Origin: an uncultured Mucispirillum sp. | GTDB lineage: Bacteria > Chrysiogenota > Deferribacteres > Deferribacterales > Mucispirillaceae | Direction of reading: 5' to 3' | DNA: 48,923 nt | Assembly: GCA_944324465.1 (NCBI GenBank) | Contig: CALUWI010000017.1 | Coordinates: forward strand, 1-48,923 | Shown here: piece by piece, positions 1-48,923 of the stretch | How positions within the stretch are numbered: position 1 is the first letter of the stretch | How the letters are laid out: each line of letters starts with the position of its first letter | The notes under the pieces: model-generated | What the model was told of the DNA's origin: nothing | Seen by the model: only the letters and a program-made list of their open reading frames with translations | Databases searched by the model: none | Made by a program: the position numbers and the translations under genes

Positions 1-306
1 TGTTGTGCCACCATTGCCATCGCCACCTGGATTTGGGTCAGTTGTTGTGCCACCATCGCCGTCACCGCCTGGGTTTGGGTCTGTTGTTGTGCCGCCTTCA
101 CCATCACCACCTGGATTTGGGTCTGTTGTTGTGCCACCTTCGCCGTTACCGCCTGGATTAGTTTGATTATCATTATTATCATCTGGATTTATTGGTTGAC
201 TTGTACTGTTATCTTCAGTAAATTTTTTTGATTCAGTTGTGTTTACATCGCCGCAGGCTGATATAAATACAATCATCAGAGGTATTAAAAATAATAATTT
301 TTTCAT
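1..306 (-). CDS. Repeat-rich lipoprotein, N-terminal part (runs off window)
   Basis: The gene starts with ATG at 306 and stays open to the left edge of the window, so only about 102 N-terminal residues are visible. They begin with a lipoprotein signal (MKKLLFLIPLMIVFISACGD, lipobox ISAC), so the mature protein should be lipid-anchored outside the inner membrane. After a short Asn/Asp-rich stretch come repeats of 14 residues of the type GGDGEGGTTTDPNP, encoded by a 42-base tandem repeat. The signal and the repeat length match those of the lipoprotein at 29661-31496, so the two are probably paralogues with different repeat sequences. The function is unknown; the repeat region looks like a flexible stalk for a C-terminal domain that lies outside the window. 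Confidence 0.8.
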   Translation of the reverse strand, partial: MKKLLFLIPLMIVFISACGDVNTTESKKFTEDNSTSQPINPDDNNDNQTNPGGNGEGGTTTDPNPGGDGEGGTTTDPNPGGDGDGGTTTDPNPGGDGNGGTT

Positions 307-453
307 ATATTACCATCCATATTTAATACTATAAATATATTTAAACTCTGGATAGTTGTCAATGATTTTCGCCTTACAACACATTATAATATGTTACTAT
401 ACATATTAATATATGATAAATAAGATAAAAATTGTATATTTATCATATATTTT

Positions 454-477
454 GCAGACCCTTTTTTAAGGGTCTGC
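454..477 (-). terminator. Hairpin terminator after the 495-1820 lipoprotein gene
   Basis: A perfect 10-bp stem (GCAGACCCTT with AAGGGTCTGC) closes a TTTT loop 17 bases beyond the stop codon of the upstream minus-strand gene. There is no clean U tract after it on the minus strand, so termination is likely but not certain. The rest of 307-494 is AT-rich and should hold the promoter of the gene at 1-306. Confidence 0.6.
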
Positions 478-494
478 ATGAGTCTTTATTATGC

Positions 495-1820
495 TTAATT
501 AGCCGCACTTGGTAAATTTTTTGCTGCTTTATTATAATTTGTTATAAGTGTTCTGCCTGCTTCTGTTTGAGATGTGCCATCAAAGAAAATATTTAATACA
601 TTTGTTGTAAAAGCTGCACTATCCTGATTAAATTCATCATAAGTATTTACACCATGATTTGTTAATTCTTTAATAATTACAGGCACTATTGTAGTATTTG
701 CATACATAGCATCACTCATAGGATTAAATGTAGTAAGTTTTGTGCCGCCTGCATTTACTAATGCTCTATAAAACTCTAATGCTCTGTTTTTTGATTTTTG
801 AGTTGCAGTATCTTTTACATAACCATCTAACCCTGCTAAAATCATAGCTGGAAATATCATTTCATCAGTTCCTGATGTTTGTAATGCTTCTTCATCCTGA
901 GTGCCAGTAGAAGTGCTTTCTGCATATCCATACTCTACAAATATATTAGATAAAGTCTGCATAAATGCCATCATTTCCTGCATAACTTGCATATTAGGAC
1001 CAGTAGGACCCATAATTTGCTGACCATTTGTTAAAATCAGCATAACAGAAAAATCTGGTGTTGCTATATTCCAATTATTAATATCCTTAATATATTCACC
1101 TCTATCATAAAATCCCTGTGCTAATGCATCTAAAAATGGCATATTATCAGGTAATACATATGGAGTTTTTATTCCTGAAATCCCACTTGATGAATTATTT
1201 AAATAATTTATAAAACTGCTGAATAAATAAACCATATTTGATGCGCCATTATTATCAAATGCACCAGAACTACTGATTTTTTCTTCTAATTTATCTGAAA
1301 TATATATAATTGGATTTGTATTATTTCTTACTCTTCTTAATGTATCAAGTAGCTCAGAGCCAGCAGTTCCATTCATAAATACACCCATTACTTTACCCAT
1401 AAATACACTTGCTTCAACATCTAATTCTGTATATGGAAGAATAGATGCAGTTGCATCGTTAGATGCTATTATTTTTGCCATAGCAGATGCAATTTCAGTA
1501 TTTGTTACTTCCCCAATACCAGCTACAGGAGGCATTTGCCCTCTTCCTACAATATTTTGAAATAATGATTTGATATTTGTTTCTGCATTTTGAGAATATT
1601 CACTAGAATATACTGGACTATCTTTAACATCACTTTCTTTAACATACTTTTTAAACTCATTTAAAAAAGCATTATCAACTTCATCATTAGTGTTAACAGT
1701 TGCTGACGGTGTTTGATTAGGGTCAAAACTGGTTTCTCCATTACTATTACCACTTTCTTCTGCACAGCCTGCAAGTGATAAAACAAAAATAGATAATAAA
1801 AGTAAAAATTTTTTCTTCAT
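495..1820 (-). CDS. Putative lipoprotein of unknown function, 441 aa
   Basis: The protein has a clear lipoprotein signal: MKKKF, a hydrophobic Leu-rich segment, and the lipobox LAGC with the lipidated Cys near residue 19. An acidic, Ser/Asn/Thr-rich linker follows, then about 380 residues of globular sequence with no motif I recognise. The start has a GGAGATG-type Shine-Dalgarno sequence before ATG at 1820. It follows tonB after a 64-base gap on the same strand, so it may be read from the heme operon as its last gene or have its own promoter in that AT-rich gap. A hairpin follows the stop codon. It may be an envelope partner of the upstream uptake system, but nothing in the sequence proves that. 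Confidence 0.75.
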   Translation of the reverse strand: MKKKFLLLLSIFVLSLAGCAEESGNSNGETSFDPNQTPSATVNTNDEVDNAFLNEFKKYVKESDVKDSPVYSSEYSQNAETNIKSLFQNIVGRGQMPPVAGIGEVTNTEIASAMAKIIASNDATASILPYTELDVEASVFMGKVMGVFMNGTAGSELLDTLRRVRNNTNPIIYISDKLEEKISSSGAFDNNGASNMVYLFSSFINYLNNSSSGISGIKTPYVLPDNMPFLDALAQGFYDRGEYIKDINNWNIATPDFSVMLILTNGQQIMGPTGPNMQVMQEMMAFMQTLSNIFVEYGYAESTSTGTQDEEALQTSGTDEMIFPAMILAGLDGYVKDTATQKSKNRALEFYRALVNAGGTKLTTFNPMSDAMYANTTIVPVIIKELTNHGVNTYDEFNQDSAAFTTNVLNIFFDGTSQTEAGRTLITNYNKAAKNLPSAAN

Positions 1821-1884
1821 TTCTTCATCTCCTTTTTTTGATATTGAATAATATTCTCAATATAAATTTAAAAAAATTTACTTA

Positions 1885-2640
1885 TTAGTTTAAGTAAAAG
1901 TCCACTGGGACAGTTACTTCTAAAAGTTTTCCATAAGAATTATCAACTACTGCTTTATAGCCAATAATTTTTTCTGCTGCTTTCAATGCAGCATTATCTA
2001 GTATTTTATTACCAGATGTTAATGAAAGCCTTATACCTGCTACAACCCCATTTGTATCAAGAGAAAAAGTAACTTTGGAAATACCTTCTGCACCTACACG
2101 CCTTGCCTGTTTAGGATACTTTTTATATCTTTCCATTTGGTTTACTATCCTTGCAGCTGCTTCCTGTTTAGCATTTACTGCATTACTTGTGCTGCTTCCA
2201 ATAACAGCTGATGGGTTATCTGTTTTTACAGTGCTTATATTGACAGCTTTCTTTTCCTGCATAACTTCTTTTTTAACTACTGCTTTTTTTGTCACTACTT
2301 TTTTTACTGGTTCTTCTTTCTTTTTTTCTTCCTCCTTTTTTTGAACAGGAATATCTTGAAAAATTATAAAATCACTATAATCTGCAAATATTTTCCTGCT
2401 CTTTTCCTTATTAATATTTTTTTCTGCATTCTCTATTTTCTCATAAGGCAGACTAAACTGAGCTTTTGGTATAGATACAAAATTAGTGAAATTAATATTC
2501 AATACTAAATGCATAAACCAAACTGCTGTAACTATTACAAATAAAATAAAAATAGATATATATTTGCATTTTTTATATTCTTTATCCTGCTCGTAATAAT
2601 TATGTGAATAATAATTTCTACCAGTATAATATATCTGCAT
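1885..2640 (-). CDS. tonB: TonB family energy transducer (heme operon)
   Basis: TonB carries inner-membrane proton-motive energy to outer-membrane receptors. The 251-residue protein has a basic/aromatic cytoplasmic N-terminus, one membrane segment at about residues 27-48, a long charged periplasmic linker rich in Lys, Glu and Val (about 100-135), and a C-terminal TonB domain (about 165-251) with the typical YPKQARRVGAEG start, LDNAALKAA helix and final VPVDFYL strand. The linker is Lys/Glu-based rather than the Pro-Lys/Pro-Glu array of the classic protein. It is the last gene of the exbB-exbD-tonB trio, 15 bases after exbD, and presumably energises the receptor at 7746-9830. It is only weakly similar to the second TonB at 13890-14558 outside the C-terminal domain. 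Confidence 0.88.
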   Translation of the reverse strand: MQIYYTGRNYYSHNYYEQDKEYKKCKYISIFILFVIVTAVWFMHLVLNINFTNFVSIPKAQFSLPYEKIENAEKNINKEKSRKIFADYSDFIIFQDIPVQKKEEEKKKEEPVKKVVTKKAVVKKEVMQEKKAVNISTVKTDNPSAVIGSSTSNAVNAKQEAAARIVNQMERYKKYPKQARRVGAEGISKVTFSLDTNGVVAGIRLSLTSGNKILDNAALKAAEKIIGYKAVVDNSYGKLLEVTVPVDFYLN

Positions 2641-2655
2641 ACAAAAAATGTCTCC

Positions 2656-3048
2656 CTATAACCTTTCCTTTACATCTGTACTTATGATAAATTTACCACC
2701 CCGCTCTTTTTTCGCTACATCTAAAATATGAACAAAAGACTCAAAAGGTGCAGACTTATCTATAAATAAATTAAGCACTTTATCAGGGTTTGATTGCAAG
2801 ATTTCTGTTAATTTATGGCTGTCAATAATACTTTCGCCATAATAGATTTTTCCATCATTAGTAACTGTTATTAATATTTCTTTTGTTCCTTTCTCACCAG
2901 CCTCTGCCATTTTAGAAGAAGGTAAAAGAACTTCTAATACTGGTTTTGAAAATGTTGTAGTCAAAATAAAAAATATTAACAGCATAAAAATAACATCAAT
3001 TAATGGTGTTAAATCTATATTTACATCTTCATCAAAATCAAATTTCAT
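2656..3048 (-). CDS. exbD: ExbD biopolymer transport protein
   Basis: ExbD works with ExbB as the proton-driven motor for TonB in the inner membrane. The 130-residue length is normal. A short cytoplasmic N-terminus (MKFDFDEDVNIDLTPLIDV) leads into a single membrane helix at about residues 14-33; it contains the key Asp (D18) in PLIDVIFMLLIFF that corresponds to the proton-path Asp of the family. The periplasmic part (about 45-130) has the usual LLPSS, ILITVTNDGKIYYG and DKSAPFE features. It lies 1 base after exbB and 15 bases before tonB, a classic exbB-exbD-tonB order. Confidence 0.93.
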   Translation of the reverse strand: MKFDFDEDVNIDLTPLIDVIFMLLIFFILTTTFSKPVLEVLLPSSKMAEAGEKGTKEILITVTNDGKIYYGESIIDSHKLTEILQSNPDKVLNLFIDKSAPFESFVHILDVAKKERGGKFIISTDVKERL

Positions 3049-3049
3049 A

Positions 3050-3661
3050 CTACACCTGATTTTTGCTTTCCCTTTTACATATTTCTAAAACTCTATAACT
3101 GTGTTCAATAGCTTCTATATGAAATGCCCTGAATTTAAGCATTAAATAGTAATATAATACAAGCACTGGAATGGCAACTGTAAGCCCCATGATAGTAGTA
3201 AGCAGTGCTTCCCATATACCACCTGCCAAAGATGCAGAATCTGGGTTACCCTCAGATGCTATCACCTGAAATACTCCCACCATACCTAAAACTGTGCCTA
3301 AAAGACCTAATAATGGCGATATAACAGATATCAGCCTAAGCCATGTAAGTGATTTTGAAACATGTTCAAAATTTCTGTGAAAAAGGTATGCCACCTCACT
3401 TCTTATATCTTCAGAATGTTCTGCATGAATATTTATAATATCACTAATTATTGCTATTAACGGGTTTTTAGTTTCGCTGCAAACATCTGTAACTTCCTGT
3501 TTATTTTTAAATTCACAGCATAAAAATTTCTTTTTAAACTCTCTCCATACAATAGTTAAATATATAAAAGTTTTTAGTCCAATATATAAAGCTATTGCTG
3601 CACATATTATAAGTGCAACTCCAGCATTACCAATTTGATGATAAATTGATATAATATCCAT
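3050..3661 (-). CDS. exbB: ExbB/TolQ/MotA-family proton channel
   Basis: ExbB forms the pentameric inner-membrane scaffold of the TonB motor. The 203-residue protein has three predicted membrane segments (about 12-36, 110-132 and 150-173) and the MotA/TolQ/ExbB core: LRLISVISPLLGLLGTVLGM with the conserved Gly/Pro pattern, followed by GGIWEALLTTIMGLTVAIPV, which holds the conserved Thr residues facing the proton path. The start lies 2 bases after the stop of the HutX/flavodoxin fusion, showing co-transcription with the heme genes. A TolQ role is possible by family, but the ExbD and TonB neighbours favour ExbB. Confidence 0.92.
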   Translation of the reverse strand: MDIISIYHQIGNAGVALIICAAIALYIGLKTFIYLTIVWREFKKKFLCCEFKNKQEVTDVCSETKNPLIAIISDIINIHAEHSEDIRSEVAYLFHRNFEHVSKSLTWLRLISVISPLLGLLGTVLGMVGVFQVIASEGNPDSASLAGGIWEALLTTIMGLTVAIPVLVLYYYLMLKFRAFHIEAIEHSYRVLEICKRESKNQV

Positions 3662-3663
3662 AT

Positions 3664-4962
3664 TTATAAACCAAGCCTTTCTACAAAAGATTTAAACACT
3701 GATTTTACATTATCTAAGTCATTATTATCAGGGTGAGTCTGTGCTTCTAAAAGCCTTGCTTTTCTTTCCGGTGTTAAAGGGTGAGTTTCTCCCATAAACT
3801 TACCCATATAGTCCATTAATTTAGGGTCAATTTTTCCAAGACATAAGAAACTGCCAAGCACATTATTATTTTTTCCTGATAGTTTAAGCATATTTTCGCT
3901 GTCTCTTATGCAGCCTTTAGCATGTGGAGAATCAGGATAAGCACCAAGAGTGCCAAAAAGAGCCACATTCATATTTTTTAATGACCTTATTAATTTTTTA
4001 CTTTTTGCATCAGGCAGGCCTCTGTCTACCCAATAACCTACTGATATAAAATAATATTCATCTATATTTTCAGGTAAATTATCAATAGGGAATATATCAC
4101 AGTTTGGAATAACACTTTGCACTGCTTCTGCAACTTTTTTAGTATTTCCTGTTAAAGATGAGTAAATAACAAGGCTTTTTCTGCTGACTGGTTCATATGA
4201 ATATTCACCTTTCATCTTATAAAATGAAGTTTTTATATTTTCTATTATCTGCCTGTTTTCTCTGCCTGCATATACAGAAAAAATTAAACCACCAGTCTTA
4301 TCAAAAAATAAAACAGAAAGACTTTCAAGAGTCATAAAAGGCATTGTAGAAAAAACTATTGTATGAATATTATCTGCTTTAATATGGCCTTCAAAAGCAG
4401 AGCCACCACCCATAATATTATAAAAGCCATGACCAAAAACACCTTCTGCAATTTTTGTAGATATTTCAAAAGCAGAACCTTTGTATTGTATAATAACAGT
4501 AGCTTTTTCCCATGTGGCAAGCTCTTTCCATATTCTTTCAAAATTTTTACCGTCAGTAATAGTCCGCATATTTTCAGGCATTGCATAGCATACTTCTAAA
4601 TCTGATACACCATACATTTGTGCAAATGTAGAAATAGTAAAAGGCTTTTTTTCCTGCATAAGTAATGGTAAATCTTCTTTTAATTTAGTAAAGCCTAAAA
4701 CTTTTTCTTCAATAACTTCTTCTTCCTTATCATATTTAAAAGGCATACCTGCTATATCTGGCTTTTGCATATTATTATGCTTATTTTCCTCTTTACCATG
4801 ACAGTGTCCCTGTTGTTTACCTTCTTCATGGCTTTGGACCTGCTGGTGCTCATTGCTGTGAGAGCCGCACTCACATTTTTTACCTTCATGGTTATGGTTT
4901 TCATGTTTTCCATGGCAGTGGCCATGCTGATGTTTTTTAGAATTTTCTTCAAAATTATTCAT
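3664..4962 (-). CDS. His-rich / HutX-like heme carrier / flavodoxin fusion
   Basis: This 432-residue protein has three parts. Residues 1-70 are extremely His-, Glu- and Lys-rich, with HGHCHGKH and GHCHGKEENK motifs and Cys pairs, suggesting heme or metal binding. Residues about 90-255 resemble HutX/ChuX, a cytosolic heme carrier made with HutW in other bacteria: the FTISTFAQMYGVSDLEV start, GHGFYNIMGGG, GHIKADNIHTIVF and FSVYAGRENR segments fit. Residues about 262-432 are a flavodoxin-like domain with the FMN phosphate loop SSLTGNTKKVA and a C-terminal half like the flavodoxins found beside bilin- and heme-degrading enzymes. The inferred role is to hold incoming heme or its product and deliver electrons to HutW in one polypeptide. 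AAGGAG lies 6 bases before the ATG at 4962. It sits between the ECF transporter and exbB in the same operon. Confidence 0.82.
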   Translation of the reverse strand: MNNFEENSKKHQHGHCHGKHENHNHEGKKCECGSHSNEHQQVQSHEEGKQQGHCHGKEENKHNNMQKPDIAGMPFKYDKEEEVIEEKVLGFTKLKEDLPLLMQEKKPFTISTFAQMYGVSDLEVCYAMPENMRTITDGKNFERIWKELATWEKATVIIQYKGSAFEISTKIAEGVFGHGFYNIMGGGSAFEGHIKADNIHTIVFSTMPFMTLESLSVLFFDKTGGLIFSVYAGRENRQIIENIKTSFYKMKGEYSYEPVSRKSLVIYSSLTGNTKKVAEAVQSVIPNCDIFPIDNLPENIDEYYFISVGYWVDRGLPDAKSKKLIRSLKNMNVALFGTLGAYPDSPHAKGCIRDSENMLKLSGKNNNVLGSFLCLGKIDPKLMDYMGKFMGETHPLTPERKARLLEAQTHPDNNDLDNVKSVFKSFVERLGL

Positions 4963-4977
4963 TTATATCTCCTTATT

Positions 4978-6414
4978 TTATACTGCTTTTTGTGTAATAT
5001 TTTTATTTTCAACAGGCAGCTTTAAAGCAAACCTGCATACTTTATTAATCAGTTCTAAATCGTGAGTAATCACTATAACAGCCGCACCTTTTTCTGCCAT
5101 ATCATTTAAAATATCTGCCACTTTCTGCATATTTCTGCCGTCTAGTCCGCTTGTTGGTTCATCTAAAATAATCACATCTGGTTTTTTAGCCACTGCACAG
5201 GCTATTACAAGCCTTTGTTTTTCGCCACCTGAAAGTGACTGGGGGTGTCTGTCTTTTAAATGAATAAGTCCAAACTGCTTTAATATATCTTCTGTCATTT
5301 TAACTTTTTCATCTGATTTCATTTTCTTATGAGCTATATCTATACTTGTATATACTTCTTCAAAGCAGGAACGCATATAAAGCTGAAAATCAGCATTTTG
5401 CAGCACAAGAGAAGCATTTGACTGTAATATCTTTTTATCTGTAACTTTATTATTTAATAATATCTTTCCAGAAGTTATTTTATTAAGCCCTGTTATAAGC
5501 CTTGCAAGAGTAGTTTTGCCTGCTCCATTATGACCTAATATGGCAGTAACTCCATAAGGTATAGTAAAAGATACATTATTAAATATTTTATGTTTCCCTT
5601 TATAATTAAAAGACATATTTTCAATATTTAAACATACATTTTCGCTGTCAGAACAATCTAATAATCTTCCTCTATTATCATTTATTTCTATATCGCGAAG
5701 TCCATATTCTTTTCTAAAATTACTATCCAGTAAAATATCAAAAGAGCCTTCTTTGATTATTTTTCCTTTAGACATAACGAGATATCTATCTGCTATATCT
5801 TTAGTCCAGTATAGTCTGTGGTCTACAATTAATACTGCATATCCTTTTTTCTTTAATTCATTTAATTTTTCTGCTAATTCATTAGTTGATTCCACATCTA
5901 AATTAGCAGTAGGCTCATCAAGAATAACTACTTTTACTTTCTGCAGAATAATACCTGCAAGCCCTACTTTTTGTTTCTGCCCTTCAGAAAGGCTTGTTAC
6001 AGAAGATGAAAGGATATTAGTTATTTTAAAATCAGCTGCAGTTTTATTAATATCTGATTTAATTTGTTCAGGACTTTCACCTTTACATTCAAGAGCAAAT
6101 GCAAGTTCATCATCTACATTTAATGCAAAAAACTGCTGTTCCGGGTCTTGAAAAAGTGAGCCTGCAAGCCTTGAAATACTGCTTATTGTTTTATCTTTTG
6201 TATCTTCATTACATATTTTTACCTGCCCCTGCAGATTACCTTTATAGTAATGGGGACAAAGCCCGTTAATAAGCCTTATAAGAGTAGTTTTACCGCAGCC
6301 GCTTAAACCAGTGCATACTACTATTTCACCAGCATTAATTTTTAAGTTTATATTTTCCACCGCACTTTTTTCCTGATATGGATAAGTGTATGTTACATTA
6401 ATTAACTCTATCAT
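4978..6414 (-). CDS. ECF transporter ATPase, two ABC domains fused (EcfA-EcfA')
   Basis: The 478-residue protein contains two complete ABC ATPase domains in tandem, so it supplies both nucleotide-binding subunits of an ECF importer. Domain 1 has Walker A at 36-43 (GLSGCGKT), signature LSEGQ at 142-146 and Walker B with DEPT at 166-169. Domain 2 has Walker A at 294-301 (GHNGAGKT), LSGGE at 394-398 and DEPT at 418-421. Both keep the switch His (VDHR about 198-201, ITHD near 453). The start codon overlaps the end of the EcfT gene by 4 bases (ATGA), showing translational coupling. The substrate cannot be read from this subunit; the heme-linked operon suggests heme, a heme breakdown product or a related tetrapyrrole. 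Confidence 0.93.
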   Translation of the reverse strand: MIELINVTYTYPYQEKSAVENINLKINAGEIVVCTGLSGCGKTTLIRLINGLCPHYYKGNLQGQVKICNEDTKDKTISSISRLAGSLFQDPEQQFFALNVDDELAFALECKGESPEQIKSDINKTAADFKITNILSSSVTSLSEGQKQKVGLAGIILQKVKVVILDEPTANLDVESTNELAEKLNELKKKGYAVLIVDHRLYWTKDIADRYLVMSKGKIIKEGSFDILLDSNFRKEYGLRDIEINDNRGRLLDCSDSENVCLNIENMSFNYKGKHKIFNNVSFTIPYGVTAILGHNGAGKTTLARLITGLNKITSGKILLNNKVTDKKILQSNASLVLQNADFQLYMRSCFEEVYTSIDIAHKKMKSDEKVKMTEDILKQFGLIHLKDRHPQSLSGGEKQRLVIACAVAKKPDVIILDEPTSGLDGRNMQKVADILNDMAEKGAAVIVITHDLELINKVCRFALKLPVENKNITQKAV

Positions 6415-7211
6415 CTGTGTAAGCTCCTAAGGGACTCTGGCACTTCAATATGTATCTGCACCATAAATGATGTAACAATAATACATATAAAACAGATTAC
6501 TAAAAACATATCGTAAGCTGTAAAATTAAGTGATTTATAAGGGCGGACTTTATCAGAAAGCCCAATACCTTTTAACTCTGCAGCAACACCAAGTTCTTCT
6601 GAAGCTCTTAATGACCTGAATAATAAAGGCATAAAAAGATAACGCCCCATAAGTAATGGACTTTTAAAAAATGAAATAAATGATACTTCAATTCCCCTTG
6701 TAGCAAGAGATTCTATTATCTGCTTTATATCACTTATAAATGCAGGAATAAACCTTATCATTACAGCAACAGGTATATATATAAAAAGTGGTAAATTAAA
6801 ACTTTTTAAAGCTGTTAATATGCTTTGTATATTTGTAGTAAAAGCAAGGGGAAGCAGAACATTTATCATAGTTACCATTCGCATAAATGGCACAGCTAAG
6901 GCAAAATATGACCTGCCTTCCATAAAATTCACAAACATATTAATAATAAACAAGCTGCCTGCAGCAACTGCCATAATAAAAACTACAAACAAATAAGTTA
7001 ATGCCATAACTTTTGGTTTTCGCATATAAAATGCATAAATTAGAGAAGCTGCAAGCAATACAATTTGAGCATAGATGCTGGATATTGCAATAGCTGCAAT
7101 AGAAGTTCCAAAAGTAATAATAAGTTTTGCTCTCACATCTATTCCGCTCATACCTTTTAACCTTTTATCATCATATATAGTATTATCATTAACTGCGAAC
7201 GATTCCTGCAT
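6411..7211 (-). CDS. ECF transporter membrane subunit EcfT
   Basis: EcfT couples ATP hydrolysis to the substrate-binding S component in the inner membrane. The 266-residue protein has the CbiQ/EcfT pattern: several N-terminal membrane helices (about 30-125), a cytoplasmic helical region, and conserved basic coupling motifs of the Ala-Arg-Gly type, here seen as LATRGIE (near 170) and in the LFRSLRASEELGVAAELKGIG segment (about 195-215). A C-terminal membrane helix follows. It overlaps the S component by 24 bases and the ATPase by 4 bases, so the three proteins are made as a unit. AGGGAG lies 7 bases before the chosen ATG. Confidence 0.88.
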   Translation of the reverse strand: MQESFAVNDNTIYDDKRLKGMSGIDVRAKLIITFGTSIAAIAISSIYAQIVLLAASLIYAFYMRKPKVMALTYLFVVFIMAVAAGSLFIINMFVNFMEGRSYFALAVPFMRMVTMINVLLPLAFTTNIQSILTALKSFNLPLFIYIPVAVMIRFIPAFISDIKQIIESLATRGIEVSFISFFKSPLLMGRYLFMPLLFRSLRASEELGVAAELKGIGLSDKVRPYKSLNFTAYDMFLVICFICIIVTSFMVQIHIEVPESLRSLHR

Positions 7212-7734
7212 ATCTTAACTCCCTCACTGCCTTTACACCTGCAAAAAGTCCAATCACTGCTCCAATATAGCCAAAAGCTATAATAGGGATTACCATATAA
7301 ACAATTTCCGGTGTTTCTCTCATTACTAAATAAGCAATAAATAATGAAAGCACTCTGTATGAAAAATCAAAAGCTGCAACACCAATAACTGCTGCATATT
7401 TTTTTGAAGCTCCACCTGAAATAAGAATAAAAAATTCGCCAATAAAAGATGCTAAAAACATACCTAATGCTGTAGATGCTTCTGCACCCATAAGTAATAA
7501 AGAGATAAGCATAGATACAAATGTAAAAAGTATCATAGTGCCTGATTTTTTTACTTTATAAAGCATAACTATAAAAAATGTAGTAAATATTAAATTTTTA
7601 ATAAGCAGAGTAACAGGGTTCATACCACCGCCAGCTAAAGCCACAACCATAGTTATTACTTTTGCAGCTGCAGCAAATACACCTATTGTTACAAGCTCTC
7701 CAATTGTCCAGTGATATTTTAGTTTTTTAAACAT
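7189..7734 (-). CDS. ECF transporter substrate-binding (S) component, MptD/Trep_Strep-like
   Basis: This small integral membrane protein (181 aa from the chosen start) has about five or six hydrophobic helices and the S-component opening WTIGELVTIGVFAAAAKVI. Its overall look, including GGGMNPVTLLIKNLIFT and the C-terminal GYIGAVIGLFAGVKAVRELRYAG, fits the MptD/Trep_Strep group of putative S components, whose substrates are not settled. An in-frame ATG at 7746 overlaps the stop codon of the receptor gene (TAATG), but GAGG sits 6 bases before the ATG at 7734, so I prefer the latter. The operon gives the best substrate clue: heme or a derivative. An ECF-like heme importer has been described in Lactobacillus sakei. 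Confidence 0.83.
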   Translation of the reverse strand: MFKKLKYHWTIGELVTIGVFAAAAKVITMVVALAGGGMNPVTLLIKNLIFTTFFIVMLYKVKKSGTMILFTFVSMLISLLLMGAEASTALGMFLASFIGEFFILISGGASKKYAAVIGVAAFDFSYRVLSLFIAYLVMRETPEIVYMVIPIIAFGYIGAVIGLFAGVKAVRELRYAGIVRS

Positions 7735-7745
7735 ATTTAGCCTCA

Positions 7746-9830
7746 TTAAAATTTAGCAGCAAATTTTACTGCCCCGTATATGCCTGGTTCATAAATATCA
7801 ACAGATGTTCTATAAAGCTCATTAAGAAGATTATATACTTCTGCTGATAAGCTGAACTGCCTTTCAGTGCCAAAATCTACACCAACAGCAAAATTTAATG
7901 TTCCCCATGGGTCATAATAAAGTCCATTTGCAAATTCCTTATGAACTGTATCTAAACTGTCCTTTACTTCGCTTGAAAATCTGCTGAATACATCTATTTT
8001 AAAATCTACAAAATCATTAAAAGTATGCTGATATATAACACCTGCTCTGCCTGAAACAAGTGGAACACCTGTATCCCATGTATTTATCTCGCCATCAGAG
8101 TATCTTCTTTGCATAATAGTTGTATTAATATAAGGCTTAATACCTATTGGTGATAAATATCCTATCTGTATTTCTGCACCATGGCTTAGTGCATTTGATA
8201 CATTTCTATATCTTGTAGCATTAACACCAGCACTTAAAGGCACCTGTGCAATATAATTATCTGCAATTGAAACAAAATATACAGTATCTATTGATACTCC
8301 ATAATCGCTGTATCTAATACCAAACTCTACATTATTGCTTGTTTCCGGCTTTAAATCTGGGTTTGGATAAATTGTGCCGCCACCCATGCTTGATAAAATA
8401 TATCTTTCCTGCAATGTAGGAGAACGAAAACCTTGTGAGTAATTTAGTCTAATACTTAAATTTTCTACCCCAGTCCATGTTATGCCTGCTGCAAATACTG
8501 GTGCATTAACTTGAGATGAGCCTGTTTCACCTAAATCAGCAGGAGTCAGTTGTTCTACTGTGCCATCATCATAAACTTGTGTTCCATCTGCAACCTGCAT
8601 ATTTGCATAGTTATATGTCCAGCGAACACCATAGTGAAGTGTAAAATCAAGTGGCAGATATGATTCCCCTTGTGCATATAATGCATGGGAATATTCATAT
8701 CCTTTATTTCTTGAATGTTTAAAATAACTCATAAGAGTCCATGACGGGTCATATGGGGTAGAATCTACATTTGTATCAGCTTCTAGTATATTATAATTAA
8801 ACTCATAACCTGCTATAATATATGTATGGTCTGAGACCTGCCAGTCAGTTTGCAGCTGCACTCCATATTGTGTATTATAATTATCTGCATAGTTATCAAT
8901 AATAGAAGGCATCCAAACAACATCTTGGTTAATATCTACATGATTTTGCATATCCTTATGGCTTTGCTGATAGAAAAAATCAATGCGTAATTTTGGCATA
9001 AAAGATGCGATATTTTTTGCTTCAAAAAAAAGAGCAGCTTTCTGTCTTGACCATTCAGGCATTTTTACAAAAAAGTTTTCATAGCCCGGAGACTGACTTC
9101 CTGAGGATATATCTGAATTAAAGTAATCATAACTTGCACCAACTTTATAATTCTGCATAAAATTATAAGCAAGATAAGCACTATAATTCTGCTGTTTAAA
9201 TGAAGAATATGGAACTAAGCCAATAGGTGTTCTAAGCTGTCCCTGTTCATTGTAAGATGCACTAATTCTGTAATCAAACCCTTTTACACTGCCATAAATT
9301 GAGCCAGATTCGCTGTGCCCTGCAGAAGCGCCGTTATATGCAAGACTTAATGAACCTTCTACTGGTTCTTTACCGCCTTTTTTTGTAATAATATTTATAA
9401 TACCACCAATTGCATTTGAACCATAAAGCACAGATGCTGGCCCCCTAATTACTTCTATTCGCTCTATTAAATTAGGGTCTATCATTAAAGCTGTTCCGTC
9501 CATTGATTTATTTTCCACAATCTGCTGGCCGTCTATTAATATTAATGTTCTATTAGCACCTTCGCCTCTTAATGATATTCGTTTAAGCCCCTGTCCACCG
9601 GAATTAATTACCTGAACACCGGGAATATCCTGCAAAAGTTCACCAACAGTTCTAGCAGATGACCGTTTTATATCATCTTCTGTAATAATAGAAACAGATG
9701 CAGGAACTTCTAAAAGCTCTTTTTCAATACGGGTGGCATTAACTTTTACAGCAGTAGTTTCTATATGCTCCTGTCCGTAGCTTATAGAGTAAAAAGTAAT
9801 AAATAGAAAAGTTAGTATAATCTTTTTCAT
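7746..9830 (-). CDS. TonB-dependent outer-membrane receptor, probably for heme
   Basis: The 694-residue protein starts with a Sec signal (MKKIILTFLFITFYSISYGQ), then a TonB-box-like stretch and a plug domain (about 30-150) with VPASVSIITEDDI, LLQDIPGV, LRGEGANRTLILIDG and IERIEVIRGPASVLYG. A 22-strand beta-barrel follows, ending in a C-terminal Phe. In the barrel, GFRSPTLQERY and NPDLKPETSNNVEFG match the FRAP and NPDL boxes that are typical of, but not exclusive to, heme/hemoglobin receptors. No His lies between these boxes, where heme receptors such as HemR carry a heme ligand; a Tyr is present instead. It starts 4 bases after hutW, which is the main reason for assigning heme. Confidence 0.86.
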   Translation of the reverse strand: MKKIILTFLFITFYSISYGQEHIETTAVKVNATRIEKELLEVPASVSIITEDDIKRSSARTVGELLQDIPGVQVINSGGQGLKRISLRGEGANRTLILIDGQQIVENKSMDGTALMIDPNLIERIEVIRGPASVLYGSNAIGGIINIITKKGGKEPVEGSLSLAYNGASAGHSESGSIYGSVKGFDYRISASYNEQGQLRTPIGLVPYSSFKQQNYSAYLAYNFMQNYKVGASYDYFNSDISSGSQSPGYENFFVKMPEWSRQKAALFFEAKNIASFMPKLRIDFFYQQSHKDMQNHVDINQDVVWMPSIIDNYADNYNTQYGVQLQTDWQVSDHTYIIAGYEFNYNILEADTNVDSTPYDPSWTLMSYFKHSRNKGYEYSHALYAQGESYLPLDFTLHYGVRWTYNYANMQVADGTQVYDDGTVEQLTPADLGETGSSQVNAPVFAAGITWTGVENLSIRLNYSQGFRSPTLQERYILSSMGGGTIYPNPDLKPETSNNVEFGIRYSDYGVSIDTVYFVSIADNYIAQVPLSAGVNATRYRNVSNALSHGAEIQIGYLSPIGIKPYINTTIMQRRYSDGEINTWDTGVPLVSGRAGVIYQHTFNDFVDFKIDVFSRFSSEVKDSLDTVHKEFANGLYYDPWGTLNFAVGVDFGTERQFSLSAEVYNLLNELYRTSVDIYEPGIYGAVKFAAKF

Positions 9831-9834
9831 ACTT

Positions 9835-11235
9835 TTATCCTGCTGTAACAGTCATACAAACATCTTTTTCATTAAACATCATAGTTAATTTTATAAATTC
9901 CTGTAAAAGCTGAGAAAGGTTTACAAACCAAAACTGACCTGCTTTTGTAAGTATAATTTTGCCAGACTGCTGCATAATTACACCTGCTTTTTCCCACTGG
10001 TCTAAAATATCTTTTGTCATAGATATAAGTGGATAATTATATTTATTTTCAAGTCTTTTTAAATCAAGCCAGCCGTTTTCAAAAGATTCTGCTATTTCTT
10101 TATATAAAGCATAATCTTTATCTGGAATACTTATACCCATAATAGGTTTTATGCCGTGATTTACTGCTTCTATATAGCCTTTATAGTCGCGAAGTATCAT
10201 ATAGCTGTAACCGTTAATATTGCCACCTGCTCCAGCTCCAAACGAAAGACAGCTGGCATATCCCCTTGCAAACTGATTATAAATATTTCTTTCTCTTGTA
10301 GTTCTCTGCCAGTGGTTAACACTTAATCTTCTGTATAATGCTTCTTCCATTAACTCTATACTTTTAAGGAAAAATTCTGTTTTAGTTTTAACATCTAATG
10401 CTGGGTTTATTGAGCCATCTGCTATACGCTTACCAAGTGGAGTATTAGGCAGTACATTAAGCTGATAACAGTCAAAGCCATCTAACTCTAAACTTTGCGC
10501 TGTCTTAATATCATCTACCCATATATCCATAGTCTGATTAGGAAAGCCGTATATTAAATCAAGCACTATTGCTGACTGGTTATAGCTTTTCATCATATTA
10601 ATTCTTTCTATAATAGTATCTCTATCGCTTCTTCTGCCCATAGAGCGTCTTAAATCTGTATTAAAACTCTGCACGCCAAGTGAAAACCTGTTTACACCAC
10701 CTTCTAAATATGCTTCTACTTTTTCTTTAGTCATATTAGATATTCTGCCTTCCATAGTTATTTCGCAGTCGTTTGCAAGAGGCAGAACTTCATGAACTGT
10801 TTTTAATATTCTTTTAATATCTTCTACTTCTAATGCAGTAGGAGTGCCGCCGCCAAAATAAAGAGCATTTACAGGCTTGCTGTTTAATGCTTTAGTATCT
10901 TTCCACAGCATAATTTCTTTAATTAAAGTATCAGTAAATATTCTGCTTTGCTCTTTTCTATATGGCTGGTTATAAAATCCACAATATAAACAGTGAGTTT
11001 CGCAGAAAGGCACATGAATATATGCTGCAGTTTTATTATTCCTTTCCTGCTTTAAAACTTCCTGAAGAATACTTTGAGTTTTTTCAGCAGGTGCAAATTT
11101 ATCCATAAGTCCTGCATGAACTGCTGTTTTTTTCTCAAACGCATTTACTATTACATTATCACTTTCATTAACAAAATATTTTGACATATTATCTTTTGGG
11201 TTAATAAGCTCCATACCCTTATGAAATGTTTCCAT
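9835..11235 (-). CDS. hutW: Anaerobilin synthase-type radical SAM methyltransferase HutW/ChuW
   Basis: Known members open the porphyrin ring of heme without oxygen by SAM-dependent radical methylation, releasing iron and a linear tetrapyrrole (anaerobilin). The 466-residue protein has the HemN-like core: C78, C82 and C85 in PFCETHCLYCGFYNQP bind the [4Fe-4S] cluster, YFGGGTPTAL is the SAM-binding strand, and RFSLGVQSFN and VLDLIYGFPNQT are further core motifs. HemN and HutW share these motifs; the ending LLQEFIKLTMMFNE and the operon with a HutX domain, a flavodoxin domain and a TonB receptor favour HutW. It is the first gene of the operon, preceded by AGGGG about 8 bases before ATG. Electrons would come from the flavodoxin domain encoded at 3664-4962. 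Confidence 0.88.
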   Translation of the reverse strand: METFHKGMELINPKDNMSKYFVNESDNVIVNAFEKKTAVHAGLMDKFAPAEKTQSILQEVLKQERNNKTAAYIHVPFCETHCLYCGFYNQPYRKEQSRIFTDTLIKEIMLWKDTKALNSKPVNALYFGGGTPTALEVEDIKRILKTVHEVLPLANDCEITMEGRISNMTKEKVEAYLEGGVNRFSLGVQSFNTDLRRSMGRRSDRDTIIERINMMKSYNQSAIVLDLIYGFPNQTMDIWVDDIKTAQSLELDGFDCYQLNVLPNTPLGKRIADGSINPALDVKTKTEFFLKSIELMEEALYRRLSVNHWQRTTRERNIYNQFARGYASCLSFGAGAGGNINGYSYMILRDYKGYIEAVNHGIKPIMGISIPDKDYALYKEIAESFENGWLDLKRLENKYNYPLISMTKDILDQWEKAGVIMQQSGKIILTKAGQFWFVNLSQLLQEFIKLTMMFNEKDVCMTVTAG

Positions 11236-11458
11236 TAAACTATCCCCTGATAAATTTTATTGAAATATCTTCTCAACAGTTACATATACCATATTAAAAA
11301 ATAATGCAAGATATTTTTGATATTAAATATCAATAAAATTTTATATATTTTTATATAATCATATATTTATTAATAATTTATATTTTTAATTATATAAAAA
11401 TTTTATTATAAATTTATAATATTTTAGGGCTATTAAAAGAATTTAAAAATAAAAGAAA
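11236..11458 (-). promoter_or_regulatory. Promoter region of the heme operon
   Basis: This is the gene-free stretch between the last hairpin of the upstream gene and hutW. It is extremely AT-rich, with many TATAAT-like sequences, so I cannot name one -10 box. It holds the Fur-like palindrome listed separately at 11317-11333. No riboswitch-like structure or small gene was seen in it. Confidence 0.5.
11317..11333. promoter_or_regulatory. Fur-like palindrome upstream of hutW
   Basis: TTGATATTAAATATCAA is a perfect 8-1-8 inverted repeat. Its inner 15 bases match the 7-1-7 Fur consensus (TGATAAT, one base, ATTATCA) at 12 of 14 defined positions. It lies 82-98 bases upstream of the hutW start, where an iron-dependent repressor could block the promoter of the heme operon. 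AT-rich palindromes arise by chance in such DNA, so binding is inferred, not shown. Confidence 0.5.
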
Positions 11459-11487
11459 ACCCCTTATGCCTGATTTGCACAAGGGGT
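11459..11487 (-). terminator. Second hairpin downstream of the AAA+ gene
   Basis: ACCCCTT pairs with AAGGGGT, with an inner TGC/GCA extension around a short loop. On the minus strand it is followed by a T-rich tail (TTTTCTTTTATTTTT), the form of an intrinsic terminator. It backs up the hairpin at 11588-11618 and separates the AAA+ gene from the heme operon promoter. Confidence 0.65.
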
Positions 11488-11587
11488 GTATAAATATGCT
11501 CTAAAACATATCATATATATAAATTTGACAAGAGTTTTTGAAAAAAATCAGTTTATTTTATAATATTATTTAAAAAATAAGAAAAAA

Positions 11588-11618
11588 AGACAGCCGAAAA
11601 ATAATATTTCAGCTGCCT
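11588..11618 (-). terminator. Intrinsic terminator of the AAA+ ATPase gene
   Basis: A 12-bp stem (minus strand AGGCAGCTGAAA with TTTCGGCTGTCT) is followed on the minus strand by seven T residues. Two of its pairs are G-U pairs that can form only in the minus-strand RNA, which fixes the direction. It begins about 30 bases past the stop codon at 11649. Confidence 0.85.
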
Positions 11619-11648
11619 TTTATAAATTTATATATGGGTTAGAAGGTA

Positions 11649-13712
11649 TTAAAAGCCTACACTTTTTTGTGTATGATTTTCTTTATATTTAAGCTCTATT
11701 TCTGCCTGTTCTATCACTTTTTCTGCCAGTATCTTTTTTTCAAACTTAAATTTAGATGTTAATACTGCAATATCCCCTGCTGTAATATTTTTATATGATT
11801 TCATTTTATCTTTATATCTGCTGAAATCTACATTTGGAAAAAAGTGGCAGAAAGCATTATATATTTTACTGCTTTCAATAGCTTTAAACTCCACTTTCCA
11901 GTCAAAGCGGCGCATAGCTGCCATATCAAAGTTTTTCACATAGTTAGTTGTGGCAATAAATATACCTTTATAGCTGTCAAGCTGTGCTAAAAATTCATTT
12001 ACCTGAGTTATTTCCCAGTTTTTGCTTGCCCCTTTCCTGTCTAAAAGCAGGCTGTCTGCTTCATCAAATATTAATACCATATTTTTTTCTTCTGCCTTTT
12101 TAAATGCTTTTGCAATATTCTGTTCAGTTTCCCCTACATAAGGGCTTAAAAAGTCAGATACACGCATAGTAGTATGCTCATAGCCAGATAATTCTGCTAA
12201 ATATCTTGCAAATTCTGTTTTACCAGTACCAGGCACTCCATGAAAAAGCAGACCGCACCTAATATCTTTATTCTGCATTTTAGTATACTGGTTTATATAT
12301 GATTTTATAGTATCAACTGATACATCAGTATTTAAAAAGGAAGTATCAAAGTTTACTTTTGGGTGCATTTTCCTTACTTTGCCATTTCTTACTTTATTAT
12401 GGCTTTTCATTATTTCTTCAAATACTTTTTTGCGTTTTTCCTTTTTTTTGCTTACTTTTAATGCTGTATCTACTGCCATAGAAACGATACCTATTGGCAG
12501 TGGATATTTATGAGCATATTCAGTTACTTCGTTATCACTTAATATCTTATCAATTTTATCAATATTTTTTCTCCAAATCTGCTCATTTTCTGAAATAGAA
12601 AGCTCTTTAAATTCTACAATATAGTTAAACCGCCTTAATACAGATTTATCTACACGCTTAATGGTATTTGCTAAAAAAATACACTGGCTGTCAATACTAT
12701 CTAACTGTTTATTCATTTCAGATTTTTTAGCATCCCGCATAAAATCAAACAGACCTTCATTAAACAAATTATCTGCTTCATCAATAATAAGCACTTCATT
12801 TTCAGAAATAGAGTGTGATGCCAGCCATAAAGTGTCATTATCATCAAGGCTGTATGGAGTTTTACCGCAGTATTCAGCCAGACTTTTTGCAAAAGAAGTT
12901 TTCCCTGTGCCTGAAGCTCCATAAAGCAGTATTTTTGCATTATCCACTTTTTCCATAACTGCTTTTGCTGTTTCTATTGTATTTTCATCTAAAAAATAGC
13001 TGTCTATATCATATTCGCTGTATTCTTTTGTACATAAGAAATCTAAAAAGCTGCTGTTTTCTTCATCAGATAAATACTGTATAACAGTATCATTTAAAGT
13101 ATCTAAATCATTATCTCTTGCTAATTCATAATATACAAGGTTGCTTTTTTTATGGGTGCATTTTTCAAATTCTTTATAATCAATACCAGTAAACATACAA
13201 ATAATTTCTTTTACATCACCCATAAAAATGCTTTTACAGTCAAGCATTGTAATATAGTAAAGAGCCGTTACAATCATCTGCTCCACTTTATTAAGCGGGT
13301 ATATTTTTGCAAGTTTTTTTACTTTTGGATGAATCGCTGTAGTTTTAGCCTGCTGTTTATTAAAAAATGATTTCATAATATTTAATATTTTTGTATATTC
13401 ATTTGCTTCTGCATCTACAATTTTATCTGCAATATTTACACATACATCCCTATAATTTAAATAAGCTCTGCGTCTAATATGTGGAGAATGATATGATGCC
13501 TTTTCTGATTTAGTGTTTTTTCTGCTTTCTTTTTTTAATGCAGCACTTATATCATCAAGTCCATTATTTGAGATACAGTTTAATAAAAAAACAAATTCAC
13601 CACTATCCATTACCCTGTTTGATTTATAATCAAGCATATTAGCAGCATAATTTCTCACTATTGCTAAATCATTTTTTTTCAAATTAAATAAAAACTGGTG
13701 CTCTTTTGCCAT
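11649..13712 (-). CDS. Protein with two AAA+ ATPase domains, 687 aa
   Basis: Two AAA+ modules follow a helical N-terminal region of about 240 residues. Module 1 has Walker A at 265-272 (GASGTGKT), Walker B with DEAD at 311-314 and a putative arginine finger in SVLRRFNY (about 357-363). Module 2 has Walker A at 492-499 (GVPGTGKT), LSPYVGETEQNI as pore-side/sensor region, DEAD at 550-553, the sensor Asn in IATTNY and AAMRRFDW as the finger. Both motors look intact. Proteins of this layout remodel or unfold other macromolecules, but no partner domain or neighbour identifies the target. It stands alone between a divergent-looking terminator pair and the second tonB, with GGGAG upstream of the ATG. 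No membrane or signal segment is seen, so it should act in the cytoplasm. Confidence 0.82.
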   Translation of the reverse strand: MAKEHQFLFNLKKNDLAIVRNYAANMLDYKSNRVMDSGEFVFLLNCISNNGLDDISAALKKESRKNTKSEKASYHSPHIRRRAYLNYRDVCVNIADKIVDAEANEYTKILNIMKSFFNKQQAKTTAIHPKVKKLAKIYPLNKVEQMIVTALYYITMLDCKSIFMGDVKEIICMFTGIDYKEFEKCTHKKSNLVYYELARDNDLDTLNDTVIQYLSDEENSSFLDFLCTKEYSEYDIDSYFLDENTIETAKAVMEKVDNAKILLYGASGTGKTSFAKSLAEYCGKTPYSLDDNDTLWLASHSISENEVLIIDEADNLFNEGLFDFMRDAKKSEMNKQLDSIDSQCIFLANTIKRVDKSVLRRFNYIVEFKELSISENEQIWRKNIDKIDKILSDNEVTEYAHKYPLPIGIVSMAVDTALKVSKKKEKRKKVFEEIMKSHNKVRNGKVRKMHPKVNFDTSFLNTDVSVDTIKSYINQYTKMQNKDIRCGLLFHGVPGTGKTEFARYLAELSGYEHTTMRVSDFLSPYVGETEQNIAKAFKKAEEKNMVLIFDEADSLLLDRKGASKNWEITQVNEFLAQLDSYKGIFIATTNYVKNFDMAAMRRFDWKVEFKAIESSKIYNAFCHFFPNVDFSRYKDKMKSYKNITAGDIAVLTSKFKFEKKILAEKVIEQAEIELKYKENHTQKSVGF

Positions 13713-13845
13713 ATCATTTCTCCCTTTGTATTATTTCTTTAATTATATTATACACAGGCAGACGACAGTATATGACGCAGTATAAAAATACTATTTATAA
13801 AGGAATATAATTTAAATATGAAAAATAAATATGTAGAAAAAAACA

Positions 13846-13864
13846 GAGGATATTAAATATCCCC
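13846..13864 (-). terminator. Intrinsic terminator after the second tonB operon
   Basis: GGATATT, one base, AATATCC forms a perfect stem with a further outer G-C pair; on the minus strand it is followed by seven T residues. It lies 26 bases beyond the tonB stop and ends the five-gene metal-uptake operon. Confidence 0.8.
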
Positions 13865-13889
13865 TATGATTAATAAATACAATAAAAAC

Positions 13890-14558
13890 CTATCTTAAAT
13901 AAAATGTTACAGGCACTTTTAATTCCACATTGCTTGCCATTTCATGACTTGCTACATAGCCTACTTTTTTAGCTGCTTTCAGGGCAGCATCCTGCAACAG
14001 CTTATTTGGAAAATCAAAGGCTTTTACTGAAACTATTGTACCTGTTTTATCTATTGCTATTAAAAGATAGCCAGAACCTTCTATTCCCAGTTTTTTTGCT
14101 CTTGGTGGGTAAATAATACGGTTGACTATTTCTTGATGTATCTGATTATAGTTTTGTTTTATATATGTTTCTGCCTGATTATTTGTTTTATTAACACCTG
14201 CAGCCTTAATTGCATCAGTATTTTCTTTTCGCACTTTATTTTCTTTTTTCTGTACAGTTTCTTTTTTTACAACCTGCTTTTTAGGGGCAGGTTCTTTTTT
14301 AACAAGTGCTTCTTTATGTATTTCTTCTTTTTTAACTATTTTCTGCTTTTCTTCCACCTTATTTTCTGATGTTTCATTTTGTTGTATTTCTTTAGAAAGC
14401 TGGGTATTTGCAGTCTGCTTCACTATTTCAAATGTAATAATATTTTCTTTTATAATATGTTCTTCTTTATTATAAAGCATAATAATACTGTGAAATAATA
14501 AAGATACAAATACAGTTACAGTAATTATACTGTTTTCTCTAATCCACTGCATAAACAT
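13890..14558 (-). CDS. Second TonB family protein (metal-uptake operon)
   Basis: The protein (222 aa from the chosen start) has an N-terminal membrane anchor (about 10-28), a strongly charged Lys/Glu linker (about 60-115, many KKE and KEE runs) and a C-terminal TonB domain (about 140-222) with YPPRAKKLGIEGSGYLLIAI, LLQDAALKAAKKVGY and a final VPVTFYLR strand. Several ATGs are available; GAGG lies 6 bases before the ATG at 14558, which I chose over 14570. The gene overlaps the end of the ABC ATPase gene, so it belongs to that operon. No exbB or exbD lies nearby, so it may borrow those encoded at 2656-3661. Its likely client is the receptor at 19492-21504. Confidence 0.85.
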   Translation of the reverse strand: MFMQWIRENSIITVTVFVSLLFHSIIMLYNKEEHIIKENIITFEIVKQTANTQLSKEIQQNETSENKVEEKQKIVKKEEIHKEALVKKEPAPKKQVVKKETVQKKENKVRKENTDAIKAAGVNKTNNQAETYIKQNYNQIHQEIVNRIIYPPRAKKLGIEGSGYLLIAIDKTGTIVSVKAFDFPNKLLQDAALKAAKKVGYVASHEMASNVELKVPVTFYLR

Positions 14559-15285
14559 ACCCTGCCTCATCTACTTTTACTTTGTATAATTCATAAAGCG
14601 ATGTATCGTTTAAAACATTACAAGCTAAACCGTCTTTATATATAAGCCCATTTTTCATTAAAACTGCCCTGCCGCCAAGGTATTTTACATGGTCTGGGTG
14701 ATGAGTAGTTATAATAAAAGTTAATCCTCTGCCAGCCATATTTTTTACACCATCTAACAGCCTGTACTGGTTACCATAATCAAGACTTGCAACAGGCTCA
14801 TCCATAAAGCAGTATTCAGAATTCTGTACTATTGCCCTTGCTACCATTACAAGCTGCCTTTCGCCGCCGCTAAGCCTTGAATAATCTCTTTCTTTTAAAT
14901 GTTCTATTTTTAATACAGAAAGTGCATAATCTACAGCTTCATAATCACTTGATGTATAGTTTTTCCAAAAACTGCCACTGCTTTTTCCCATAATCACTAC
15001 ATCTTTTACTGTATATGGAAATACTGCATGGTGGCTTTGCGGTACATAGCTTAAATATTTTGCCAGCTCTTTCCTGCTGATAGAATTAACTTCTCTGCCA
15101 TATATTTTTATACTGCCAGTTGTATATTTGTAAAAACCTAGTATTAATTTTAAAAGAGTTGATTTTCCACAGCCATTTGCACCTAAAATATTGACTATCT
15201 CCCCTTTGCCTATATTTAAGGTAATGCCTTTTAAAATATTTTCTGCTTTTGAGTAGCCAAATATTAAATTATTAACTTCTATCAT
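14539..15285 (-). CDS. ABC transporter ATPase, BtuD/FecE/MolC type
   Basis: This is the cytoplasmic motor of a type II importer. The 248-residue protein has Walker A GANGCGKST (about 37-45), a Q-loop VPQSHHAVFPYTVKDVVIMG, signature LSGGERQLV, Walker B CFMDEPVASLD and the switch His in TTHHPDHV. VPQ followed by PYTVKDVVIMGR-like sequence is characteristic of the siderophore/cobalamin/molybdate class. The ATG at 15285 shares one base with the permease stop (TAATG) and is preceded by GGGTGG, so I prefer it over a GTG nine bases upstream. The DNA end overlaps the second tonB. The substrate is discussed with the binding protein. Confidence 0.9.
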   Translation of the reverse strand: MIEVNNLIFGYSKAENILKGITLNIGKGEIVNILGANGCGKSTLLKLILGFYKYTTGSIKIYGREVNSISRKELAKYLSYVPQSHHAVFPYTVKDVVIMGKSSGSFWKNYTSSDYEAVDYALSVLKIEHLKERDYSRLSGGERQLVMVARAIVQNSEYCFMDEPVASLDYGNQYRLLDGVKNMAGRGLTFIITTHHPDHVKYLGGRAVLMKNGLIYKDGLACNVLNDTSLYELYKVKVDEAGYVYAVD

Positions 15286-16316
15286 TACCGCCACCCTTTA
15301 CCATTATTTTTTAATACTATAACAAATACTACTAAGCCTATTAAAGATGTAATAATACCCAGTGGTATTTCATAAGGAAATGCATTCCTTACAACATTAT
15401 CACATATTAATAAAAATAAACTGCCAAGTACTGCAGAAAGTACTAAAAGATACCTGTTATCAGGTCCTATTATCATTCTTGAAATATGTGGGATAATAAG
15501 CCCTACCCAGCCAATATTTCCAGCCATAACTACTGTTAATGATGCAAGTATTGTAGATATTATTAATACTATAATTTTATAAAACCCTGCATTTAAGCCG
15601 AGAGATTTTGCTTCTTCGTCGCTCATAGCAAGTATATTTAAAATCTTTCCAAAAAATAGTGATATAATAAGCACAATTAAAAGCGGAACACCTGCTTTTA
15701 CTAATGTGCCGTTACTGTCAACAACAGATAATGAACCCATAAGCCAGAAAACAATAGATGCAAGTTCATCATTATTAGGGTCTGCTGAGAGCTTTACTAT
15801 TGAAAGCAGAGCATTAAAAAAAGCACCGCTTATCATACCGCCTAAAATAAGCATTAATGAACTTGTGCTTCTATAAATAAAGGCAATAAATAATGCTAAA
15901 AATAATGCCAGCATACCAAATAATAATGTGGAAATCTGCACTAATGCCCAGCTTGAAAATGTAATAATACCAAATGCTGCTCCAAAAGATGCACCAGAAA
16001 GTACACCCATTATACCAGGAGAAACAAGTGGATTGGCAAATACACTTTGCAGCATAGCACCGCTTACACCAAGAGCTGCACCAATAACTAATGCACCTAT
16101 TATTCTTGGCAGACGGATTTGAAGTATTACTGTAGATATATTAGAAAGCCTTTCATCCTGTAAAATATCTGCACCAGTAACTATAGATTTAAGCCATACA
16201 AAAATATCTGTTAAACTGACTGCATATTTACCAAGCATCATAGATATAATAACTGCAGCAAAAAGTAATATCAAAAAGAAAAGAATTACAGCATATCTGC
16301 TTTTCTCTCTAAACAT
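15285..16316 (-). CDS. ABC transporter permease, BtuC/FecCD/MolB family
   Basis: The 343-residue, highly hydrophobic protein fits the 10-helix FecCD permease family. Clear family marks are IRLPRIIGALVIGAALGVSGAMLQSVFANPLVSPGIMGVLSGASFGA near residues 68-115 (quoted here by its ends), LMGSLSVVD, LGLNAGFYKI with the EEAKSLG coupling segment that contacts the ATPase, GWVGLIIPHISRMIIG and the C-terminal GIITSLIGLVVFVIVL. It should dimerise to form the inner-membrane channel. The stop codon overlaps the ATPase start by one base. The sequence type covers siderophores, cobalamin, heme and molybdate/tungstate, so it does not decide the cargo. Confidence 0.92.
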   Translation of the reverse strand: MFREKSRYAVILFFLILLFAAVIISMMLGKYAVSLTDIFVWLKSIVTGADILQDERLSNISTVILQIRLPRIIGALVIGAALGVSGAMLQSVFANPLVSPGIMGVLSGASFGAAFGIITFSSWALVQISTLLFGMLALFLALFIAFIYRSTSSLMLILGGMISGAFFNALLSIVKLSADPNNDELASIVFWLMGSLSVVDSNGTLVKAGVPLLIVLIISLFFGKILNILAMSDEEAKSLGLNAGFYKIIVLIISTILASLTVVMAGNIGWVGLIIPHISRMIIGPDNRYLLVLSAVLGSLFLLICDNVVRNAFPYEIPLGIITSLIGLVVFVIVLKNNGKGWR

Positions 16317-16325
16317 ATTTCCCCA

Positions 16326-16847
16326 TTATATATGATTTTTTATTTTCTCAGCATTTAATAATATATCATCATCAATATTAAGAACTTCTGCATGATTATT
16401 AAAAAACAGGCTGTTAATATCTTCAGCAAAATCATACCTGCATACAGCAGTAAGCACAGATTTTACAGGCATTTTATTAAATAATTCTGCAAAACCGCCG
16501 CCTTCAAGTTCCAATTTACCTATTTCATCAATAAAAATAATATCATTATTATTCAGTATTGATTTTTCATACTCTCTATATGCAAAATCAAAGCCTTTTT
16601 TATAAAAAGTAAAAGAGCCAAAGGAATAGTTTTCATTACCAGCACATTCATTTTTATCTGCAATAAGCTCTTTTTCATAAGTCAAAAGGGACTTAATAAA
16701 AAAACAATCTCTTTTTCCTTCCTTAAATGTGCCTTCGCATAAAAAACCGCCAGAACTAATACCATCAAAAGCAAGAATATCTTTCAAACTTGATGCATAA
16801 GTAGTTTTGCCGGCATGACGGGCACCTGTAATTATAAAATGCTTCAT
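16326..16847 (-). CDS. P-loop NTPase of THEP1 type
   Basis: The 173-residue protein has a Walker A motif near the start (GARHAGKTT, about 7-15), the FDGISSGGFLCEG strand typical of THEP1-like nucleoside triphosphatases, and Walker B IIFIDEIGKLEL (about 99-110). Such small NTPases hydrolyse NTPs in the cytosol; their physiological role is unclear. Similar P-loop proteins occur next to metal and molybdenum cofactor genes. Here it is embedded in a transporter operon, overlapping the binding-protein gene by 4 bases (ATGA) and lying 9 bases before the permease. It could be a regulator or an accessory to cofactor insertion. The family call is fairly safe; the role is inference. Confidence 0.78.
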   Translation of the reverse strand: MKHFIITGARHAGKTTYASSLKDILAFDGISSGGFLCEGTFKEGKRDCFFIKSLLTYEKELIADKNECAGNENYSFGSFTFYKKGFDFAYREYEKSILNNNDIIFIDEIGKLELEGGGFAELFNKMPVKSVLTAVCRYDFAEDINSLFFNNHAEVLNIDDDILLNAEKIKNHI

Positions 16848-17851
16848 TTGTAATATTTCTCGTAATTTATAAGCCTTTCTGCCATATCATAACTTAAGTC
16901 GTAATGAAAAAATAACTTTATATGCTCCATTAATTCCTTGTGCAAATCTATATCTGCATATTCTGGATAAAGTTTTGATGCAAGATACTGTATAACAAAA
17001 TATTCCATAACAGTTTTCTTTTCCACCCAGCTAAAAGGTTCTTCTGGCACAAAAAGTATATTATTATTTTTTACAGCTTTTATTTTTGCCCATTTTTTAT
17101 CTTTTTTAATATACTCATAAGCTGCTTTTTTACCTATAACTATCACATCAGGGTTATATATGATTAACTGCTCAATAGATATTGTTTCATCAAGCACACT
17201 GCACTTATGCACATATTCTGCACCTGCCAAAATAAGAGAATCAACACATCTTGTTTTTAACCCATTATCGCCAAGTGCTAAATATACCCTTTTCTTATTT
17301 TGCACCCTATCTGTAATTTTTTTAGTATTTTCTATGCTTTTTATGATATATTTATTGATTTCTTCGCTTCTTTTTTCATTATTAAATATTTTACCTAAAA
17401 GGCTGTATATTTTAATATCATCATTAATGGTAGTGCCTTGAATAGATACAAAAGGAATATTGATAGATGCCATATACTCTTTCATTTTATTTATTTCTTT
17501 TTTAGTCTTGCTGCCATCTGCAGCAACAGCAAAAGCTGCATCTATTTTATTTGATAAAAGTACTTCTTTATGGGGATAGTTTCCATTCCCATACCAGCCG
17601 CCTAAAACTTGAAGGTTTTGATACTTTTCTGGTATATATCTTTTCTCGTGGCTGTATAGTGGTGTGTTCCAGCCAGCAATAATATCTGCATCAAAAGAAT
17701 AAAGCATAAAAGTTGTTGGCACTGTAGCTCCCATTACTTTTGACTTATTATCAAGCCTTAAATCTTGTGAAATATCTGCTTCAAAAGTATATCCATTAAA
17801 AGCAGAAAATAATATAAATATGCTTAAAAATAACACCCTTATATATGCCAT
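16844..17851 (-). CDS. Periplasmic substrate-binding protein of a BtuF/FecB/MolA-type importer
   Basis: The protein (335 aa) starts with a Sec signal (MAYIRVLFLSIFILFSAFNGY) and shows the class III binding-protein layout: an N-lobe with VMGATVPTTFMLYSFDADIIAGWN and VLGGWYGNGN, a long backbone helix (NNEKRSEEINKYIIKSIENT), and a C-lobe with RVYLALGDNGLKT, YNPDVIVIGKK and VPEEPFSWVEKK. An in-frame GTG 12 bases upstream exists, but the ATG at 17851 directly starts the signal peptide. It is the first gene of the five-gene operon. In Haemophilus influenzae MolA, a protein of this fold binds molybdate/tungstate; the FmdE neighbour and ModE-like boxes make that cargo plausible here. Iron chelates, cobalamin or nickel remain alternatives. 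Confidence 0.88.
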   Translation of the reverse strand: MAYIRVLFLSIFILFSAFNGYTFEADISQDLRLDNKSKVMGATVPTTFMLYSFDADIIAGWNTPLYSHEKRYIPEKYQNLQVLGGWYGNGNYPHKEVLLSNKIDAAFAVAADGSKTKKEINKMKEYMASINIPFVSIQGTTINDDIKIYSLLGKIFNNEKRSEEINKYIIKSIENTKKITDRVQNKKRVYLALGDNGLKTRCVDSLILAGAEYVHKCSVLDETISIEQLIIYNPDVIVIGKKAAYEYIKKDKKWAKIKAVKNNNILFVPEEPFSWVEKKTVMEYFVIQYLASKLYPEYADIDLHKELMEHIKLFFHYDLSYDMAERLINYEKYYK

Positions 17852-17944
17852 AACTACCACCACTCTATTTCATTATATAATACTATATATAATAGAGAAT
17901 AGAAATTCAAGTATATTTTATAATATTTAATAATAATTTTTATA

Positions 17945-17972
17945 TTCGTTATATATTTTATTATATATTAAA
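17945..17972. promoter_or_regulatory. ModE-like operator upstream of the binding-protein gene
   Basis: TTCGTTATATA, six bases, then TATATATTAAA. The left half matches the ModE half site ATCGTTATATA at 10 of 11 positions and the right half matches TATATAACGAT at 7 of 11, with the spacer length known for ModE. It lies about 95 bases upstream of the start at 17851. Composition bias makes the TATATA part cheap; the CGTTATATA core is the informative part. Confidence 0.45.
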
Positions 17973-18077
17973 ACTCACCACTAAAAGCTATGCTGTAAGT
18001 TCTGAAAGTTATAAAAATATTAAAACAGCATAATTGGCATATAAAAACATCTATTTAACTACAATAAATCTATATAC

Positions 18078-18109
18078 TTTTTATTATATATTTTTTTATA
18101 TAATAAAAA
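18078..18109. promoter_or_regulatory. Perfect 13-6-13 inverted repeat upstream of the FmdE gene
   Basis: TTTTTATTATATA, six T residues, TATATAATAAAAA is a perfect inverted repeat of 13-base arms. The inner TTATATA/TATATAA part and the six-base spacer equal those of a ModE operator, but the outer CG bases are absent. It lies 68 bases upstream of the start at 18177. The rest of the 325-base gap 17852-18176 is AT-rich, carries the two divergent promoters and holds no gene I can support. Confidence 0.4.
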
Positions 18110-18176
18110 TATTTGATTTTACTAAAAAATAAGTGTATATTATATTGTTAACTATATAATGCAAGAAAGGTGTAAG

Positions 18177-18731
18177 ATGGTAACTTACGAAGAAGATTTA
18201 GAAAAAGCTGCAGCTTATCACGGTCATTTATGCAGCGGCCAAATCCTTGGCGTTAGAATGGCAAGACTTGGTTTAGAAGTTATGGGACTTGCTGACAGAG
18301 ACCCTAAAAAAATGCGTGATTTGCTTGTATTTGTAGAATCAGACAGATGTGCAACAGATGCTGCCTATGTGGTAACTGGTGCAACTATGGGCAGAAGAAG
18401 AATGAAATACAAAGATTACGGTAAAATGGCTATGTCTTTTTATTACATTCCTACAAAAAAAGCTGTGAGAATTAAACCTATTAATGAAGACAGACCACCA
18501 GAAGGGGCAGACTTAAAAGAATTCTGGGCAAAATATACTGATGAAGAACTTTTTAAATGGGAAAATGTAGAAATCATTGTTGATGAAAATGATTTGCCAG
18601 GTAAACCAAGAGACCATGCAGTATGCTGCATATGCGGCGAAAGAATATTAGACGGCAGGCAGGTAGAAGTTAACGGCGAAATAAAATGCAGAGCATGTGC
18701 TAACGGTGCATATTATAAAGTAATAGACTAA
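18177..18731 (+). CDS. FmdE-like protein with C-terminal zinc finger
   Basis: FmdE was first seen as a gene product linked to molybdenum formylmethanofuran dehydrogenase; its biochemical role is not settled. The protein (184 aa) has the family motif AAYHGHLCSGQILGVRMA (about residues 10-27; His and Cys are likely metal ligands), VESDRCATDAAYVVTGATMG, and a C-terminal zinc-ribbon-like module with CCICGERI and CRACANGAYY. I chose ATG 18177 over an in-frame ATG 18 bases upstream because AAAGG lies 6 bases before it. It is divergent from the ABC operon and 8 bases ahead of a DUF364 gene. It probably serves metal or molybdopterin-metal handling in the cytoplasm; that is inference from family and context. 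Confidence 0.85.
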   Translation: MVTYEEDLEKAAAYHGHLCSGQILGVRMARLGLEVMGLADRDPKKMRDLLVFVESDRCATDAAYVVTGATMGRRRMKYKDYGKMAMSFYYIPTKKAVRIKPINEDRPPEGADLKEFWAKYTDEELFKWENVEIIVDENDLPGKPRDHAVCCICGERILDGRQVEVNGEIKCRACANGAYYKVID

Positions 18732-18739
18732 GGTGCAAA

Positions 18740-19495
18740 ATGGATAAATGGAAAGTATATGATGAATTAATAGAAAATATTGAAGATAATTACAGTGTGG
18801 AATACTGCTTTGTAAGCCCTCACTGGGTTGGAGTTAAAAGCCAAATGGGGCTTGGGCTTGCTATGCGTATGTCTGATAGCCCTATAGTTACAAAACTTAC
18901 TGGTAATATGAAAGGAATGAAGTTAAAAGATTTGGCAGCTTATGCAAAATCATGGGATTTTCATGAAGCATCTATCGGTATGGCTGCTCTTAACTCATAT
19001 TATAACGGGAAAAATAACAACTCTCTTAAAAATATTAATGAAAGCACATCTAATTTAAGTATTTTTGACTTAATAAAAGATAAAGTGCAGGGTAAAAAAG
19101 TAACTATTGTAGGTCATTTTCCAAATATTGAAAAATTAAGAGAAATATGCCAGTTAACTATTTTAGAGCGTAAGCCTGATTTAGCAAGGTTTGATTTACC
19201 AGACCCAGCATGTGAATATGTTTTACCTGAGCAGGATTATCTTTTTACTACAGCAGTTACTTTAATAAATAAAACTCTGCCAAGGCTTTTAGAACTTTCA
19301 AAAAATGCTAAAACTTATCTTGTAGGTCCAACAACTCCACTTACTGATATTATGATAAACTACGGCATAGAATGTCTTTCAGGCTCTATTGTACTGGAAG
19401 AAGAAAAAGCAAAAGATTTATTTTTAGAAGGTGCAATACTGCAGGCTGTTATTAAAAATAAATACATTAAAATGGTTAATATTTTAAAACCTTAA
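18740..19495 (+). CDS. DUF364 family protein (putative heavy-metal chelation)
   Basis: The 251-residue protein fits the DUF4213-DUF364 family. The N-terminal third (about 1-95) has WVGVKSQMGLGLAMRM, and KDLAAYAKSWDFHEASIGMAALNSYYN, the usual DUF4213 features. The second part is Rossmann-like: VTIVGHFPNIEKLREIC, LERKP, LPEQDYLFTTAVTLINKTLPRLLEL, and YLVGPTTPLTDIM. Family members are proposed to bind heavy metals or a metal chelate; none of this is proven in detail. AGGTG precedes the ATG, 8 bases after the FmdE gene, so the two are one operon. Its last 4 bases overlap the end of the convergent receptor gene. It likely processes whatever the adjacent transporter imports. Confidence 0.82.
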   Translation: MDKWKVYDELIENIEDNYSVEYCFVSPHWVGVKSQMGLGLAMRMSDSPIVTKLTGNMKGMKLKDLAAYAKSWDFHEASIGMAALNSYYNGKNNNSLKNINESTSNLSIFDLIKDKVQGKKVTIVGHFPNIEKLREICQLTILERKPDLARFDLPDPACEYVLPEQDYLFTTAVTLINKTLPRLLELSKNAKTYLVGPTTPLTDIMINYGIECLSGSIVLEEEKAKDLFLEGAILQAVIKNKYIKMVNILKP

Positions 19496-21504
19496 ATTTT
19501 AGCTGTTAAAGACAAGGTATAGCTTCTACCCTTTAATGGGTAGTGCTGCCTTGTTTCATATAAAGTATCTGTAATATTTCTTACTGCAAAATCTATCTGA
19601 AAATGCTCGTTTATGAAAAAATTAACATTTAAATGTGCCAAAAAATAACCATCTAATTTATTTATACCATAAATATCTGCATACCTTGATGTGTTATATT
19701 CCACAACTGGAGTTATTGCAATATACTCACATGGTGTGATTTTTATATATGCTTTACCTGTAAAAAGCGGATAATATGTCATCACTTCTGCTTTTGACTG
19801 GCTTTTATCTATGTTGTAAGCATTAACTGATAAATTTATCCCAAGTTCTGCATAATCTAAAATGTAAATATTTGATAAAAGCTCAAAGCCGTATAATGAT
19901 ACTTTATCTAAATTCATAAGATAATCAACCTGAGTAGCAGGCAGAACTGGGTTTGGAACACGCATAACCACCATTTTATCTGATACACTGCTGTAATATA
20001 AAGCTGATTCAATATAGAGCATATTAAATAATGACCCTTTATATCCAAGCTCCACATGGTCTGCTGTTTCCGGCTTTAAGTTAGGGTTTGGCAGATTTTC
20101 CCCAAGCTGTGTAGAATACCTGTCACTCATTGTAGGAAACTGGTTTCTTCTTGCATATGTTAAGTATAAATTATTATCATCAATAAATTCATAAAATATA
20201 CCAAGCTGACCTGCAAATAAAAACCTGTTTGCTGCATCTACATTGTATGATGATAAACCGAGTTTATTATTAAAACTGTTTTCTTTACTGTAAAAATTAG
20301 ATGGTACTAAGCCGTCAAACCCTAATGTTCCAGAAATTGTAAGTCTGTCTAAGGGCTTATAATCATATTCTACACCAAAAGACATCTTGTTTTCTGTAAC
20401 ATTTATATCTTCTTCTGTGCCTAAACTGTCTTCGCTGTAACCAATATGATTATCCTGCCTGTAAGTAATGGCTGATTTTATAATATGTTCATCTGTAATA
20501 TCATAACTGCCGTTTATACTGAATCCTGCAGCATATTCATCATATATGCTTGTACGGTATGGTGAATCATAATCAACATGAATAAGGCTTGAATACATAC
20601 TCATAGAATTATCATAAGTATCATAAAAAGCTAAAAAGTTCAGCTTTAATTTATTTTTATCATATTTTCCATGCAGGGATACACTTTGATGATAATCATA
20701 ATTCCAGCCCCATAATGAATATACAGAGCTGACTTCTGGGCTTACCATTCCTTTATCTACATCGCTGTAAATATATGTAAGCCATATATCAAGGCCATCA
20801 ATTGGTGTTGTACCTGCTATTAATGTATTTTTTATATCATTTCTGTCAGAAAAAAGTCTGTTTCTGTCTTTTTGAATACTTCCCTGCATAGGCTTATAAC
20901 TTTTTGGAAGCAGGTAATGGTCTATCTCTCTGTACTGCAGAGTATATTTAAAGTAAAACTTAGAAGTTTTAGAACCAATGCTTACAATATTATAAACTGA
21001 TGAAAAATCAAAATTATCATCATTTTCTATGGTTGTTTTAACAAATCCTTCAAACTTTTCTTTTGGTTTTGCAAGAGTTAAAAGTACTGCTCCGCCCATA
21101 CCATTATTACCAGAAAGCATAGATGAATAACCTTTCTGTACTGTAACAGATTCTGTATCACCTAAAAGCATAGATGCACTGTCACCTAACCCATTATACG
21201 GGTTTAATGTAGATATACCGTCTATTATTACAGGTATTGCAGAGCTTGAAAACCCTCTTATTTTAAATGTGGTATCCCCTCTTGCTCCACCCTCATCAAG
21301 CATAACGCCGGGGCTGAATGTTAATGCATCAGATAATGAATATACATTCATATTCTGTAAATCTTCCTGCATTATAGTCTGACCTTTCTCTTTTGTTTTA
21401 GTATCTGTAACGATAATAGTATCAGTTTCCACCTGCTCAACATCTTCTGCATAGCTGATACCAAAAGCAAAAATAATAAAACAAAAAATAAAGTATTTTG
21501 TCAT
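19492..21504 (-). CDS. TonB-dependent outer-membrane receptor, probable metal or metal-chelate
   Basis: The 670-residue protein has a signal peptide (about 1-19), a plug domain (about 25-145) with MNVYSLSDALTFSPGVML, FKIRGFSSSAIPVIIDGISTL and ESVTVQKGYSSMLSGNNGMGG, and a beta-barrel with NPNLKPETADHVELGYKG and a C-terminal YTLSLTAKI strand. This is the BtuB/FepA-like layout. It is preceded on the same strand by an FN3 lipoprotein gene and flanked by the ABC/TonB and FmdE/DUF364 genes, so I assign it to that uptake system. GGAG lies 5 bases before the ATG, squeezed just behind a strong hairpin at 21516-21544. Cobalamin or siderophore receptors are alternatives; no cobalamin riboswitch was seen. 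Confidence 0.86.
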   Translation of the reverse strand: MTKYFIFCFIIFAFGISYAEDVEQVETDTIIVTDTKTKEKGQTIMQEDLQNMNVYSLSDALTFSPGVMLDEGGARGDTTFKIRGFSSSAIPVIIDGISTLNPYNGLGDSASMLLGDTESVTVQKGYSSMLSGNNGMGGAVLLTLAKPKEKFEGFVKTTIENDDNFDFSSVYNIVSIGSKTSKFYFKYTLQYREIDHYLLPKSYKPMQGSIQKDRNRLFSDRNDIKNTLIAGTTPIDGLDIWLTYIYSDVDKGMVSPEVSSVYSLWGWNYDYHQSVSLHGKYDKNKLKLNFLAFYDTYDNSMSMYSSLIHVDYDSPYRTSIYDEYAAGFSINGSYDITDEHIIKSAITYRQDNHIGYSEDSLGTEEDINVTENKMSFGVEYDYKPLDRLTISGTLGFDGLVPSNFYSKENSFNNKLGLSSYNVDAANRFLFAGQLGIFYEFIDDNNLYLTYARRNQFPTMSDRYSTQLGENLPNPNLKPETADHVELGYKGSLFNMLYIESALYYSSVSDKMVVMRVPNPVLPATQVDYLMNLDKVSLYGFELLSNIYILDYAELGINLSVNAYNIDKSQSKAEVMTYYPLFTGKAYIKITPCEYIAITPVVEYNTSRYADIYGINKLDGYFLAHLNVNFFINEHFQIDFAVRNITDTLYETRQHYPLKGRSYTLSLTAKI

Positions 21505-21515
21505 ACATGCTCCAA

Positions 21516-21544
21516 AAAGGGAAAGGATTAAACCCTTTCCCTTT
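21516..21544 (-). terminator. Terminator or attenuator between lipoprotein and receptor genes
   Basis: An 11-bp perfect stem (AAAGGGAAAGG with CCTTTCCCTTT, 7-base loop) is followed on the minus strand by a run of T residues and directly by the Shine-Dalgarno sequence of the receptor gene. It lies 18 bases past the lipoprotein stop. No room for a separate promoter is left before the receptor start, so partial read-through seems required. Confidence 0.75.
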
Positions 21545-21562
21545 ATATTAATATTTTACTGA

Positions 21563-23773
21563 TTAATTTCCTGCATTAAAATCATTTGCAGTATTTCCAG
21601 GCACTCCGCCATACAATTTTATTCTGCCGTCTAAATATGGGGAAATGCTGTTTTTATATGCAATATATTCTGCAACAGCTTTAAGCATTGTAACAGGCTG
21701 ATTATTTTCATCTAATACTGGAGTTACTGTTTTGCCTAAAAATGCTACATACATTTCTTTTGCAGTTTTAGTTGTTGTAATAACTGTATACTGTTTATCA
21801 CCTGCTACTGCCTGACCGTTAATTAATAAACTGCCTTGCTGAATTCTGCCTCTTTTATACCCCATAACACTTGTTTCTGTAGGGTTGCCTGATTCTGGGT
21901 TAGCCTGTTCGTAAGTTAAAAGATAACAGCCTTTAGGGTCATTAACAGCATCATATAAAGCACCAGTTTCGCTGTCTATCCCTGTAGATTTATTAACAGT
22001 TGCACAGTTTGTATCAAACCTTGTATTAAATTCATCAATACTGTATGGCAGATATTCTATTGCATAGCGTACTTCACTTGATGGTAAACCCCACCATTTG
22101 CCGTTATATGTTGTGCCGCCTGAACCGCCGTAATGGTTATTTCTGTAAACTGATGCAGCCTGCCCAAAAAGTGTTTTTGTATATGGGTTTGAGCTGTCCC
22201 CTACTGCTGGATATAAATTTAAATCAAGGCTGTAATCTGCATCTATAATTAAATCTGAGCCGTTTAATGTTACATAAACTAATGTGTCATCTAAATAATC
22301 AGAAGTAATTACAGTTTGTAAAAATGCTGGTGTAATAGTCTGGTTTGCTTGTATTCCCTGACCTATCATATCACCTATAAGCCATGCAAAATCTGGGTTT
22401 ATATCAGTCATTTCTGAACCATACCATTTTACTGCATCTGCAAACATATTGCCCAGAGCTGTTTCTTTACCACGAACTAATCTGTCAGTATTTGGTCTGC
22501 CACCTGCATTAAAGTTTGTACTTATTCGCCAGAAATCACTGTGCGGCACATCTTCTGCATATATAAAATCACCTGCTGCTGTACCTAAATACTGGTTTAA
22601 GTCATTTAAATCAATTGGAGTATATACAGGTGTAACACTTACAGCATCACTTTCTATCCATACTCCATTTGTGCTTGAATTTGCCGCACGAAGTTTAATG
22701 TAATATGTCATATCATTTTCAAGGCCGCTTATAATAGATGATGCCTTGTCTTGAGTATATGGAATAGATGAATCTATCCATGTATAATTTGTGCCATCAA
22801 GAGAATATCCTGCCTGATAATCTGATACAGAAGCATCTCCAAAAGACACTGTATTAAATGAAAACTCTGCCCTTTTATTTTTGCCATGCATACTGCTGCT
22901 TTCTATTACTGGTTTTGCTGGAGCCTGAACAGCAGCTTTTCCCTGCATAAGTGCTTTATCTTCTGCTGAGGAAAAAATATCTTTTCCAAACACTTTCCAT
23001 GTACTTACACTATCAGCATCTAAAAAGCCGTTTGCATTATGGGAAACTATACATACTGTATGATTTGAGCCCTCATATAAATCAGTATTATTTGCAAGTT
23101 CTATAATATAATGGTCAGAATTTAAAGAAAAAGCCGGAGTCCATTTGTTATACTGCCCTGCTTTTGACGGACAGTCATCAATATGCACTGCATAAAGCTC
23201 ACCCTGTTTTTTAGTCCATGAAATACGAAGATGTTTATCTCCCTGCTGAACTTGTACATTTTCAATCTGACTTGGTAATGGTATTGGTGTAGATTTTACA
23301 GAAGTATAATTAGACTGACCATATCCGCATCTTGCAAAATTAGACCTTATCCATATAGTATATTCCACATTATCCTGTAAATCAGCATAATATAAAAATG
23401 GAAACCCTTCTGCACTGTCTGCTTCGCTTTGAGATTTTTTTACAGCAAACCTTATAAGCAGACTATCATTTGGTTCAACTGTGCCTAAGTCTAATGCATT
23501 ATTAATATTATCATCTTTACCTATCTTAACATCATAATAAGGAAGACATGCATCCGTTTCTTCTGCACCTATTCCACTTACTCTGTTAAACTGAACAGTA
23601 ATTCTTTCATGAAGTGCTGTTGGTGAAACATCTAAAGGATAATAAGATGAAACATCAAGACCGCCATTGCCTGATGATTTACTGTCCTGTTCACTGCAGG
23701 CAGCAAGCAATGCCGTCATCATTATAAGTAAAAATAAAATTTTTACATTGGCTAAAGAGAAATTCTTTTTCAT
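21563..23773 (-). CDS. Lipoprotein with FN3 domains and 5'-nucleotidase C-terminal-like domain
   Basis: The 736-residue protein has a lipoprotein signal (lipobox LLAAC, Cys at about 26). Two fibronectin type III-like regions follow (about 165-265 and 285-385; e.g. IENVQVQQGDKHLRISWTKK and SGLENDMTYYIKLRAANS). Residues about 425-725 resemble the C-terminal domain of periplasmic 5'-nucleotidases: ALGNMFADAVKWYG, PDFAWLIGDMIGQGI, LDDTLVYVTLNGSDLI, and YTVITTTKTAKEMY. The N-terminal metallophosphatase domain that normally carries the active site is missing, so nucleotidase activity is unlikely; ligand binding is more likely. It is the gene directly before the TonB receptor and has ModE-like boxes upstream, suggesting a surface or periplasmic helper of the receptor. 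Confidence 0.78.
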   Translation of the reverse strand: MKKNFSLANVKILFLLIMMTALLAACSEQDSKSSGNGGLDVSSYYPLDVSPTALHERITVQFNRVSGIGAEETDACLPYYDVKIGKDDNINNALDLGTVEPNDSLLIRFAVKKSQSEADSAEGFPFLYYADLQDNVEYTIWIRSNFARCGYGQSNYTSVKSTPIPLPSQIENVQVQQGDKHLRISWTKKQGELYAVHIDDCPSKAGQYNKWTPAFSLNSDHYIIELANNTDLYEGSNHTVCIVSHNANGFLDADSVSTWKVFGKDIFSSAEDKALMQGKAAVQAPAKPVIESSSMHGKNKRAEFSFNTVSFGDASVSDYQAGYSLDGTNYTWIDSSIPYTQDKASSIISGLENDMTYYIKLRAANSSTNGVWIESDAVSVTPVYTPIDLNDLNQYLGTAAGDFIYAEDVPHSDFWRISTNFNAGGRPNTDRLVRGKETALGNMFADAVKWYGSEMTDINPDFAWLIGDMIGQGIQANQTITPAFLQTVITSDYLDDTLVYVTLNGSDLIIDADYSLDLNLYPAVGDSSNPYTKTLFGQAASVYRNNHYGGSGGTTYNGKWWGLPSSEVRYAIEYLPYSIDEFNTRFDTNCATVNKSTGIDSETGALYDAVNDPKGCYLLTYEQANPESGNPTETSVMGYKRGRIQQGSLLINGQAVAGDKQYTVITTTKTAKEMYVAFLGKTVTPVLDENNQPVTMLKAVAEYIAYKNSISPYLDGRIKLYGGVPGNTANDFNAGN

Positions 23774-23794
23774 ATACCACTCCTTTTATTATTT

Positions 23795-23822
23795 ATCGTT
23801 ATATTTATTAATATATAATAAA
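23795..23822. promoter_or_regulatory. ModE-like operator upstream of the FN3 lipoprotein gene
   Basis: ATCGTTATATT, six bases, TATATAATAAA. The left half matches the ModE half site ATCGTTATATA at 10 of 11 positions, the right half matches TATATAACGAT at 8 of 11, and the spacer fits. It begins 22 bases before the lipoprotein start, a position where a bound repressor would block transcription. Confidence 0.5.
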
Positions 23823-23860
23823 ATAAAAGTCAATAATTAATTATATCAATAATATTAACA

Positions 23861-23887
23861 ATCGTTATTATTTTTTTATATAATGAA
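23861..23887. promoter_or_regulatory. Second ModE-like sequence in the same control region
   Basis: ATCGTTATTAT, five bases, TATATAATGAA. The ATCGTTAT octamer repeats that of the site at 23795 and the right half matches TATATAACGAT at 9 of 11 positions. The 317-base gap 23774-24090 holds both sites and the divergent promoter of the DcuC-like gene; I see no gene in it. Confidence 0.4.
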
Positions 23888-24090
23888 GTCTTATATATCA
23901 AAAAGTACTTAAAATTATCACAAACACATTTAAATTAAAAATTATAAATATATTATAACACTGTTTTTATTAAATATATAATTATTTATCAAATATTTAT
24001 ACTAAATCATATAAAATAATAAAAACATTTTTCTTTACAAATTAGTATTTTAATATTATCATTTTATATAAAATTGTTTTGGAGGATAAT

Positions 24091-25380
24091 ATGAGCGGAG
24101 TGCTGGGTGTTATTTTTGGGACAATATGTGTTATTTCTGCGATTGTGCTTTTAATTAAGAGGTATGACACAAAAACAGTTTTGTTTGGTACAGGGCTTGT
24201 TATGACAATAGCAGCTCTTGAGCCACTGCTTGCTTTTGATGCTTTTCAAAAATCAATGATTTCTAACGGACTTATTTGGAGTATCTGTTCAGTTATGGGG
24301 TTCTCTTATGTAATGAAAATAACAGAAGTTGATAAGCATTTAGTCAATGGACTTGCAAAAATATTAATGAAAGCTAGACCTGTACTTATTCCGGGTGTTG
24401 TAATATGTACATTTTTAGTAAATATATCACTTACCAGTGCTGCAGGTGTTACAGCTGCAGTTGGTGCAATATTTATTCCTCTGCTTATATCTGTTGGTGT
24501 TAACCCTGCTACAGCTGCAGCTGCAGTTATATTTGGCACATGGGGTTCTATGTTAAGTCCAGGCTTAAGTCATCAGCCTATTATTGCTAAAATCTCAAAT
24601 ATGGATGTTATAGAAGTTATAAAAGTTCATGCTGTTACAGATATTGTTGCAATGCTTGTAGCTGCAGCAACACTTACTATTATGGCTAAAATACTTAAAG
24701 AAGATAAAGGATATGTTGATGAAACAAACAGCTTTAATGTAGATACTAATTTTAAAGTAAACCCAGTATATGCAGTTATGCCACTTGTACCTGTTGTAAT
24801 GCTGCTTGTATTAAGTATGCAGGATGTGCGTGCAGCTGTTCCATGGGCTTCCCGTATAGGCATACCACATGCAATGCTTATTGGTGCAATATTATGTATT
24901 GCTGCTACAAGAACAAACCCAGCAAAAGCCACAAATGAATTTTTTACAGGTATGGGTAAAGGATACGGTGATATTTTAGGTATTATTATGTGTGCTGCAG
25001 TATTTGTTGCAGGTATGAAATCATTAGGGCTTGTAGATGCATTTATTAACGGGCTTAAAAACTCTGAACATATAGTTTCTATTGCTGCTACTTATGGACC
25101 TTTCTTATTAGGTGTAGTTTCAGGTTCTGGTGATGCTGCTACTATTGCATTTAATGAATCAGTTACAATTCATGCTCAAGTATTTGGGCTTGAACCTGTA
25201 AATATGGGTTCTATTGCTGCTCTTGCAGGTGCTATAGGCAGAGCTGCTTCCCCTATTGCTGGTGCAACAATCGTTGCTGCAGGTATTGCAAAAGTAAGCC
25301 CATTTGAAATAGCTAAAAGAACAGCTCCAGGAGCAGTGCTTGCCTCTATCGTATCAATGATTATGCTTCTCTATATATAA
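24091..25380 (+). CDS. DcuC-family anaerobic carboxylate carrier
   Basis: The 429-residue protein is almost wholly hydrophobic, with about 10-12 membrane segments. It resembles the DcuC C4-dicarboxylate carrier family: SYVMKITEVDKHLVNGLAKIL, NISLTSAAGVTAAVGAIFIP, TWGSMLSPGLSHQPIIAKIS, GVVSGSGDAATIAFNESVT and RAASPIAGATIVAAGIAKVSP are family-like segments. Known members exchange or export succinate-type acids in anaerobes. GGAGG lies 5 bases before the chosen ATG; a TTG 12 bases upstream is inside the Shine-Dalgarno area. It is the first of three genes followed by two M20 hydrolases with 15-base and 4-base gaps, so the imported substrate may be an N-acyl- or N-aroyl-amino acid rather than a plain C4 acid. 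Confidence 0.85.
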   Translation: MSGVLGVIFGTICVISAIVLLIKRYDTKTVLFGTGLVMTIAALEPLLAFDAFQKSMISNGLIWSICSVMGFSYVMKITEVDKHLVNGLAKILMKARPVLIPGVVICTFLVNISLTSAAGVTAAVGAIFIPLLISVGVNPATAAAAVIFGTWGSMLSPGLSHQPIIAKISNMDVIEVIKVHAVTDIVAMLVAAATLTIMAKILKEDKGYVDETNSFNVDTNFKVNPVYAVMPLVPVVMLLVLSMQDVRAAVPWASRIGIPHAMLIGAILCIAATRTNPAKATNEFFTGMGKGYGDILGIIMCAAVFVAGMKSLGLVDAFINGLKNSEHIVSIAATYGPFLLGVVSGSGDAATIAFNESVTIHAQVFGLEPVNMGSIAALAGAIGRAASPIAGATIVAAGIAKVSPFEIAKRTAPGAVLASIVSMIMLLYI

Positions 25381-25395
25381 TAAAAAGGTGAATTT

Positions 25396-26541
25396 ATGGA
25401 AAACTTCAGTTTAGTTGAATTTTTAAAAGACTTAGAAGAACTTGTTTCTATTGAAAGCGGCACATCAGATACAGAAGGTGTTATAAAAATAGGCAATGTT
25501 ATAAAAGAAAAATTTTCAGCAATTTCTAATACTATTACAGCAAGAAATGCAGAAATGGCTACCACAAAAGCACCATGTTTAGAAATATTTAATAAAGATG
25601 ATAAAGCCTTTGATGTGCTGCTTTTATGCCACATGGATACAGTTTTTCCACACGGCACACTGGAAAAAGTACCTTTTAAAATAGAAAACGGTAAAATATA
25701 TGGTGCTGGTGCTCATGATATGAAAGCATCTATTGTTATGGCTTACCATGTATTTAAAATGCTTCACAGCAATAATGAACTTGATAAAATATCTATATGC
25801 CTTGCAGTTAATGCAGAAGAAGAAATAGGCTCAAGAAATGCAAAAGCATGGATTGAAAGTTTAGCAAAAAAAAGTAAATATGTTATATGCTGCGAGCCTG
25901 CAAGAGAAAATGGTGCAATGATTATGGAAAGAAAAGGCTTAGGCAGGCTGAAAATTGAAATACATGGCAAGGCAGTTCATGCTGGAGTTAACCCATGGGA
26001 TGGAGTAAGTGCCATAAATATACTTGCTCACTGGATATTAGAGCTTAATAAATTAAATAATTATGAAATAGGCACATCTTTAAATATGGGACTGATAAGC
26101 GGCGGTATTGGTGTAAATACTGTTGCAGATTATGCCTGCGGTCAGCTTGATTTACGGGTTGAAGATATGAAAGAATACGATAAAATTATGGCAAAAGTTG
26201 AAGAATTAAAAGAGTGGACTGCAAAAGAAAAAGGTAAAGCAGATGTTTCTGGCGGTATTACAAGACCTGTTATGAAAGCTACCGAAAAATCTATGGAATT
26301 TACTAAAATAGTTAGTGAAGCTGCAGCAAAATATAACTTTACTCCAGAATGGATAAAAACAGGCGGCGGCTCAGATGCAAACTTTACTGCAGCACTTGGT
26401 GTGCCTACATTAGACGGCTTTGGACCTGCTGGAGCTGGTGCTCACTCTGAGCATGAATATGTGGTAATGGATACTATTATACCACATACTAACTTAACTT
26501 ATGATACAATTATTGCAATAGGCAAAAAAATACACGGATAA
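25396..26541 (+). CDS. M20 family zinc peptidase, carboxypeptidase G2-like
   Basis: The 381-residue protein has the co-catalytic zinc M20 pattern: H79 and D81 in LCHMDTVFPHG, bridging D108 in GAGAHDMKAS, the Glu pair 141-142 in NAEEEIGS, the dimerisation region with HGKAVHAGVNPWDGVSAI, and a C-terminal metal His in GAGAHSEHEYV. The GGGSDANF motif before it is also typical. Among M20 proteins it looks most like glutamate carboxypeptidase (CPG2), which removes C-terminal Glu from folate-type or other N-acyl-Glu substrates. No signal peptide is present, so it acts in the cytosol on imported substrate. GGTGA precedes the ATG. The exact substrate is not readable. Confidence 0.85.
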   Translation: MENFSLVEFLKDLEELVSIESGTSDTEGVIKIGNVIKEKFSAISNTITARNAEMATTKAPCLEIFNKDDKAFDVLLLCHMDTVFPHGTLEKVPFKIENGKIYGAGAHDMKASIVMAYHVFKMLHSNNELDKISICLAVNAEEEIGSRNAKAWIESLAKKSKYVICCEPARENGAMIMERKGLGRLKIEIHGKAVHAGVNPWDGVSAINILAHWILELNKLNNYEIGTSLNMGLISGGIGVNTVADYACGQLDLRVEDMKEYDKIMAKVEELKEWTAKEKGKADVSGGITRPVMKATEKSMEFTKIVSEAAAKYNFTPEWIKTGGGSDANFTAALGVPTLDGFGPAGAGAHSEHEYVVMDTIIPHTNLTYDTIIAIGKKIHG

Positions 26542-26545
26542 TACT

Positions 26546-27850
26546 ATGATTGAACAAATAAAAACATTAGCAAAAGAAAAAGAAAATGACATTATAAAAT
26601 GCAGACGAGATTTACACAAACACCCAGAACCAGGCTGGACAGAATTCCGCACTTCATCTATTGCTCAAAAAAGAATGGCAGAATTAGGCTACACTATTAC
26701 TATGGGAGAAAAAGCAAACAATAAAGACTATATGATGGGTGTGCCTTCTGAAGAAGTATTAAAAGAAAACCAAAAGCGTGCCATTTCTCAAGGTGCTGAC
26801 GCATCTCTTGTTGAAAAAATGACACATGGATATACTGGTTTCTGGGCAGATATGAAGTTTAGTGATGATGGCCCTCACCTTGCCTTCCGTTTTGATATGG
26901 ATAGTAACGATGTTACAGAAACAAGCGATAATAACCACAGACCAAATAAAGAAAACTTTGCATCAATAAATAAGGGAGCAATGCATGCCTGCGGACATGA
27001 TGCCCATGTATCATTAGGGCTTGCTGTTGCAGAAATTATTGCAGATATTAAAGACAGCTTAAAAGGAAGTATCCGTTTTATATTCCAGCCTGCAGAAGAA
27101 GGGCTTCGCGGTGCTATGCCTATGATAAAAGCAGGTGCCTGTGACGGTATTACACATATAATAGGTATGCACATTGGCTTTCAGGCAGGCGACAGCAGCA
27201 CTATTATATGCGGAGCAGATAAATTTCTTGCTTCAACAAAATTTGATGTAATTTTCCACGGTAAACAGGCTCATGCTGGAGCATATCCAGAAGAAGGTAA
27301 AAATGCCCTGCTTGCTGCCTGCAATGCTGCATTAAATTTACATGCTATCAGCAGAAACGGTAAAGGTACTACAAGAATAAATGTTGGAAAACTGACTGCT
27401 GGAGAAGGTAGAAATGTTATTCCTGCTACAGCTGAACTTATTATGGAAACAAGAGGCGAAACAAGCCAGTTAAATGATTATATGGTAGAAGAAACTAAAA
27501 GAATATTAGAAGCATCTGCATTAATGGAAGGCTGCACTTATTCCATAAAAACTGCAGGCGGCTCAAGCAGCGGACAAAGCAGTAAAGAAATGATAGAATT
27601 TGTTAAAGAAGCAGTAAAATATGTGCCGGAATATAAAAAAATAATAGAGAATGTCAGCTTTGGTGCTGGTGAAGACTATGCCAGCATGATGAGCTATGTG
27701 CAGGAACATAACGGTATTGGTACATATATTCAAGCAGGTATTGACAGATATGCAGGTCATCATAATGATTATTTTGATTTTGATGAAAAAAATCTTGTGC
27801 CTGCCCTGCAGACTGCTGTAATTTCTGCATATCTTATTTTAAAAAAATAA
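26546..27850 (+). CDS. M20 amidohydrolase, AbgA-like (aminobenzoyl-glutamate hydrolase type)
   Basis: The 434-residue protein closely follows the layout and length of Escherichia coli AbgA (436 aa): RRDLHKHPEPGWTEFRTSS near the start, an inserted segment up to HGYTGFWA, HRPNKENFAS, metal motif MHACGHDAH (146-154), PAEEG (182-186), GMHIG (207-211), ATTKFD-like ASTKFDVIFHGKQAHAGAYPEEGKNAL, and a final AGHHNDYFDFDE. AbgA with AbgB splits p-aminobenzoyl-glutamate. Here no AbgB is present; the CPG2-like gene just upstream could be a functional counterpart. The start lies 4 bases after that gene. It is cytosolic. Close alternatives are other N-acyl amino acid amidohydrolases of the family. Confidence 0.85.
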   Translation: MIEQIKTLAKEKENDIIKCRRDLHKHPEPGWTEFRTSSIAQKRMAELGYTITMGEKANNKDYMMGVPSEEVLKENQKRAISQGADASLVEKMTHGYTGFWADMKFSDDGPHLAFRFDMDSNDVTETSDNNHRPNKENFASINKGAMHACGHDAHVSLGLAVAEIIADIKDSLKGSIRFIFQPAEEGLRGAMPMIKAGACDGITHIIGMHIGFQAGDSSTIICGADKFLASTKFDVIFHGKQAHAGAYPEEGKNALLAACNAALNLHAISRNGKGTTRINVGKLTAGEGRNVIPATAELIMETRGETSQLNDYMVEETKRILEASALMEGCTYSIKTAGGSSSGQSSKEMIEFVKEAVKYVPEYKKIIENVSFGAGEDYASMMSYVQEHNGIGTYIQAGIDRYAGHHNDYFDFDEKNLVPALQTAVISAYLILKK

Positions 27851-27875
27851 TTTAACTCCAATATTACACAATTTC

Positions 27876-27903
27876 AGACCTGATGTATTTATATGTCAGG
27901 TCT
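27876..27903 (+). terminator. Intrinsic terminator of the DcuC/M20 operon
   Basis: AGACCTGA pairs with TCAGGTCT around a 12-base loop, followed on the plus strand by ATTTTATT. It lies 25 bases past the stop of the AbgA-like gene. Confidence 0.8.
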
Positions 27904-27984
27904 ATTTTATTAAATATCATAAAAATTTAATGTAATTTCATAAAAATACTATTGTTATCTTATATTGTCTATTATGCAACATCA

Positions 27985-28075
27985 TTGCATATATGCAAAC
28001 ACCCTTTATTTTTTCTTGATTTAAAAGGCTTTTTTTAAAATAAACTGCTTGACAAATAATTTTTTATAATATATT
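27985..28075 (+). promoter_or_regulatory. Palindrome and promoter ahead of the transglycosylase-like gene
   Basis: TTGCATATATGCAA at 27985-27998 is a perfect 14-base palindrome with a further TGCA just upstream, a possible operator. A consensus -35 TTGACA at 28049-28054 is followed after 15 bases by TATATT at 28070-28075, ahead of the gene starting near 28107. The spacing is short, so the promoter call is moderate. Confidence 0.45.
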
Positions 28076-28106
28076 CCTAAAATATATTAATTTTTTGGGT
28101 AATAAA

Positions 28107-28676
28107 TTGCAAAAGTTATATTTTAAGTTATTAAGTGCCAGTATTTTGGCTTTATTATGTATAAATGTTATCTCTTTTATTGCTGGATTTAATCCTAAAC
28201 AGCTGATTAATCCTTCTTTTTTTGATGAGCGGGTTACAGCTCTTTACTATTTAGCAAAAAATATAGTTTTAGAAACAGGTGTTAATTTAGAAACTATTTC
28301 TCAAGAAGATATTGATATTCTTTTAGAAAAAGCATCTGATATTTATGATGTTGATAAAAATATGCTGGCTGTATTAATCTCTAAACCACACCAGTATTCA
28401 TTAACAGTAACTGGCGGTATGGGGCTTACTACTATCTCATGCTATGACTTTCTTAACAGCTCTTTTTCAAACCCATATAACAGTGAAGAAAATATTATGG
28501 CTGCAGCTGAAACAATAAGCAGGCTGCAAAAAAGCGGTATGTCGCCTGAAGATATTATTATCAGATTTATTACAGGCAGAAACCAGAGTGCTGTTGAAGT
28601 GCTTGCAAACAGTGAATATAAAAGAGCACATTTACTTGCAAACACATACAGGATAAACCATGCAGGGTTAAAATAA
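28107..28676 (+). CDS. Membrane-anchored lytic-transglycosylase-like protein, catalytic Glu not seen
   Basis: A hydrophobic N-terminal segment (LLSASILALLCINVISFIAG) suggests a membrane anchor or uncleaved signal. Residues about 85-165 resemble the SLT/lysozyme-like fold of lytic transglycosylases: DKNMLAVLIS, TGGMGLTTIS (compare GAMGLMQI) and NPYNSEENIMAAAETISRL (compare the NI-x-AG-xx-YL motif). The Glu that normally ends the ES motif before this block is not present; Ile or Ser stands there. It may bind rather than cut peptidoglycan. No ATG start is available: TTG at 28107 has GGG 7 bases upstream, and a TTG at 28095 is an alternative. It ends 3 bases before mqnB. Confidence 0.6.
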   Translation: MQKLYFKLLSASILALLCINVISFIAGFNPKQLINPSFFDERVTALYYLAKNIVLETGVNLETISQEDIDILLEKASDIYDVDKNMLAVLISKPHQYSLTVTGGMGLTTISCYDFLNSSFSNPYNSEENIMAAAETISRLQKSGMSPEDIIIRFITGRNQSAVEVLANSEYKRAHLLANTYRINHAGLK

Positions 28677-28679
28677 TAA

Positions 28680-29330
28680 ATGTTTGAAACAAGCATTGTT
28701 ATTTTTTTCCCTACTTTTTTAGAATGTAAAAAAGTTTTAAATATATCTGATTTTTCATCTAATAATTATTTTGATACTGCCACATATAAATCTATTCCAG
28801 TAATTATCACAGGTGCAGGAAAATCAAATGCAGCCGCAGTTTCTGCCCTTTTCTTTTCTAAATTTAAACCAAAATATCCAATTTTAACAGGTATTTGCGG
28901 TGCATACCAAAATACCCATATTAAAACAAGTGATGTGGTAAGTATTGATTATGATTATTTTGTAGATGAAGCAAACTATAATGGCTTATCTATTACTACA
29001 ATACATGAAAAAGGCTTTGTTATAGCAAAAGATAACAGAGCAGAATTTAATATAGATGAAAACTATAAATTAGTGTCATCTAATACTGTTTCATTAATAC
29101 CACAGTTTGACAGCCTTTCTAATTTATATATGGCAAAAACAAATGCACTTGTTGAAAATATGGAAGGAGCAGCTTTTGGTATGGCAGCAAATAAACATGG
29201 AATAAAACCATACCAAATAAGAGCAGTTTCTAACTACTGCGGAAATACCGAAAAACAGCAGTGGGATATAAATAAAGCGTGTGCAGCTTTAAAAAAAGCA
29301 ATAGATTTATTCATTGAAACACATAAATAG
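28680..29330 (+). CDS. mqnB: Futalosine hydrolase (menaquinone biosynthesis)
   Basis: MqnB removes hypoxanthine from futalosine to give dehypoxanthine futalosine in the futalosine route to menaquinone, in the cytosol. The 216-residue protein belongs to the nucleoside phosphorylase superfamily: VIITGAGKSNAAAVSALFF near residue 40, LTGICGAYQNTHIKTSDVVSID near 70, and VENMEGAAFGMAANKHGI at about 158-175 with the purine/ribose-binding Glu residues. The following QIRAVSNYCG and QQWDINKA segment is typical of MqnB rather than MTA/SAH nucleosidase. It follows the transglycosylase-like gene with a 3-base gap. Other mqn genes are not in the window. Confidence 0.85.
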   Translation: MFETSIVIFFPTFLECKKVLNISDFSSNNYFDTATYKSIPVIITGAGKSNAAAVSALFFSKFKPKYPILTGICGAYQNTHIKTSDVVSIDYDYFVDEANYNGLSITTIHEKGFVIAKDNRAEFNIDENYKLVSSNTVSLIPQFDSLSNLYMAKTNALVENMEGAAFGMAANKHGIKPYQIRAVSNYCGNTEKQQWDINKACAALKKAIDLFIETHK

Positions 29331-29398
29331 ATTTTCTTTTTATTATTAAAATAAATTTATATAATAATAACCATATACTATTACTACACAATGATAAC

Positions 29399-29424
29399 AA
29401 AATAACTTAGGGACATCTGCTAAA
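29399..29424. repeat. Outlying copy of the 31.6-33.0 kb repeat family
   Basis: A 26-base stretch ending in GGGACATCTGCTAAA matches 32476-32501 with two differences, and matches 32601-32626 in inverted orientation with more. It lies in the 330-base gap after mqnB, which otherwise holds AT-rich DNA and an open 30-codon stretch (about 29488-29591) that I could not recognise. Confidence 0.65.
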
Positions 29425-29590
29425 AAGGAATTTTAAAGACTAAAAATATTTTATAAATTATAATTTTTTATATTAATGTAACTTATAAATTTTTAGATTC
29501 TTCACCAATGGCTTGACATGATAGAACAGGTTAATCCAGAAACTTTTATTACATATATTTTTAGATACATAAAACACTGTAAAAAAATTT

Positions 29591-29612
29591 GAGCTCTGCA
29601 TTTGCAGAGCTC
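29591..29612. terminator. Bidirectional terminator between mqnB and the repeat lipoprotein
   Basis: GAGCTCTGC pairs with GCAGAGCTC around a 4-base loop. It has a T-rich tail on the plus side (TTGTATGTTGTTTTATT) and seven T residues on the minus side, so it can serve both convergent genes; it lies 48 bases past the stop of the minus-strand lipoprotein. Confidence 0.8.
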
Positions 29613-29660
29613 TTGTATGTTGTTTTATTATCATTTAATATTACAGCTTAAATGTTTAAT

Positions 29661-31496
29661 TTATTTTATATTTGGTTTATATCCTGCATTTTCAGGAGAT
29701 GATACACAAAGATATGGCCGCGTATCTGCTAATCTAAGACCATTTAAACGCAGAGGGTCTATGAGTGCATCTTCATTATTGCTGCATAATTTACTATTTT
29801 TAACTATTACCCACGCATGGTCAAATTCCTCACCACCATGGTTTCCAAAGCCTGTTGAATAATTTGCTTTTCCTTCAACATAAGCACACTGATAGTCTGA
29901 AGATATCTGGCATGCAAAAGCAAATAACCGTGCAAGCCCTTTTGCATTAAAACTTCCTGTTATTGCACCTGTGATATCACTGGCACCATTTGCATCATAT
30001 ACCACAAAGTTATCAATAAGAGCCCAAAGATATCGGTTAAGTAAATCTTCAAATTTATCTGTTTTACCATCAGTATAGTCCCAAATATCACGATATACTT
30101 TTTCCTGAATCTGTTTCATTTGGCTGGCCCACTGTTCTTTTACTGCACTATCACTGCTAAATGAAGAAACAGGCTGTATTTTATAGTAATTTAATATATC
30201 ATATTTTGTATTACTAACTTGTCCACCAGCTTTAAAAAGATATAAATTACTTAAATCCAGCATCAGCTTTTCTTCAATTGATTTAAGAGCACTGTTAGTT
30301 AAACCATTTTGAACATTTAAAAGACTAACAGGAACACCAACTGTGTTTTTGTAAAGCCACTCTGCATATAGAGAATTATATCTTTCATGTCCACAAACTG
30401 GTTGTCCAAAAAGTGCTCCTTCAAAAACCACATTTATCCTAGGTTCTCCAGTTTCAGGATAAATACAGTATTCTTCAGCCCAAAGTTTATATTGGTCTAT
30501 CCAAGAAGTATAAGCACATACTCCATTCCAGTTACCAGTTTCCATATCATCTATACAATTGTATTTATATTTATCAGGATCGGTATCAGTTTCTATAAAA
30601 CCATCAGTAGCTCCACATAAAACACCGTCTGTACATGGCTCCACTTCCACTGGCACAGTATTTCTTCCATAAAATGATTTAAATGTATCGTATAACCTGT
30701 CATAAACTGCTTTTTCAGATGCAGATAAAGTAGACCTGTAATAGAGATTATCCCTGTTAATATAATCAAAAATAGTATCTGTATATTTAGGTGCTTCTTT
30801 GTCTTCTTCATTTCCACCTGGAACTACTACAACACTTACAACTTCACTGCCGCTTTCATCACCACCGCCTGGAACTACTACAACATCTACAACTTCACTA
30901 CCGCTTTCATTACCGCTTTCATCACCGCCTGGGTTCACTACAATATCTACAATTCCACTGCCGCTTTCGTCACCGCTTTCATTACTGCCTGTGTCTGCTG
31001 GGTCAGTAGATGTGCCGCTTTCGTCACTGCCTGGGTTTACTGGGTCGGTAGATGTGCCGCTTTCATCACTGCCTGTGTCTGCTGGGTCGGTAGATGTGCC
31101 GCTTTCGTCACTGCCTGGGTTTACTGGGTCGGTAGATGTGCCGCTTTCGTCACTGCCTGGGTTTACTGGGTCGGTAGATGTGCCGCTTTCATCACTGCCT
31201 GGGTTTACTGGGTCGGTAGATGTGCCGCTTTCGTCACTGCCTGTATTTACTGGGTCGGTAGATGTGCCAGTATCGTCACTGCCTGTATTTACTGTGTCTG
31301 CTGGGTTTGTGGTTGAGCCACCTGTGCTGCCTGAATTATCTCCATCTGGATTAGGTGTTATATCCCCTCCCCCGATGCCTGCTGTTGCTTGACTTGATGT
31401 TTGGTCAGAATTAATATTACTTGGAGTTGAAGAATTATCATCACCGCAGGAAGATAAAACAAGCATGAATGGGATTAAGAAAATTAACTTTTTCAT
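29661..31496 (-). CDS. Large lipoprotein with 14-residue repeats and a transglutaminase-like C-terminus
   Basis: The 611-residue protein has a lipoprotein signal (MKKLIFLIPFMLVLSSCGDD, Cys17). Residues about 72-169 are seven copies of a 14-residue repeat of the type GSDESGTSTDPVNP, then Gly/Ser/Glu/Val-rich repeats to about 235. The rest is globular with several Cys, and near the end GLARLFAFACQISSDYQCAYVEGKA ... HAWVIVKNSKL ... LIDPLRLNGL (quoted in pieces) resembles the Cys-His-Asp core of transglutaminase-like domains. The residue at the usual nucleophile position appears to be Ala, so activity is doubtful. Signal and repeat length match the truncated gene at 1-306. Probably an envelope or surface protein with a flexible stalk; function unknown. 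Confidence 0.78.
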   Translation of the reverse strand: MKKLIFLIPFMLVLSSCGDDNSSTPSNINSDQTSSQATAGIGGGDITPNPDGDNSGSTGGSTTNPADTVNTGSDDTGTSTDPVNTGSDESGTSTDPVNPGSDESGTSTDPVNPGSDESGTSTDPVNPGSDESGTSTDPADTGSDESGTSTDPVNPGSDESGTSTDPADTGSNESGDESGSGIVDIVVNPGGDESGNESGSEVVDVVVVPGGGDESGSEVVSVVVVPGGNEEDKEAPKYTDTIFDYINRDNLYYRSTLSASEKAVYDRLYDTFKSFYGRNTVPVEVEPCTDGVLCGATDGFIETDTDPDKYKYNCIDDMETGNWNGVCAYTSWIDQYKLWAEEYCIYPETGEPRINVVFEGALFGQPVCGHERYNSLYAEWLYKNTVGVPVSLLNVQNGLTNSALKSIEEKLMLDLSNLYLFKAGGQVSNTKYDILNYYKIQPVSSFSSDSAVKEQWASQMKQIQEKVYRDIWDYTDGKTDKFEDLLNRYLWALIDNFVVYDANGASDITGAITGSFNAKGLARLFAFACQISSDYQCAYVEGKANYSTGFGNHGGEEFDHAWVIVKNSKLCSNNEDALIDPLRLNGLRLADTRPYLCVSSPENAGYKPNIK

Positions 31497-31734
31497 AATA
31501 TACTCTCCATACTTAATTTATATACTGCTAATATAAATATGTATGAATTATGTGATTTTGTCAAGTTCTTATTTACCTTTTGTAATATTTTTAATTCAAG
31601 AAAAATAAAAAGAAATGTTTATAATATTTTAATGAAATATATTTAAATATTAAGTATTTTATATGAAATTATTTTGTTCTGCTAAAAATTTACGATGTGG
31701 GCAGCTGATACACAGATATAAAACCACTGCCGTT

Positions 31735-31769
31735 ATGTCATACTGAGCCTTACAGGCGAAGTATCTGGA
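31735..31769 (+). repeat. TGTCATTCTGAGC...GCGAAGAATCT motif, diverged copy
   Basis: TGTCATACTGAGC, six bases, GGCGAAGTATCTGGAA: a diverged form of a dispersed intergenic motif with the same parts as the inverted copy at 32884-32915. Short motifs of this form are found dispersed in several bacterial genomes. Confidence 0.6.
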
Positions 31770-31842
31770 ATATAAACATTGCAGTAAATATAAAATAGTA
31801 TTTATATTACTCAAAATTCATTTTTAATGTTTCTTATACTAT

Positions 31843-31861
31843 CATACCGCCGCAAAGCTCA
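31843..31861 (+). repeat. 19-base repeat CATACCGCCGCAAAGCTCA, copy 1
   Basis: The word CATACCGCCGCAAAGCTCA occurs identically at 32302-32320 and, as TGAGCTGTGCGGCGGTA, in inverted orientation at 32784-32800. It is much richer in GC than its surroundings and marks one edge of the repeated element. Confidence 0.75.
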
Positions 31862-31948
31862 TAAACAAGTTTTCCTTCTCTGCTATATATAGTTAAAAAA
31901 CTATTAATATAGTTATATGTTTCATACAATTTAAAAAGATTTCCAGAC

Positions 31949-32047
31949 TTATTTTATTATCTTTGTGACTTAATTGCAATATGAGTTGTTTTTTATGGAA
32001 TGGTTTGCCAGCTGATTGTTTGAGCGAAGCGAGTTGCAGTGGCAATG
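31949..32047 (+). repeat. Inverted-repeat arm, left copy (~97 bases)
   Basis: This arm is similar along its length to the reverse complement of 32386-32482, including the shared core TTGTTTGAGCGAAGCGAGTT. A third, shorter copy in the same orientation lies at 32661-32721. An open frame of 62 codons crosses it but is made of repeat sequence. Confidence 0.75.
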
Positions 32048-32157
32048 CGAGTGTTTTTTACGAGAACACTACGCCCGACTGAGTAAGGAGGAAATAAAAA
32101 AAGTGGCTGATAGTAAAAAACAAGGAATGGTTATGCAATTGGAACAAAGGAATAAAA

Positions 32158-32279
32158 TAAGGAAAAGTTTTGTATATGTGATGTGCGTCGGTAAGATAGT
32201 TTAAAGTGATGTAAAGATAAAGTTTATTAATATATTTATTTAACCTTACATTTTAAAATATATAGTTTTTATTCCTATT
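32158..32279 (+). repeat. 122-base direct repeat, copy 1
   Basis: This stretch matches 32917-33038 base for base except for four substitutions and no gaps (about 97% identical). It starts with TAAGGAAAAGTTTTG and contains a GTGCGTCGGTAAGATAG segment where the other copy reads GTGCGGCGGTAAGATAG. Confidence 0.9.
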
Positions 32280-32301
32280 TTTTAAATATTTCTTAATCTG
32301 T

Positions 32302-32320
32302 CATACCGCCGCAAAGCTCA
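32302..32320 (+). repeat. 19-base repeat CATACCGCCGCAAAGCTCA, copy 2
   Basis: It is identical to 31843-31861 and begins the second repeat unit, which runs on through the arm at 32386-32482 to the GTACATCTGCTAAA end near 32501. Confidence 0.75.
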
Positions 32321-32385
32321 GTAAGTAATATTTCGTTATTTTATTACTTATGCTCCAATTGTATAAACATTCTCAATTTTTTCTC

Positions 32386-32482
32386 CATTGCTGCAGCAAC
32401 TCGCTTCGCTCAAACAATCTGACAGCAAATCATTACGAAAAAATTGCTCATATACAATTAAGTCGCAAAGATAATAAAATAA
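32386..32482 (-). repeat. Inverted-repeat arm, right copy
   Basis: Reverse-complement partner of 31949-32047, with about 340 bases between the arms. It contains AACTCGCTTCGCTCAAACAA, the reverse complement of the left-arm core. RNA across the region could fold into a long hairpin. Confidence 0.75.
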
Positions 32483-32660
32483 CCTAGGTACATCTGCTAA
32501 ATAAGTATATTAATTTATTTACATATCTAATTGAATATTTTTATTAAATAATAATACATTTCTGCATTTTATAATTTATAGTTTATAGTTTTTATTCCTA
32601 TTTAGCAGATATGCCCATGTTATTTTGCTATATAAAACTCTTCAAACCGTATGCGAATTA

Positions 32661-32721
32661 TTTTTATGGAATGATTTGCTGACTGATTGTCTGAACGAAG
32701 TGAGTTGCAGCAGCAATGGAG
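32661..32721 (+). repeat. Third, diverged copy of the arm sequence
   Basis: It carries GATTTGCTGACTGATTG and GTGAGTTGCAGCAGCAATGG, matching the left arm and the reverse complement of the right arm. Together with 32601-32626 and 32784-32800 it makes up an inverted version of the whole unit that starts at 32302. Confidence 0.65.
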
Positions 32722-32883
32722 TAAAAATAATGAGCGGTTATACTTTGGAGTTTTATAGGGCAAAATAACGAAAACTTGATTTTTGAGCTGTGCGGCGGTA
32801 ATATAGTTTTAAGTGATGTAAATATGAATTTTATTTATAAACATATCTAACTAAATAATAATTCATTCCTGCATTTTATAAAA

Positions 32884-32915
32884 TTCAGATTCTTCGCTTT
32901 GCTCAGAATGACATT
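32884..32915 (-). repeat. TGTCATTCTGAGC...GCGAAGAATCTGAA motif
   Basis: Read on the minus strand it is TGTCATTCTGAGC, AAA, GCGAAGAATCTGAA, a common dispersed bacterial intergenic motif. A partial copy (AAATTCTTCGCTTTACTCAT) follows at about 33047-33066. Confidence 0.7.
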
Positions 32916-32916
32916 G

Positions 32917-33038
32917 TAAGGAAAAGTTTTGTATATGTGATGTGCGGCGGTAAGATAGTTTAAAGTGATTTAAAGATAAAGTTTATTAATATATTTATTT
33001 AACCTTACATTTTAAAATTTATAGTTTTTATTTCTATT
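32917..33038 (+). repeat. 122-base direct repeat, copy 2
   Basis: Partner of 32158-32279, 759 bases downstream, with four substitutions. Such high identity next to diverged neighbours points to a recent duplication or gene-conversion event. Confidence 0.9.
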
Positions 33039-33130
33039 ACAAATTAAAATTCTTCGCTTTACTCATCATCGAAAATATTTAGAAGTTGCTGCAAGTTATA
33101 AATCCATTTAAGTTATGTCATAAAGTATAA

Positions 33131-34429
33131 TTAATACTTTCTTTCTATAACCGTTTTAAGCATATTTTGAGAAATATCTGGGCTTGCTGAGACTATTTTT
33201 TCATATAATTCCTGTGGCAGCTGCAAAATATATCCTGGCACCTGGCACACAGCATCTATATCATATATACACTCACCTACTACTCCGCTTTCTCCAAAAA
33301 ATGAATTTACAGCAATATCTGAAACAAAATTTTTATCTTTTTCTAAAAATACTACACCAGATAAAAGCAGAAAAATATAACCCCCTTTATCACCCTGCTT
33401 AAATATTACTTCATCTTTTGCAACAGCCTTTTGGTAGCATTTTAAGGAAGATAGTGAGTTATAAAAAAATATTTTATCCACCATACCTGCTTTGCCGTTA
33501 ACTGCACTATACCATTTTATAAATTCAAGCTCTGTATAATGGCTCTGCACATATATAAAAACAGCAAAAAAGTAAAATAACGAAAAAAGTATATATGTCC
33601 AAAAAAGAGCAATAATCAGTGCACTTATCACACCATATAATATGTGATATTTAGACCATGAAACAAATAAGCCTAATATTTTTTGAGTTAAAATCATAGT
33701 GGCTACAAATAATATAGCACCAGTTAAAGCATAAGTTCCTTTTATTTTTACATTAGGGATAAATCTATAAAGCATAAAAGCTATAAAAACTGCCAGAATA
33801 ACAGGATAAAAACCTGTAAGGCTGTCTAAAAATGATAAATCAATTAAGTTATTTAAATCAAAGGCATATATTACCTTATTCAGCTGTTTAATTACAGCAC
33901 CAGCTAAAAAGAAAACAGTTGTGGCAATAAATATAATTGGTAAAAATATTAATGATACCAGATTACTTTGAATAAGACCTCTTTGGCGGATACTTGGAAA
34001 GATTACATCAAAACCATTTCTAATACTTGTAAAAACAAGCCTTGCACTCCATAATAAACCAATAATACCCACAACCCCGTAAATAGAACTGCCGCCTTTT
34101 AAAAGACCTAAATTTTCAAAAAACTGCTTATTAATTTCTGGATTAATTTCTGATAAAAGCTGGAAAAAATAATCTGATACTTTACCATAGCCAGAAAGCC
34201 ATGAATCAAGCACAAACACAAAAAATAATGCAAGGGGTACAATAGAAAGCAGAAAATAAAATGCACCAGAAGCTGCATGATTTATAAGGCTTTTATTAGA
34301 AAAAAAAGTAAAAGTTAAGTATATACGCCTTAAAAGTGTAAGAGGATAAAATGATTTTATAAGCTCTACTGGTTCAATATCTATTTTTTCTATTAACTCA
34401 TTTGTAGAATAAAAATGCCTTTCCTGCAA
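33131..34429 (-). CDS. YihY/BrkB-family membrane protein fused to a cNMP-binding-like domain
   Basis: Residues about 30-310 fit the YihY/BrkB (formerly 'RNase BN') inner-membrane family: NHAASGAFYFLLSIVPLALFF, a long loop, YGVVGIIGLLWSARLVFTSIRNGFDVIF, FIPNVKIKGTYALTGAIL and SWSKYHILYGVISALIIALFWTYI, with six or so helices. Residues about 330-432 look like a cyclic-nucleotide-binding fold: AKDEVIFKQGDKGGYIFLLLSGVVFLEKD and SFFGESGVVGE. The phosphate-binding Arg normally found after this FGE block is absent (YDIDAVC), so cAMP binding is doubtful. Most YihY proteins end before this domain. It faces the mnmA gene divergently and stands alone after the repeat region. Confidence 0.83.
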   Translation of the reverse strand: MQERHFYSTNELIEKIDIEPVELIKSFYPLTLLRRIYLTFTFFSNKSLINHAASGAFYFLLSIVPLALFFVFVLDSWLSGYGKVSDYFFQLLSEINPEINKQFFENLGLLKGGSSIYGVVGIIGLLWSARLVFTSIRNGFDVIFPSIRQRGLIQSNLVSLIFLPIIFIATTVFFLAGAVIKQLNKVIYAFDLNNLIDLSFLDSLTGFYPVILAVFIAFMLYRFIPNVKIKGTYALTGAILFVATMILTQKILGLFVSWSKYHILYGVISALIIALFWTYILFSLFYFFAVFIYVQSHYTELEFIKWYSAVNGKAGMVDKIFFYNSLSSLKCYQKAVAKDEVIFKQGDKGGYIFLLLSGVVFLEKDKNFVSDIAVNSFFGESGVVGECIYDIDAVCQVPGYILQLPQELYEKIVSASPDISQNMLKTVIERKY

Positions 34430-34612
34430 TGCTGTGCCCCTGAAAATATTTGTTTTATTTTACTATTATCAGATGAATATTACAAGTATTATAAATAAAA
34501 ATTCTTTATTTATACAAGGCTTTTAACCCTTAATAATTTATAATTGATTATAATTAAAAAATAATATATAATTACAGAAATAATATGTATAAAATTAAAA
34601 AAACAGGTAACA

Positions 34613-35671
34613 ATGATAAATTTAAATAAACTGGGTATAGAAAAAGGAAGCAGAGTAATTGTTGCAATGTCTGGCGGTGTAGACAGCTCCGTTACAGCAT
34701 TAATGGCAAAAGAAGCAGGGCTTACACCTATCGGCATTACTATGCAGATGTTTGATAATAAAAATGAATTTTGGCATGATGTAAAAAATATGGCTGAATT
34801 TTTAGGCATAGAATGGCATTTAGTTGATTATACAGAATCTTTTGTGCCAGATGTTATAGGCTATTTTATTAGAGAATATAAAATGGGTAGAACACCAAAC
34901 CCATGCTCTAAATGCAACAGAATTGCAAAAACAAAATATCTTTTTGACCAGATGCAGAAACATAACTGCAAGTATATATTAACTGGCCACTATGCAAAAA
35001 CAAAGCTGATTGGTGAACAGTATTATATTCAAAAAGCAGACTATGCAGAAAAAGACCAGTCATACTATCTTTCTATGATAGAGCCATTTCATATTAATCT
35101 GCTTAAATTTCCACTGGGAGAAATGGAAAAACCACAGATAAGAGAGATAGCTGCAAAATATAACCTGCCTGTTGCAGAAAAAAAAGACTCGCAGGAAGCA
35201 TGCTTTTTAGAAGATAAAGATTACAGAGAATTTTTAAAACCATATATAAAAAATGCCCGTAAAGGCAACTTTATATTAAATGGTAAAATACTTGGCGAAA
35301 ATAAAGGAATATATAACTACACTCCAGGACAAAGGCGTGGGCTTGAAATAAGTTATAAAGAGCCTTTATATGTAAAATCTATTGACAGTAAAACTGGTGA
35401 TGTATATCTTGGGGTAAAAAAAGAAGTATTTTTTAAAGGGGTAGCTTTAAAAGACTGCCAGTTTTTTCCAGATACTCCATATATGGGAAAATACACAGCA
35501 AAACTTAGATATAGAATGAAAGATGAACCTTGTCTTTTAGAAAGACAGCCTGAAAATAAAGCGAAACTTCTTTTTGATAATTTCCAGTTTGCTCCTGCTG
35601 CAGGGCAGACAGCGGCAATATATGATGGTGATATTATTATAGGAAGCGGCGTAATAGACTATACTTTTTAA
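34613..35671 (+). CDS. mnmA: tRNA 2-thiouridylase MnmA
   Basis: MnmA puts sulfur on U34 of tRNAs for Glu, Gln and Lys using ATP. The 352-residue length is normal. The PP-loop SGGVDSS (about 20-26) binds ATP; C98 in NPCSKCN is the nucleophile position and the second Cys lies in SQEACFLED near 195, giving the thiol pair needed for persulfide transfer. FDQM, TGHYAK, KDQSYYLS, TPGQRRGLEI and a C-terminal barrel with AAGQTAAIYDG are all family features. AGGT precedes the ATG closely. yajQ follows after 21 bases, so the two are probably co-transcribed. Confidence 0.95.
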   Translation: MINLNKLGIEKGSRVIVAMSGGVDSSVTALMAKEAGLTPIGITMQMFDNKNEFWHDVKNMAEFLGIEWHLVDYTESFVPDVIGYFIREYKMGRTPNPCSKCNRIAKTKYLFDQMQKHNCKYILTGHYAKTKLIGEQYYIQKADYAEKDQSYYLSMIEPFHINLLKFPLGEMEKPQIREIAAKYNLPVAEKKDSQEACFLEDKDYREFLKPYIKNARKGNFILNGKILGENKGIYNYTPGQRRGLEISYKEPLYVKSIDSKTGDVYLGVKKEVFFKGVALKDCQFFPDTPYMGKYTAKLRYRMKDEPCLLERQPENKAKLLFDNFQFAPAAGQTAAIYDGDIIIGSGVIDYTF

Positions 35672-35692
35672 TTTTGTGGAGGATAAATATAA

Positions 35693-36184
35693 ATGGCTTC
35701 GTTTGATACTGTAAGTGAAGTAAATATGCAGGAACTTGATAATGCTGTAAATAACTTAAAAAAAGAGTTAAATACAAGATTTGATTTTAAAGGCTCTAAT
35801 ACAGAAGTAGACTTAAATAAAAAAGATAAGCTAATTAAAATTGTTACTACTGACGATATGAAGATGAATATGCTTAGAGAAATGCTTATTTCTGTTGTTA
35901 CAAAAAGAAGTGTAGATTCCAGATGTCTTGAATTTGGTGAAGTAGAAAAAGCTGGCGGCTCTATGCTTAGGCGTGAAGTAAAAATTAAAGAAGGTATAGA
36001 TAAAGATACTGCTAAAAAAATAACAACAGCAGTTAAAGAAAGTAAATTAAAAGTTCAGGCTTCTATTATGGATGATAAAGTTAGAATACAAGGCAAAAAA
36101 ATAGATGACCTGCAGGCTGTTATACAAATATTAAAAGGGCTGGATTTGCCACTGCCTTTACAATTTATAAATATGAAAAGTTAA
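35693..36184 (+). CDS. yajQ: YajQ family nucleotide-binding protein
   Basis: The 163-residue protein matches the YajQ (UPF0234) family along its whole length: MASFDTVSEVNMQELDNAVNN at the start, TRFDFKGSNTEVDL, a middle GGSMLRREVKIKEGID, KKITTAVKESKLKVQASI, VRIQGKKIDDLQAVIQ and LPLPLQFINMKS at the end. The fold is two ferredoxin-like domains; members bind nucleotides or RNA, and some bind cyclic di-GMP. GGAGG precedes the ATG by about 9 bases. It lies between mnmA and an EFR1-type gene. Confidence 0.95.
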   Translation: MASFDTVSEVNMQELDNAVNNLKKELNTRFDFKGSNTEVDLNKKDKLIKIVTTDDMKMNMLREMLISVVTKRSVDSRCLEFGEVEKAGGSMLRREVKIKEGIDKDTAKKITTAVKESKLKVQASIMDDKVRIQGKKIDDLQAVIQILKGLDLPLPLQFINMKS

Positions 36185-36195
36185 TGGATTAGTGT

Positions 36196-36984
36196 ATGAT
36201 TTTTTATTTTTCAGGTTCTGGGAATAGTCATTATGCAGCAAATACAATTGCTGAAAAGCTGGATACTCCACTTGTATCTATGGCAGCATGCTTAAAATCA
36301 AGTAAACTTGATTTTGATGCAAGAAAGGAAAAATACTGCGGATTTGTTTTCCCTGTACATTTTTGGGGTGTACCTTATTTAGTTACTGAATTTATTAAGA
36401 ATATGCAGATTAAATTAAGCAGCGATACTTATGTATTTGCTGTTTATACATGCGGCGGCGGTGCAGGAAACACTTCTAAAATGATTGAAAAATTATTAAA
36501 AAAATCCGGTATTCACTTATCCAGTGTTTTCTCTGTTAAACAGGTGGATATATTTGTTCCATTTTTCAAAATTCCACCTAAAGATAAACGGGAAGAAATT
36601 ATTTTAAAATCAAATGTAGAACTTGAAAATATTATAAAACATATCCAAAACTTAGATAAAGGGGATTTTGATGAAAATAAAGGCTCACTGCCTTTTCTTG
36701 CTACTGCCCTTTTATATCCAGTATATTCATACTACAGAAACACATCTAAATTTAGAGTATCAGATTTATGCACTGCTTGCAAAAAATGCGAAAGTATATG
36801 TCCATTAAAAGTTATAGAAATTAAAGATAATAAGCCTATATGGAAGCAGAAAAAATGCACTCTCTGTTTTGCATGCCTGCATATATGTCCTGCTCAAGCC
36901 ATAAACTATGGAAAAGTACTTTTCTTCTATGACAGTAAGAATAAAGGCAGATATAGAAATCCTTATGCACCTAAAAGCTATTAA
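36196..36984 (+). CDS. EFR1-type flavodoxin/ferredoxin protein
   Basis: The 262-residue protein joins an N-terminal flavodoxin-like domain (about 1-160; FMN loop FSGSGNSHYAANTIA at 6-20, and VFAVYTCGGGAGNTSKM) to two C-terminal [4Fe-4S] motifs (CTACKKCESICP and CTLCFACLHICP, about 194-240). EFR1-type proteins are cytosolic electron carriers or reductases of anaerobes; their partners are mostly unknown. It starts 11 bases after yajQ and overlaps the next gene by 20 bases. It is a second possible electron source for radical SAM enzymes in this organism, besides the flavodoxin domain at 3664-4962; this link is inference. Confidence 0.88.
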   Translation: MIFYFSGSGNSHYAANTIAEKLDTPLVSMAACLKSSKLDFDARKEKYCGFVFPVHFWGVPYLVTEFIKNMQIKLSSDTYVFAVYTCGGGAGNTSKMIEKLLKKSGIHLSSVFSVKQVDIFVPFFKIPPKDKREEIILKSNVELENIIKHIQNLDKGDFDENKGSLPFLATALLYPVYSYYRNTSKFRVSDLCTACKKCESICPLKVIEIKDNKPIWKQKKCTLCFACLHICPAQAINYGKVLFFYDSKNKGRYRNPYAPKSY

Positions 36985-37510
36985 TATACTTATCATTATT
37001 ATATCTTTACTTTTTACTGCCTGTGCAGAAGATAATAACCAGAATAACAGCATTAATGATGACAGTACAAAATATGATTTTGTGTATAATGAGCCAGTAG
37101 TAGTATATTCTGTTGCAGGAAATTATGATACAGGAAATATAAATAAAGGTATATTTATAGAAAATATCACTTTATCTTTTAATAATATGCGAAATGAAGA
37201 AGTTTATATATTAATTCCAGAAAGTAATGAGAATAAGGCTGATGAAGTAAGTTTTTTACTTAATAATGCAGAAAGTAAATGCAGCCCGCTTGCAAAGTGC
37301 AGCATTAATTTTAATATGCTTATAAAAGAGCAAAGCCAGCTTAATAATAGTTTTACAGTTTATCTGCCTGTTACCCTTTTAAACCAGCAGGAAATGAATA
37401 CTTTTATAGAGATGAATAAAGAAGAAAAATATAAACCTTTTGCTATGAAGTATTTAAACAACAGAATATACATTAAATTTAAAATTACAGGCAGTATTGC
37501 ACAACAATAA
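36965..37510 (+). CDS. Small lipoprotein of unknown function
   Basis: Starting at the ATG at 36965 the protein has 181 residues and opens with a lipoprotein signal (MHLKAINILIIIISLLFTAC, Cys20), followed by an Asn/Asp-rich linker. The rest is beta-rich in appearance, with two Cys in AESKCSPLAKCSINF. I do not recognise the family. An upstream in-frame ATG would add 19 polar residues and hide the signal peptide, so I reject it. The gene overlaps the EFR1-type gene by 20 bases in another frame, which supports co-expression. The gap 37511-37730 after it is AT-rich with no gene; no clear terminator was found. Confidence 0.75.
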   Translation: MHLKAINILIIIISLLFTACAEDNNQNNSINDDSTKYDFVYNEPVVVYSVAGNYDTGNINKGIFIENITLSFNNMRNEEVYILIPESNENKADEVSFLLNNAESKCSPLAKCSINFNMLIKEQSQLNNSFTVYLPVTLLNQQEMNTFIEMNKEEKYKPFAMKYLNNRIYIKFKITGSIAQQ

Positions 37511-37730
37511 ATAGATTTCCCATTTGCTGCAAAAATAATACTTACAGCATATTTCATAAATTACAGCAAAAAAAGCATAAAAAATTAATATTCAGCCTGC
37601 TTAAAGTACAGTAATATATAAAGTATGTTTATAGTAATCATTACTTAAATATTTTATAAACTGCTTTTTTTATGCCATTATCAAATCCTGTCTTTTGTAA
37701 AAACAGTTATAATATATATATGTTATATAA

Positions 37731-38849
37731 TTACTTTTTTAAAAGCTCTGCAATTTTTTCTGCTGCTGTTTTAGATGGTGTCTTCCCTTCAAAAAGAGCT
37801 GAAATTTTTTCAAGTTCTTCATTTATTTTATCTATATTTGATAATGCTTTATTATATGCTTCAATAATAAGTTCTTTTTTTGCACTGCCTTCCCCTACAC
37901 AGTGTACTTCTGGTAAAAGTTCATACCCTGCTATAATATTTGGAAGCCCTATAGTTCTTAAGTTAGAAAGTTTTTTTGCTAAAAATACATTTATTTTAGA
38001 TGCACTGTATGCAATAATCATAGGTTTTTTCATTATGGCAGTTTCAAGAGTAACTGTACCAGAACATGCCCATATAAAATCGCTGTATTTCATTATGTCA
38101 TACTGAGCTTTTGGAAGTATTTTAATATTATGTCTTTCTGGAACATACTGCTTTATTAAATCTTCACTTATATTATCTGCCTTGCTGATTACAAAATCAA
38201 TATCATCATACTCTAAAGCTGCTTCAATAAAAGCCGGCATAAGAGAAGATATTTCCCTTTTTCTGCTGCCTGGAAGTATGCCGATAATTTTCCTGTTCCC
38301 TGAAAAAGATAGTGCTTTTAAAAACTCATGTTTATTTGAAAAATTAAATTTAAAATTATCTATTACAGGGTTTCCTGCATATACTGCATTAACATTTTCC
38401 TTTTTAAAATATTCCATTTCAAAAGGAAATATAGATATTGTTAAATCGCAGTATTCTTTTAATGTAAATATTCTGCTGTAATGCCATACCCAGAACTGTG
38501 GTGCTATAAAATATATTACTGGGATATTATATTTTTTTAATTTTTTTGCAAACCTAAGATTAAAGCCTGGATAATCTATTAATATAACAGCATCAGGTTT
38601 TTCTTCTGCAACAGCTTTTTCAAGGGTAGAAAACATATTAAAAATAAATGGAAGTTTTTTAAATACTTCTATAAAGCCTATAATAGCCATATCGGAATCA
38701 GTAAAATACTGTTTCTGCCCTAGAGCTTTTAAATTAATACCACCTGTGCCTGAAAATTCTGCATTTGGATATATTTTTAAAAGTTCTCTTGCTAAATTTG
38801 CGCCATGAACATCGCCAGATGCTTCACCTGCTACTATAAAAAATTTCAT
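37731..38849 (-). CDS. lpxB: Lipid-A-disaccharide synthase LpxB
   Basis: LpxB joins UDP-diacylglucosamine and lipid X to form the lipid A disaccharide at the inner membrane. The 372-residue protein shows the family from end to end: FFIVAGEASGDVHGANLARELL at the start, FSGTGGINLKALG, MAIIGFIEVFKKLP, VILIDYPGFNLRFAKKLK, YFIAPQFWVWHYSR, YAGNPVIDNF, ILPGSRKREISSLMPAF, WACSGTVTLETAIMKKPMII and LPNIIAGYELLPE. It is the last gene of a minus-strand run that begins with hyp genes; 18 bases separate it from the lipoprotein gene before it. This shows the organism makes lipid A. Confidence 0.95.
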   Translation of the reverse strand: MKFFIVAGEASGDVHGANLARELLKIYPNAEFSGTGGINLKALGQKQYFTDSDMAIIGFIEVFKKLPFIFNMFSTLEKAVAEEKPDAVILIDYPGFNLRFAKKLKKYNIPVIYFIAPQFWVWHYSRIFTLKEYCDLTISIFPFEMEYFKKENVNAVYAGNPVIDNFKFNFSNKHEFLKALSFSGNRKIIGILPGSRKREISSLMPAFIEAALEYDDIDFVISKADNISEDLIKQYVPERHNIKILPKAQYDIMKYSDFIWACSGTVTLETAIMKKPMIIAYSASKINVFLAKKLSNLRTIGLPNIIAGYELLPEVHCVGEGSAKKELIIEAYNKALSNIDKINEELEKISALFEGKTPSKTAAEKIAELLKK

Positions 38850-38867
38850 ATCATTCCCCAGTTTATA

Positions 38868-39845
38868 TTATTTATCTGCATATATTATAATATTATTATC
38901 AACTTTATCTATTGAAATAAAAGGCTCTTTTATTATACTTCCTGTATAAAGTCTTATTTCTGTAACTTCTGATTTAGGTGTTATATCAATCTGTTTAAAA
39001 ACAGCACCTTTTAATGATTTACTGTGTGGTATATTCTGCAAAGGCTCATACCTGCCCTTTAAAATGATTGTTGTACAGCCTGGTGTTATATTTGATGCTG
39101 CAATTTCTATATTTTTTGAAAATTCCAGCTTAATTTTTTGTGTTTTTAATGTTTTTTCTTCATTAATATCTGTTAAAAATAGATGATTATTATTTTTTTG
39201 ATTAGAAATAATAATATTTTTACCATCACTGTATAAGTTAAGGTTATCGCTTATTAAAAAATAACGCACTCTTTTTGGAAACCGCAGAGAAACAGGTGCG
39301 GAAACTGTACTGCATTTATTATGAACATACCTTTTTTTTAAAGAAATATTATAAATATCTATGTATTTTCTGCCATTATATAATAAGCCGCTGTTAAAAA
39401 CAACTGCTCCGTTACTTTTAATAACTGTTTTATCATTACTGCATAATATTTCTTCAATATAACCAGCTTTTCTTTCTGGTATATCTAAAAAAGTATTCTG
39501 CATATATGTAAAAGAGCTGCTGTTTTTATTTTGAGTAAGACTGCCCCGTGAAGCAAAAAATAAAAGTATCTCTTTATTATTTTTTTTAATTACAGGCAGA
39601 AATTTTTTTACATCTTTTTCTGCCTTTGGAGTAAATGCAGAAAATGAGCCATTTTCTACTTCTATTTTCCAAATATTTTCTGGCATTTTATGTATGGTAT
39701 ATTTACAGCCGTTATCCTGCATTAAAAGGTTAATATTGTTATTATCCCTGCTTATTAAAAGTGATGATGAAATACATTCGCTTTTCTGCTTTACTGCACA
39801 AGATGAAACCATAAATGCAATACATAAATATAAGAAAAACTTCAT
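38868..39845 (-). CDS. Lipoprotein of unknown function between pilM-like and lpxB
   Basis: From ATG 39845 the protein has 325 residues, opening with a lipoprotein signal (MKFFLYLCIAFMVSSCAVKQ, Cys16). An ATG 30 bases upstream lies inside the pilM-like gene and would put Cys-rich residues before the signal, so I reject it. The body is rich in beta-strand-like Ile/Lys/Asn sequence, e.g. VRYFLISDNLNLYSDGKNII, and ends with SIDKVDNNIIIYADK. I recognise no domain. It starts 4 bases after the pilM-like gene. It could be an envelope partner of that protein in the way pilus lipoproteins accompany PilM, but no sequence evidence shows this. Confidence 0.72.
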   Translation of the reverse strand: MKFFLYLCIAFMVSSCAVKQKSECISSSLLISRDNNNINLLMQDNGCKYTIHKMPENIWKIEVENGSFSAFTPKAEKDVKKFLPVIKKNNKEILLFFASRGSLTQNKNSSSFTYMQNTFLDIPERKAGYIEEILCSNDKTVIKSNGAVVFNSGLLYNGRKYIDIYNISLKKRYVHNKCSTVSAPVSLRFPKRVRYFLISDNLNLYSDGKNIIISNQKNNNHLFLTDINEEKTLKTQKIKLEFSKNIEIAASNITPGCTTIILKGRYEPLQNIPHSKSLKGAVFKQIDITPKSEVTEIRLYTGSIIKEPFISIDKVDNNIIIYADK

Positions 39846-39849
39846 ATAA

Positions 39850-40878
39850 TTAATACACCAGCCCATGCAAAGCAAGTCCTAACACTACAGAATAGCTGTA
39901 CTTATCTGTCTGCTTAACTTTACCTGTATTTTCTGGAAGAACAATAAACTCCCAAGGGTCAAGGTATTCAACAGGAACGCCGTATTTTTCCCGCAATGCT
40001 TTTTCAAGACCAAAAGTCTGGCATGCACCACCAGAAAGATATATATGGTTAGGCAGAGAACCGCCTCTTAAAAGATAGAATTTTAATACATAGTCTATTT
40101 CTTGAATATATTCTATTGAAAAAATCCTGTCTAATGTTGTGCGGACTTTTTCAGGGTCTGAATGTGTATCTGGATTAATTTTAATTTTTTCTGCAGTTTC
40201 ATTATCTACATCTAAGTCATGCTTTATTAGGTCAGTAAAATATTTTCCACCGCGGCTGACTTCTCTACAGTAGTCAAAAAAGCCGTTTTTTATAAGAATA
40301 ACAAATGAGCCAACATAACCTACATGTAAAATAAGCTGTATTTCTGCATTATTTGTTTTTTTAAGGGCCCTAAAAAGGCGGACTATAGACATGGCTTCTG
40401 ATTCAATAGCATAAGGCTGTAATTTTGCCGATTCTAGTACTGATACAAAGTCTGTTATAGTATCTTTTTTAGCTGCAGTCATTACTATACTTGTATGGTT
40501 ATATAAATCCTGAGATGGCAGTGCTTCAAAATCCATGCACATTTCTTCAGGCTCTACACAGGCATACTGGTCCGCTATCCAGCGAAATTCTTTTAAATCA
40601 CCTAAACTGTCATTATTAACAAGCATTTTACGCACAAGTACTGACGGACCTTTTAATGCGACAGCTACTGAGCGGACTGGAAAAGAGTCATCTACTGTTT
40701 CTAATATTCTGTTTACAAGCTCACCATAATCATTGATTACACCATTTTCTGTAACAACACCTTCAAATGTATTGTTACGGAATTTATCAACTACAAATCC
40801 AGTTTTTGTAGGACTTAATAATACTGCTTTTATAGCATTTGCACCAATATCAAGCCCTATATGGTATTTATCAGACAT
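39850..40878 (-). CDS. PilM-like actin-fold ATPase
   Basis: The 342-residue protein has the actin/FtsA/PilM fold: IGLDIGANAIKAVLLSPTKTG at 7-27 as phosphate-1 motif, SVAVALKGPSVLVRKM, the 1C region with FRWIADQYACVEPEEMCMDFEAL, YAIESEAMSIVRLFRALKK, a second phosphate motif ILHVGYVGSFVILIKNG, SRGGKYFTDLI and the adenosine motif IYLSGGACQTFGLEKAL. PilM is a cytosolic scaffold for type IV pilus assembly, normally followed by pilN, pilO, pilP and pilQ. None of these is here; instead the neighbours are hisI and an unknown lipoprotein. It may have been separated from its partners or have a different role. Confidence 0.8.
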   Translation of the reverse strand: MSDKYHIGLDIGANAIKAVLLSPTKTGFVVDKFRNNTFEGVVTENGVINDYGELVNRILETVDDSFPVRSVAVALKGPSVLVRKMLVNNDSLGDLKEFRWIADQYACVEPEEMCMDFEALPSQDLYNHTSIVMTAAKKDTITDFVSVLESAKLQPYAIESEAMSIVRLFRALKKTNNAEIQLILHVGYVGSFVILIKNGFFDYCREVSRGGKYFTDLIKHDLDVDNETAEKIKINPDTHSDPEKVRTTLDRIFSIEYIQEIDYVLKFYLLRGGSLPNHIYLSGGACQTFGLEKALREKYGVPVEYLDPWEFIVLPENTGKVKQTDKYSYSVVLGLALHGLVY

Positions 40879-40903
40879 TAAAACATACTCTCCATATATT
40901 TAT

Positions 40904-41224
40904 CTATTTTGTAAGCTCCCTGAAAAAACAGCTTTTTTCACCAGTATGACATGCCGCACCTATCTGATGAACTATATATAAAAGGCAGTCTTCATCACAG
41001 TCAACCATTACTTTTACAATCTTCTGCAGATGACCAGAAGTTTCCCCTTTTTTCCATAAAGATTTTCTGCTTCTTGAATAATAATAAGCATAACCTTCAT
41101 TTAAAGTGAGCTCTACAGCTTCCTTATTTGCATAAGCCTGCATAAGTACTTCTTTTGTGTCTGCATCCTGCACAACAACAGGTACTAAACCATTACCTTT
41201 TTCAAAGTCAATATTTATATTCAT
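40904..41224 (-). CDS. hisI: Phosphoribosyl-AMP cyclohydrolase HisI
   Basis: HisI opens the adenine ring of phosphoribosyl-AMP in histidine synthesis. The protein (106 aa from the chosen start) has the typical [77 protein letters not shown] segments. DCDEDC supplies Asp/Cys ligands for Mg and Zn and the later CHTG/SC Cys pair completes the zinc site. Length is that of a stand-alone HisI without the HisE domain. I chose ATG 41224; an upstream in-frame ATG lies inside hypE. It is cotranscribed with hyp genes, an unusual place for a his gene. Confidence 0.93.
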
Positions 41225-41237
41225 AATTTTTACTGCC

Positions 41238-42230
41238 TTAACAAATTCTAGGTAAAAGTTCACCAGGCGGTAAATCTATATGGCGTTTTCCGCCAGAGAT
41301 TGTGTTTAACACTACTTTATTATCACTTGTAACTTCACCAATAACCGCGGCTCTTTCACCCTCTTTTACAGATTTTAAAGCTGCAAGCACTTTTTCACTA
41401 TCTTCAGCACCGCATATTATAACTGCAGCACCTTCGTTTGCAACACTTAATGGGTCAAACCCTAAAGTATCGCATAATTCTGCTACATCCTGCCTTAATG
41501 GTATTTTTTCTTCATCTATTAAAAAGCCTTTGCCGCTTTGCTCTGCTATTTCATTTAAAACAGCAGCCAAACCACCTCTTGTAGCATCTCTGCCAAATTT
41601 TACATTGTAAGGATAAACGGCTTTCATCATATTATTTAAACATGCACAGTCACTTGCAATGCTGCCTGCAAAGCCAAACTGACCTCTTTCAAGCATTACT
41701 GCCATACCATGACGGGCTATATCTGAAGTAACAATTACTTTATCACCTTCTTTAACAGCAGAAAAGTTATTTAAATTTTTAATAACTTTACCTACACCGC
41801 ATGTATTAATAATAACCCCATCAATACCGCCGCGCTCTACAACTTTTGTATCACCGCATACAATCTTTACACCAGCTTTTTTTGCTTCCTCTGCTGCACT
41901 CTGCACTATTTTTTCTAATTTTTCATAGCTGTAGCCTTCTGCAACAACTAAAGCAAAAGATAGATATAAAGGCTCTGCACCACTTACAGCTAAATCATTA
42001 ACTGTGCCGCATATAGACAGCTTTCCAATATTTCCGCCATTAAAAAATTCAGGACGGATAACAAAAGAATCTGTTGTAAAAGCAGTATTAGTGCTTGTTT
42101 CTACATGAGAAGCATCGCCAAGATTATTTAATACTTCATTATCAAAATATTTTAATATTATATCTTTTATAAAATTAGATGTCTGCCTGCCGCCTCCACC
42201 AATAGAAAGCGTTACTATTTTATCATCCAT
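41238..42230 (-). CDS. hypE: Hydrogenase maturation protein HypE
   Basis: HypE dehydrates its C-terminal thiocarboxamide to a thiocyanate that provides the CN ligands of [NiFe]-hydrogenase. The 330-residue protein has the PurM-like ATPase fold with [14 protein letters not shown] near the start, [60 protein letters not shown] and [10 protein letters not shown]. It ends in LLPRIC, with the required C-terminal Cys. It lies 7 bases after hypD and 13 bases before hisI. Confidence 0.96.
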
Positions 42231-42237
42231 AATACAC

Positions 42238-43323
42238 CTATCTTAAAAATTTGTAATAAGCTGCACATGTTCCTTCTCCAGAAACCATGCAAGGTCCAAC
42301 AGGGTCTTCTGGAGTGCAGCGTTTAGCAAAAAGAGGACATTCCTGTGGCTTAATTTTGCCAGTAAGCACCTGCCCGCATTTGCAGCCTTTTATTTCTGTA
42401 ATATTTTTAGGCTGTAAGTTAAAGTGTTTTAATGCATCATATTCTGCATATTCATCTCTAATTGCAAGCCCGCTTTTTTTAAGCTCGCCAAGTCCACGCC
42501 ATACAGCATCACTTTCATAAAATACTTTTGCAAGTATTGCTCTAGCCTGAGCATTACCCTCATCTGGTACAACCCGCCTGTATTTATTTACTATATGAAA
42601 GTCATGATTGTTTGCTTGTTTTACTATTTCATATACTGCATCAAGCATTTCCACAGGCTCAAAACCAGCAACTACTGCCGCTTTTCCTGCTTTTATTAAT
42701 GGTTCATACAGCTGTACACCTGTTACTGCTGTTACATGACCTGGACATAAAAAACCATCTAAATGCAGCTCTTTATCACTTAATATTAAATCAAAAGCTG
42801 CAGGCATTGTTTTACAGAAAGATAAAACAGATAAATTTTTTATACCTTTCTCTTTTGCTGCCATAATTAAAGCTGCAATAGTTGGTGCTGTAGTTTCAAA
42901 ACCAATACCTAAAAATGTATAATGTTTATCTGGATTTTCTTCTGCCAGCTTTAATGTATCAAGCGGCGAATATACAACATTTACATCTGCACCACGGGCT
43001 CTTTTATCAATAAGAGTTTCACCATTACTTCCTGGTATTCTAAGTAAATCACCAAAACTTGCAACAGAAGCACCACGGTCAAGCAGTTCAAAAAATAAAT
43101 CAATCTCTCCCTGACTTGTTACACATACTGGGCATCCTGGACCAGAAATCAGCTCCACATTTTCAGGCAGCATACTTCTAAGTCCAGAGCGGGCAATAGC
43201 CATAGTATGAGTGCCGCATACTTCCATTATTTTATATGTTCTGCCAGCATCTGCTTCTTTTTTTATAGACTGGCTTACTTTTAAAGCAGTTTCTTTATCT
43301 CTAAAAGGAATGTTTGGATTCAT
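42238..43323 (-). CDS. hypD: Hydrogenase maturation protein HypD
   Basis: HypD, with HypC, is the iron-bound scaffold on which the Fe(CN)2CO group is built. The 361-residue protein contains EVCGTHTMAIARSGLRSMLP (Cys near 40), ISGPGCPVCVTSQGEID (Cys pair near 70), FETTAPTIA, LDGFLCPGHVTAVTG, and a C-terminal Cys cluster for the [4Fe-4S] site: IKGCKCGQVLTG, CPLFAKRC and PVGPCMVSGEGTCAAYYKF. All expected Cys appear present. The start overlaps the end of hypC by 23 bases. Confidence 0.96.
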   Translation of the reverse strand: MNPNIPFRDKETALKVSQSIKKEADAGRTYKIMEVCGTHTMAIARSGLRSMLPENVELISGPGCPVCVTSQGEIDLFFELLDRGASVASFGDLLRIPGSNGETLIDKRARGADVNVVYSPLDTLKLAEENPDKHYTFLGIGFETTAPTIAALIMAAKEKGIKNLSVLSFCKTMPAAFDLILSDKELHLDGFLCPGHVTAVTGVQLYEPLIKAGKAAVVAGFEPVEMLDAVYEIVKQANNHDFHIVNKYRRVVPDEGNAQARAILAKVFYESDAVWRGLGELKKSGLAIRDEYAEYDALKHFNLQPKNITEIKGCKCGQVLTGKIKPQECPLFAKRCTPEDPVGPCMVSGEGTCAAYYKFLR

Positions 43324-43534
43324 CTGTATAATCCAGTAAAAAATCTAATGTTTCTTTTGCTTCTTTCTCATCTATTTTAGAAATAGCAAACCCAGCATGA
43401 ACAACAACCCAGTCGCCCACTTTCACATCATCACCTAAAAAGATAGTAGATATTTCTCTTTTAGTGCCTGCAACATCTACAGTTGCCACATGCATATCTA
43501 ATTTTTCAATTAATCCTGGAAACCCTAAGCACAT
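43301..43534 (-). CDS. hypC: Hydrogenase maturation chaperone HypC
   Basis: HypC carries the iron complex from HypD to the hydrogenase large subunit. The 77-residue protein has the essential N-terminal Cys2 (MCLGFPGLIEKLD), then the OB-like barrel with ATVDVAGTKREISTIFLGDDVKVGDWVVVHAGFAISKIDE, which contains the GDWVxVHxGFAI motif and the His. The C-terminal helix overlaps hypD. hypA, hypB, hypF and the hydrogenase itself are not in the window. It starts 11 bases after the rhomboid gene. Confidence 0.95.
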   Translation of the reverse strand: MCLGFPGLIEKLDMHVATVDVAGTKREISTIFLGDDVKVGDWVVVHAGFAISKIDEKEAKETLDFLLDYTDESKHSF

Positions 43535-43545
43535 AATAACTCCCT

Positions 43546-44286
43546 TTATTTGTTATTTGATTTTTGTTTTATTTTTCCTGCTGTTTTAATAAATATACCA
43601 ATAATTACACCTGATAAAAAGCCGCCAATATGGGTCCAGTATGCAACATTTGATATATTGATAAACCTGTTTTTAACACCTATATATTCCTGAAATGAAC
43701 GAAGATATTCATTTAAATTAAAAAACTGCTCTCCATACCATAAGGAAAGCTGAAATATTAAAAACAGTAAAATAATTATTACTGCTGGAATATTTCTTAT
43801 TATTGCATATATTAATAAAAATATAAATGTTTTTATTTTTGAAAAGGGGAAAAATATAACAAACAGTCCCATAATACCTGCAACAGCACCACTTGAGCCT
43901 ACAACAGGATATTCAAGTGAAGGCATCATAAATGCTTCAGCAATTGCTGCCATAACCCCAAGCACAATATAAAGACATATAAATTTTACAGTGCCGAGAT
44001 ATTCTTCCACATTTTTACCAAAAACATATAAAAAATACATATTTACAACCACATGTAAAAAACTGCTGTGTAAAAACATATATGTAAAAAATGATGACAT
44101 TTTTTCACTTATACTTACTATCTCTGAAGGCATAGACAGCTTTAAAGGTAGAAAGCCGTGGTCTGCAAAAAGCAGCCCGTGATAATTAATGCGGAAATAT
44201 ATATAAATGGCTGTATTTAATAGTATAATCAGCCATACACCATAAGCAAATCTTGTTACTGGGATATTTGTTTTTAACGGAAACAT
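43546..44286 (-). CDS. Rhomboid family intramembrane serine protease
   Basis: The protein (246 aa) has about six membrane helices and the rhomboid catalytic pattern: FTYMFLHSSFLHVVVNMYFLYVFG (HxxxN motif in helix 2), catalytic Ser in GSSGAVAGIMG (helix 4) and catalytic His in YWTHIGGFLSGVIIGIF (helix 6). AGAGG lies 4 bases before the ATG at 44286, so I prefer this to an ATG 54 bases upstream that adds a hydrophobic leader. It probably cleaves membrane proteins in the inner membrane; the target is unknown. It leads the hyp-his-pil-lpx run with an 11-base gap to hypC. Confidence 0.88.
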   Translation of the reverse strand: MFPLKTNIPVTRFAYGVWLIILLNTAIYIYFRINYHGLLFADHGFLPLKLSMPSEIVSISEKMSSFFTYMFLHSSFLHVVVNMYFLYVFGKNVEEYLGTVKFICLYIVLGVMAAIAEAFMMPSLEYPVVGSSGAVAGIMGLFVIFFPFSKIKTFIFLLIYAIIRNIPAVIIILLFLIFQLSLWYGEQFFNLNEYLRSFQEYIGVKNRFINISNVAYWTHIGGFLSGVIIGIFIKTAGKIKQKSNNK

Positions 44287-44376
44287 AGCCCCTCTCATTA
44301 TTATGAAAAGTATTATAGTAGTTTGAAAAAATAATTGCAAATAGTTTTATAAAAAAAGAAGAAATGTAACAAAAAA

Positions 44377-44399
44377 GGCAGATGATGTTATCATCTGCC
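44377..44399 (-). terminator. Intrinsic terminator of the 44437-44856 gene
   Basis: GGCAGATGAT pairs with ATCATCTGCC around a 3-base loop; on the minus strand six T residues follow. It lies about 40 bases past the stop codon and isolates the gene from the rhomboid/hyp run. Confidence 0.85.
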
Positions 44400-44436
44400 C
44401 TTATAATGTGTAATTGATTGAGTCTAAAAAAATATG

Positions 44437-44856
44437 TTATTTGGTTCTTGTATAAGATACTGGACCACCTACTCTGCCCCATGGGTCTACATGGAAGAAG
44501 AATGAATTGCCGCTGCCGTCTTTTACATACACTCTAAAAGCCTGAACGCCTTTACCAGCTCTATTAAAAGTTTCTACTGATTCTATATAGTAGCCTTTTA
44601 AGTTTTGTATGTATTTTTCAACAGCATTTTTTGCCTGGTCAGCAGTAACAATCACTGGCTCACCCATAGCCATGCCTTTACCACCTTTGCCTGCTCTTGG
44701 TCCATATACACCACTTGTGCATAATGGGCAGTCAGGATAAGGACAGTTATAATATGCTCCATTACCATTTTTGTTTTGTGCTCCCATGTTACCTTGAGCA
44801 AAAACAAAACCTGCCATAACAAAAATCAAAAGCAATGATAATACTATCCGTTTCAT
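44437..44856 (-). CDS. Secreted PepSY-like protein, paralogue 1
   Basis: From ATG 44856 the protein has 139 residues: a Sec signal peptide (MKRIVLSLLLIFVMAGFVFAQ), a Cys/Gly/Asn-rich segment with YNCPYPDCPLCTSG, and a C-terminal domain (about 65-135) of helix-strand-strand type: VTADQAKNAVEKYIQNLKGYYIESVE, VQAFRVYVKDGSGNSFFFHVDPWGRVGGPV. This domain recurs in the next two genes and looks like a short PepSY-like domain. GGAGG lies 6 bases before the chosen ATG; an in-frame ATG 36 bases upstream has no such site. The Cys residues may bind metal or form disulfides in the periplasm. Function unknown. Confidence 0.78.
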   Translation of the reverse strand: MKRIVLSLLLIFVMAGFVFAQGNMGAQNKNGNGAYYNCPYPDCPLCTSGVYGPRAGKGGKGMAMGEPVIVTADQAKNAVEKYIQNLKGYYIESVETFNRAGKGVQAFRVYVKDGSGNSFFFHVDPWGRVGGPVSYTRTK

Positions 44857-44950
44857 AACATACCTCCCAAAACTTACATACTTATCTACCACTCTCTAAT
44901 AAGTATGACAGGCAAATAAATATAAAGTTCTATAAATTTAATATAAATTT

Positions 44951-45592
44951 TTAATTATTTTGTGCTACATCAGCTAAAGGGCCTCTTGCAAAGCCAAATG
45001 GGTTAACAAAATAGTATAACTGATTACCTGCACTGTCTTTAACATTTACTTTGTATGCAGTACCTCTGCGTACCTGTACTTCTTCTGTTGATGTAATAGT
45101 ATAGCCTTTTAAGTTAGCAATAGCTTGTTTTACAATTTCTTCTGCTTGAGCTATAGTTGTAACTGATGCCTGACCGTTATTCATCATACCATAGCCGCGT
45201 CCCATCATACCATGACCCATACCGTGACCCATGCCATGTCCCATTCCATAACCGTAGCCATAACCACAGCCAGTATTACAGAAATTATCAGCTACTTCAC
45301 TAGTTACAGGACCTCTTGCAAAACCGAATGGAGTTACAACATAATATTCTGTACTGCCTGCTGCATTTTTTACAGCTACTTTATAACCTGTGCCTCTGCG
45401 AAGCTGTATTTCTTCAGAGCCTGTTACTGCATAACCATCTTTTGATGCAATAACACCTTTAACTATATCTTCAGCCTGAGCTGATGATGTAACTTGTGTG
45501 CCGTTAGACCAGCATCCACCCATACCCATTTGTGCATAAGCAAATGAGCCTAATGCTAAGACAATAAATGATATTAAAATTAATTTTTTCAT
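44951..45592 (-). CDS. Secreted protein with two PepSY-like domains and a Gly/Met/His linker, paralogue 2
   Basis: The 213-residue protein has a signal peptide (cleavage probably after AYA, residue 20), then domain 1 (about 35-95) and domain 2 (about 145-208). The domains are strongly alike: AQAEDIVKGVIASKDGYAVTG versus AQAEEIVKQAIANLKGYTITS (quoted separately), and both end in PFGFARGP. Between them lies a linker with YGYGYGMGHGMGHGMGHGMM, a row of Met and His suited to copper or other soft metal binding. The internal duplication suggests fusion of two ancestral one-domain genes like its neighbour at 45812. GAGGTGAT precedes the ATG. It is probably periplasmic; no enzyme motif is visible. 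Confidence 0.78.
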   Translation of the reverse strand: MKKLILISFIVLALGSFAYAQMGMGGCWSNGTQVTSSAQAEDIVKGVIASKDGYAVTGSEEIQLRRGTGYKVAVKNAAGSTEYYVVTPFGFARGPVTSEVADNFCNTGCGYGYGYGMGHGMGHGMGHGMMGRGYGMMNNGQASVTTIAQAEEIVKQAIANLKGYTITSTEEVQVRRGTAYKVNVKDSAGNQLYYFVNPFGFARGPLADVAQNN

Positions 45593-45744
45593 GGTATCAC
45601 CTCATTTTTATACCTAATTTTTTATATCTATAATATTTTTATACAGCTGCTTTCAAATAAGTAGATAACTTAATTTAAAATAAGTTCATTTTTTTAATTT
45701 CTGCTTTATAACAAATTTATAAAAATTTTTAATAAAAACTTATA

Positions 45745-45808
45745 ATAAACTGGCAGATAAATATTAATATTTAAGGGATAAAATGCTTATAAATATCTGC
45801 CAGTTTAT
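45745..45808 (-). terminator. Long hairpin after the 45812-46117 gene
   Basis: A 15-bp perfect stem (starting ATAAACTGGCAGATA on the plus strand) encloses a 34-base AT-rich loop, beginning 3 bases past the stop codon. The minus side continues TTATAAGTTTTTATT, giving a weak T tail. Confidence 0.7.
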
Positions 45809-45811
45809 ATT

Positions 45812-46117
45812 CTATCTAAAAAGGATAACTTCACCCCATGGGTTTACATGGTATTCGTAAGTTTTGCCATTATCATCAGATACATTAATAATATACATTG
45901 TTCCTCTGCGGCCTTGTCCTTCTGATGCTGATACAACTTTTGCACCTTTAATATTAGAAGCCTGCTGCAGCACTAATGCTTTAGCTTCTTCTATATTTGC
46001 AACACTTGTCTGCTGAACACCTGCTCTGCCCATTCCTCTACCCATACCCATTTGAGCATAAGCTGCCATACTAAATGCAAGTGTTAAAACAACTACTAAT
46101 GACATTATTTTTCTCAT
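45812..46117 (-). CDS. Secreted PepSY-like protein, paralogue 3 (single domain)
   Basis: From ATG 46117 the protein has 101 residues: a signal peptide ending near AAYAQ, a short Met/Gly/Arg stretch (MGMGRGMGRAG), and one domain with ANIEEAKALVLQQASNIKGAKVVSASE, GRRGTMYIINVSDDNGKTYEYHVNPWGEVILF. The RRGT and NPWG motifs align with RRGT and NPFG in the gene at 44951. AAGGAG lies 6 bases before the chosen ATG and immediately before an ATG six bases further upstream, which is therefore rejected. It is the smallest form of the family and may resemble the ancestor of the two-domain protein. Confidence 0.78.
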   Translation of the reverse strand: MRKIMSLVVVLTLAFSMAAYAQMGMGRGMGRAGVQQTSVANIEEAKALVLQQASNIKGAKVVSASEGQGRRGTMYIINVSDDNGKTYEYHVNPWGEVILFR

Positions 46118-46326
46118 ATACATCTCCTTATATGTAAGGCTTTTTATTTATTTATTTTTTCTTACCGCCTTATGCTTGATAGACAGTGTACTTATGTAAA
46201 AGTTTTTAAAAAAATAAAAATTTTTTAAGAAAATAAAAAAATACTGTATTATAAATAAGTTACAGTTATAAAAAATATGATATTGAATTATGAATTTAAA
46301 AAGATATGAAAAATGGATAAAAAAAA

Positions 46327-46345
46327 GGCTGCTTATTAAGCAGCC
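46327..46345 (-). terminator. Terminator after tRNA-Pro
   Basis: GGCTGCTT pairs with AAGCAGCC around a 3-base loop, with eight T residues following on the minus strand. It begins 5 bases past the tRNA 3' end. Confidence 0.92.
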
Positions 46346-46350
46346 AAAAA

Positions 46351-46422
46351 TCGGGGCGACAGGATTTGAACCTGCGACATCATGTTCCCAAGACATGCGC
46401 GCTACCCCTGCGCTACGCCCCG
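46351..46422 (-). tRNA. tRNA-Pro (anticodon UGG)
   Basis: The minus strand folds into a full cloverleaf of 72 bases: acceptor stem CGGGGCG/CGCCCCG with discriminator A, D arm GCGC/GCGC, anticodon arm CATGT/ACATG with loop CTTGGGA (anticodon TGG), and T arm GCAGG-TTCAAAT-CCTGT. CCA is not encoded. A strong terminator follows. Confidence 0.96.
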
Positions 46423-46621
46423 CTTGAGAGTATTATGTATATATTAAACTCTCATTCTTGTCAACAGTTTTTTTTAATTTTTTTAAAAAAAATTTTTACT
46501 ATCTATTTTGACTAAAAAATTCTTTATTTTATATAAAAAAATGTTAGACATATAGTTAAATAAGTTATATAATAAAGCCATAGATTATGTAGTTTTTAAA
46601 CTTAATATTAAGGAATGTATC

Positions 46622-48883
46622 ATGCAGATAATAATGAATTCATCAATAGCTAAATTACTTAATCAGTCACCTATACCTGCTGTAATAATTAATGGCGAAA
46701 CAGGCAATATATGGTATAATGACGCATATGTTAATACATTAAAAGATTTTCCTAATTTGATTGATGCACTGCAAAACCTTTTTTCTATGAGTGAAAATGA
46801 AGTTTTCAGCTTTATTAACAGCAGACATTCAGAAAAATTAGATGCAAAATATAAAGATGTAAAATATTATGTATTAAAAGAGTATAGAAAATCTATTAAC
46901 TTTACTATAATATCAATAATTCCAGAAAATAAATATAATTATAACCCTGATGATGCCATCATTACTGAAGAATACTTTTTTATGAATGTGCCTCAGCCTT
47001 GTGTTATATTTGATTTTTATTCTAAAAAAGTAGAAACTGCAAATAATGCTTTTTTAAAAATATGCGGTATTCCTGTTGAGCATATTAGAAATATGTATAT
47101 AGCAAGCCTTTTTCATGAAAGTGCTCACTTAATAAATAACTACTTAAACTCACCTATTCCATATACTAAAACTTTTTTAATTAACCAGTATGATTTAGAT
47201 ATTAATAAAATAATGATATTTGAAGTTATACCTATAATTAAAGAAGAAGTAAATGACAATAAAAAAGAATATAAAGTCATATTTATGATGAGAGATATTT
47301 TTGGTGAAATAGAAACTCAAATAGACCAGATAAGCGAAGACTTTCTCCGTTATCAGTTTTTAACTCGTTCTATTTCTGATGGTATGCTTATTGTAAATAA
47401 TGGTATAATAATAGATGTTAATAATGCTGCATGCACATTATGGCGTTATGAAAAAGAAGAATTAATTAACAAACCGCTTTCTCTTATTATTCCAGATGCA
47501 TCTCAATATATAGATAATGCATCTACAGTAAAAGGAAGCTCAATAAGGTTTGTTGGTATAAGAAAAGATAAAACTCAATTTAATGGTGCATTAAAAGTTC
47601 GGGCCTTTGATTATTTAAATAAACGCTCTATGGTGTATATTGTTAGAGACTTAACAGACCATATTGCAGTTGAAAGGCTTATGGAAACACAAGCAGATTT
47701 TACATCAGAAATATTTGATACTCAACCAAATATGATTGCTGTTTTTAATGAAAACCATATGCTTACAAGATGCAATAAACTGTTTTTAGATTTCTTTGGC
47801 TACACTTCTATAGAAGAAGCAATACACAATATTGGCGAAATTTCTGCAAGATTTTTAGATGGTGATGATAATACATTTATTACAAGTGCTAATAAAGATA
47901 ACTGGTTTATCCTGCCTATTGAACACCAGAATATAGAATATATGGTAGGTATGAATGATAAAACAGGCAACTACAATATATTTAACTTAAAATCTACATT
48001 AATGGAAAACGAAACAAATACATTTTATGTAGTTTCTTTTACTAATATTACAGAAACAATTGAAAGACAGAGATGCTTAAAAGAAGCAAATAACTTAATC
48101 CAGTCATACAGTGATGATTTAAAAAATACTATTGAATCAAATATGGTAACATTAGCACAGTATCAAAAACTTGCAACTATCGGTACAATGATTGGCTTTA
48201 TTACTCACCAGTGGAAACAGCCCCTTAATGCTATTGGACTTATTGCCCAAAATACTGAAGATATTTTAGAAGAAGATGAAGAATTTGATAAAGAAGAACT
48301 TGCAGATATGATGCAGTCCATTATGAATCATGTAATGTTTATGTCTGAAACAATGGAAAACTTTAAAAACTTTTTCAAACCAGAAGATGTAAGTGTACCA
48401 TTTAAAGTCAGTCAGGCTATTAAATCTATAATGGGTCTTTTAACACCTGTTTTGAAAAAAAGTAATATTGAAGTTATATACGATATGCCAGTTCAGCTTG
48501 AAAATTTAAAAGTCTTTGGTTTTACTAATGATTTAAAACAAGTTATAATGAATATTGTTGTTAACGGAAAAGACTCTATTGTGCAGAGAAAAGAAAGCGA
48601 ACCAGACTTAAAAGGACAAATCGGCATTAAAATAGATAACCATAATGATGAACGCATTATTATCACAATTACAGATAACGGCACAGGACTTAGTGAAGAA
48701 ACTTTAAGAAAAATATTTGAAATGCATTATACTACAAAAGGCTCACAGGGCACAGGTATTGGTATGTATATGGCTCAAATGATTGTAGAAAAAATGAATG
48801 GCATTTTACATGTTAGAAATAGAGAAGATGGTGAAAAAGGTGCTCAAATAATTTTAAACCTGCCTGTTCATACTGGTCAATAA
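46622..48883 (+). CDS. Soluble multi-PAS sensor histidine kinase
   Basis: The 753-residue protein has no membrane segment, so it senses inside the cell. Up to four PAS-like domains can be seen: about 10-105 (IPAVIINGETGNIWYNDAYV), 118-230 (QPCVIFDFYSKKVETANNAF), 240-350 (ISDGMLIVNNGIIIDVNNAAC) and 360-480 (TQPNMIAVFNENHMLTRCNKLF). A coiled segment leads to the kinase core: phospho-acceptor H529 in GFITHQWKQPLNAIG, then N box VIMNIVVNGKDSI, G1 ITDNGTGL and G2 GSQGTGIGMYMAQMIV. No receiver domain is attached and no response regulator gene is adjacent within the window. AAGGA lies 7 bases before the ATG at 46622. Signal (redox or metabolite) is unknown. Confidence 0.9.
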   Translation: MQIIMNSSIAKLLNQSPIPAVIINGETGNIWYNDAYVNTLKDFPNLIDALQNLFSMSENEVFSFINSRHSEKLDAKYKDVKYYVLKEYRKSINFTIISIIPENKYNYNPDDAIITEEYFFMNVPQPCVIFDFYSKKVETANNAFLKICGIPVEHIRNMYIASLFHESAHLINNYLNSPIPYTKTFLINQYDLDINKIMIFEVIPIIKEEVNDNKKEYKVIFMMRDIFGEIETQIDQISEDFLRYQFLTRSISDGMLIVNNGIIIDVNNAACTLWRYEKEELINKPLSLIIPDASQYIDNASTVKGSSIRFVGIRKDKTQFNGALKVRAFDYLNKRSMVYIVRDLTDHIAVERLMETQADFTSEIFDTQPNMIAVFNENHMLTRCNKLFLDFFGYTSIEEAIHNIGEISARFLDGDDNTFITSANKDNWFILPIEHQNIEYMVGMNDKTGNYNIFNLKSTLMENETNTFYVVSFTNITETIERQRCLKEANNLIQSYSDDLKNTIESNMVTLAQYQKLATIGTMIGFITHQWKQPLNAIGLIAQNTEDILEEDEEFDKEELADMMQSIMNHVMFMSETMENFKNFFKPEDVSVPFKVSQAIKSIMGLLTPVLKKSNIEVIYDMPVQLENLKVFGFTNDLKQVIMNIVVNGKDSIVQRKESEPDLKGQIGIKIDNHNDERIIITITDNGTGLSEETLRKIFEMHYTTKGSQGTGIGMYMAQMIVEKMNGILHVRNREDGEKGAQIILNLPVHTGQ

Positions 48884-48923
48884 ATATACTGTATAAAAAA
48901 TATTTTTATTATATTAAGGCTGA

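What the first reader, a model, noticed from the sequence alone, without database searches (positions are those of the whole stretch)
3664..4962. Three-part fusion: His-rich tail, HutX heme carrier and flavodoxin
HutX-like carriers and flavodoxin-like reductases are normally separate proteins beside HutW. Here they are one chain, with an extra N-terminal stretch very rich in His (HGHCHGKH-type repeats). A single protein could bind heme, feed it to HutW and supply the electron, or hold released iron on its His-rich tail.
Basis: partly seen in the sequence, partly recalled or inferred. Interest (0 to 1): 0.72.

Follow-up and report, generated by a model that had tools for sequence, protein, structure and literature searches.

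The report
Fused heme carrier and bilin reductase
A gut bacterium (Mucispirillum) has joined two normally separate heme-handling proteins, a heme carrier (HutX) and a flavin enzyme that carries heme and cleans up its breakdown product (HmuF), into one chain with a histidine-rich tail, inside one operon that imports heme and breaks it down without oxygen.

Summary
Window 4962..3664 (minus strand) is one intact 432-aa frame. Residues 1-72 hold 13 His and 4 Cys and are predicted disordered. Residues 91-254 are a true HutX domain (TIGR04108 129.7 bits, cut-off 110). Residues 262-429 are a flavodoxin-like domain. A 30-sequence AlphaFold model superposes on ChuX/HutX (TM 0.91) and on the heme-bound flavodoxin FldH of Fusobacterium nucleatum (TM 0.82). 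The FldH heme ligand His134 is present (H394).

The domain is of the HmuF/FldH kind, which binds FMN and heme, hands heme to HutW/HmuW and reduces anaerobilin by hydride transfer.

The gene is sixth of nine tightly packed, co-directional genes: HutW, TonB receptor, ECF transporter, fusion, ExbB, ExbD, TonB. In two distant relatives with the same gene order, hutX and hmuF are separate but overlap by 4 bp. The fusion arose once, in Mucispirillaceae. I found no other HutX-HmuF fusion in about 1,180 genomes.

The His tail is younger: it is missing from two fusion carriers. A comparable His-rich tail sits on HutW in an unrelated genome with a similar operon. Its role (holding iron, heme or another metal) is unproven.

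The parts
3664..4962 (-). 432-aa fusion protein: His-rich tail, HutX domain, HmuF-type flavodoxin domain
   Evidence: ORF; Pfam/NCBIfam; AlphaFold pLDDT 80.6
4747..4962 (-). His-rich N-terminal tail, residues 1-72 (13 His, 4 Cys), predicted disordered
   Evidence: pLDDT <50 over residues 1-74
4201..4692 (-). HutX/ChuX heme-carrier domain, residues 91-254; H193 aligns with the His at chain position 98 of ChuX 2ovi
   Evidence: TIGR04108 129.7 bits; alignment; TM 0.91 to 5exv/6u9j/2ph0; H193 in 34/34 HutX domains
4180..4200 (-). short inter-domain linker, residues 255-261, at the place where G002/G003 have an ATGA stop/start overlap
3676..4179 (-). HmuF/FldH-type flavodoxin domain, residues 262-429; phosphate loop SSLTGNT, heme ligand H394 (FldH His134)
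   Evidence: PF12641 158.9 bits; 8g64 alignment; TM 0.82 to 8g64
9835..11235 (-). HutW/ChuW radical-SAM anaerobilin synthase, first gene of the operon
   Evidence: TIGR04107 493 bits, cut-off 400
7746..9830 (-). TonB-dependent outer-membrane receptor, best match heme/hemoglobin receptor models
   Evidence: TIGR01785 209.9 bits, below its cut-off of 316.85
7189..7746 (-). ECF transporter S component (Trep_Strep/MptD-like), substrate inferred as heme
   Evidence: PF09605 34.4 bits
6411..7211 (-). ECF transporter T component (CbiQ-like)
   Evidence: PF02361 56.7 bits
4978..6414 (-). ECF transporter ATPase with two ATPase domains in one chain
   Evidence: PF00005, two stretches
3050..3661 (-). ExbB
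   Evidence: PF01618 91 bits
2656..3048 (-). ExbD
   Evidence: PF02472 81.6 bits
1885..2640 (-). TonB
   Evidence: PF03544 53.8 bits
11318..11332 (-). Fur-box-like palindrome about 83-97 nt upstream of hutW (12/14 to the 7-1-7 consensus), kept in position in the related loci; putative
   Evidence: not significant on its own in the window

Best explanation
This is a two-domain heme-handling protein of the anaerobic heme-degradation pathway. The HutX domain takes up heme that enters through the TonB receptor and ECF transporter. Heme passes, directly or by way of the HmuF domain, to HutW, which opens the ring and frees Fe2+. The HmuF domain, with FMN and H394, then takes the toxic linear product anaerobilin and reduces it by hydride transfer. 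Fusing the carrier to the carrier/reductase keeps heme and anaerobilin bound and couples two adjacent genes at 1:1. The His-rich tail present in most Mucispirillum carriers most likely holds a transition metal, with released Fe2+ the favoured candidate (about 0.4). Shown: domains, folds, ligand residues, operon, single origin. Inferred: heme relay, anaerobilin reduction, substrate of the ECF transporter, role of the tail.
For: HutX equivalog cut-off met. The best solved relative of the C-terminal domain is FldH, 8g64, by sequence (E 5.6e-24) and by fold (TMt 0.82 against 0.72 at most for other flavodoxins listed). The FldH residues reported as conserved or cofactor-binding are present: phosphate loop, H89=H347, A147=A407, H150=H410, P151=P411, D155=D415 and heme ligand His134=H394 (PMC10404700). 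Operon with HutW first, with gaps of -23 to +15 bp, conserved in L003-L006 and G039. In G002/G003 the same gene order carries hutX and hmuF as separate genes overlapping by ATGA, and these are the sister group in the tree (100/90). A separate HutW-HmuF fusion in G556 and frequent hutW-hmuF neighbours also tie HmuF to HutW. A recent review states that HutX delivers heme to HutW anaerobically (PMC12670364).
Against: No biochemistry on this protein. H394 is kept in only 73 of 111 HmuF domains, so it is not absolutely required. HmuF is said to replace ChuX/ChuS and ChuY in Fusobacterium (PMC10404700), so having both domains could be partly redundant. The NCBIfam BilS cut-off is not met (93.6 of 155), so the exact reductase substrate is not fixed by a curated model. 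The tail's ligand is unknown.
Confidence: 0.72

Rival explanations
1. One reading: the flavodoxin domain is a one-electron donor that reduces HutW's iron-sulfur cluster, so carrier and electron supplier are in one chain.
For: Radical-SAM enzymes such as ChuW use flavodoxin (PMC10035031); the phosphate-binding loop is intact.
Against: Closest relative is FldH/HmuF, not electron-transfer flavodoxins; HmuF/FldH do not stabilise the semiquinone and were assayed with a separate flavodoxin (PMC10404700); the heme ligand and conserved cap-linker residues are present.
Confidence: 0.12
2. The His-rich tail binds heme itself (as a low-affinity heme collector), not free metal.
For: It sits on a heme carrier; HG/GH and CH motifs could ligate heme; the tail varies in sequence but keeps His.
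Confidence: 0.2
3. The tail is a general Zn/Ni/Cu/Fe buffer, or has no specific role; only the two folded domains matter.
For: Length differs between species (0, about 40 or about 70 residues); higher dN than the domains, 0.18 versus 0.08-0.09; two carriers lack it.
Against: dN/dS about 0.26 shows constraint; an unrelated genome, G272, carries a His-rich tail on HutW within a similar operon.
Confidence: 0.35
4. Assembly or frame artefact joining two neighbouring genes.
For: In G002/G003 the two genes overlap by 4 bp, so a single frameshift could fuse them.
Against: The same fusion is read in seven genomes of two genera from independent assemblies, with no stops inside and one monophyletic origin.
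Confidence: 0.01

Closest known systems
HutX/ChuX cytosolic heme carriers (V. cholerae HutX 5exv, E. coli ChuX 2ovi/6u9j; TIGR04108)
   Same: Sequence above the curated cut-off, same fold (TM 0.91), invariant GH(I/L) His.
   Different: Known members are stand-alone proteins of about 160-190 aa; here the domain has a His-rich N-tail and a C-terminal flavodoxin domain. The His at ChuX 65 is not kept (Q in this protein).
HmuF/FldH heme-binding flavodoxin-like anaerobilin reductases of Fusobacterium nucleatum (8g64; PMC10404700)
   Same: Closest solved relative; FMN loop, heme-ligand His, cap-linker A/H/P/D residues; in an operon with HutW/HmuW.
   Different: HmuF and FldH are monomeric 19-20 kDa proteins; here the domain is fused behind HutX.
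BilS, flavodoxin partner of the bilirubin reductase BilR (NF045594)
   Same: Best-scoring NCBIfam model for the domain; a bilin-reducing context.
   Different: Score 93.6 is well below the cut-off of 155; no BilR in the operon.
V. cholerae hutWXZ and F. nucleatum hmuTRUVWF heme operons
   Same: HutW with its carrier and accessory genes in one unit.
   Different: Inner-membrane import is by an ECF-type transporter, as in S. lugdunensis LhaSTA (PMC7299338), not a binding-protein ABC importer; no HutZ; ExbB/ExbD/TonB included; carrier and reductase fused.

Membership tests
HutX (TIGR04108 / PF06228) | Score above curated cut-off | tested here: met
   129.7 of 110 bits; 83 of 25 bits
HutX (TIGR04108 / PF06228) | ChuX/HutX fold | tested here: met
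   TMt 0.91-0.92, rmsd 1.4-1.8 to 5exv, 6u9j, 2ph0
HutX (TIGR04108 / PF06228) | Conserved heme-site His (ChuX His98 position) | tested here: met
   H193, kept in 34 of 34 HutX domains; that His98 is a ligand is recalled, not tested
HutX (TIGR04108 / PF06228) | Binds heme 1:1 and transfers it | not testable with these tools
   needs spectroscopy
HmuF/FldH | Closest to FldH/HmuF among flavodoxin-fold proteins | tested here: met
   8g64 is best by sequence and by fold
HmuF/FldH | Heme ligand His134 in the helical cap | tested here: met
   H394; 73 of 111 homologues
HmuF/FldH | FMN phosphate loop and conserved A147/H150/P151/D155 | tested here: met
   S269-T274, A407, H410, P411, D415
HmuF/FldH | Gene cluster with HutW/HmuW | tested here: met
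   same operon
HmuF/FldH | Lys92-propionate ion pair (not defining: the position varies across the family) | tested here: inconclusive
   aligned residue is G350 with K349 beside it; the position is variable among homologues
HmuF/FldH | No stable semiquinone; hydride transfer to anaerobilin | not testable with these tools
   needs redox titration and assay
BilS (NF045594) | Score above curated cut-off | tested here: not met
   93.6 of 155 bits
One-electron flavodoxin (electron donor) | Best relatives are electron-transfer flavodoxins | tested here: not met
   PF00258 18.1 of 25 bits; FldH preferred by fold

The most novel reading that the evidence does not exclude
The fusion is an intramolecular heme relay: heme moves from the HutX site (H193) to the HmuF site (H394), is presented to HutW, and anaerobilin returns to the same chain for reduction, while the His-rich tail catches the Fe2+ set free. 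The pathway would then be a channelled assembly in which lineages attach the same modules to different partners: HutX-HmuF here, HutW-HmuF in G556, HugZ-HutW in G818, a His tail on HutX-HmuF here and on HutW in G272.
Probability: 0.25. Interest if true: 0.68.

Novelty: new variant of a known kind. Interest (0 to 1): 0.5.

Why it matters
HmuF was proposed to replace the ChuX-type carrier in anaerobic heme breakdown; this fusion, and the genomes that carry both, suggest that carrier and carrier/reductase can also work in series. Gene fusions are good evidence that the parts work together, so this protein gives a single-construct way to test how heme, Fe2+ and the toxic product anaerobilin are passed on. 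Anaerobic heme use in gut and oral bacteria is a current topic, and where Fe2+ goes after ring opening is not settled in the papers read here.

Tried and rejected
BilS membership: rejected, score below cut-off. Whole-protein precedent in the PDB: none; no entry covers both domains (TMq at most 0.37 among the listed matches). HutX-HmuF fusion outside Mucispirillaceae: none elsewhere in the phylum (51 genomes), in 334 other relatives, or in four further groups of 347, 13, 98 and 348 genomes; none on plasmids. A 19-bp Fur consensus gave no hit; the 7-1-7 form gives 12-13 of 14 matches upstream of hutW in all six loci, but 2-mismatch matches are expected by chance in this AT-rich window, so this is only suggestive. 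An apparent 680-aa HutX frame in G025 proved to be an ordinary 162-aa HutX gene. The statistics for His tails recurring in this pathway are weak: two independent gains among about 240 proteins, against 2 (apparently spurious antisense) in 641 background ORFs.

Full report
What is there. The window is one whole contig (G000:C17) of a 2.4-Mb genome; the nearest named relatives are Mucispirillum (Deferribacterota). The finding is one intact frame of 432 codons on the minus strand, 4962..3664. Profile searches give HutX (TIGR04108, 129.7 bits, cut-off 110; PF06228, 83 bits) at residues 102-248 and a flavodoxin domain (PF12641, 158.9 bits) at 264-423. Residues 1-72 hold 13 His and 4 Cys, far above chance, with the motif GHCHGK twice.

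Fold. A first AlphaFold model from 7 sequences was modest (pLDDT 68.7). A 30-sequence alignment with separate HutX and HmuF homologues gave pLDDT 80.6, with only residues 1-74 and 78-85 below 50. Against the PDB the HutX part matches 5exv, 6u9j, 2ph0 and 2ovi (TM by target length 0.91) and the flavodoxin part matches 8g64 best (0.82, against 0.72 or less for the other flavodoxins listed). No entry covers both domains.

What kind of flavodoxin. 8g64 is FldH, paralogue of HmuF from Fusobacterium nucleatum. McGregor et al. 2023 (PMC10404700) showed that HmuF/FldH bind FMN and heme (His134 ligand), do not stabilise the semiquinone, carry heme to the radical-SAM enzyme HmuW and reduce anaerobilin by hydride transfer. 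From the alignment, His134 corresponds to H394, and the residues they list as conserved (A147, H150, P151, D155) correspond to A407, H410, P411 and D415; H89 is H347. Over 111 HmuF domains H394 is His in 73, and H410, P411 and D415 in 107-108.

Surroundings. Nine genes run in one direction with gaps of -23 to +15 bp: HutW (TIGR04107, 493 bits), a TonB-dependent receptor of the heme/hemoglobin type, ECF S, ECF T, a double ECF ATPase, the fusion, ExbB, ExbD, TonB. The order is the same, as far as the contigs reach, in L002-L006 and G039. ECF-type heme import has a precedent in S. lugdunensis LhaSTA (PMC7299338). A Fur-box-like palindrome lies 83-98 nt before hutW in all six loci examined, but is weak evidence by itself.

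Relatives and origin. In the phylum, 18 of 51 genomes have HutX or the fusion, and 17 have HutW above cut-off; the sets agree except for one genome whose contig ends before hutW. The fusion is in 6 of 10 held Mucispirillum genomes and in one genome of another genus of the family. A single-contig Mucispirillum genome, G041, has neither fusion nor true HutW. In two genomes of another class (G002, G003) the order ECF ATPase, hutX, hmuF, exbB, exbD is the same, but hutX and hmuF are separate genes whose stop and start overlap (TCATGA). A tree of 111 HmuF domains puts all fusions in one clade (99/87), sister to those two (100/90). The fusion is thus best read as a single event at an overlapping gene junction.

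How rare. In the loci examined hutW and hmuF are often neighbours. G556 has a separate HutW-HmuF fusion of 640 aa with a Met/His-rich linker; in the tree it lies inside the G236 group.

The tail. It is about 70 residues in the window and L002, about 40 in L004-L006, and absent in L003 and L014. It is under constraint but looser than the domains (dN 0.18 versus 0.08-0.09; dN/dS about 0.26). Among 112 HmuF, 34 HutX and 97 HutW proteins only one other has 8 or more His in 30 residues: HutW of G272, with a C-terminal tail of HPHAKMGGHPHGEK-type repeats, in an operon TonB receptor, HutW, ECF S, T, ATPase, HmuF. Two independent gains on different partners of the same pathway favour a metal- or heme-holding role, but the count is too small for proof.

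Mechanism. Shown: the domains, folds, ligand residues, operon, and single origin. Inferred: heme enters through the receptor and ECF transporter, is taken by the HutX domain, reaches HutW directly or through the HmuF domain, and anaerobilin is reduced on the HmuF domain. That HutX gives heme to HutW anaerobically is stated in a 2025 review (PMC12670364). The tail as holder of released Fe2+ is a reasonable guess at about 0.4.

Verdict. A real, conserved and apparently undescribed domain fusion (literature: only one paper on HmuF turned up, without fusions), best called a new variant of a known kind.

Noticed in passing
L159:5451-7373 (-), genome G556: 640-aa HutW-HmuF fusion with a Met/His-rich linker: a second, independent fusion of the HmuF module.
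   Followed up: yes
L137:3697-5904 (+), genome G818: 735-aa fusion of a HugZ-type heme oxygenase (TIGR04109, 227 bits, just below its cut-off of 240) with a HutW-like radical-SAM protein: aerobic and anaerobic heme degraders in one chain. L209:2787-4436 has a DUF2470-like stretch before HutW.
   Followed up: partly
L158:1416-2945 (+), genome G272: HutW with a C-terminal His-rich repeat tail (HPHAKMGGHPHGEK), in an operon with the same type of ECF transporter and a separate hmuF.
   Followed up: partly
window 495-1820 (-): Lipoprotein of 441 aa with no Pfam family, directly downstream of tonB and kept there in L004-L006; possible extra part of the heme system.
   Followed up: no
window 7189-7746 (-): Trep_Strep/MptD-like ECF S component inside a heme operon, also in G272: suggests heme as the substrate of this S family.
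   Followed up: partly
G041, G045: Some near-complete Mucispirillum genomes (one of them a single contig) lack HutW above cut-off and the fusion, so the heme operon is patchy within the genus.
   Followed up: partly

Follow-up and report, generated by a model that had tools for sequence, protein, structure and literature searches.

In front of the gene for a receptor-linked lipoprotein of an uncultured Mucispirillum species lie two pairs of repeated half sites, which raises the question of what regulator reads them and what the genes behind them take up. The pairs, ATCGTTATATT-(TATTAA)-TATATAATAAA and ATCGTTATTAT-(TTTTT)-TATATAATGAA, are found in a 48,923-nucleotide contig that was analysed over its whole length (the window). 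Read directly from the sequence, the first starts at position 23795, the second ends at 23887 and the separation is 66 bases; both octamers and both palindromes are exactly where a preliminary description had placed them. The octamer ATCGTTAT has exactly two copies in the window against 0.76 expected, and at least two copies are also obtained in 20 of 100 shuffles, so that the octamer count by itself is weak evidence. In a genome-wide search the octamer paired with TATATAA at a distance of 6–10 bases occurs twice in the 2.42-Mb genome, both times here, and the reversed control once.

The same description had ascribed to both palindromes roughly the spacing of ModE operators, which is correct for only one of them. 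The printed ModE consensus is ATCGNTATATA-N6-TATATANCGAT (PMC545781), and the pattern that we scanned was the 24-bp palindrome CGnTATATA-N6-TATATAnCG. The upstream region contains the following elements:

23797–23820, no strand: operator 1, a 24-bp ModE-type palindrome, CGTTATATT-N6-TATATAATA, with mismatches at 3 of 18 consensus positions
23828–23833, minus strand: putative −35 element of the lipoprotein gene, TTGACT, read from the sequence
23863–23885, no strand: palindrome 2, CGTTATTAT-N5-TATATAATG, 23 bp, departing from the ModE geometry

Operator 1 has the expected arrangement (9+6+9), whereas palindrome 2 is one base shorter (9+5+9; spacer of 5, 23 bp in total) and does not match as a 24-bp site. 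The latter lies between TTAACA and TATAAT, a promoter-like pair on the plus strand (23855–23884) that faces DcuC, and its half-site is kept in four of the five Mucispirillum rows of an alignment of lipoprotein upstream regions. Operator 1 is positioned 23 bp 5' of the lipoprotein start codon, over the lipoprotein promoter. With a 17-bp spacer from TTGACT, the presumed −10 element (TAATAA, 23805–23810) falls within the operator, an overlap that fits repression by ModE-molybdate. In the same alignment operator 1 and the adjoining TTGACT, which is common to this genome and three relatives (G008, G009 and G002), form one conserved block.

The lipoprotein gene belongs to a locus whose genes were assigned by Pfam profile searches:

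13890–14570, minus strand: TonB (TonB_C, 8.1e-9)
14539–15294, minus strand: ABC ATPase
15285–16316, minus strand: FecCD-type permease, nearest solved relative MolB HI1471 (2nq2, 2.7e-59)
16326–16847, minus strand: NTPase_1 (THEP1-type) P-loop protein
16844–17863, minus strand: periplasmic binding protein (PBP) of the MolA/BtuF type (Peripla_BP_2; PDB 4pag, 1.7e-37; MolA HI1472, 3.8e-9)
18159–18731, plus strand: FmdE-family protein
18740–19495, plus strand: DUF4213/DUF364 'putative heavy-metal chelation' protein
19492–21504, minus strand: TonB-dependent receptor, second gene of the lipoprotein operon (plug PF07715, 5.9e-18; barrel PF00593, 4.8e-26)
21563–23773, minus strand: lipoprotein of 736 aa with a lipobox-like LLAACS, fn3 domains and a C-terminal part related to the 5'-nucleotidase C-terminal domain

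Both plug and barrel domains are present in the receptor, as is characteristic of TonB-dependent receptors. Compared by sequence with solved structures, the permease resembles MolB more than BtuC, FhuB or HmuU, the runner-up being FhuB (9.9e-45), some 14 orders of magnitude in E-value behind; MolA is only the third match of the binding protein. The nearest NCBIfam models for the permease and the binding protein are those for siderophores, B12, heme and iron, all far under their cut-offs. Control of the locus by a riboswitch was considered and rejected, since no Rfam match was found in the leader: the search of the window and of two further loci (L044, L045) returned only a tRNA and no riboswitch or Moco RNA motif.

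Palindromes of 24 bp with at most three mismatches occur three times in the window (at 17871, 17947 and 23797), all within the two intergenic regions of the locus; shuffled windows contain 0.37 on average and none of 100 contained three. A scoring matrix was then trained on 24 modA- or modE-adjacent sites from other genomes, with this genome and all lipoprotein and receptor sites left out. Operator 1 obtained the highest score of the 48.9-kb window (13.95; shuffling the 250-bp upstream region 2000 times gave such a score once) and positions 17947–17970 the second highest (11.81, 5 of 2000 shuffles). The best score among the eleven other intergenic regions longer than 80 bp was 7.7, and the upstream regions that served as controls, those of DcuC, of the TonB-dependent receptor of the locus and of a heme-type receptor of the window, contain no ModE-type site.

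The second-ranking site accounts for the related TTCGTTAT that had been pointed out at the other end of the locus. This sequence is indeed present at 17945, within CGTTATATA-N6-TATATATTA, and starts a palindrome of the right length. The intergenic region contains:

17871–17894, no strand: weak ModE-like palindrome, CATTATATAATACTATATATAATA, adjoining the binding-protein start, with 3 mismatches and a matrix score of 6.3
17947–17970, no strand: operator 3, CGTTATATA-N6-TATATATTA, between the binding-protein operon and FmdE, with mismatches at 3 of 18 positions
17968–18006, minus strand: 3'-terminal stump of a second TonB-dependent receptor gene, ending in FRTYSIAFSGEF before the stop codon, against GRTYSIAFSGEF in G009

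The stump, which operator 3 directly adjoins, lies between FmdE and the binding protein and is 90% identical to G009 over 67 bp and 91% identical to G008 over 96 bp. The second receptor has been deleted here; relatives retain the receptor and extra lipoprotein copies before the binding-protein operon (L149, L176).

Two further features of the window lie outside this locus. A separate heme-type locus occupies positions 4978–11235; it encodes a radical-SAM ChuW/HutW protein (493 bits against a cut-off of 400), a TonB receptor of the heme type and an ECF-like transporter made up of CbiQ, Trep_Strep and an ABC ATPase with two domains. A lipoprotein-like open reading frame with a long Ser/Asp/Pro/Gly tandem-repeat stretch is located at 29661–31496.

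The genome encodes a full-length ModE with a helix-turn-helix (HTH) and two TOBE domains (99.6 bits, cut-off 98.5). It is the only protein above the TIGR00637 cut-off, with nothing else close, and it aligns with E. coli ModE over nearly the whole length, the recognition-helix stretch being near-identical. The best consensus match of the genome, with a single mismatch, lies 112 bp before modA of modABC; the sites are thus not scattered at random without a tie to Mo/W genes, and the shared Mo/W regulon suggested earlier is supported. No site was found upstream of modE in this genome (best matrix score 0.99). Four 3-mismatch sites lie elsewhere in the genome (one each on contigs C3 and C8, two on C10; matrix scores 4.9–9.8), three of them inside reading frames (L004, L006, L007) and the fourth (L005) just before a frame without evident Mo link.

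The expectation of sites ahead of molybdopterin-enzyme genes held for one of 12 molybdopterin-oxidoreductase loci, a dmsA-like gene (L227, score 15.2); the other 11 have no good site (9.0 in L230, 7.6 in L231, at most 4.9 in the remainder), and the tie of the sites to Mo enzymes is therefore weaker in this genome. The L227 site is also found in G003, the two sequences being too alike to inform. At the dmsA-like gene (L227 3522–3660, contig C1) the site precedes a promoter-like TTGACT box, as would suit an activator. A run of nine G separates an upstream ATG from a Tat-type frame and counts ten G in G003, which makes phase variation of this gene possible.

In order to follow the sites beyond this genome, 59 genomes were compared. 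The lipoprotein is present in 11 of them, nine of which also encode ModE. All nine carry a site 9–34 bp before the lipoprotein start, at scores reached by 0–4 of 2000 shuffles; neither of the two ModE-less genomes does, their best matches being ordinary (257 and 1362 of 2000). A site upstream of the PBP, conserved with operator 3, is present in all five ModE-bearing genomes tested (5–15 of 2000 shuffles), the one in G008 being weak (6.8). Orthologues of the lipoprotein, the PBP and the DUF364 protein are absent together from five Mucispirillum genomes (G001, G003, G005, G006 and G007): the locus is present or absent as a unit. Most of the additional lipoprotein copies in relatives have no site (best scores −0.9 to 5.1 in L025, L027, L028, L035, L037 and L040; 9.8 in L026). 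In G024 (L153) the genes for the lipoprotein, receptor, NTPase_1, binding protein, permease and ATPase follow one another in a single same-strand row, suggesting that lipoprotein, receptor and ABC importer are parts of one system.

Sites with at most two mismatches number 67 in the 59 genomes. The 34 genomes with a ModE match (any match at 1e-3, TOBE-only matches included) contain 63 of them against 22 in the control, and the 25 ModE-negative genomes contain four against two. In the Mucispirillum genomes (G000–G009, G000 being the present one) the sites do not exceed the reversed control (10 versus 16), which speaks against the use of site counts in that genus; the other ModE-bearing genomes have 53 sites versus 6. 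The surroundings were read for 63 of the 67 sites, four sites of G032 being left out. Twenty precede modA, seven modE, five the lipoprotein, four a second ModA-like binding protein (one checked by Pfam) and three a TonB receptor, the site in G040 (L164) overlapping the 5' end of the longest frame; one each precedes mobB (G031), a molybdoenzyme of the DMSO-reductase type (G039), exbB of exbB-tonB (G019), an NTPase_1 fusion and a 5'-nucleotidase. Of the other 19, some stand before Tat-exported redox proteins, phosphonate-type binding proteins or HD-domain sensors, and the rest have nothing clear behind them. In genera other than Mucispirillum, lipoprotein–receptor operons follow such sites in G037, G042 and G043, and a second kind of receptor, then an NTPase_1 fusion, in G019, G038 and G040; NTPase_1 fusions recur in ModE-site operons of relatives. 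The two receptor lineages are about 23% identical. It therefore appears, from these predicted sites, that TonB-dependent transport belongs to the ModE regulon of the phylum in at least two receptor lineages.

Other genes were seen behind these sites. Tat-type proteins start 20–23 bp after sites with 0–2 mismatches in five genomes (L111, L155, L156, L159, L160); the two scanned (L111, L155) belong to a C_GCAxxG_C_C family, and in the three loci mapped (L111, L155, L159) two further same-strand genes follow. Proteins of 786–791 aa start 167–182 bp after 1-mismatch sites in G042 (L121, an HD-domain sensor by Pfam) and G037 (L124).

Taken as a whole, the repeats are probably ModE operators ahead of a TonB-dependent locus for the uptake of molybdenum and/or tungsten. 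Weak points of this prediction are that the window's own sites are degenerate, each with mismatches at 3 of 18 positions, and that palindrome 2, which may or may not serve ModE, has the wrong length. AT-rich promoter DNA might resemble a ModE site by chance, the more so as the regions upstream of the lipoprotein and the PBP have only 12–17% G+C and the genus has no more sites than the control. Yet none of the 100 shuffles yielded three such sites, the genomes split nine of nine against none of two by the presence of ModE, operator 1 lies in a conserved alignment block and in another family (G037, G043) near-perfect sites stand before the homologous operon, all of which renders coincidence very unlikely. 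It is very improbable that the sites are read by a different, ModE-like or TunR-like regulator. Short, HTH-only ModE proteins do exist in relatives (G019, G020, G027), but the single TIGR00637 match of the present genome leaves no such candidate near the cut-off, and the motif printed for the Desulfovibrio mod operon, CGGTCACG-N14-CGTGACCG, differs.

The sites could also be ModE operators of a locus whose cargo is something else that cells happen to require under Mo shortage, such as heme, B12 or a ferric chelate. The receptor and ABC importer families are general ones, the best NCBIfam models, albeit sub-threshold, are for siderophores, heme and B12, and heme genes (HutW and the heme-type receptor, 7746–11235) occupy the same window. 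That heme-type receptor, however, has no ModE-type site, FmdE and DUF364 proteins are neighbours of the importer, the PBP and permease genes travel with the lipoprotein–receptor pair in L153, and the permease is nearest to MolB, far ahead of FhuB; a different cargo is accordingly unlikely. MolA of Haemophilus influenzae binds both molybdate and tungstate, and MolBC-A is a type II ABC importer for them (PMC4031551). Given the affinity of the permease to MolB, a Mo or W species is therefore the likeliest substrate by analogy.

For Mo/W uptake under ModE control, regulation could proceed as follows. With Mo or W plentiful, ModE-molybdate would bind both promoters and block them, at operator 1 through the −10 region of the lipoprotein–receptor promoter and at operator 3 through the promoter of the binding-protein, permease, ATPase and TonB operon. 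When the metals run low, the cell would add to the usual modABC the lipoprotein, the outer-membrane receptor, TonB and the MolBC-A-like ABC importer.

The match of the lipoprotein to 5_nucleotid_C is partial and below the cut-off (22.0 versus 23.6 bits; 79 bits for the G037 homologue), although six of seven family members match at E≤0.001, one of them also matching SusE. A metallophosphoesterase catalytic domain (Metallophos) was not found in it by Pfam, and its identification as a 5'-nucleotidase was rejected on these two grounds. The predicted structure has a mean pLDDT of 60, with values under 50 over long parts of the C-terminal half. Among named organisms, the lipoprotein locus has its nearest relatives in Mucispirillum and other Deferribacterota; a search of 383 genomes with the G037 lipoprotein gave 26 matching genomes at 1e-8, of which the 16 from outside the order are partial matches. 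One could speculate, doubtful as this is, that the surface lipoprotein is a substrate-binding domain derived from a 5'-nucleotidase, with the catalytic half lost, and would catch an organic Mo/W species (e.g. a pterin-nucleotide cofactor or a catecholate complex) rather than bare molybdate for the TonB receptor, as part of a dedicated, ModE-controlled outer-membrane route in Deferribacterota. Such a role would be in keeping with the complete 5'-nucleotidase that G019 (L112) has behind a ModE-type site.

Molybdate and tungstate are usually taken to pass the outer membrane through porins. No publication tying ModE to a TonB-dependent receptor was found in a literature search that did not cover the work of Studholme and Pau from 2003, reportedly the principal earlier compilation of such sites. 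Neither 'molybd' nor 'tungst' gives a match in a review of TonB substrates from 2024 (PMC11658791), which is weak evidence since nickel and zinc are also unmatched. The present data suggest import of Mo/W across the outer membrane by a TonB-powered receptor in this bacterial group. If true, a ModE-controlled TonB receptor would mean active outer-membrane import of these metals, probably as a complex, in some anaerobes; bacteria whose respiration uses many molybdoenzymes, for which this genome has 12 loci, would have reason for it.

TonB-dependent uptake of metallophores and B12 (BtuB-BtuFCD, FhuA-FhuBCD) combines a receptor, TonB and a type II ABC importer. The locus has the same layout and differs in its ModE-type operators and in having no riboswitch detected by Rfam. 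The lipoprotein shares fn3 domains and a 5_nucleotid_C-like part with 5'-nucleotidase C-terminal domain proteins and SusE-like surface lipoproteins; unlike 5'-nucleotidases, it has no catalytic metallophosphoesterase domain detectable by Pfam. With MolBC-A (PMC4031551) the locus has in common a FecCD-type permease nearest to solved MolB and a binding protein that matches MolA; to these the locus, whose Mo/W substrate is presumed, adds an outer-membrane receptor, a lipoprotein, TonB and NTPase_1. The closest parallel in regulation is the ModE-modABC regulon (E. coli consensus; modDABC site of Geobacter sulfurreducens, PMC545781): the 24-bp palindrome consensus and spacing are the same, a full-length ModE is present and modABC lies under the best site. 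The ModE targets named in that source are mod operons only, whereas here they would extend to a lipoprotein, TonB-dependent receptors and the TonB machinery.
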